Shown here in pieces: positions 1 to 32,977 of a stretch of DNA of 32,977 nt. Within the stretch, counting starts at the first letter, position 1, and every line of letters begins with the position of its first letter. The notes under the pieces were generated by a model. It was not told where the DNA came from. It did not search any database and was given only the letters and a program-made list of their open reading frames with translations. The stretch comes from an uncultured Clostridia bacterium (GTDB lineage Bacteria > Bacillota > Clostridia > UBA1381): NCBI GenBank assembly GCA_947585795.1, contig CANPXG010000026.1, positions 1 through 32,977 of the forward strand, given 5' to 3'. A program made the position numbers and the translations under genes.

Positions 1-116
1 AGAAGAAGCACCATAAGCGCATATCCCGACGCTAAAAACGTACGCAGCGGCGTAAACATGCACGAGCCTCCGCAAAGTACCATAAGTATCCCCAAAATCA
101 TAGTTAATATATTCAT
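1..116 (-). CDS. Partial small membrane protein, DUF308/HdeD-like (N-terminus only)
   Basis: The reverse strand starts with ATG at 116 and stays open to the window edge, giving 38 complete codons. The peptide begins MNILTMILGILMVLCGG and continues into a second hydrophobic stretch after a short TPLRTF turn. This hydrophobic 'LGIL..L.G....TPL.TF' pattern is typical of the repeat unit of DUF308/HdeD-like membrane proteins, a family linked in some bacteria to acid or envelope stress. A Shine-Dalgarno-like AAAGGAAT lies about 8 bases upstream of the ATG. The gene is divergent from the giant surface-protein operon and has its own promoter at 292-322. The family call rests on only 38 residues, so another short polytopic membrane protein is possible. 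The presence of a start here is much surer than the family name. Confidence 0.55.
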   Translation of the reverse strand, partial: MNILTMILGILMVLCGGSCMFTPLRTFLASGYALMVLL

Positions 117-291
117 TTTTTTATTCCTTTCCGCTGCCTTAATTCTGTGCGGCAGCCGTTAAAATAATTTTGAACGGGCTCTGACTTAAATGCCTATGTC
201 ACCCCCTATCCCCAAAAAAACACCGTCAATCTCCGTTCACGCGCCCGACTTCTCGGACACAGTTTATGTATTTTTTATAGTATATATAATA
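117..291 (-). other. 5' leader of the minus-strand membrane-protein gene
   Basis: This stretch lies between the minus-strand promoter (292-322) and the ATG at 116, so it should be transcribed as a leader of roughly 165 bases. On the minus strand it contains an imperfect hairpin around 149-172 (AGCC-C-GTT-C-AAAAT pairing with ATTTTAACGGCT, with two bulged C residues). It also has a run of T followed by GGGGATAGGGGG. I see no convincing leader peptide and recognise no riboswitch class. Confidence 0.3.
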
Positions 292-322
292 AGTATATCA
301 TGTTCACCTATGGACAAGTCAA
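292..322 (-). promoter_or_regulatory. Promoter with 19-base spacer and internal dyad (MerR-type), reading leftwards
   Basis: Read on the minus strand, TTGACT (322-317) is followed by exactly 19 bases and TATACT (297-292). The spacer holds TGTCCA-TAGG-TGAACA, a dyad with one mismatch. A 19-20 base spacer with a centred dyad is the hallmark of promoters activated by MerR-family regulators, which twist DNA to realign overlong promoters. The element is almost identical to the one at 19487-19517 and lies divergent to 384-414. It should drive the DUF308-like gene. No MerR-family gene is in the window, so the regulator is inferred. Confidence 0.65.
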
Positions 323-383
323 TAGTTACAGATAATTTTTGAAAAATTTTTTGAATTTTTTTGAAAAAAATCACTTTTTCTTA

Positions 384-414
384 TTGACTTGTTCATGGGT
401 GGACAGGGTATAAT
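384..414 (+). promoter_or_regulatory. Promoter with 19-base spacer and internal dyad (MerR-type), driving the giant surface operon
   Basis: TTGACT (384-389) and TATAAT (409-414) are separated by exactly 19 bases. The spacer contains TGTTCA-TGGG-TGGACA (390-405), a dyad with one mismatch that matches the operators at 301-316 and 19493-19508. A second TATAAT occurs at 415-420, but its spacing of 25 bases is too long. The expected transcript has a leader of about 140 bases before the ATG at 564. Divergent placement with 292-322 would let one regulator switch both directions. Confidence 0.65.
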
Positions 415-563
415 TATAATATCAATACACCGTATAAAAAGTCAAGAGGTAAATGAGAATTTTTAAAATTTTCGACATAAACCATCATACTATATGTACC
501 TATATGAAAAAAATTTATTTTTAAATACCTGTAAAAAACAAACAGCGATAAGGAGGTAATTAC

Positions 564-3500
564 ATGAAGAAGTTGTTATCGGTCATATTATCGGTATCAA
601 TGCTGATTTCATCGGCAGTGATACCGGTAAAGGCGGAACCGACACCCATACCGCTTAAAGCGTCACGAATTGACGCGGAAAAGCTGCCCGAGGGCGATCT
701 GATCTACATGGGCACGGCTGCGGCGACCCTTGACGAGGAGGACGCAGTTTACGAATTCCCGATATACCGCGAGGGCGACCTGTCTAAGGGCGCGTCCGTC
801 ACGATCCACACACTCGATATGACGGCGGTTTACGGCAAGGATTATGAGATCGTTGACGAGAACGTTGAGGAATCCGGTGACAAGCAGTCGCTTTTGGAGA
901 TGTCCGTAACCGAGGGGCTTAAAGAGTCTGACGAGGACGCTGCCCAAGCGTACGATGATGCGGAAGTGACCGAAACCTCGGACGATACCGAAGCGGAAGC
1001 GACCGAAACTGAGGACGGCACAGGCGAAAAATCGCTTCGCGAGCTGAAAGAGGAGCAGACAGGCGAGGACACCCGCGCTCCGTATGAGGACGCGGAAACT
1101 GTAAGTTCTGTGCAGGGTATTGTCAATTCGATGGTTCCGGAGGCGATGCAGTCAATAAGATATTCAAGCGAGTTTACGGTGGATTTCGCACCTGACGAGA
1201 GTGAAAAAACGGTGCGGTTCCGTATTATCGACGACAACAAATCCGAAGGTGACGAAGGCTTTTCAATGCTGCTGGTAGATCCTGACGGCGCGGAATTGTA
1301 CGAGGTGACCTCTCTTTCGGTGACGATTACGGATAACGAGCCTGCCAAACACAGCACGGTAAGCTTTTCAAAGAAAACGTACAGCTCGAAGGACGGACAG
1401 ATAAGCGTTAAAATCAAACGCAAGGGCGCGGAGTATTCTCTCTGCACATTTATGCTGCGCTCGGACGGCGATACTGCCGTGGCGGGTGAAAATTACGCCG
1501 AGGTAAATGACGAAGTGGTATTTATGCCGTATGAAACCGAGAAAAATATAGATATACCCGTTCGCGGCAGCGGCGAATTTAAGCTTCTTATCCGCGAGCT
1601 TGACGCGTGCGAGGAGGGCAAATATACCGAAGCGGCGATCAGTATCGACGAGGCGGAGGACGGAAATATACGCTCAATTTCCGATGGAAGCGGTACGCGT
1701 ATAAGCGCGGCGGACGGCGACATACAGCTCACTGCGGCAAGCTCGGATAAGCCGTCGCCCGACAACAGTGATCAGCAGGAGAATATAACGATCAACGGTA
1801 AGGAGTGCATACTCTGCTATAATCTGCCCGATGATTGGCCTAAGACTCATCCTGCCGAGGGATACATATATTCGGATGAGGACTACGATGTACCGCCCGA
1901 GGTGGGCAAATATTATTTTTCCACGGATGAAAGCCACGGCGGATATTTTACATACGATTGGACCAGTGGAAGCCCTACATACTGGGCAAACGGCTGGGCA
2001 AACAGCTATTACAAATACAAGGACGAAATGAGTGATATGTCGTACAATCACGGCTATCTGCAGTGGTACAGCTCTCTTACAAGTAATACCGGATCGTCAG
2101 GAACATATACAGATCCGCCTGTTTTGCAGCCTATATATTATCAGTGCGTTACCCCACACTGGGTATCGGAGGAGGATGTATTCGGCGGGAATAAAGGCCG
2201 TCTTGAGATCGGAGATGGTATTATCAGCTACAGATCTAAAAGCGCGGAGGTAAACGGAAAATATCTGAACGATTACTCAAGCATGCCGTCGGAAATGGAA
2301 ACGGGTTACATAACGCTGAACGAGCCGGAATCGGGAAAGAGTGGATATGACGTTAATGAAAAGAGATATATTATTGTGTCGGCGGTTGACGAAGACGGCG
2401 GCAAGACACCGAAATCGTATATTCGTTTTTACGGCGTGGCGGCGATGTATAAAAGATTTGACTTTAAGCTGAGCAATCCGCCTACTTTGTCGTATAAGTC
2501 AGGCTGGAACAGCGAAACCAAACAGTATGAAACGCAAAATTTGGCGCCGTTTTTCCAGGATATGGATTCGGGAGTGGAGATAAGTCTTGGAAATCCGCGC
2601 AGAGCCTTTTTTGTAAATCCCGACCCAAATGAGCAGAACTTTGTTTTGAAGATGACCGAAGCTAATTTTGACGGTCACTCCGATATGTTCGGCAAACTTA
2701 CGGGTTATACGCTTAATATAAATCCCGGAAGCACCGACTCAAAGGTTTCGCTTACGTATCCGACGGATTTCCTTGATTATGTACAGCAAAATTACAGCTC
2801 GGCATATGAAGCGGAGAAGAAAAAGGTCGAGGCGGATCTGCGCGTAATACCCGTGGACGAGTATTTTGTAAGTTGGATAACCGCAAAAGAAAAAAAGGTG
2901 GCGAGCAGCGACTTCACGGATCAGACGGGCGGTTATCACCAAAATCTTGATTTGACGCCGATCGTTGATTACGCGCCTGTCAAGGTCACGGTACAAGAAC
3001 CCATTAAGACGGGCGTACAAGGCTCAGGAAAATTTGACGATCCCAATTTGTCCGTTGGAACGCATGAAAACATATTCCATGCCGGAGATAGGATCAGCAT
3101 GCAGTCCACACCCGCAGATCCGACGCTGTATGAATCGATCGGATATGAGGTAAGCACGGATCAGGGACAAAGCTGGGACGTTATAGCGAGTAATGAGAAC
3201 AAGGACTTTTTGTTCCTCGAACCGGATAAGGATTATGTGGTGCGTCCGTGCATAGTTGAGAAAAAGAACCGCATAGAGGTGGTTTTCGACGACGGAGCCG
3301 AAAAGTATCTTCAGGTACAGAATCTTATTTCCGAGGAGGATTTGGAAGCGGCAATAGAAAAGGAATCCGAAGCGGAAAAAACATCGGACGAGGCGCTTAA
3401 AAACAGACATTTTCTTGATATAAATCACGAAGAGAATACGCTCCGCGGAAGAATGAATCCCGTGGTGGGCAGTCTTTACACGATCAACATCACAAGCGTC

Positions 3501-6500
3501 GAGGATGGAAACTACATATACCGCCCCGTTATTACTCACAGCGGCAACACAGAAAATTCGGGACCGTACACAACGAATGCGTACAGCCTTGTCGCACGCC
3601 AGTTTGCGGCGGATAATGTACTGCATATAAGCTATAAAAGAGTGTCCAAAAAGGATATGACAGGATTTAACATATCGGGTACGATCACAAGCAATTTCCC
3701 GACCATACGCAGCACCCCGACAGAGCCGAAAAGCATTCCCGTTGAGGGATACACCGTAAGCTCGGGAGCAGGTACTCAAAGTCTGAATGGAGATTCCTCC
3801 TCATCCGACAGCAGCGTGCATTACGATTATTTGGTGGACGGAACGAGCGCGACCTCGCAGAAGAACGGCACGTTTATGCTCAGCGGAATATACGGACAGA
3901 CGGGCGACGTTATAACGGTAGCGGTCACAAACGATATTTCAAACGGCGAGGTGTTTGACGTAACGCTGAACGACAGGGGCGGCGTGGACCGCGATACGGG
4001 CAACTTCATTGTCAACGCGCGGGAAATGAGCATATCGTATCCCTCGTCGGCGCCGACAATAACCGGCGTGCATTATAAATACGAAAGCGGTGCCGGCGCG
4101 GATCTGCCCGATGACGATTATGAAATACCTATTCAGGACAGTATTTTGGACATTTCATTTAACATTGATCCGAAAGGTCACAAAATAAAGAAGGTCGTTA
4201 TGTGCGTAGTTTCATCGACGGGCGCGGAGAATACATATGACGCGACAGCGGCGGACGATGCCGAATATACGTTCACCGCGAAGATCGACAATGTGACTGA
4301 GGATATAAATACCGGCGACGCCGTTTACGCGTATATTGTCGACGGCGAAGACAGAGTTGTTACAAGCGAAACGCTTGATGAAGACGGCTCGCCGCTTCCG
4401 AGCGCTACGCCGACGACGAATACATATGAGGTGGAGTACCCAAAGGTGAATACGGGACTGCTGTTTGCGAGCGTAAGCAATAAGACCATGCCGCAGACAT
4501 ACGATTTTAACCAAAGCGAAACGGTAGATATACCTATTATCGGCTCGGCGCACGGCGTGGCGCAGTCGGGCAAGCTGAAGCTGCAAAGGATCAACTGGGA
4601 CGGTACCGCCGCCGGCGACACGGGATATACCCTGCAGGCAAACATATCGGTACTTCATGGAACCACCTCCACGCCAAGCACAGAAGACAAAAAAGGACTG
4701 ATAACGAAATTTCATGATAAGGCAAAAGAGGTCAACGCAAAGAACGGCAATATACAGGATCTGACCACTTCGTTTGTCGAGATGGACGATGACGGCGAGG
4801 GTGATGCCTCGTCACGCGTCAAGTCAGAGAAAAAATATTTTAACGGGCGAAAGCAAAAGCAGGATCAGATGAAAAAGGCATACGCGGGCTTTAATTCACA
4901 GAAGTATTCGCTTGAATACATAATAATCTTAGCGTTCGACTTCGTAAAAGATCCCGTAAAAAATGAGTACATTTTCTCTTACGGAACAGTCGCCTTAGGC
5001 GGAACATTTGACTTTAACAAAACCATGTACAGCTCCATTTCAAACGTTCCGGTATTCTTGAACATAACGACCTCGCTGCAGGTGAATATGGTTGTATCCT
5101 ACAGCACCGACGAAGGAATGAATGCGCTCTCGGCCGGAGATTTTGACGAGTACGGAGGTAACGTCGCCGATTTGATCTCGCAGGACCATGAAGGACAGGA
5201 CAAGTTTGACTTAATAATTACGGGTAAACTCCAGGTGGGAGTCGGAATTTGCGGCGTATTATCGGCGCGCGGATATGTTTCGCTTACTGTGGAATTTGCA
5301 ATGCAATGTCAAGATTTTGAAGCGGGAGTTCTGCTCACGGCAGCCGGCGGTATCGGATTTGACTTGTTAGTCATCTCAATAGATGTGGATATAGGTTCGG
5401 CTTCTATCGGAGCAGGCAGTCTGGCGAATAAATCCGGCTTCTCGCTCTTCGGCGGACTTGCAGGATCCGGCTCGTTTTACTCCGCCAACGCCGGCAGACC
5501 GGTTCTCGCGTTAACAAGCGTCGGCGAAACGGCGGAAAACGGCGACAAAATCATATCGGCGGAGGATAATCAAACGATAAAAGAACATACGTATTCCAAC
5601 GGAAACGCGGATATGTCCGGCTTCGGCGCGGGCAGTGAAGTAATGCCCATGTCGGTGCCGCAGGCGGTGAGCAAGCATACGCTGCTAAGTAACGCGGCGG
5701 AACGCACAAGACCGCATATAATTCCGCTTGGTGACGGCAGAAAGCTCGTAACGTTTATCGGCAATAACGCAAACCGTGACGAGAAGAACGGCGCGACGCT
5801 TTATTACAGCGTTTATGACGGCACATGGAGCGTACCGCAGCCGGTGGCGGACGACGGCACAATAGATTCCGACACGGCGGTACAGCTCTCGGACGGTAAG
5901 GTGTACATTGCATGGGCTGACGCAAACCGCACTGTTACCGAAAATGACGCGACCGATGACGCGCTTAACAGCTTCGGTATTTCAATGGCGGTATACGATG
6001 TTGAAACGGGAACTATGAGCGACGAAATAACGGTTGTAAACGACCGCTTTATGAACGCGTCGCCGCAGATAGAAACCGACGGAAGCAATGTATACGTCAC
6101 TTACATGAAGCGCGACTTGACGGATATGCGCGATGAAACCGATTTGACAAATATGGGCTATCTGTACTCAACGATGGCGAATGTAACGTATAATGCGGAA
6201 AGTGGCACCGTGAACGATGAGAAGTACATAACAATACAGCATGAGCTTACCGATCCTCTTGTGGCAGATTACCAAACGCAAATATATAAAACGGGAGGCA
6301 AAACATTTATGCTTTCCGCATACACGGTTGACGGGGACGAAAATCTGTATACTCCCGACGACCGCGAGCTGTATCTGGGAATAACCGACCTTGACACGGG
6401 AGAGGAATACTTCCCGATAAGGATAACAAACAACGCGGTGTCCGATACTACGCCGCAGCTTACCGAAATTCGCGGAAAAGTATATCTCACATGGCTCGAG

Positions 6501-8234
6501 GACGGATATATGTTTGACATAGTAAACATATCCGACATACTGGATCCGATGTTTGACGCGGAACTCGATAACGGTATCGCGGACACGTCCGCTTACAGAA
6601 ACGCGGACCATTCCACGGACGGCTGGTGGATAAAGACGGCAGATGAACTTAATATGAGCGAAAGCGATTATGAGAGCAGCATTTACGGAAGAATTGCCGA
6701 CGGTCGATTCAAAACAGCAAAGACGAATCTCAGAGGCGATTCCGAGCTAATGACGAGTATCGGCTCGTATAAGCTGACTGCGGACGATACCGATATATAT
6801 GTGTTCTATACCGAATTCGGACAAGATCATTACAGTACAGGCATGGAAATTTATGGCGCACGGATGGAAAATAACGGTGAGTTTACGACCGGCGTACAAA
6901 TCACTGATTTTGACAAGGTTATAGATGAGCTTGATTTATATATGACCGATGACGGAAAAATAAGCGCCGTATCAAATTACTACAGTCAGTGGATAGACGA
7001 GGATTATCATATCAGGTACGGCGAAAACGAGTTGGTTGAAATCGACTTTGAGCCGGAAAGCTCGGTAAAAATTACGGACGGAATAACGTTCCCGCAAAGG
7101 CTCGCGCCGAATGTCGGCTCAACGCTGGAGTTTAGCGTTGAAAACGACGGCTTGTACGATGCGGAGGGCTATAGCGTGAAGGTCAGCCAGGTCAAGGACG
7201 GAAAAGAAAATCTAATCTACGATAAGGATTTTGACACGGTGCTCAAATCCGGCGAAACGGCGGATATTTCCGTTCCGTGGGTCATTCCCGAAAATACCGA
7301 CAACATGAGCATCAAGGTCGAGATAGCGGAACACGGCGCAAACGGTTCGGTTATCGAAACGGAGGAGGTCCCGCATAAGGTCAAGCTGACGGCAGAACCG
7401 CTTGAGATCACGCGTGACGGAAATGAATACACGGCAAGCACGAAAATAGTAAACGACGGCAATGTACCTTCGGACATTCAAACCGCCGTTCTTACGGAAA
7501 ACGACAGTAATTACAATAAGATCAAGGATTGCGGCACGACTGAGATCCCGTCGCTCGAACCGGGCGAGGAAACGGCTGTGCAAATAAAATTCACGCCGGC
7601 TGTTGACGATTTTGACGCACATCAGTATCTCAATTTACGTCTTAAATCGGACAACGGCTTGGAAACGAACGGTAAAATTATAGGCACCGTACCCGTTATC
7701 GCCGAAATTAACGGCGGTGCGGAAAGCGTGACACTGCCGGCAGGAGAAACGGTCCCGATAGAAACGAAGGCGGCTCCGTGGAATGCACTTGCGGGTGAGG
7801 TAAAATACTACTCGTCGGATAACAACGTGGCTGTGGTAAACACGGACGGCGAAATAGTTGCGGTATCCGAGGGAACCGCTGTGATAAGCGCATATTATAC
7901 GGAGTGCAATGCAAAGGACACAATTACGGTTAACGTAACGCCCGCAAATGAAAGCGGCGGCGAAACGATACACGGCAGCATAACTGTTGACGGAAGTAAC
8001 ATAACCGTGTCGGCGGATAAGGACTGCAGTGCGGTGGTTATTGCGGCTGATTACGCTCCCGAAACGAATAAGCTTGAAAAGGTATATACAATGGAGGTCG
8101 AGCTTACGGCGGGAGAAACAAAAACAATTGACACGACTGAATGGGATATGACGCTTGGCAGCGAGGACAAAATAATGCTGTGGAACTCATTGGGCAATAT
8201 GCAGCCGCTGTGCGGTGCGGTGTCAGGTCGATAA
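564..8234 (+). CDS. Giant secreted multidomain protein (Calx-beta, propeller-like, CARDB-like, BIG2-like, C-terminal module)
   Basis: 2,556 residues, started by ATG at 564 with AGGAGGT at 551-557. The signal peptide is residues 1-24, with a cleavage-like VKA-EP. Domains read from the translation: a Calx-beta-like fold split into about 58-100 and 200-258 by an acidic Glu/Asp/Thr-rich insert; a second Calx-beta-like domain at about 261-360; a long unassigned region; a hydrophobic beta-rich, Gly-rich domain at about 1450-1640; and a region at about 1700-2100 with repeated 'VYIAWAD', 'VYVTYMKRD', 'VYLTWLEDG' strands, as in beta-propellers. These are followed by CARDB-like domains at about 2166-2375, a BIG2-like Ig domain at 2381-2463, and a C-terminal module at 2471-2556 ending in MLWNSLGNMQPLCGAV. 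I see no LPXTG, SLH or transmembrane anchor and no clear catalytic domain. The role is probably structural or adhesive at the cell surface. It is first in an operon with the 3,716-residue protein, 12 bases downstream. Confidence 0.9.
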   Translation: MKKLLSVILSVSMLISSAVIPVKAEPTPIPLKASRIDAEKLPEGDLIYMGTAAATLDEEDAVYEFPIYREGDLSKGASVTIHTLDMTAVYGKDYEIVDENVEESGDKQSLLEMSVTEGLKESDEDAAQAYDDAEVTETSDDTEAEATETEDGTGEKSLRELKEEQTGEDTRAPYEDAETVSSVQGIVNSMVPEAMQSIRYSSEFTVDFAPDESEKTVRFRIIDDNKSEGDEGFSMLLVDPDGAELYEVTSLSVTITDNEPAKHSTVSFSKKTYSSKDGQISVKIKRKGAEYSLCTFMLRSDGDTAVAGENYAEVNDEVVFMPYETEKNIDIPVRGSGEFKLLIRELDACEEGKYTEAAISIDEAEDGNIRSISDGSGTRISAADGDIQLTAASSDKPSPDNSDQQENITINGKECILCYNLPDDWPKTHPAEGYIYSDEDYDVPPEVGKYYFSTDESHGGYFTYDWTSGSPTYWANGWANSYYKYKDEMSDMSYNHGYLQWYSSLTSNTGSSGTYTDPPVLQPIYYQCVTPHWVSEEDVFGGNKGRLEIGDGIISYRSKSAEVNGKYLNDYSSMPSEMETGYITLNEPESGKSGYDVNEKRYIIVSAVDEDGGKTPKSYIRFYGVAAMYKRFDFKLSNPPTLSYKSGWNSETKQYETQNLAPFFQDMDSGVEISLGNPRRAFFVNPDPNEQNFVLKMTEANFDGHSDMFGKLTGYTLNINPGSTDSKVSLTYPTDFLDYVQQNYSSAYEAEKKKVEADLRVIPVDEYFVSWITAKEKKVASSDFTDQTGGYHQNLDLTPIVDYAPVKVTVQEPIKTGVQGSGKFDDPNLSVGTHENIFHAGDRISMQSTPADPTLYESIGYEVSTDQGQSWDVIASNENKDFLFLEPDKDYVVRPCIVEKKNRIEVVFDDGAEKYLQVQNLISEEDLEAAIEKESEAEKTSDEALKNRHFLDINHEENTLRGRMNPVVGSLYTINITSVEDGNYIYRPVITHSGNTENSGPYTTNAYSLVARQFAADNVLHISYKRVSKKDMTGFNISGTITSNFPTIRSTPTEPKSIPVEGYTVSSGAGTQSLNGDSSSSDSSVHYDYLVDGTSATSQKNGTFMLSGIYGQTGDVITVAVTNDISNGEVFDVTLNDRGGVDRDTGNFIVNAREMSISYPSSAPTITGVHYKYESGAGADLPDDDYEIPIQDSILDISFNIDPKGHKIKKVVMCVVSSTGAENTYDATAADDAEYTFTAKIDNVTEDINTGDAVYAYIVDGEDRVVTSETLDEDGSPLPSATPTTNTYEVEYPKVNTGLLFASVSNKTMPQTYDFNQSETVDIPIIGSAHGVAQSGKLKLQRINWDGTAAGDTGYTLQANISVLHGTTSTPSTEDKKGLITKFHDKAKEVNAKNGNIQDLTTSFVEMDDDGEGDASSRVKSEKKYFNGRKQKQDQMKKAYAGFNSQKYSLEYIIILAFDFVKDPVKNEYIFSYGTVALGGTFDFNKTMYSSISNVPVFLNITTSLQVNMVVSYSTDEGMNALSAGDFDEYGGNVADLISQDHEGQDKFDLIITGKLQVGVGICGVLSARGYVSLTVEFAMQCQDFEAGVLLTAAGGIGFDLLVISIDVDIGSASIGAGSLANKSGFSLFGGLAGSGSFYSANAGRPVLALTSVGETAENGDKIISAEDNQTIKEHTYSNGNADMSGFGAGSEVMPMSVPQAVSKHTLLSNAAERTRPHIIPLGDGRKLVTFIGNNANRDEKNGATLYYSVYDGTWSVPQPVADDGTIDSDTAVQLSDGKVYIAWADANRTVTENDATDDALNSFGISMAVYDVETGTMSDEITVVNDRFMNASPQIETDGSNVYVTYMKRDLTDMRDETDLTNMGYLYSTMANVTYNAESGTVNDEKYITIQHELTDPLVADYQTQIYKTGGKTFMLSAYTVDGDENLYTPDDRELYLGITDLDTGEEYFPIRITNNAVSDTTPQLTEIRGKVYLTWLEDGYMFDIVNISDILDPMFDAELDNGIADTSAYRNADHSTDGWWIKTADELNMSESDYESSIYGRIADGRFKTAKTNLRGDSELMTSIGSYKLTADDTDIYVFYTEFGQDHYSTGMEIYGARMENNGEFTTGVQITDFDKVIDELDLYMTDDGKISAVSNYYSQWIDEDYHIRYGENELVEIDFEPESSVKITDGITFPQRLAPNVGSTLEFSVENDGLYDAEGYSVKVSQVKDGKENLIYDKDFDTVLKSGETADISVPWVIPENTDNMSIKVEIAEHGANGSVIETEEVPHKVKLTAEPLEITRDGNEYTASTKIVNDGNVPSDIQTAVLTENDSNYNKIKDCGTTEIPSLEPGEETAVQIKFTPAVDDFDAHQYLNLRLKSDNGLETNGKIIGTVPVIAEINGGAESVTLPAGETVPIETKAAPWNALAGEVKYYSSDNNVAVVNTDGEIVAVSEGTAVISAYYTECNAKDTITVNVTPANESGGETIHGSITVDGSNITVSADKDCSAVVIAADYAPETNKLEKVYTMEVELTAGETKTIDTTEWDMTLGSEDKIMLWNSLGNMQPLCGAVSGR

Positions 8235-8246
8235 GGAGGTACGGAT

Positions 8247-11200
8247 ATGAAGAAACGACTTATAGGATCATTTATTGTATTAAGCATGCTTATCGCTCTT
8301 GTGCCGAACGTATCCTATGCCGATGCACAGGGTATGGGCGGTGAAGGCACCGAGCAGAATCCATACGTCTTATCAACCGGCGAGGATATTATCGATCTGG
8401 CAAACAATATTTCCGACGGCTCACTTCAAACCAAGGGGATATATTTCGAGATGACAAAGAATATTGACATCTCACAGGAAAGCTTTTCGGGTTTCGGAAA
8501 TGCGGATTTTCCGTTTGAGGGTTCATTTGACGGAAACGGTAACACGCTGACCGTAAATATGAGCTCTGCGGAAAGCTTTGTAGGTCTGTTCCCGTATATC
8601 GGCGGCAGCGGAACGGTTAAAGCGCTTACGCTTAAAGGCAGCATTACAGGAACCGCCGAACGCGGCGATGATTATTTTGTCGGCGGTATAGCCGGTGAAA
8701 ACCGAGGCGAGATAAACGGCTGTATAAACAGAGCCAACATCACGGCTAAGCGCGCGGACGCAAGCATAAGCGTACTGGCGGGTATCGCGGGATATAACTA
8801 CGGCACGATAAGAAGCTGTGTAAATGCGGAAGACATTAACGCGCCGGACGGCATGTCCGCCGCGGGCATTGCCGGCTCCGCCTACGGAGAATCGGCGGAT
8901 GATCAGGCGCATATCATCTACTGTGCAAATACCGCCAAAATTACCGCAAAGGACAAATCGGCGGCGGGAATACTGCTTACCGCGAATAAATATACGGTCA
9001 TAGAAAACTGCCGCAACGAAAATACTGTAAAGTCGGAAAGCGGCTGCGCGGCAGGTATTGCATATGATGTTCGCACGGGCGGACACGGAACTTTAAATAA
9101 GTGCGTTAATGAAGGCTCGATCGAGGGCGGCGGCAATTCGATAGGCGGAATAGTTGCGGTATTAAACGATGCGGACGTAAGCCGATGCAGCAATACGGGC
9201 AAAGTTGTATGCACAAGAACGAGCGACGGAAACCGCGTGGGCGGCATAGTCGGCGACGCGGCGGACGGCAATATTTATATGTCGTACAATGCGGCGGAGG
9301 TAACGGCTAATGGAAAGCTGCAAAACAGCGTCGGCGGTATCGCGGGCGAGTTCGGCTATACGAACCAAGAGTCGATCATTGAAGGCTGCTATAACAGCGA
9401 TGCTGTCAAAAATAACGGTACGGGCTACGCGGGCGGCATTGCGGGTATAAACTATGCTATCCACGCTGTCAGTCTTTACAATACAGGCAGCGTTTCGGTA
9501 AAGGGCGAACAGCAAACGACTACGACGGATGACGGTGAAAGCTATGTAGGCGACGGCATAGCACGTGCCGGAGGTATCGCGGGCGGCAATATGCCGCGAA
9601 ATTCACATTCACCGGTTATAAGCTTTTCGTACAATACGGGAACGGTTACACAAAGCGGAATCAGCGAAAGCGATTCGCGGGCGGGCGGCATAGTCGGCGA
9701 AAACGGCTTAAACACTCAGACGAACAACAAAGGCTCGATCAAAGGCTGCTATTACCTTTCAAACTCCGCCGTCACAGCGGATGGAGAAAACTTGGACGGC
9801 AGGCTTGATTCGGTAAGCAGTGAAACCTCCTTTGTAAACTGGGACTTTGATTACACATGGGAAATGGAAAGCAGCGGTCCCGTATTCAAAAGCGATGGAC
9901 AGACTTCATCGACTGCGTTTGAAACGGACGGCGACGCTCTTAAAAAGATTTCCGCAAACGTTCAAAACGGAAGCACATATATCGGCAAATACTTTACGGT
10001 CGCCGACAATGTAAATCTTCGGTCGGGATGGGTTCCGATAGGCGACGCGGATATGCCGTTTGAGGGAAATATTGACGGACTCGGTCATCAAATGGCGGTC
10101 GAACTGACGAGCGACGGCGGCTACAGCGGTTTTGTCGGTAATTTGGGCAGACTCGGAAGCATAAAAAATCTTGCCATAACCGGCACTATCGGCGTGAACG
10201 CAAACGGCGGCGATGTATACGTCGGCACCTTCGCAGGCTATAGCGAGGGTACTATCGAGGGCTGCACAAACAGAGCCCCCGTAACAGTTAACGCCTCAAA
10301 AGGGAACATATACGCGGGCGGCATAGCCGGATACAACAACGGCGGAACTATCTCGCAAAACCATAATCAAGACACGCTTACCGTCACCGGCGGCGAAACC
10401 GCGTACGCGGGCGGTATCGCGGGCTTTAACGACTTCGGCGGAATAATAAGCGATAACTACAGCGATAGTCAGGTTTCGGTCTCGGGCGCAGCTACGGCTG
10501 CCGCAGGACAAATAACAGGCTCACAAAGCGGCACCTCGCTGACAAAAAATTGCTACTATTACGGCGAAAACAAAGAAAACGTAAGCGGTGTTACGGGCGA
10601 CGGCAGCCCGTTTGAAAGCTGCTATTACCTTGCAAGCGCCTCTGACGGAAAAGCGGCGATCACCCAAGCGCAGTTTAGCGACACGAGCACATTCTACAAC
10701 TGGGATTTCGACAATGTATGGCAAATGGACGGAACGCTTTTAAGACCAACGCTTCGTCCCATTGACGCGGACGCAAACGGACTTGACATCAACGGCTTCG
10801 GAACGGAGGATTTTCCGTACGAGCTTGCGTCGGAGAACGATTTGATGCTTATAAGCGACCTTGCGGCGGAGGGGCGTGATTTCGAGGGAACATACTTTAA
10901 AGTAATACGCCCGATAGAAATCGATTCCGAGGACTGGATCCCTATAGGCGCGAGCGAGGATACGCCGTTCAAGGGCAATTTTGACGGCGACGGATACCCG
11001 ATAACGCTGAATATCGATTTCTCCGAAAAAATTAACGGGGGAAACTTCGGATGCCTGTTCGGATATGTTTCGGACGCGCATATAGAAAATGTTGTTACCG
11101 AAGGTACGATCAATATAGATTTCAGCAAAATCGCAATCGAAAAGCTGCCCGACACCGCCGCGGTGCTGATTGGGCAGTCGGACGGCAGCACGACCGTTTC

Positions 11201-14200
11201 CGGCTGCGTCAATCAGGCAGATATGAATATCACTATGCTCGTTGAAGTGGACCATATGCACGGTGTTGATATAAGCACTGTTGTCGGCAACGCGAAAGAC
11301 GGACTGACCATTTCGGGATGCACCAATCATGGCGATATAAATATCGATGGCAGCGGCATATTTAAGGCATATAGCAATTCTACCGACAATTTCAAAGGTT
11401 ATGCAGCCGGTATAGCCAGAAATGCGGATACGGTGACGGACTGCGTGAATAACGGAAGCATAACGGTAAAGTCAACAATAAGCGTCGTTGCCGGAATTGC
11501 GGGATATGTGAATTATGTTGTTAAGGGCTGCGTTAACAACGGTGATTTGACAATAGCCAATGATGACCTTGAGGAACATCCCGATTCGTCTTGGTTCGAA
11601 ATTATATTTAAAGAGAGAAGAATAGCAGGTATAGTTGACCAGATATATTACAGCTCTGACGGCACCGGCGTAAAGAGCTGCGCCAACAACGGCGACATAA
11701 AAATGGACACGCCGCAGCTGACAGAGTACACCTACAAAGGAAAGCTTGCGGGTATTATCAGTTCAATAGACGCAAACTCTGACAATGACAGCGTTATTGA
11801 GGGCTGCGAAAACCACGGTGATATTTATATGGATTTTTCCAAAATCTCCGATATAGCCGACGCGCAGGTGATAAGCGGCGGAATAGTCAGCTCCGTAACG
11901 GCCCGCAATACCGACCAGAGCACATTTAAACCCGATGAAAATCACCTTATTATGGTAAACTGCTATAACGACGGCAGGATATATGCGAAGGAAAACGCCG
12001 GCGGTCATGTTATAGACCCCAGAGGCGGGCTGTACGGAGAAATGCCGACCGGCAAAATCGAAAACTGCTATAACTATTCCGAAAAAACGGAAGGCACCTA
12101 TCCTATCGGTCCGAAAAGCACTTACGGAGTGAGCACCAACAGGAAACCGTACGATACGCCGCTGGAAAACTGCTATTTCCTCAACGACAACGGCACAAAG
12201 AGTGAGCTTAGCGACGCGAAAGGAATAAGCTCGGAGCAGTTTGCAGATGCCGACACCTTTAAGAACTGGGATCTAACCTTTATCTGGGAAATGGACGAAG
12301 AGCTTAAAAGACCGGTGCTAAGAAAACGCGGCACCGAGCAAAATCCGTATATAGTTGACGATGTCGAGGATTTAATTGATTTATCGGAATCCATTTCCGG
12401 CGGAGTAAACTTTGAGGGTGAATTCTTTAAAATGACAAAGAATATAGTCATTGACGAGAACAGCGGCTTCACTTATATGACAGGCACATTCCGAGGAACA
12501 TTTGACGGAAACGGCAACGAAATAACGGCGGCAACCGATAAATTCGTAAGACTTTTCTCCACCGTCGGCACAAACGCGGTTGTAAAAAATCTTTCCGTAA
12601 CCGCGGAAAATAACAGCTACGGAGGTCTGATTGCGAACAACGTCGCCGGAACGATTGAAAACTGTACCGTTAACGCGAACGTAAATGCAAACGATGTGGA
12701 CGACGCACGCAGGGGACTTATAGCCAATGAAACAAGCGGCAGCGGCACTCCGAGAATCAGGAATTGTACCGCCAATGGCTCAATAACGGTCAATGGCGGC
12801 AAGGACTATATTTCAACCGGCGGAATAATAGGCGAGATAGACGTGGACGGAACCGAAATTACAGACTGCTCATCCACAGTGAATATAATCGCCTCCGACA
12901 CGGAAGCGAGCAACACATATACCGGAGGTATTGCGGGCGGCATCTCTTCGCATAACGGCGCAAAAATAGCCGAATGTCACAATTCGGGAAATGTATTCGG
13001 TGAATTCGCGGTAGGCGGCATAGTCGGATATGTACAGTATAAAGCGTCGATCCTTAACTGCTTCAACGACGGCGAGGTTCGTGTCGGAGCCGATGCGATT
13101 ACGCCCGATGAAAAGTCATACTCATTAGTAGTACGCGGCAGCGCCGGCGGAATTGTCGGCGCGGTCGGAGGCAAAACTGATTATTCGGGTAATATAACAG
13201 ATATAACCAACTGCTATAACTACGGACCTGTAAGAAGCGACTCGGCGGGCATAGACTGCTGCGGTATCGCCGCAACCGCATACGGGGATAATTGGTGGCA
13301 CGAAGACGTGCCGTACGAGTATCTGGGAGAAATTAACTCGATCTCGACCTACTGGCTCTATGGCAGCGCAGATTTTGCTTACATGGATTATAACGGAGGA
13401 CAAGGCGACATTGTAAACGATTACAGCGTCAGCAAGGATAAGCTTGCCGACATAAAAACGTTTACGGATTGGGATTTCGCAAATGTATGGATAATGGACG
13501 AGGAGCTTCAAAGACCTGTATTGCGCTGGGAGAAAACGCACGCCATGTCACTTGGCGAGCTCAACGGCAGCGGAACAGCGGAGGACCCGTATGAAATCTG
13601 CGACAAACTGTCGTTTGAGGCAATGAAGAAATATGTTGACAGCGGAAACGACACAACGGGACTGCATTTCATTCTCACCGAGGATATAGACCTTGGCGGT
13701 CTGACGAGCGACGGTTCGGCAATTGCGTACGAACAAATCACGCCCATAGGTGAAGCACTGTACGTTTTTGACGGAACGTTCGACGGAAATCACCATAAAA
13801 TCTCAGGTCTGTACATAAATTCCGACCTGGAGTTTGTCGGTCTGTTCGCGCGTTTGAGCGATGAGAGCGAGGTAAAGGATTTAACGATCGAGTCGGCGAC
13901 GGTAAGAGCGTCAAGGTCAACCGCAAAAGTCGGCGCGATCGCCGGACAGAGTGGCGGCACGATAACGGACTGCATCAATAAAGGAAGCGTGACGAACGGT
14001 GGAGCATATACCGGCGGTATCGTCGGCTTTGCCGAAAGCGAAAGCGGCGCTCGCATTACGGAGTGCGGCAACGAGGGTACCGTTATCGGAGGCTCACGCG
14101 ATACCGGCGGTATCGTCGGAGCACTCACGGGCGTGGGACAAAATCTGTATAATATCGGCAGCGTTACCGGAAGCGGTAATGGAGATTATTACACAGGAGG

Positions 14201-17200
14201 CATCGCGGGCAGAATTTCCGCGTCACCTGCAGGCGGTGCGTACACGTCCGTTATGTATAATACAGGAGAGGTAAGCGGCACGAACGGAAATACCGCGCAG
14301 CTTGTCGGTACGGCGGGAAGCCAAATAAAGCTCATAACGCACGGTAACTCATCGGGACTTCCCAATGTGGCGGACGGTACGCTCACAAATGTTACATCAC
14401 ATAATGCCGGTGATGATTTGTCGGACGGAATACTCACGCATGAGCTTAACGGCGAATCCGAAAATAAGCCGTGGCGGCAGCGTATCGGAAGCGACACTCA
14501 TCCGACATTCTCATCGGACGATAACGCGGTGGTATACAAGGTGACGTTTATGAAGGACGCGGAACAGGAGGACGGCTCCTTTGAAGAGGCGCTATACCAC
14601 GAGGAATATATAAACGCCGACGGCGAAATTACATATCCCGAAGTTCCGACGGACGATCAGTACAAGTTCAAATGGTGGACAGCGGATACGGAGGCAAAAA
14701 CGGAATTTACGCCGCCAATCACGGGTGATACGGTACTTTACGCCGTAGGCGAGGAAATGTATGGCGGAAATAACACCGACAGAATTATCCGCATGACCTA
14801 CGGAACAGAGAGCAGAATTGACTTGTCCGAGCACGTGCGCTTTGCGGCGCCGCGAGAGATGGGAGAACTCAGTGACACATCGGGTAAATTCACATACACG
14901 ATCGTTGAAAACGGAAACTGTGACGAGGCGTATACCTTCGGTGACAGCCTTGTCATACCGGCGGGCGTTGATACGGGAATTTACAAAATCACAATAAAAG
15001 CGGAAAGAAAGCCTGTGAAAAGTGACGAATTTACGTTGTTCTCAATACAATCTCCGTTTGACCTTGAACCCGTTCGGTTCGACATCAGAGTGATCATGCA
15101 AAAACAGGATCAGGTGATAGATCCGCCGGAAATGGCAGGCAACAGCGCAACGACGATACGTTTGAAGCCGATGGACATCCACGGCACTGTATCGTATGCT
15201 TTAATCAGCGAGAAGCTTCTTAACAGCATATACTCCGACAAAGACAACGATAACAAGGTCCTGCCGCTTGTATGGCGCACAAATCCCGTTTTTGAAGGTC
15301 TTGAACCGAGCACGAGGTATTATGCGTACGCGAGGACCGAGGGCGACAGTAATTACAACGGTGCCGCGAGCTATCCGAGCATTGTATATACTTCGGAGCA
15401 TATTCATACATGGACATATACGCGGGACGGCAATACAATAACCGCGCAATGCACTGATGATGCCTGCCCTGACAGCGGCGGCGGAAGCTTCACCCTTGGC
15501 GAGCCTTCGGGAGATTACGTCTATGACAAGCAGCCTCACCCGCCGATAATTGTCGATACGCTTAAAACGGACGACGTTCCTGTGATCACGTATTACTATA
15601 AACCGTTTGACGGCAGTGATTACACGGTCGTTGATTCTGCTGTGAACGCAGGCGATTACAGGGTTACGGCGACATTGGGAGAAAATGTGATCACGGTTGA
15701 GTACAGCATTTTAAAGGCGCATCTGCCGTCGGTCGCGGACAGCCTGACGTATCAGGCGTATTACGGCGACACGCTTGAGGATATAGAGCTTCCCGCCGGC
15801 TATGCGTGGAAGGACGAGCGATCGACATCGGTCGGAACCGTGGGTACGCACACATTTAAAGCCGTATTCACTCCCAACGACACTCAGAATTACTGCTGTG
15901 AAACGCTTGACGTTATAGTAGAGGTACAGCCCAAGCCCGAGAGCATTATAAGCAGCGAGGACGTGAAAATCGATTATGCCGCCGAGCAGCTTCAAGGCTT
16001 TAAAGACGGCAATTATGCGCTGATTTGCGGTGACGTGATATATAACGAAACCGTCGGCGCGGAAGGAGTGATAAATATAAGAGAAGGCTGCTTCGGTAAG
16101 GACATTACGATCGTGAAAACGGCGAGAAACAGTAATTATACCGTAAGCAAACGCATTACCGTAAGCATACCGGATAAACCTGCCGCGCCGGAGGGACTTG
16201 AAGCGATCAAGGCTGACACGGAGGATTCAAATACGGGTAAAATAATCGGCTTGACCGAAGGAATGGAATACCGTTCCGCAAAAGATGAAAAATGGATTTC
16301 TGTTGACTCCGACGAAGTGGAAAATCTGCCGGCGGGCGCGTATTATGTCCGCGTTAAGCAAAGCGGCGATGCGTTCGCGGGAAGAGTTGCCATAGTCGCA
16401 GTAGGTGTAAAGTCCAAAGTTACCGCAACATTTGTGGACGGAAACGATGTCATACTTAAGACGGAAAATATCCCAAGCGGCACCGTGCCGACGTATGATT
16501 TGGCAGCTGATTCCGTGCCGACAAAGAACAGCACGGCGCAGTATGATTATACGTTCACCGACTGGGATAAGGATATATCCGAACCGATTTTTATGGACAC
16601 GGTTTATACCGCGCGGTTTAATAATGTTCTTCGCTCATACTCCGTACGCTGGATCGCTAACGGAACGGTCAAAAAGACGGAAACATATGATTACGGCACA
16701 ATGCCAAGTTACGGCTCCGAGCCGCAGCGCGAAGGCAACGCGTGGTATTCGTATAATTTCAGCGGCTGGTATCCCGAGCTTGAAGAAGTAACTGGCAACG
16801 CGATATATGCGGCATCATTTGAAAGACTGCCGAGGACATATAAGGTAACGCTTGATCCGAACGGCGGAGAAATGACCGACGGAACTGTTACGGAGTACAC
16901 GGCAGGCGCGGGGACCACACTTCCTTCACCGGTAAGAAACGGCTACTCGTTCCTCGGCTGGTATGACGGAGATGGCGTTAAGCATGTAGAGATAGGTATC
17001 ACGGAGGTGGGAGATAAGGAATTTACCGCGCGTTGGCTGAAAGTCAGACAGCGTGAAACTATTATCGATTCAAGCGATATCGTGACCGATTACGCAAATG
17101 AAACGCTTGGCGGATTTGAGAACGGAAAATACCTTGTCGTATGCGGAACTCATTCGGAAATTGTTGAGGTAACAGACACGGGAACGATCCCCATCAGTGA

Positions 17201-19397
17201 AGATTACTTCGGTAATACAATAGATATAATGAGGATCGCGCGCGACGAGAACTACCTAAGCAGTATACGTGTATATACGGAGGTGGACGAGCGTCCCGAA
17301 GCACCGGTAAGCGCTAACGGAGTAAATGCGTCTAAGCTTGAAGCAGCGGACGGACGGATCACGGGCTTGAGCAATGCCATGGAGTACCGTTTCGCAAGCA
17401 ATACTGACGATACGGAATGGATTTCTGTCGGAAGCGGAGAATCGCAAGCGTATAGCCTGACGGCGGGCATATATTATGTACGCTACAAATCAACTGACTC
17501 CGCATTCGCGAGCGAAGAAGTGAAAGTTACGGTAGGTGTGGAGAACTACGTTTTGGCAGTCTTTGTGGACGGTGACGGCAAGGCTGTGAAAATCAAAACG
17601 GTTGTGGAGGGCGCATCACCCGAATATACCGAAACCGATCCGCTTCCGACAAAGAAAAGCACCGCACAGTATGAATACAAATTTAGCGGCTGGGACAAAA
17701 ATCCGAACGAACCCATCAGCGAGAATACGATATACACGGCTCAATTCGACAGCGTATTGAACGAGTACACTATAACATGGATAGTGAACGGCGTAACGAG
17801 CCAAACCACCTGCCTCTACGGAACAATGCCTTCATACGGCTCGATTCCAACAAAGGACAGCACCGACACCAATTCTTACGAATTTGCCGGCTGGTACCCG
17901 TCCGTTATGGCTGTAACGTGCGACGCAGCATACGTCGCGGTATTTGACGAAACCTCGAGGAAGTACAAAGTGACGCTCGATACAAACGGCGGAACGCTCG
18001 CGCCGGGCAGCGATATTACAAGCTATACCTGCGGCGAACCGAGGAATTTACCGACGGCGGACGAGATCACAAAGGGCGGCTGTGACTTCCTCGGCTGGTA
18101 CGACGAAGCGGGGAATAAGGTCACGCGCATCGCCTCGGACGAAACCGGCGACAAGACGTATACCGCGCATTGGGATACAACGGTGACAAAGGAAGACATT
18201 ATTTCCGAAAGCGATGTTGTAACCGACTATGAGGCGGAAACGCTCGGCAATTTTGAGGACGGCGACTACCTTATACTTCTCGAAGCTATGTCACTGTCGG
18301 TGACGGTCACAAACGGCACTATCCCGATAAAGGAAATATACTTCGGACACGATATACAAATCATCAAAAAGGCACGCGACGGCTATCACACCGACAGCGA
18401 TCCCATAACTGTCAGCGTGAAGGCACGTCCTGCCGCACCGGACGGAATTACCGCCCTCCGCGCTGCGGATGATAACTCCGCGGATGGCGTGATAATAGGT
18501 GTAAGATCGTATATGGAATACCGCAAGGCACAAACAGACGAATGGATATCGGTCGAAAACGGACAGACGCGTATAGAGGGCTTGGAAGCCGGCATATACT
18601 ATGTGCGCATAAAACAAAGCGGCGAGGACTTTCACGGACGTTCAAAGATAGTCGTTGTGGGAATTGCAAATACAGTTACCGCAGCCTTTGTCGACGGTGA
18701 CGACAACTTGTTATATGCCGAGCATATAACTCAGGGCTCGCTGCCGCAATATCACGGCGAAACTCCAACAAAGTCGGAAACGGACGCTTACAGATACGAA
18801 TTTAGCGGCTGGAACAACGATATAACAAAGCCCCTGACTGTCGATACGGTTTTCGCGGCACAGTTTACCGAGATCCCGAAAACATACAGCGTAACGCTTG
18901 ACCCGAACGGCGGAACGATCGATGACGGATATGATATAACCGAATACACCTACGGCGACGCGGTCGCTCTGCCGGACGCGAACCATGTAACGCGCGACGG
19001 CTTCGACTTCGCAGGATGGCGTGACGAGAACGGACGGCTCGTTACAAAAATTCCGCAATACAGCGTTGGCGACGTGGAATACACCGCCGACTGGAAAGAA
19101 CCGATGTTGACGATCACGGATTATCCTTCAATAGGGGAAAGCGGTAAAATATCTGCCGAGATAAACAACAATACCGATAAAGCAATAAACGGAAACGCGT
19201 ATATAGCGGTATACAGCAAGGACGGCGCATTACTAAGCGTTTCACTTGAAAACGTAGTAAATCTTGGCGTTAACGAAAGGCTGAATATAAATTCGGCATT
19301 TGAACACATGGCTAAGGACGGAGATGTCATAGCGCTGTACTTCTGGGACAAAGCTTTAAAACCGTTGTCCGTACCGAAAAAAATAAAAATCAGATAG
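8247..19397 (+). CDS. Giant secreted GLUG/InlB-repeat surface protein (3,716 aa)
   Basis: ATG at 8247 follows AAGGAGGT and lies 12 bases after the previous stop, so translation is probably coupled. The signal peptide is residues 1-25 (ending VSYA). Residues about 32-2090 form five GLUG-type cassettes. Each tends to open with 'GTE.NPY' or 'GSGTAEDPYEI', then 'PF.G.FDGNG', then many 'GGIAG...I..C.N.G' units. Four of them close with 'F.NWDF..VW.MD'. An InlB-like unit follows (about 2096-2170), then Ig-like domains and an HIHTWTY...C..D.C unit near 2385. An MBG-like domain (about 2415-2480) comes next, then three tandem super-repeats (about 2566-2932, 2941-3312, 3321-3618). The tail (3620-3716) carries 'YIAVYSKDGALLSVSLENV' and 'FWDKALKPLS', a diverged version of the module ending the neighbouring proteins. 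GLUG and InlB repeats are known in adhesins and surface proteins. No enzyme domain or sortase/SLH anchor is visible. Function is inferred to be adhesion or matrix binding. Confidence 0.9.
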   Translation: MKKRLIGSFIVLSMLIALVPNVSYADAQGMGGEGTEQNPYVLSTGEDIIDLANNISDGSLQTKGIYFEMTKNIDISQESFSGFGNADFPFEGSFDGNGNTLTVNMSSAESFVGLFPYIGGSGTVKALTLKGSITGTAERGDDYFVGGIAGENRGEINGCINRANITAKRADASISVLAGIAGYNYGTIRSCVNAEDINAPDGMSAAGIAGSAYGESADDQAHIIYCANTAKITAKDKSAAGILLTANKYTVIENCRNENTVKSESGCAAGIAYDVRTGGHGTLNKCVNEGSIEGGGNSIGGIVAVLNDADVSRCSNTGKVVCTRTSDGNRVGGIVGDAADGNIYMSYNAAEVTANGKLQNSVGGIAGEFGYTNQESIIEGCYNSDAVKNNGTGYAGGIAGINYAIHAVSLYNTGSVSVKGEQQTTTTDDGESYVGDGIARAGGIAGGNMPRNSHSPVISFSYNTGTVTQSGISESDSRAGGIVGENGLNTQTNNKGSIKGCYYLSNSAVTADGENLDGRLDSVSSETSFVNWDFDYTWEMESSGPVFKSDGQTSSTAFETDGDALKKISANVQNGSTYIGKYFTVADNVNLRSGWVPIGDADMPFEGNIDGLGHQMAVELTSDGGYSGFVGNLGRLGSIKNLAITGTIGVNANGGDVYVGTFAGYSEGTIEGCTNRAPVTVNASKGNIYAGGIAGYNNGGTISQNHNQDTLTVTGGETAYAGGIAGFNDFGGIISDNYSDSQVSVSGAATAAAGQITGSQSGTSLTKNCYYYGENKENVSGVTGDGSPFESCYYLASASDGKAAITQAQFSDTSTFYNWDFDNVWQMDGTLLRPTLRPIDADANGLDINGFGTEDFPYELASENDLMLISDLAAEGRDFEGTYFKVIRPIEIDSEDWIPIGASEDTPFKGNFDGDGYPITLNIDFSEKINGGNFGCLFGYVSDAHIENVVTEGTINIDFSKIAIEKLPDTAAVLIGQSDGSTTVSGCVNQADMNITMLVEVDHMHGVDISTVVGNAKDGLTISGCTNHGDINIDGSGIFKAYSNSTDNFKGYAAGIARNADTVTDCVNNGSITVKSTISVVAGIAGYVNYVVKGCVNNGDLTIANDDLEEHPDSSWFEIIFKERRIAGIVDQIYYSSDGTGVKSCANNGDIKMDTPQLTEYTYKGKLAGIISSIDANSDNDSVIEGCENHGDIYMDFSKISDIADAQVISGGIVSSVTARNTDQSTFKPDENHLIMVNCYNDGRIYAKENAGGHVIDPRGGLYGEMPTGKIENCYNYSEKTEGTYPIGPKSTYGVSTNRKPYDTPLENCYFLNDNGTKSELSDAKGISSEQFADADTFKNWDLTFIWEMDEELKRPVLRKRGTEQNPYIVDDVEDLIDLSESISGGVNFEGEFFKMTKNIVIDENSGFTYMTGTFRGTFDGNGNEITAATDKFVRLFSTVGTNAVVKNLSVTAENNSYGGLIANNVAGTIENCTVNANVNANDVDDARRGLIANETSGSGTPRIRNCTANGSITVNGGKDYISTGGIIGEIDVDGTEITDCSSTVNIIASDTEASNTYTGGIAGGISSHNGAKIAECHNSGNVFGEFAVGGIVGYVQYKASILNCFNDGEVRVGADAITPDEKSYSLVVRGSAGGIVGAVGGKTDYSGNITDITNCYNYGPVRSDSAGIDCCGIAATAYGDNWWHEDVPYEYLGEINSISTYWLYGSADFAYMDYNGGQGDIVNDYSVSKDKLADIKTFTDWDFANVWIMDEELQRPVLRWEKTHAMSLGELNGSGTAEDPYEICDKLSFEAMKKYVDSGNDTTGLHFILTEDIDLGGLTSDGSAIAYEQITPIGEALYVFDGTFDGNHHKISGLYINSDLEFVGLFARLSDESEVKDLTIESATVRASRSTAKVGAIAGQSGGTITDCINKGSVTNGGAYTGGIVGFAESESGARITECGNEGTVIGGSRDTGGIVGALTGVGQNLYNIGSVTGSGNGDYYTGGIAGRISASPAGGAYTSVMYNTGEVSGTNGNTAQLVGTAGSQIKLITHGNSSGLPNVADGTLTNVTSHNAGDDLSDGILTHELNGESENKPWRQRIGSDTHPTFSSDDNAVVYKVTFMKDAEQEDGSFEEALYHEEYINADGEITYPEVPTDDQYKFKWWTADTEAKTEFTPPITGDTVLYAVGEEMYGGNNTDRIIRMTYGTESRIDLSEHVRFAAPREMGELSDTSGKFTYTIVENGNCDEAYTFGDSLVIPAGVDTGIYKITIKAERKPVKSDEFTLFSIQSPFDLEPVRFDIRVIMQKQDQVIDPPEMAGNSATTIRLKPMDIHGTVSYALISEKLLNSIYSDKDNDNKVLPLVWRTNPVFEGLEPSTRYYAYARTEGDSNYNGAASYPSIVYTSEHIHTWTYTRDGNTITAQCTDDACPDSGGGSFTLGEPSGDYVYDKQPHPPIIVDTLKTDDVPVITYYYKPFDGSDYTVVDSAVNAGDYRVTATLGENVITVEYSILKAHLPSVADSLTYQAYYGDTLEDIELPAGYAWKDERSTSVGTVGTHTFKAVFTPNDTQNYCCETLDVIVEVQPKPESIISSEDVKIDYAAEQLQGFKDGNYALICGDVIYNETVGAEGVINIREGCFGKDITIVKTARNSNYTVSKRITVSIPDKPAAPEGLEAIKADTEDSNTGKIIGLTEGMEYRSAKDEKWISVDSDEVENLPAGAYYVRVKQSGDAFAGRVAIVAVGVKSKVTATFVDGNDVILKTENIPSGTVPTYDLAADSVPTKNSTAQYDYTFTDWDKDISEPIFMDTVYTARFNNVLRSYSVRWIANGTVKKTETYDYGTMPSYGSEPQREGNAWYSYNFSGWYPELEEVTGNAIYAASFERLPRTYKVTLDPNGGEMTDGTVTEYTAGAGTTLPSPVRNGYSFLGWYDGDGVKHVEIGITEVGDKEFTARWLKVRQRETIIDSSDIVTDYANETLGGFENGKYLVVCGTHSEIVEVTDTGTIPISEDYFGNTIDIMRIARDENYLSSIRVYTEVDERPEAPVSANGVNASKLEAADGRITGLSNAMEYRFASNTDDTEWISVGSGESQAYSLTAGIYYVRYKSTDSAFASEEVKVTVGVENYVLAVFVDGDGKAVKIKTVVEGASPEYTETDPLPTKKSTAQYEYKFSGWDKNPNEPISENTIYTAQFDSVLNEYTITWIVNGVTSQTTCLYGTMPSYGSIPTKDSTDTNSYEFAGWYPSVMAVTCDAAYVAVFDETSRKYKVTLDTNGGTLAPGSDITSYTCGEPRNLPTADEITKGGCDFLGWYDEAGNKVTRIASDETGDKTYTAHWDTTVTKEDIISESDVVTDYEAETLGNFEDGDYLILLEAMSLSVTVTNGTIPIKEIYFGHDIQIIKKARDGYHTDSDPITVSVKARPAAPDGITALRAADDNSADGVIIGVRSYMEYRKAQTDEWISVENGQTRIEGLEAGIYYVRIKQSGEDFHGRSKIVVVGIANTVTAAFVDGDDNLLYAEHITQGSLPQYHGETPTKSETDAYRYEFSGWNNDITKPLTVDTVFAAQFTEIPKTYSVTLDPNGGTIDDGYDITEYTYGDAVALPDANHVTRDGFDFAGWRDENGRLVTKIPQYSVGDVEYTADWKEPMLTITDYPSIGESGKISAEINNNTDKAINGNAYIAVYSKDGALLSVSLENVVNLGVNERLNINSAFEHMAKDGDVIALYFWDKALKPLSVPKKIKIR
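8340..14500 (+). repeat. Five in-gene GLUG cassettes
   Basis: Within the 3,716-residue protein, the cassettes begin near 8340, 9912, 10795, 12328 and 13564. Cassettes 1-4 end with a recognisable punctuation near 9832, 10693, 12259 and 13462 (F.NWDF..VW.MD, then 'RP.LR' in cassettes 2-4). Each carries several GLUG-like units with the core GGIAG or GGIVG and a following C.N motif. The number of units differs between cassettes, so expansion and loss have been frequent. The fifth cassette ends differently (HELNGES...W) before the InlB-like unit. Confidence 0.8.
15942..19100 (+). repeat. Three tandem super-repeats in the C-terminal third of the giant protein
   Basis: Copies start near 15942, 17068 and 18206 with the shared opening 'SS/SESD.VTDY..ETLG.FE.G.Y'. 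Each then has 'DG.I.GL...MEYR...WISV', 'AG.YYVR.K', an InlB-like 'FVDGD....' unit and a final 'VTLD.NGG' to 'GWYDE.G' unit. Copies 1 and 2 also have a middle unit with 'W..NG' and 'YGTMPSYGS.P'. Copy 3 lacks it and is about 70 residues shorter. The DNA has diverged, so these are old duplications rather than an assembly artefact. Confidence 0.8.
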
Positions 19398-19413
19398 CAC
19401 AAACCATGCTATC
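19393..19413 (+). terminator. Small hairpin overlapping the stop codon of the giant gene
   Basis: GATAGCA (19393-19399) and TGCTATC (19407-19413) form a perfect 7-bp stem with a 7-base loop. The stem includes the TAG stop at 19395-19397 and is followed by TTCCCCC rather than a T run. On its own it is a weak terminator. It probably acts with the much stronger hairpin 12 bases downstream, or protects the mRNA 3' end. Confidence 0.4.
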
Positions 19414-19424
19414 TTCCCCCTAAT

Positions 19425-19467
19425 CAAAATAAATATCCACCCACTGTACGGGTGGATATTTATTTTG
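19425..19467 (+). terminator. Terminator with 18-bp perfect stem
   Basis: Bases 19425-19442 and 19450-19467 are perfect reverse complements (18 bp, 7-base loop ACTGTAC). The downstream arm runs through T-rich ATTTATTTTG, so it fits intrinsic termination of the surface operon. The stem contains ATCCACCC/GGGTGGAT, which resembles the half-sites of the operator in the promoter that begins 20 bases later. That likeness may be chance or may give an extra binding site. Confidence 0.8.
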
Positions 19468-19486
19468 TGAAATTCTAAAATGCCTA

Positions 19487-19517
19487 TTGACCTATCCATA
19501 GGTGGATATGATATACT
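19487..19517 (+). promoter_or_regulatory. Promoter with 19-base spacer and perfect dyad (MerR-type), driving the ClC gene
   Basis: TTGACC (19487-19492) and TATACT (19512-19517) are 19 bases apart. The spacer contains TATCCA-TAGG-TGGATA, a perfect 6-4-6 dyad at 19493-19508. Spacer and hexamers match the minus-strand promoter at 292-322 at nearly every position. The ClC start codon is 35 bases further on. Confidence 0.7.
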
Positions 19518-19551
19518 GTATATGCATGACTATCATAGGAGGAAATAAAAA

Positions 19552-20766
19552 ATGAAAACAAAGAACAGTAACGGGATCGTTTTTATATTGCTCGGCGCCG
19601 CCGCAGGCGCGGTCATAGGCGGAATAATCTGGGCATTCATGCGCGTTATGCACCTGCTCATCGAATTACTTTGGGACTATATTCCGAGCGCCGTACATAT
19701 TCCGGGTTACACAATACTGTTGTGCCTTTTGGGCGGCATTGTGATTGGAATAATACAGAAGAAGTACGGACCGTGTCCCGATGACATGCATCAGGTCATG
19801 GCAAAGTACAAGCGCGACGGCAGGTATCCGTATCATAACGTTTTGCTCATGCTTATCGCCGCACTGATGCCGCTGATATTCGGCGGAGCGATAGGTCCCG
19901 AGGCGGGACTTACGGGAGTTATTGTTGGACTTTGCTGCTGGGCGGGCGATAATTTCAAATATGCTGGCAAGTACATGTCCGAGCTGCCGGACATAGGCAT
20001 TTCGGCAACGCTGGGTATCGTGTTCCGTTCCCCGCTTTTCGGATTTATAGAACCGATAGAAAATGACGACGATGAATTTGTCCTGCCGAAGGCGTCGAAA
20101 ACGACCGCGATATTTTGCGCCGTACTGGCGGGTTTCGGTATATTCATGCTGCTTGGCAAATTTTTCGGCTTAGGTGCCGGAATGCCGCACTTTGAAAAAG
20201 TGTCGATAGAGAGAGGCGAGCTGTTGTTTGCCGTACCCGTACTGGCGATAAGCGTTGCCCTTGGCTACGTGTACATGATTTTTGACAAATTGACACAAGC
20301 GGCGGCGAAAAAGCTTGGCGAAAGATACTTTATAATGGCGGTTATCGCTGCACTTGTTTTGGGAATAATCGGTACAGTGTTCCCGATCGCGATGTTCTCC
20401 GGTGAGGAGGAGATTCAAAAGCTCACCGAAACATACGCCCAATATCCGCTGTATCTGCTGTTTATAATACCTGTTATAAAGGTATTTTTAATAAACATGT
20501 GTATACGTTTCGGTTGGCGCGGCGGAAGCTTTTTCCCGTCGATATTTGCCGGAGTCTGCTTGGGCTACGCCTGCTCTGCCGCGTTCGGGATAGATCCCGT
20601 TTTCGCAATTTCAATATCGGCTGCGGCGGTTATGACCACCATTATGCGAAAGCCGCTGGCGGTTGCACTATTGTTGCTGTTATGCTTCCCTGTGAGCGAT
20701 ATTATTTACATACTCTCCGCCGCCTTCCTTGCATCAATACTCCCCGTCCCGAAGATACTTAAATAG
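19552..20766 (+). CDS. ClC-family chloride channel/antiporter
   Basis: 404 residues, ATG at 19552 with AGGAGG at 19537-19542. The protein is almost entirely hydrophobic helices, as expected for a ClC monomer without CBS domains. Two family signatures are visible. GPEAG at 115-119 stands in place of the classical G(K/R)EGP loop and still offers a glutamate (E117). GGSFFPSIFAG at 324-334 corresponds to the GxFxP motif near the ion pathway. The altered first loop puts it in the divergent bacterial subgroup often named simply 'ion channel protein'. Substrate selectivity (chloride or fluoride) and channel versus H+ antiport cannot be decided by eye. It is a single-gene unit with its own MerR-type promoter, between two secreted-protein genes. 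Confidence 0.88.
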   Translation: MKTKNSNGIVFILLGAAAGAVIGGIIWAFMRVMHLLIELLWDYIPSAVHIPGYTILLCLLGGIVIGIIQKKYGPCPDDMHQVMAKYKRDGRYPYHNVLLMLIAALMPLIFGGAIGPEAGLTGVIVGLCCWAGDNFKYAGKYMSELPDIGISATLGIVFRSPLFGFIEPIENDDDEFVLPKASKTTAIFCAVLAGFGIFMLLGKFFGLGAGMPHFEKVSIERGELLFAVPVLAISVALGYVYMIFDKLTQAAAKKLGERYFIMAVIAALVLGIIGTVFPIAMFSGEEEIQKLTETYAQYPLYLLFIIPVIKVFLINMCIRFGWRGGSFFPSIFAGVCLGYACSAAFGIDPVFAISISAAAVMTTIMRKPLAVALLLLLCFPVSDIIYILSAAFLASILPVPKILK

Positions 20767-20849
20767 TCGCAATTTACATCTTTACAATCGCGCCATATTG
20801 TGGTATATTGGATATAGCCACGACATCTTAATATTTCTGTAATCGTAAT

Positions 20850-20875
20850 GCTTGCGCTTGTTAAAAGGCGCACGC
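20850..20875 (+). terminator. Candidate terminator hairpin after the ClC gene
   Basis: GCTTGCGC (20850-20857) and GCGCACGC (20868-20875) pair at 7 of 8 positions around a 10-base loop, followed by TTTGATT. The tail is short of T, so termination strength is uncertain. A weaker bulged hairpin (GTGG-TATAT with ATATA-G-CCAC) lies just upstream at about 20800-20821. Confidence 0.35.
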
Positions 20876-20936
20876 TTTGATTGTTATACCTATCAATTCG
20901 ATTGTATGAAAGTGTGTCGCAGCATTTTAAATCAAG

Positions 20937-20958
20937 GTGGCGTTTTTTGGTACGCCGC
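20937..20958 (+). other. GC-rich hairpin in the leader of the DUF6273 gene
   Basis: GTGGCGT (20937-20943) pairs with ACGCCGC (20952-20958; one G.T pair) around an 8-base loop. It sits about 55 bases before the preferred ATG at 21015. The surrounding bases are conspicuously different in composition from the AT-rich gene that follows. The same stretch is open in frame with the gene (FFGTPLWVYTARFNLQFF), but the signal peptide and ribosome binding site place the start downstream. It may therefore be a structured leader RNA or a conserved DNA element. Confidence 0.3.
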
Positions 20959-21014
20959 TGTGGGTTTATACGGCTCGCTTTAATTTGCAATTTTTTAGAA
21001 AAAGGGTGATTTTT

Positions 21015-24000
21015 ATGAGGAAAAGGTTAGTTGGTCTTGTTGTAGCAATAGCCATAGTTGTAGTAACAATGCCGATAATATCAGTTAGTGCCAAAACTGA
21101 TATTCAAATTGGTGACTATATTCAAATGGGTACGTATTTTGGCGAACCGATACTGTGGCGGTGTGTGGATAAAGACGGAAACGGACCACTTATGCTCAGT
21201 GATAAAATAATTGATATTAAAGCTTTTGATGCTGCTGGGGAAAATACGCAGGGTTCACATGGTGGATACTATAGTGCACGTCTATCGAACGGATCAAACA
21301 ACTGGGCCGATTCAAATATACGAGCATGGTTAAACTCAAATGAATCCGCCGGAAACACAACATGGCCTTGCGGAAATGCTCCATCATATAGTAACGAAGA
21401 AGGTTTTTTAAAGAGTTTTACCTCAAAAGAGTTACAATTAATTAAATCGGTTTCTCAGGATTCATTAATTGGTGAGTTTGAATATGAAAATATGAGTCAA
21501 TATGGCAGTGCAATACATGAATTTAATACCAATATACAAAATGTAGTTACTAATGCTAACACAACTGCATATAAAGAAAAAGTTGCAGATTCCGTATTTT
21601 TACTTGATGTTAATCAGATAAACACAGTGTATAAAAATTTAGGTGATTATTACATTGGATATCCTACAAACATCGTAGTTGAGAAATACGGACATAAGGA
21701 TGGAAGTCTTTATATAAATAAACCATGGCGCACTCTCCTACGTACTCCCAATGCAAATCAATACAATAACGGAACTTTAGTTAGAGCTGTAATAGAAACT
21801 GGATTGGTTACAGGGAATGCAGAGGCCGCTGACACGCTTCAAAGTGGCATACGACCTGCTTTCTATTTGAATATGTCATATGCTGTCTTTAAATCAGGCT
21901 TGGGTACCATCGAGAATCCGTATACCGTTGAAGGTAGTGGGAGTTCGACAGAACCAATTCCTACAGTAGGGCCGTTTATTCCGTCAACAACACCGGAGCC
22001 GGAAATAGAATCACACGACTTCGAGGTGAACAAATACCGCGCGGAATATCTAATGAATAACAATTCGGGCAACACAATGGAGAATTATTATTTTAACCTT
22101 ACAAATACTCCGAGTCATATATTTTTTAATGCCGGAATTGACAGCGGATTGTATACAACAACATCGGCTTGGGATGGCATAACTAAACTCGCAGACGGAA
22201 CCGAAAGTATTTCCAAGATTGCGGATTACACCATTGAAAAAAAGGACTTGTATTCAGCAATTATATTTAAGATGTTCCAAACCTCTGTGGACTATAAGAT
22301 AGTGGACACGATAGAAGAAAACTCAAAAATAGATGAATTGAATTTAGCCAAAGATATAACTTCAATAGCAAAGAATATATTTAATTTTGATGTCATAGGA
22401 AGTAAGAAAATATCGGATATGACATATGATGAAAAGAATGAGCTTCAACAAGCTTCGGAAAGATTTTTTAAATCAAAATACGGCACAGGCGATTTTGAAA
22501 AATATGTAGGAATTATAAGCAGCGGGATGGATTACGCAAATGATATAGAAGGATATTTTGAATTGCTGGCAAACTACATAAATATGCGTCAACTTAATGA
22601 TTCTATGAAACAAGTTATGAGCGAAATGTATAAAACAGCCACCGATAATGATATGAAAGCTGCCTTATCGGATTGTATTCGTGTGATGAATGCAAGCGAT
22701 AAGGATTTTGTCAATCAAATGGCTATGGCTTTTGCAGGGTCTGCGGGTAAAGGCGTAGCACAATATATGCTCGATAAAATGTGGGACATTGTGACAGATG
22801 CCTTTAAAGCAGCGCACCCTGCGGCATATGCGTTTAAGGCAGCATATGATGCAGGAAAATTCGTTAGTAATGTTGCGTTTAATACCGATGAAATATGCGA
22901 AAAATATCTTGATATGGAAGCGGTTGTCGAAGCGGAGGATACTTTAAAAAAGACATATAATAATTTGAAAAGCAAGTATAAAAAATCAAAAACAGAATCA
23001 AATGCCGGAGTGTATAACAAAGCAATCGACATAATGTTTAATATGCTTGACGCAGATTGTGATTATGCTCGCGATTTTGCGGATTCAGTGGGGTCTTCCG
23101 CTGCCGGAACGCTTAATCATGTTCTTGGAAACAATGGTGTTGAGAACAGAAAGAAGGAAATTGACAGCATACAAAAAGATTATAATTTAGAACACGAAAA
23201 CGTACTTACATCGTGGATTTTCCAACTGCAGGAAGACGATTATGATTTATATGAGCAATATAAACATTTACTTGACGAATCAGATAAACGTATAATGAAA
23301 AAATATAATATAAATTGCCCTGTAGACGTGTACCTATACAATTCCTCGGGCGGGCTGGAAGGCTCGATTGTGGATAACAAGCCGTACTGCTCGGATGAAA
23401 ACAATCTTACCATAGTAGTGGAAGGCGATAAGAAAACAGTATATTTCTACGACGATAACGAATATGACATAAGATATGTCGGAAACGATACCGGCACTAT
23501 GAATATTACCGTTACCGAATATGACGACGAGCAGAATGAAACGAGAAAAGTAAATTTCAACGATATAGCGCTTGAGAACGGAACGGAATACACGTCGACA
23601 GACAACGGAAGCAATATGAGCAGCTACGTTATCAAGGACGAATACAGCGGAAGCATCGATTCCGATTTCGATTCGCAAAACGCGGGCGGCAGACAGTATA
23701 CCGCCAAGCTGAACCGCGGATATTTCTCGACATTTGATTTATCAAAGCAGCTGTATCCGGGCGAAAATCCCGAAATAACGGCGTATGTTCCGGACGGTTA
23801 TGAATTTGTAAATTGGGAGTCAAATATCGGAGAAGATATATTTGACGATGCGGACAGTCAGACAACGACAATTTGTATGCCGTCGCGCAATGTTGAAATC
23901 ACCGCAACGATTGAGAAAAGATCGATAGCCATATCCGATGTCACAAGCAGCAGCGTAACCGTTCAAACGACAGGCTGCGCGAGATTAGCCGACGGAACGA

Positions 24001-24284
24001 TTATTCTCGCGGCATACGATAACAGCGGCACGCTGCAGTACGTTGATGCTAAGCCGGTTTCGGATAGGGTTGTATTCAACGGTGTAAATGGAGAGAATTA
24101 TAATATTAAGGCAATGCTCTGGGACAGCGTAAACGGAATGATGCCGTTAGTGGATTATGCGGATAAGAAGACACCTGCCATGCCAAGTACACCGACACCG
24201 ACGAGGATATTTTTGCGGATGCGGCAAGTATCACCACAACCATGTGTATGCCCGACCATGACGTTACGATTACCGCCAAGATAG
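21015..24284 (+). CDS. Secreted DUF6273 / helical-domain surface protein, 3' end altered by frameshift
   Basis: I chose ATG 21015 because it follows AAAGGGTG and begins a clean signal peptide (MRKRLVGLVV..., cleavage near residue 26, VSA). The open frame extends 26 codons further upstream. Residues about 30-306 match the DUF6273 pattern (IGDYIQMG...EPILWR, SNIRAWLNSNESAGN, GIRPAFYLN). A Pro/Thr linker follows. Residues about 334-760 are almost all helical, with AFAGSAGKG and AAHPAAYAFKAAYDAG, and I do not recognise this part. Then comes a beta module (CPVDVYLYN, SIVDNKPY, about 763-880), an InlB-like unit (about 895-967) and the C-terminal module (969-1047, MLWDSVNGMMPL). After a Thr-Pro linker the frame runs into 22 nonsense-like codons and stops. 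The true continuation is in another frame (see 24200-24556). Base composition changes sharply near 23,320. Probably surface-exposed; function unknown. Confidence 0.82.
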   Translation: MRKRLVGLVVAIAIVVVTMPIISVSAKTDIQIGDYIQMGTYFGEPILWRCVDKDGNGPLMLSDKIIDIKAFDAAGENTQGSHGGYYSARLSNGSNNWADSNIRAWLNSNESAGNTTWPCGNAPSYSNEEGFLKSFTSKELQLIKSVSQDSLIGEFEYENMSQYGSAIHEFNTNIQNVVTNANTTAYKEKVADSVFLLDVNQINTVYKNLGDYYIGYPTNIVVEKYGHKDGSLYINKPWRTLLRTPNANQYNNGTLVRAVIETGLVTGNAEAADTLQSGIRPAFYLNMSYAVFKSGLGTIENPYTVEGSGSSTEPIPTVGPFIPSTTPEPEIESHDFEVNKYRAEYLMNNNSGNTMENYYFNLTNTPSHIFFNAGIDSGLYTTTSAWDGITKLADGTESISKIADYTIEKKDLYSAIIFKMFQTSVDYKIVDTIEENSKIDELNLAKDITSIAKNIFNFDVIGSKKISDMTYDEKNELQQASERFFKSKYGTGDFEKYVGIISSGMDYANDIEGYFELLANYINMRQLNDSMKQVMSEMYKTATDNDMKAALSDCIRVMNASDKDFVNQMAMAFAGSAGKGVAQYMLDKMWDIVTDAFKAAHPAAYAFKAAYDAGKFVSNVAFNTDEICEKYLDMEAVVEAEDTLKKTYNNLKSKYKKSKTESNAGVYNKAIDIMFNMLDADCDYARDFADSVGSSAAGTLNHVLGNNGVENRKKEIDSIQKDYNLEHENVLTSWIFQLQEDDYDLYEQYKHLLDESDKRIMKKYNINCPVDVYLYNSSGGLEGSIVDNKPYCSDENNLTIVVEGDKKTVYFYDDNEYDIRYVGNDTGTMNITVTEYDDEQNETRKVNFNDIALENGTEYTSTDNGSNMSSYVIKDEYSGSIDSDFDSQNAGGRQYTAKLNRGYFSTFDLSKQLYPGENPEITAYVPDGYEFVNWESNIGEDIFDDADSQTTTICMPSRNVEITATIEKRSIAISDVTSSSVTVQTTGCARLADGTIILAAYDNSGTLQYVDAKPVSDRVVFNGVNGENYNIKAMLWDSVNGMMPLVDYADKKTPAMPSTPTPTRIFLRMRQVSPQPCVCPTMTLRLPPR

Positions 24285-24556
24285 AAAAGTGCCCGGCTGT
24301 ATCCATCTCTGAAACTACCGATAACAGCGTGACAGTAAGCACATTGAATTGTGAAGATATTCAAGGTGAGGTTATTCTGGCGGTATATGATGAAATCGGC
24401 GCGCTTAAATCAGTGCACACAAAACCGATCGACCAAACCGTAACATTTGAAAACATGGATTTGGCAAATACAAAAATTAAGGCAATGCTCTGGAACACCC
24501 TGAACGCCATCACACCCATATGCGCGCCTAACAAAACAAACCTCCTCGAACAATAA
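24200..24556 (+). pseudogene. Out-of-frame C-terminal remnant of the DUF6273 surface protein
   Basis: In a frame different from the upstream gene, this stretch encodes DEDIFADAASITTTMCMP, then DVTITAKIEK, then a second copy of the C-terminal module (VILAVYDEIGALKSV, MLWNTLNAITPI). It parallels residues encoded at 23832-24154 (EDIFDDADSQTTTICMP, VEITATIEK, MLWDSVNGMMPL). The InlB-like part that should precede EDIF is missing, and the junction lies in ACACCGACACCGACGAGG. It has no ribosome binding site of its own for the ATG at 24242. I read it as the detached end of the same gene after a deletion. Without the break the protein would be longer and end at 24556. Confidence 0.75.
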
Positions 24557-24564
24557 CCCCCACA

Positions 24565-24591
24565 AGCGATTACCATCGGTGATCGCTTTTT
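24565..24591 (+). terminator. Intrinsic terminator after the surface-protein remnant
   Basis: AGCGATTACC (24565-24574) pairs with GGTGATCGCT (24578-24587), 10 bp with one G.T pair and a 3-base loop, followed by TTTTTC. It lies 8 bases after the TAA at 24554-24556. This supports the view that the original reading frame ended there. Confidence 0.8.
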
Positions 24592-24614
24592 CTGTGTTTT
24601 CACCTCAAACATAC

Positions 24615-24643
24615 TTGCAATACACATCAAACTATGCTAAAAT
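24615..24643 (+). promoter_or_regulatory. Promoter of the MATE-larE-larB operon
   Basis: TTGCAA (24615-24620), a 17-base spacer, and TAAAAT (24638-24643) preceded directly by TGC, an extended -10. The MATE start codon is 36 bases downstream. Its ordinary 17-base spacing contrasts with the three 19-base promoters elsewhere in the window. Confidence 0.6.
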
Positions 24644-24679
24644 TATCTACGGCATATTATTTCCGGTGAGGTGCAATTA

Positions 24680-26470
24680 ATGACAAATGAAACAACGATA
24701 GGCAACAACCGCACAATACGACGTTCCGTGACAAAAATGTTCCCGTCGTGCTTTTTAAGAATACTTGCGATAAACTTTTTAACAATGGTAGACGCGATGC
24801 TGGCGGGCTTTTTCTTCACGTCGACGCACATCGCGGCGATAGGCGTTGCCGCGCCGGTCACGATAGTAGCCGCGGCGCTTATGAACGCGATAGCGGCTGG
24901 CGTGGAGCTTGGCATGAGCGTCGCGATGGGCGCGGGAAACAACGAAAGGGCAAAAAGACTGTCGTCACTCGGCATGCTCGTGACAATACTTTTGTGCACG
25001 CTGTTTCTCGTCGGCTCCGAAGTATTTGCGCACGGCATAGTACGCCTTTGCGGCGCGAACGAACCGGAAATCGAGGCAATTTCGGCGCTCTACCTAAGAT
25101 TTGTTGCGCCGTACTTCGTATTCCTCGGCATAAAGCTCATTTTCACGGCTGTACTGAGCGTCCACGGCTGCCAAAACGACGTTACGCTGTCAACTGTCAT
25201 CGAACTCGTACTAAACGTTGTGATGTCCGTACTGCTCGTGAAATGCACAAACCTCGGCGTTGCCGCACTCGCCATCGGCTCATGGATAGCGACATTTATG
25301 AGTATGCTCTGCTGCATCGTGTCAATGAAACGCAGAAAACTGCCGATTATGCCCAAGCTTTACCGCTTCAGGTTTTCCGACGCTAAAGCGATTTTCAAAT
25401 ACGGCTTCCCGACCTCCGCCGACAATTTCGCGGAGGGCATTGCCGGCAGCGTTATAAACAACATTGTCGTCGTCACTCTCGGCACGGCGGGACTTGCCGT
25501 TTACTCGATTTTAAACAGTATACAATGCCTCATGCTGACCGTTTCCGACGGAATGCGCGCGGCGATGTCCCCGATGGTGGGAATATTCTACGGCGCTCGC
25601 GACAAAAACGGCATCAGGAAAACGCTCGCTGAGGGCTTAAAAATCACATACATTTTCGCCGTGATATGGGTTGCGGTCATTTTCGCGTTGCTCACACCGA
25701 TAATAAATATTTACATGAACGGAAGCGGCGCGGAGGGCATGGAGAGCCTTATCCGCACCGGCGTATACGTTGCGGCTGCCTTTATGCCGATCGCTCTTCT
25801 CCTATACGTCATGATAGGCTTCTACGAGGCTGTCGGCAAACCGCTGCTCTCGCTCGCGTTCGCCGTGATACCCGACTCTATAATAATACCGATAATGCTG
25901 TTTATACTCGTGCCGAAACTCGGCTACAACGGAATGTGGCTCGCGTACGGCGGCTGCGAAACGGTATTTCTTATAATATTCGCGCTCCTGTTCGTTCTGT
26001 GCAGACGCAAATTAAAGCCGTCGGCTGACGACATACTCTTCCTCGACGAAAGCGTGCGCGACAACGTACCGATGAAGGACATAAGCATACGCTACAACAA
26101 CACCGACATAAGCGGCTTATCGGCTGAAATTCAGAGCTTTTTAGAGAGCAACGGCGCAAAGCCGCGCACGGCGTACATGAGCGCGCTGTGCCTCGAGGAG
26201 CTTGCGGCTGACTTTATCGCCCACTCACAAATCACGAACGAGAAGATAAACGAAAACCGCGAGCTTATGGACATAAAGCTGTTCTCCGACGAAAACACGT
26301 TCCGCATCATGATACGCAACACAGCCGACAGGTACGATCCGCTTGACTTTACATACGACAAAGACGACTTCTCAAAAATAGGCGTACACATGGCGCAGCA
26401 GGTCGCCAAAGAAATTATGTACAATTACATCTACCAAATGAACATCGTCACGATAGACATGAGCAAGTAA
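24680..26470 (+). CDS. MATE-family transporter with C-terminal RsbW-like (HATPase) domain
   Basis: 596 residues from ATG 24680, with GAGGTG about 7 bases upstream; a GTG at 24671 in the same frame is less likely. Residues 1 to about 450 are a MATE multidrug/drug-sodium antiporter core with about 12 hydrophobic helices (motifs such as MVDAMLAGFF and GVELGMSVAMGAGN), located in the membrane. Beyond the usual MATE length there is a cytoplasmic domain at about 462-596 that follows the order of an RsbW/SpoIIAB-type ATPase: CLEELAADF (504-512) for the N box, NTADRYDPLDF for the G1 region, KIGVH...A for G2. Key residues differ from a working kinase: D511 in place of the Asn, N547 in place of the Asp of DxG, and K566-I567-G568 in place of GxG. 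It may bind a STAS partner without phosphorylating it. First gene of an operon with larE. Confidence 0.85.
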   Translation: MTNETTIGNNRTIRRSVTKMFPSCFLRILAINFLTMVDAMLAGFFFTSTHIAAIGVAAPVTIVAAALMNAIAAGVELGMSVAMGAGNNERAKRLSSLGMLVTILLCTLFLVGSEVFAHGIVRLCGANEPEIEAISALYLRFVAPYFVFLGIKLIFTAVLSVHGCQNDVTLSTVIELVLNVVMSVLLVKCTNLGVAALAIGSWIATFMSMLCCIVSMKRRKLPIMPKLYRFRFSDAKAIFKYGFPTSADNFAEGIAGSVINNIVVVTLGTAGLAVYSILNSIQCLMLTVSDGMRAAMSPMVGIFYGARDKNGIRKTLAEGLKITYIFAVIWVAVIFALLTPIINIYMNGSGAEGMESLIRTGVYVAAAFMPIALLLYVMIGFYEAVGKPLLSLAFAVIPDSIIIPIMLFILVPKLGYNGMWLAYGGCETVFLIIFALLFVLCRRKLKPSADDILFLDESVRDNVPMKDISIRYNNTDISGLSAEIQSFLESNGAKPRTAYMSALCLEELAADFIAHSQITNEKINENRELMDIKLFSDENTFRIMIRNTADRYDPLDFTYDKDDFSKIGVHMAQQVAKEIMYNYIYQMNIVTIDMSK

Positions 26471-26493
26471 ATATTTCATAAGGAGCGTATGGC

Positions 26494-27285
26494 ATGAACG
26501 AAAAATATAACGATTTAAAGGAATATATAAAATCACTGAAATCAGTCGCGGTCGCCTTTTCGGGCGGCGTGGACTCCACGTTCCTTTTAAAGACCGCGCA
26601 TGATGTTTTAGGCGACAGGTGCGTCGCGATAACGGCGCGCTCCTGTTCGTTCCCCGAGCGTGAGCTTAACGAATCAAAGAAGTTTTGCGAAAAGGAAGGG
26701 ATAAAACAGATAATTGTACAGTCCGAGGAATTAAAAATCGACGGCTTCGCCGAGAACCCGAAAAATCGCTGCTACCTCTGCAAAACGGAATTGTTTACAA
26801 AAATGCGAAAAGCGGCGGCGGAGCTTAACATAGAAAACATCGCGGAAGGCTCGAACGTTGACGACAACGGCGACTACCGTCCCGGGCTTATCGCGGTCAA
26901 AGAGCAAAATATCAAAAGCCCGCTTCGCCACGCGGGACTTACGAAAAACGAAATACGAGAATTATCCAAAGAATTGGGTTTAGATACATGGGAAAAACCG
27001 TCGTTCGCGTGTCTTGCGTCACGGTTCGTCTACGGCGAAACGATTACCGAGAAAAAGCTCGGCATGGTCGATAAGGCGGAGCAATACCTTCTTGACATGG
27101 GGCTCACGCAGGTACGCGTCCGCGTACACGGGGACATGGCAAGAATTGAGGTTAGCAAAAACGAATTTCCGAAAATACTCGAAAAATCGGACAGCGTGTA
27201 CGACTACTTAAAATCGCTCGGCTTTACATATGTTTCGCTCGACTTGGGCGGGTACAGAACGGGCAGCATGAATGAGGTTTTATAA
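26494..27285 (+). CDS. larE: LarE, ATP-dependent sacrificial sulfur transferase
   Basis: 263 residues, ATG 26494 with AAGGAG 8 bases upstream, 23 bases after the MATE stop. The PP-loop SGGVDST is at 23-29. KPSFACLASR places C173 at the position of the sulfur-donating cysteine known from the Lactobacillus plantarum enzyme. RCYLCK adds C93 and C96. LarE adenylates the carboxylates of pyridinium-3,5-biscarboxylic acid mononucleotide and installs sulfur, a step in making the nickel-pincer nucleotide cofactor of lactate racemase and related enzymes. Extra cysteines raise the possibility of an iron-sulfur type LarE that is not sacrificial; I cannot prove this by eye. LarB follows directly, while LarC and a LarA-type enzyme are not in the window. 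Confidence 0.9.
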   Translation: MNEKYNDLKEYIKSLKSVAVAFSGGVDSTFLLKTAHDVLGDRCVAITARSCSFPERELNESKKFCEKEGIKQIIVQSEELKIDGFAENPKNRCYLCKTELFTKMRKAAAELNIENIAEGSNVDDNGDYRPGLIAVKEQNIKSPLRHAGLTKNEIRELSKELGLDTWEKPSFACLASRFVYGETITEKKLGMVDKAEQYLLDMGLTQVRVRVHGDMARIEVSKNEFPKILEKSDSVYDYLKSLGFTYVSLDLGGYRTGSMNEVL

Positions 27286-28038
27286 ATGGAACAGAAGGAA
27301 TTAAAAAAACTGCTCGAGGAGGTCGCCTCGGGACAGACGGATATTGACAGCGCGATGCTCAAGCTCAAAATAGAGCCTTTTGAGGACTTGGGCTTCGCGA
27401 AGGTAGACCACCATCGCGGCATACGTCAGGGCGCGGCGGAGGTGATATACGGCGCGGGCAAAACACCTGAGCAAATCACAAAGATTGCCGAAAAACTGCA
27501 CGACGGCGGACAAAAAACCGTCCTTATCACCCGCATGAGCAAGGAAGCCGCAAAGGTTGTGGGCGAAAAACTTCCGCTTACGTACCACGAGATCGCAAAA
27601 ATAGGAATAGTCGGAGAAATGCCAAAGCCCGACACAAAATCAAATATAGTTATCGCAAGCGGCGGCACAAGCGATATGTCTGTCGCTGAGGAAGCCGCGC
27701 TCACAGCCGAAGCACTTGGAAGCCGCGTCACGCGTCTTTACGACGTGGGCGTGGCGGGACTTCACAGACTGCTTTCGCACGCGGAGGACATTATGAGCGC
27801 GAAGGTCATAATAGCCGTCGCGGGAATGGAGGGCGCGCTTGCGAGCGTAGTCGGCGGACTTGCCGACTGTCCCGTTATCGCCGTACCGACAAGCGTGGGC
27901 TACGGCGCGTCGTTTGGCGGGCTTTCGGCGCTGCTTTCAATGCTAAACTCGTGCGCCAGCGGTGTAAGCGTCGTCAATATCGACAACGGCTTCGGCGCGG
28001 GATATTTGGCGAACATGATAAACAGAATAGGGGAGTAA
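27286..28038 (+). CDS. larB: LarB, nickel-pincer cofactor biosynthesis carboxylase
   Basis: 250 residues. The ATG at 27286 abuts the TAA of larE (27283-27285), so the two are translationally coupled. The C-terminal half resembles AIR carboxylase (PurE), as is known for LarB: GGTSDMSVAEEA, GMEGALASVVGGL, PTSVGYGASFGGL and the end NIDNGFGAGY. LarB carboxylates the pyridinium ring of nicotinic acid adenine dinucleotide and cleaves its phosphoanhydride, giving the substrate for LarE. Length and motifs are complete. Confidence 0.92.
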   Translation: MEQKELKKLLEEVASGQTDIDSAMLKLKIEPFEDLGFAKVDHHRGIRQGAAEVIYGAGKTPEQITKIAEKLHDGGQKTVLITRMSKEAAKVVGEKLPLTYHEIAKIGIVGEMPKPDTKSNIVIASGGTSDMSVAEEAALTAEALGSRVTRLYDVGVAGLHRLLSHAEDIMSAKVIIAVAGMEGALASVVGGLADCPVIAVPTSVGYGASFGGLSALLSMLNSCASGVSVVNIDNGFGAGYLANMINRIGE

Positions 28039-28077
28039 CCCACAAAAAAGTCAATAAAAATGAAAGGAATGAATAAA

Positions 28078-28650
28078 ATGAAAAAGGATCTAGGCTTGGT
28101 TCAGGCGGTATACCCGATGCCCGTGCTAATGGTTGCAGCGTATGACAAGGACGAAAAGGTCAACGTGATGAACGCCGCATGGGGACAGATATGCGATATG
28201 GACAAAATTATTTTGTTCATCGGCGAGGGTAAGAAAACGTGGCTTAACATCAAGGAAAGCAAGGCGTTTACCGTAGCTCTTGCGGACGAGGCTCACATGG
28301 ACGCGGCTGACTTTTTCGGCATCGCTTCGGGCAACAAAATCGACGACAAGTTTGAGCGCACGGGATACCGCGCCGTTAAGAGCGACAAGGTACATGCGCC
28401 CATCATCGAGGAATTTCCTGTCGTCATGGAATGTGAGCTGCTTGAATTTCTGCACACCGACTACGTTGACGGCATAGTCGGAAAAATCGTCAACGTCAAG
28501 GCGGAGGAGGCTGTCTTGTCGGAAAACGGCAAGGTCGATCCCGCGAAGCTTCACGCGCTCATGTTTGACCAGTTCCAAAACGGATATTACGTTACCGGCG
28601 AAAAGGTCGGCACGGCATGGAACGCTGGCATGGAGCTTATGAAAAAATAA
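28078..28650 (+). CDS. Flavin reductase-like FMN-binding split-barrel protein
   Basis: 190 residues from ATG 28078, chosen because AAAGGAAT lies about 7 bases upstream; an in-frame ATG at 28060 has no such site. The sequence follows the flavin reductase/DIM6-NTAB fold: 'YPMPVLMVAAYDKDEKVNVMNAAW' at the start, 'FTVALADEAHMDAADFFGIASG' and 'DKFERTGY' in the middle, and a C-terminal half with 'EC.L.E...TDYVDGIVGKI'. Such proteins bind FMN in the cytoplasm and often donate electrons to or from unknown partners. It is 39 bases after larB and before the operon terminator, so probably co-transcribed. A link to the nickel-pincer pathway is only suggested by position. Confidence 0.85.
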   Translation: MKKDLGLVQAVYPMPVLMVAAYDKDEKVNVMNAAWGQICDMDKIILFIGEGKKTWLNIKESKAFTVALADEAHMDAADFFGIASGNKIDDKFERTGYRAVKSDKVHAPIIEEFPVVMECELLEFLHTDYVDGIVGKIVNVKAEEAVLSENGKVDPAKLHALMFDQFQNGYYVTGEKVGTAWNAGMELMKK

Positions 28651-28665
28651 ACCAAACAAAAAAAC

Positions 28666-28690
28666 GCCTTTGAGTAAATAGCTCAAAGGC
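28666..28690. terminator. Bidirectional terminator between converging genes
   Basis: GCCTTTGAG (28666-28674) and CTCAAAGGC (28682-28690) make a perfect 9-bp stem. On the minus strand the stem is followed by GTTTTTTTG, a strong T run ending the methyltransferase-STAS gene. On the plus strand it is followed by ATTTAATATTTT, which is weaker. Confidence 0.8.
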
Positions 28691-28700
28691 ATTTAATATT

Positions 28701-29762
28701 TTAGCAGTTTAAAATATCGCTAAAGCCCGTCTGATCAAATATCGTCTGAACCGTTTCGTTTTGTCCCGTGACGGAGAGGTTGCCCTCTCCGACCTGCTTA
28801 GTCATAAGAAGCAGCACGCGCAGTCCCGCCGAAGAAATATATTCAAGCTCCGACGCGTCAACGACGATTTTCTGAGCCTTTTCCTTCGCCGCCGTTTTCT
28901 CGTAAACGCCCAAAAGCTGCGGCGCGGTTATCGAGTCAAGTCTGCCGCGAAGCGCTATTTTCATCTCGCCGCCGTGAGCGTTCGCCGTCACGCCAAAGGA
29001 GTCGCTTTCATAATTTTCTTCCGTTTCCTCAAAGTCTTCGTCGGGCGTGAATATCCAAATGTACACGTTCTCGAGCGACTTTATGTAGTCCGCCTTCGCC
29101 TCGTCGGAGTAGCCCGCAAGGCTGCCGATCCCCGTCACGTAATCTGACATGGGAACGCGCTCCCACTTTAAGCCGACAGAACGCAGGAAATTCGTTACAG
29201 TTTTCATGGTGTTGTCAAAATCGTAAGCAAGAACGGTCATGTTCTGTACCTCGATGGTTGTGTCCGACTGCTCCGCGTAAACGTTCATCGTCTTTACCAG
29301 ATCCTCGAACGCCGCTTCACCATGGACAGCCTTGAGCGCCGCCATGAAAAGCGGGTTCGCGTCGGTATCGGACGTTATCCACCGTCCGCCAAATTCCTTG
29401 AGCAAACGGCGTATATTCGTGCAAAGCTCGGTAAGCTCGGAGTTATTGAAATACGTAAGCAGTCCGTCGGATATTATGGTGATCTCGCCGTCAACATTGT
29501 TTAGAGCGTCACGGAGCGAGCGGTAATTTGTCGCGTCCACGCTGTGGTACTCTGTGTCCTTTATTCCGCGCTCGGCGCACATCCCGCCGATAACGGGAGC
29601 GATCTCGTCCGTCACGATGGGCAGATCGCAGCCGATGTAGGGCATATCCTTAAGCTGTTCATTCAACGCGCGCGGTGAATATCCGCACGCGATATCGACG
29701 ACCGTGCTGTCCTTATAGCTGCCTGTGATTTTGTTTACTGCGCGGAAGCGTGTTTCCGTCAT
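28701..29762 (-). CDS. LCM-type SAM methyltransferase fused to a C-terminal STAS domain
   Basis: 353 residues on the minus strand. The N-terminal part resembles the leucine carboxyl methyltransferase/polyketide O-methyltransferase group: VVDIACGYSPRA (21-32) for SAM binding, YHSVDATN, and ISDGLLTYF. Residues about 265-353 form a STAS domain (anti-anti-sigma type) with VVDASELEYISSAGLRVLL; S310 or S311 is where such domains are phosphorylated. STAS domains bind RsbW-like kinases, and one such domain sits on the MATE protein encoded about 2.2 kb away. The start is uncertain: ATG 29762 is 25 bases from the best ribosome binding site (AGGAGGT, complement of 29788-29794), and no ATG, GTG or TTG lies closer in frame. 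Methyl acceptor unknown. Confidence 0.8.
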   Translation of the reverse strand: MTETRFRAVNKITGSYKDSTVVDIACGYSPRALNEQLKDMPYIGCDLPIVTDEIAPVIGGMCAERGIKDTEYHSVDATNYRSLRDALNNVDGEITIISDGLLTYFNNSELTELCTNIRRLLKEFGGRWITSDTDANPLFMAALKAVHGEAAFEDLVKTMNVYAEQSDTTIEVQNMTVLAYDFDNTMKTVTNFLRSVGLKWERVPMSDYVTGIGSLAGYSDEAKADYIKSLENVYIWIFTPDEDFEETEENYESDSFGVTANAHGGEMKIALRGRLDSITAPQLLGVYEKTAAKEKAQKIVVDASELEYISSAGLRVLLLMTKQVGEGNLSVTGQNETVQTIFDQTGFSDILNC

Positions 29763-29850
29763 GACGGTCAGTTCAAGACTGAGCGCGACCTCCTGCTTTT
29801 TTCTTCTCCTTTACAACTTCTTTACGTTATTTTTGACTAAACGCAAGGTA

Positions 29851-29879
29851 ATTCTACCCTGTATTGAATAAAAATTCAA
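29851..29879 (-). promoter_or_regulatory. Promoter of the methyltransferase-STAS gene
   Basis: On the minus strand TTGAAT (29879-29874) is followed by 17 bases and TAGAAT (29856-29851). The -35 box is one arm of a perfect palindrome, TTGAAT-AAAA-ATTCAA (29864-29879), which could be an operator. Confidence 0.5.
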
Positions 29880-30103
29880 CAGTTTTGGCATGAAACGCCC
29901 TTATAATGGCACGAATAATACGCTTTACCGCTTAAAAATCACCGTGTTTTGCTTATTTTTTGCACTTTTTTGAATGAAAAATCAACGGTTTTGATACAAA
30001 AATACACCCAAAATGACGCAAAATACACCCAAAATGACGCAAAAAACACGTATAAATGTTTAAAAATCACCGTGTTTTGTTTAATTTTTACCATGTTTTG
30101 CCT
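29864..30103. repeat. Cluster of short direct repeats in the divergent intergenic region
   Basis: Three sets are visible. (1) TTAAAAATCACCGTGTTTTG occurs perfectly at 29932-29951 and 30060-30079, with looser relatives at 29871-29888, 29976-29994 and 30088-30100 sharing the core TCA-C-(A/G)-G-TTTTG or ACCATGTTTTG. (2) The 21-base unit beginning AAAATACACCC and ending TGACGC is repeated perfectly in tandem at 29999-30019 and 30020-30040. (3) TTGAAT-(A/G)-AAAA-(A/T)-TCAAC-(A/G)-GTTTTG occurs at 29864-29887 and 29970-29993. No gene is convincing here. Confidence 0.7.
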
Positions 30104-30237
30104 CAAAAACGCCGGCTCAACATGATGAGAGAAAAATTTCAGGTGAAAAAAATTTGTGCCGCTTCAAAAAAATGCTTTACAGGGTGCTTTTTAAAGGATA
30201 GGCGGCGCGAAACGCCCCGTATACGGCACGAAACGAT

Positions 30238-30266
30238 TTGAAATTTTTCCGATTTTGTGGTAAAAT
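30238..30266 (+). promoter_or_regulatory. Promoter of the last secreted-protein gene
   Basis: TTGAAA (30238-30243), a 17-base spacer and TAAAAT (30261-30266). The ATG is 46 bases downstream, after a G-rich ribosome binding site (GGGAGGGGGG). Confidence 0.6.
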
Positions 30267-30312
30267 ATAATAGTAATACATTTTTAAGAATTGTGGGAGG
30301 GGGGCACTCACC

Positions 30313-32977
30313 ATGAGATGTGCAAAAAGAATTTTATCGTATATAGTCGCGGCATCAATGACCTTATCGCTTATGCCTGCGGTATCGTTTGCCGCGCCGA
30401 AGGGCGAGAATACTCGTCCGTCGATAACAAATCCGGTCGAAGCCGGAGGAAACTATACCGGCGGCATTGACGCGATAGACTGGGGCAGCACCGATTGGGG
30501 CAAGTTTGAGGACGTGGACTGGACGGACGCCGAGAACAAGACGGCTGACGAGCTTGCGGCAATGCTTGAGAGCGCGGATATAAATGTTCTGAATCTCCGC
30601 GATACGGCGCTGGTATTCGGCGATACGGAAGAGGAGTCCGAATCGACGGAAAATTTGGGCGGCATAACAAGCGATGCCGACACAATGAAATTTCCCGAGG
30701 GCGACATGGCGTTAATTACGTCGGCAAATACGGATATTTGGTTACCGTCCGACGCCGAAATCAGCATTCCGGATAATTCGTCCGTACTGATAATCAATGT
30801 GTCACAGAAAAGCGAAAGCTCAAGTATTTTCGGCAGTAATTTGACAATAAACACGAATAACAGCGGTAATCTGGCTGCGGTTAACCTTCATGCCACGGAG
30901 TCAAGCTTCGGTATTATTGCGGACAGTCTGAGCATTTGCGGAGGCGGAGTTGTCGCGGCGGTAAGCGGAAAAGCGCCGGATTCCACCGGCATATTCGCTT
31001 ACAGCTCGATAAGTGTAAATAAAGCAACTCTTATAGGCACGTGTTTGACAAGCGACGCTCAACGGTGCGATGGTATCATAATATATGATCAATCTCCCGA
31101 CGTTTTATCCGCAAACTGCGTTTTATCCGCCGATGACGGCGCTCTTGTGATTGGCGCGGGAGGCGAGTCATCGCTGCTCTCACATGGAATACAGACCGAC
31201 AGTATATCGGCGAAAAACGGCTCGGAAATTTACGCCTACGGCGGCAACGTGCCGCCCGATGACGGAGATCCCGACAACGATATGCGCACCATAGGTCTCG
31301 AAATTATGGAGGGAACAAGCAAAAGAACAATAACCGTTGATAACGGCAGCGCGATTTACGCGCGCGCGGGTAACGGCGAATACGGATACGGCATAGCGGA
31401 ATATTACCACAACTATGGCGAGGAGGACGCCTCAGACATAGAATACGGAGGTGTGGAGTTTGTCGTTGACGAGAGTGAAAACGCCGAACCGTCGGAAATA
31501 ATCGCGGCAGGCAACAATGACGCTTATCATCAGCGGCGCGTATATGATGTCGGAATCAGCAAAACACAGTACAAGGATCCGACGGGTAACGTGACCGTAA
31601 TGGGAAGCCGCAAAACGGACGGCAGAAACGCGATAGTGACGTATTTCAATTCCCGTGAGCATAAGTACATGTATGCTTACCATACAAGCGTAGACTATGT
31701 AAAAATCACACGCGGAGAAGCAGCCGACTACTATCTTGTATATAAGCCCGATGAAGGAGCATTATATAAAAATAACGGCGAAAAGCTCGAAAGCTTCCCC
31801 GGCACAATATGCGAAGGCGATACTCTTACGCTTACGAATGATTTTCACTTTGAAACCAACTGCGGAATAGGACTGTATCTGTTTTCCGGCACAACGCTTG
31901 CAGTTCCGGAGGGCGTAACGGCAAGCGTAATGAGTGGTGATGATCCGGATAATATGAACTCAACAGCTCTTGTGTACAACGGCGGCTGCAATCTTGAAAT
32001 TGACGGCTTATTTACCGCGACAGGCAGAAGTGCGCGTACGGGGAGCAGCGGCATTCTCGGCGGCGGCGGTACACTGTCCATATCCGGAAAAGGAAAACTG
32101 TACGCGACAGGCGGGGATGTGATCGACGCATCGGCTCCGACTGCGATTTCGGCGGGTATAAGCTCAGACGGCAATATAAGCATACGCGGTACAGCCGTAA
32201 GAGCATGTTCGAGATATGTTTCACTCAAGCCTCAGGAAGAGGAAACGGAGTCCCAAAGCGGAGTGAGCGTAGGCATGTTTGTCGACAGAGTTTTTGCCGG
32301 TGACGGCGCGGACGTGCACGCCGAAGGTGAAGGCGGCGGAGAGAATGTAATGACATACGGCTGTATTGCAAAAGATGTCACGTCGGAAGGGGAAGGGAGC
32401 AATTTTGGGGCATACGTCATCGAAGATTCTTATTGCGACCTTTCCGCGGGGCTTGCGCTGAAACAAAACGCAATATCTTTGAACGCCTTTGACGGCGGTA
32501 AAATCGACTGTGAATCTCTTAATTATGCTTCTGCGGAATCATTCGGTTTGTGCGAGCAAGACTCGACGGAGGAGAGTGGTCCCGTTTCGATTTTTGTTGA
32601 CGGCGACGGGTCGGCTATTAAATTTTTGGGAGTGGGCGCCGCCGTAAAGCTGCGGAACGAGCCTGTGGGAAGCTATACCGTGAAAGGCAGCCAAACGGAT
32701 GGCAGCGTTACATTTGATAAGGAGCAAGCGGGTTACGTTCGCTCTGACGGCAGTGTGGATCACATGGTGGAGTTCACAACCACACCGACAGCCGACTATG
32801 GCATATATTATGACGCCGAGGCGGGATTCCGCAAAAACAATAAGGACGGCGAGGCTCTTTCCGACGCGGAGCTCCCCAGAGGAATGAGCGCGGACGGCAG
32901 CGTTCTCACCCTTGACAATGTTGTGTTCGAGTCAAGCGGCAGCGTCGCCCTCATGATCGGAGAAGGCGTTACGGTAA
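30313..32977 (+). CDS. Partial secreted repeat protein, open to the window end
   Basis: ATG at 30313 opens 888 codons with no stop before the window ends. The signal peptide (MRCAKRILSYIVAASMTLSL..., cleavage near VSFA-AP, residue 27) marks it as secreted. The rest is rich in short beta strands with Gly, Ser, Asp and Asn ('GTLSISGKGKLYATGG', 'NISIRGTAVRA', 'GSEIYAYGG'), which suggests a right-handed beta-helix or similar solenoid. One internal repeat is visible: a unit starting 'DYYLVYKPDEGALYKNNGE' near residue 473, with TLTLTNDFHFE and LAVPEGVTA, recurs from about residue 834 as 'DYGIYYDAEAGFRKNN', with LTLDNVVFE and IGEGVTV. I do not recognise a named family or an enzyme site. It lies divergent from the methyltransferase-STAS gene. 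Confidence 0.82.
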   Translation, partial: MRCAKRILSYIVAASMTLSLMPAVSFAAPKGENTRPSITNPVEAGGNYTGGIDAIDWGSTDWGKFEDVDWTDAENKTADELAAMLESADINVLNLRDTALVFGDTEEESESTENLGGITSDADTMKFPEGDMALITSANTDIWLPSDAEISIPDNSSVLIINVSQKSESSSIFGSNLTINTNNSGNLAAVNLHATESSFGIIADSLSICGGGVVAAVSGKAPDSTGIFAYSSISVNKATLIGTCLTSDAQRCDGIIIYDQSPDVLSANCVLSADDGALVIGAGGESSLLSHGIQTDSISAKNGSEIYAYGGNVPPDDGDPDNDMRTIGLEIMEGTSKRTITVDNGSAIYARAGNGEYGYGIAEYYHNYGEEDASDIEYGGVEFVVDESENAEPSEIIAAGNNDAYHQRRVYDVGISKTQYKDPTGNVTVMGSRKTDGRNAIVTYFNSREHKYMYAYHTSVDYVKITRGEAADYYLVYKPDEGALYKNNGEKLESFPGTICEGDTLTLTNDFHFETNCGIGLYLFSGTTLAVPEGVTASVMSGDDPDNMNSTALVYNGGCNLEIDGLFTATGRSARTGSSGILGGGGTLSISGKGKLYATGGDVIDASAPTAISAGISSDGNISIRGTAVRACSRYVSLKPQEEETESQSGVSVGMFVDRVFAGDGADVHAEGEGGGENVMTYGCIAKDVTSEGEGSNFGAYVIEDSYCDLSAGLALKQNAISLNAFDGGKIDCESLNYASAESFGLCEQDSTEESGPVSIFVDGDGSAIKFLGVGAAVKLRNEPVGSYTVKGSQTDGSVTFDKEQAGYVRSDGSVDHMVEFTTTPTADYGIYYDAEAGFRKNNKDGEALSDAELPRGMSADGSVLTLDNVVFESSGSVALMIGEGVTV

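Follow-up and report, generated by a model that had tools for sequence, protein, structure and literature searches.

Two fusion proteins in the window

The window, i.e., the whole stretch of 32,977 nucleotides of DNA analysed here, holds two genes for fusion proteins, which lie 2.2 kb apart on opposite strands and are separated by larE, larB, and a flavin reductase-like gene. The first was listed as an open reading frame at 24671-26470 on the plus strand; the ATG at 24680 is the better start and gives a protein of 596 aa, in agreement with relatives. Residues 1-458 (24680..26053, plus strand) belong to the MATE transporters, scoring 93.3 bits against the Pfam profile PF01554 (cut-off 24.9) and reaching E 1.9e-35 with TIGR00797, a match that lies under the cut-off of that subfamily. 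Residues 459-596 (26054..26467, plus strand) make up a degenerate RsbW/HATPase_c_2 domain, recognised from hhalign, a tree, and dN/dS. The scores of this tail with HATPase_c_2 (PF13581), 15.6 bits for the whole protein and 19.9 bits for the separate domain, are under the gathering score of 27.4; thus, its homology to RsbW/SpoIIAB is drawn from profile-profile comparison, in which ten diverse MATE-fused tails matched ten free RsbW proteins with 98.6% probability and the tails of the window's close relatives matched them with 94.8%. This bears out the extra C-terminal domain of RsbW/SpoIIAB type proposed in the preliminary description. Among PDB sequences, the tail profile found weak matches only (VraS, E 0.01; RsbW, E 0.72).

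The second protein (28701..29762, minus strand) is a methyltransferase-STAS fusion, the N-terminus of which is approx. 65 residues short of that in most relatives examined. Its residues 1-245 (29028..29762, minus strand) resemble SAM-dependent methyltransferases, as judged from a weak Methyltransf_25 match and PDB entry 3g5l (E 0.0083); Methyltransf_25, a generic family, was found weakly in 7 of 10 sequences scanned (best E 0.013). The earlier assignment of this part to the LCM family finds no support, since none of 10 sequences gave a Pfam match to PF04072 at E 1 (HMMER filters drop most matches above 0.1) and LCMT1 chains appeared in the PDB search only at E 0.33-0.37. The STAS domain (residues 261-351; 28710..28982, minus strand) scores 44 bits with PF01740 and 60.3 bits with TIGR00377, the STAS anti-sigma-factor antagonists, for which the curated cut-off is 53.45. 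It contains the motif ISSAG (28824..28838, minus strand), which we take to be the phospho-Ser site; the surrounding YISSAGLRV is invariant in 10 of 10 aligned methyltransferase-STAS sequences, and the C-terminal STAS domain with a Ser-Ser motif described previously is thereby confirmed. PADLOC gave no match for either fusion protein, and the AlphaFold2 models were unusable (mean pLDDT 38.5 for the MATE protein with a 6-row alignment and 38.8 for the methyltransferase-STAS protein alone).

In Bacillus subtilis, partner switching is carried out by SpoIIAB/RsbW, SpoIIAA/RsbV, and SpoIIE/RsbU, and it is best known for freeing a sigma factor. The window yielded no PP2C, as had already been remarked, though a full module is present on another contig of the same genome. 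This contig, C16, encodes a STAS-APH protein, a free STAS protein, a PP2C-RsbW receptor, and P204; the MATE fusion is not there. Candidates for the kinase and the phosphatase are encoded elsewhere in the genome.

The RsbW-like tail and its relatives across Clostridia

Alignment columns place the N-box of the window tail at EELAADFIAH (26195..26224, plus strand), where Asn is replaced by Asp and both Glu residues are retained, the G1-box region at IRNTADRYDP (26312..26341, plus strand), where Asp is replaced by Asn, and the G2-box region at SKIGVHM (26372..26392, plus strand), where one Gly of GxG is left and the lid is shorter. None of the three marks of an intact nucleotide site, i.e., N-box Asn, G1 Asp, and GxG, is present in this tail. 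Not one of the 43 MATE-fused domains has GxG with a hydrophobic residue after it, whereas the 24 other RsbW domains used for comparison all do; in 42 of the 43 fused tails, the lid is also shorter than that of every one of these 24. The N-box Glu pair is retained in all 43, N-box Asn and G1 Asp together in 24, and the second Gly of GxG in 40; because of the latter two, some tails may still bind nucleotide. In the window's clade, N-box Asn and G1 Asp are gone as well, and its nucleotide site is among the most degenerate. Thus, the tail that had been taken for RsbW is homologous to it but, given its degenerate boxes, is not simply an RsbW kinase. The tail in the window's clade is under purifying selection, with dN/dS of 0.025-0.123 compared with 0.126-0.178 for the membrane part in seven comparisons.

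The MATE-RsbW-like fusion was found in at least 24 of 391 genomes sampled across the class, a lower bound at the cut used, since some matches, mostly weak or in frames suited to free or PP2C-fused RsbW, were left out; among 121 relatives, 14 have it. In a tree of the tails, which carries long-branch warnings, the 43 fused domains make up one side of a branch with support of 100/98, and the clade is old, probably of single origin. The 43 loci include one truncated at the edge of its contig (L081), a remnant of 348 aa (L165), and a frame of 924 aa (L077), and the gene maps were built by longest-ORF picking and profiles grown inside the loci rather than from curated annotation.

Of the 43 fused loci, 17 have a STAS, PP2C, or RsbW gene on the same strand no more than 2 kb away, vs. 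0 of 40 listed control MATEs (p = 2.5e-6; since genomes are not independent, Fisher values overstate certainty); when the fused loci are grouped into clusters at 70% identity, the figure is 12 of 24. The controls are the first 41 of the PF01554 matches listed for 14 genomes, minus one at a contig edge; many are near-copies, and a 2 kb flank is available on both sides in 34 of the 40 controls and 35 of the 43 fused loci. Because just 14 genomes supplied the controls, the fairest contrast is that within these genomes, where 5 of 19 fused loci and 0 of 40 listed controls have such a neighbour. The remaining 26 of the 43 fused loci have no STAS, PP2C, or RsbW neighbour within 2 kb, and in the window's own clade a neighbour was seen in 1 of 9 loci. 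This one, a PP2C gene at L079, proved to be SpoIIE and was rejected as a module member, which lowered the overall count from 18 to 17. With so few partner-switching neighbours and a site among the most degenerate, the tail could have been re-used in the window's clade.

In several relatives, STAS, RsbW, and PP2C are encoded together beside the MATE fusion, an arrangement that is not found in the window. Locus L071 groups the MATE fusion with P204, STAS, PP2C, and RsbW, and gene sets also occur at L072, L158, L162, and L152. The three domain types (HATPase_c_2, STAS, and PP2C) are those of B. subtilis partner switching; the difference lies in the RsbW-like copy, which is fused here to a MATE exporter and has degenerate nucleotide boxes. 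At the genome level, the PP2C family accompanies the MATE fusion in 21 of 24 genomes and is present in 35 of the 367 that lack the fusion, with at most two candidates scored per genome. The part of the earlier proposal of a dispersed circuit that stands is, therefore, that the RsbW-like domain belongs with partner-switching genes. Natural STAS-APH-RsbW chains were also observed (L109, L142, L150, and L152).

Transport as a plausible output

The neighbouring genes and the PP2C distribution make it plausible that transport is the output of the MATE-fused RsbW-like domain. On balance, the best explanation appears to be that the tail is an RsbW-like pseudokinase docking domain through which a STAS protein gates the MATE exporter. 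The tail would be an RsbW/SpoIIAB-like domain that has turned into a pseudokinase and probably no longer phosphorylates, while its RsbW-like fold would be kept to give a STAS protein a place to dock. A separate, intact RsbW, here most likely the RsbW domain of the C16 PP2C receptor, would phosphorylate the STAS protein, and the PP2C domain of this receptor would dephosphorylate it upon a signal. In one of its two states, the STAS protein would dock on the tail and alter exporter activity, and the exporter would stand where the sigma factor stands in classical partner switching. The location of the pump gene of these gut Clostridia beside other circuit parts in many relatives suggests direct switching by docking and not by gene expression. 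It is in this sense that we infer the loss of kinase activity, STAS docking, and the gating of transport together with its direction.

The neighbourhoods and the conserved tail would fit equally well if the transporter were the input, i.e., if its substrate or transport state altered the tail, which would then sequester the STAS protein and so report the load of the exporter. Both the kinase/phosphatase pair and other clients (for example, STAS-APH, methyltransferase-STAS, or a sigma factor) would receive this information, and the STAS-APH or STAS-APH-RsbW genes near MATE fusions (L075, L142, L150, L152, and L154) could be the real outputs. However, the two module PP2C proteins scanned have sensor-like parts (5TM at L011 and HAMP at L071), so that a sensor is already present in the module, and in 7 of 43 fused loci an NRPS gene with a reductase part stands immediately before that of the exporter, as would be expected if export were the output. 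Transport as input is, therefore, a rather unlikely reading.

Less probable still is that the tail is an active, membrane-tethered serine kinase of RsbW type or an anti-sigma factor and that transport is unregulated. The invariant N-box Glu pair and the tails that keep both Asn and Asp would suit such an activity, but the general loss of GxG, the shortened lid, and the further loss of Asn and Asp in the window's clade all argue against it, as does the fact that several of these gene sets include an intact-looking RsbW as a gene of its own.

It seems equally doubtful that the window's MATE and methyltransferase-STAS proteins constitute a two-protein circuit of their own, the reading put forward in the preliminary description. 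Their genes are close together, and co-occurrence across Clostridia, the check proposed for this idea, shows in the raw counts: among 391 genomes, 24 have the MATE fusion, 11 the methyltransferase-STAS fusion, and 6 both (p = 1e-5), and among 121 relatives the respective numbers are 14, 13, and 10 (p = 2e-9), with relatedness ignored in each case. However, once the comparison is limited to genomes with the PP2C family, both occur in 5 (of 21 and 8 in 56), which is not significant (p = 0.14), and the idea of a private pair was rejected. Moreover, in none of the 13 other genomes found with both genes, which are draft assemblies, do they lie within 10 kb of each other (approx. 21 kb apart on one contig in one genome, on different contigs in 12), and no methyltransferase-STAS gene was found in 18 of the 24 MATE-fusion genomes. 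The methyltransferase-STAS fusion tracks the 946-aa PP2C-RsbW receptor better (receptor in 7 of 11 genomes with this fusion vs. 8 of 380 without), and of the four STAS domains from its own genome with which its STAS domain was compared, that of the free STAS protein of C16 is the nearest (44%). It is probably another client of the same partner-switching hub, with no exclusive tie to this MATE protein; STAS-APH kinase fusions may be further clients.

A structural or oligomerising role of the tail, unconnected to STAS, is highly improbable: the degenerate nucleotide site and the mostly orphan genes of the window's clade would agree with this, but the STAS/PP2C/RsbW association in half of the sequence clusters would not.

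More broadly, gating of the exporter by a docked STAS protein might be one branch of a partner-switching network with metabolic outputs in Clostridia, a suggestion that we regard as tentative. The phosphorylation of STAS domains would depend on a phosphatase of receptor type together with an RsbW kinase, the clients would be the exporter with its pseudokinase tail, fusions of the small-molecule kinase APH, and methyltransferase fusions, and the making, modification, and export of a small molecule would be switched together with no change in transcription. In some species, this small molecule would be an NRPS product.

Related systems and NRPS neighbours

Partner switches are also known beyond Bacillus, for example, SypE/SypA in Vibrio fischeri and HsbR/HsbA in Pseudomonas aeruginosa, in which the STAS protein is under the control of a partner, which for SypE/SypA is the serine kinase SypE (PMC4517449, PMC10120452, PMC6482189). 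The opening parts of these abstracts mention no transporter fusion, and they tie HsbR/HsbA to RpoS regulation. The SulP/SLC26 transporters resemble the MATE fusion in that a transporter has a partner-switching domain, although theirs is the STAS half and that of the MATE protein is the RsbW half (PMC8256260). Similarly, all4160 of Anabaena is a STAS-glycosyltransferase fusion and is thus comparable to methyltransferase-STAS and STAS-APH, with a different enzyme (PMC8256260); methyltransferase-STAS, for its part, tracks a PP2C-RsbW receptor across genomes. The MATE-RsbW fusion itself is undescribed in the titles and abstract openings searched, which is weak evidence of novelty, as most subscription papers lay outside this search. 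If the docking explanation holds, transport itself would be the switched step in a whole clade of exporters bearing the RsbW half, and the tail would be a clear case of a pseudokinase retained as a docking platform.

A 2017 Cell paper reportedly described gut NRPS clusters for dipeptide aldehydes and pyrazinones. No NRPS was seen in the window; the resemblance lies in the reductase-bearing NRPS gene that, as noted above, precedes the exporter in some fused loci. Among these seven loci, L070 is the only one with a two-module NRPS order by Pfam and also the only one with partner-switching neighbours within 2 kb. Since some exporters follow NRPS genes, the timing of NRPS peptide release by gut bacteria may be under the control of this switch.

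The MATE-RsbW fusion as a protein family

The transporter part of the window protein, whose gene starts with an ATG at 24680, is a MATE exporter beyond doubt (93.3 bits in Pfam). Its C-terminal tail (residues 459-596) scores under the Pfam cut-off for HATPase_c_2; in profile-profile comparisons with ten free RsbW proteins, ten diverse MATE-fused tails reached 98.6%, and the tails of the window's close relatives reached 94.8%. The fusion constitutes a real family and occurs in 14 of 121 relatives (search with the tail, then domain maps) and in 24 of 391 genomes sampled across the class (tail search, with domain maps as confirmation). Among 299 genomes sampled across the phylum, four from outside the class have tail matches in frames of 584-623 aa and are candidate carriers. 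A single fusion event is the simplest history, because one branch (100/98 support) sets the 43 MATE-fused domains apart from the rest in an unrooted tree built from 67 RsbW-like domains, several of which have long branches. At one locus (L077:6654-9428), the fusion continues into an extra protein stretch with no intervening stop, giving a 924-aa frame that is either a real fusion or a sequencing error.

A GxG motif with a hydrophobic residue after it (in the form GG[LMV]G) is kept in 24/24 free, PP2C-fused and APH-fused RsbW domains and in 0/43 MATE-fused tails; at this box, five of the tails have a GG pair and then I-E, and 40 have the second Gly. The SpoIIAB encoded in the window's own genome has SGMGF, with GxG present, and therefore the first G of the GG pair is not required. 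The lid preceding the box comprises 8-16 residues in the MATE-fused set vs. 15-17 in other RsbW domains, and it is shorter than 15 residues in 42 of the 43 tails. In SpoIIAB, the N-box and G1 residues bind Mg-ATP. The N-box Glu-Glu is found in 43/43 MATE-fused tails, the N-box Asn in 24/43 and the G1 Asp in 27/43, and in the window's clade of nine both the Asn and the Asp are lost. Judging from these motifs, the tail looks like a pseudokinase. In the window's clade the tail is not decaying: compared between the window and seven relatives, its dN/dS (0.025-0.123) is below that of the membrane part (0.126-0.178) in 7/7 comparisons, with the two values almost equal for L084, although these ratios are rough because synonymous sites are near saturation in several pairs.

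Gene company of the fusion

The MATE fusion travels with partner-switching genes. Counting STAS, PP2C and free RsbW genes on the same strand, 17/43 fused genes have one within 2 kb vs. 0/40 ordinary MATE genes taken from 14 fusion-carrying genomes (p = 2.5e-6); an initial count of 18/43 included the neighbour at L079, which is SpoIIE and was rejected as a partner-switching module gene. Such neighbours are present at 5/19 fused loci restricted to the controls' 14 genomes and in 12/24 sequence clusters (70% identity). Within 5 kb on either strand, the counts are 22/43 (taking in the window's own methyltransferase-STAS gene and the L079 SpoIIE) vs. 2/40. A related PP2C family is found in 21 of the 24 genomes with the fusion vs. 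35 of the 367 without, a tally that partly recounts the same operons. Fuller gene sets occur at L071 (MATE fusion, P204, STAS, PP2C and RsbW), L072 (STAS, MATE fusion, RsbW and PP2C), L158, L162 and L152. The sparse neighbours in the window's clade speak against a link to partner-switching genes, as only 1/9 loci has one within 2 kb, namely a SpoIIE.

The protein P204 (approx. 200 aa) is found repeatedly in the vicinity of STAS and PP2C genes (L011:5729-6343; L071, L078, L089, L105-L108, L149, L152 and L168). For P204 at L011 and in the C16 module, a partner-switching gene set on another contig of the window's genome, neither Pfam nor NCBIfam gave a match at the cut-offs used; nor did Pfam for the copy at L149. 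STAS-APH-RsbW triple fusions (L109:1942-3564, assigned with Pfam; L142:7139-8701; L150:12702-14309; L152:9452-11041) place a small-molecule kinase domain and both halves of a partner switch on a single polypeptide.

The MATE fusion begins directly after an NRPS gene in 7/43 loci (L070, L143, L145, L146, L147, L151 and L161) vs. 0/40 control loci (p = 0.012). NRPS genes were called by matches to the L070 protein in its adenylation, condensation and reductase parts; in that protein, Pfam gives a reductase-type domain and two stretches each of condensation, adenylation and carrier type. Among these seven loci, only L070 has partner-switching neighbours within 2 kb. The NRPS at L074 also has these parts, and it is followed by a STAS gene and a PP2C-RsbW fusion, with no MATE fusion within the stretch examined. 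GH3-family genes adjoin the MATE fusion and PP2C at L158:6077-7681 and L164:4283-5845. Neither an NRPS nor a GH3-type gene was seen in the window, where larE and larB (nickel-pincer cofactor; 26494-28038) follow the MATE gene closely, together with a flavin reductase-like gene, all on the same strand; neither larE nor larB has a match in loci L016-L020 of five relatives. Upstream lie two very large genes (564-8234 and 8247-19397) with Calx-beta, Big_2 and Listeria-Bacteroides repeats, which likely encode surface proteins. Large genes are also found near the fusion in several members of the window's clade, and the one at L083 has SLH domains.

A possible exporter switch

Domain by domain, the genes described here are the same set as the SpoIIAB/SpoIIAA/SpoIIE kit. 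Passages of one publication (PMC8256260) describe SulP/SLC26 transporters with STAS domains and an enzyme-STAS fusion (all4160); titles and abstract openings of the literature searched describe no MATE-RsbW fusion. The analysis shows that the tails are related to RsbW, group together, lie near partner-switching genes in relatives and have degenerate nucleotide boxes, and that the tail is under selection. In the most likely reading, the tail would no longer phosphorylate, a STAS protein would dock on it in one phosphorylation state, and this docking would gate export. The main rival reverses the arrangement, with the transporter acting as sensor and the enzymes linked to STAS serving as outputs.

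The methyltransferase-STAS protein and its probable partners

The methyltransferase-STAS gene (28701-29762, minus strand) lies beyond larE, larB and the flavin reductase-like gene, and its STAS domain exceeds the TIGR00377 curated cut-off. It belongs to a separate, scattered family, found in 11/391 class genomes and 13/121 relatives by matches extending into the methyltransferase part (two of the 13, G003 and G067, as fragments). The preliminary description tentatively paired this protein with the window MATE fusion, a specific proposal that the 13 other genomes with both do not support, as the two are near neighbours in 0/13 (on draft contigs). Their co-occurrence is significant in the raw counts (both in 6 genomes, of 24 and 11 in 391), but not within the 56 PP2C-family genomes (both in 5, of 21 and 8; p = 0.14). 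The window was rightly said to lack PP2C; the genome, a 2.54 Mb draft of 130 contigs in which C26 is the window in full, encodes PP2C on other contigs.

In the C16 module, P204 is encoded alongside a STAS-APH fusion, a free STAS protein and a membrane receptor that combines PP2C with an intact RsbW domain; two further STAS-APH genes lie on contigs C66 and C3, and SpoIIAA and SpoIIAB on C2. Counted as full-length matches (15 genomes, E 4e-302 or better), the PP2C-RsbW receptor is found in 7/11 genomes with methyltransferase-STAS vs. 8/380 without, and is absent by this measure from 4/11. Of the four STAS domains of its genome compared with it, the STAS domain of methyltransferase-STAS most resembles the free one encoded in the C16 module (44%); the values are 29 and 35% with two STAS-APH proteins and 20% with SpoIIAA. 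This tracking and this similarity make it likelier that methyltransferase-STAS is a client of the C16 module than a client of the window MATE.

Most relatives examined have approx. 65 more N-terminal residues than the window copy; a search of the window did not recover this segment, with tblastn matches beginning at 29795. Despite this shortened N-terminus, the protein is under purifying selection (window vs. four relatives: dN/dS of 0.088-0.115 in the methyltransferase part, 0.154-0.260 in STAS). At L093 and L094, loci of two relatives, the conserved N-terminal part lies upstream of methyltransferase-STAS but out of frame with it, close to a glycine-rich stretch, which may reflect any of sequencing error, decay or phase variation.
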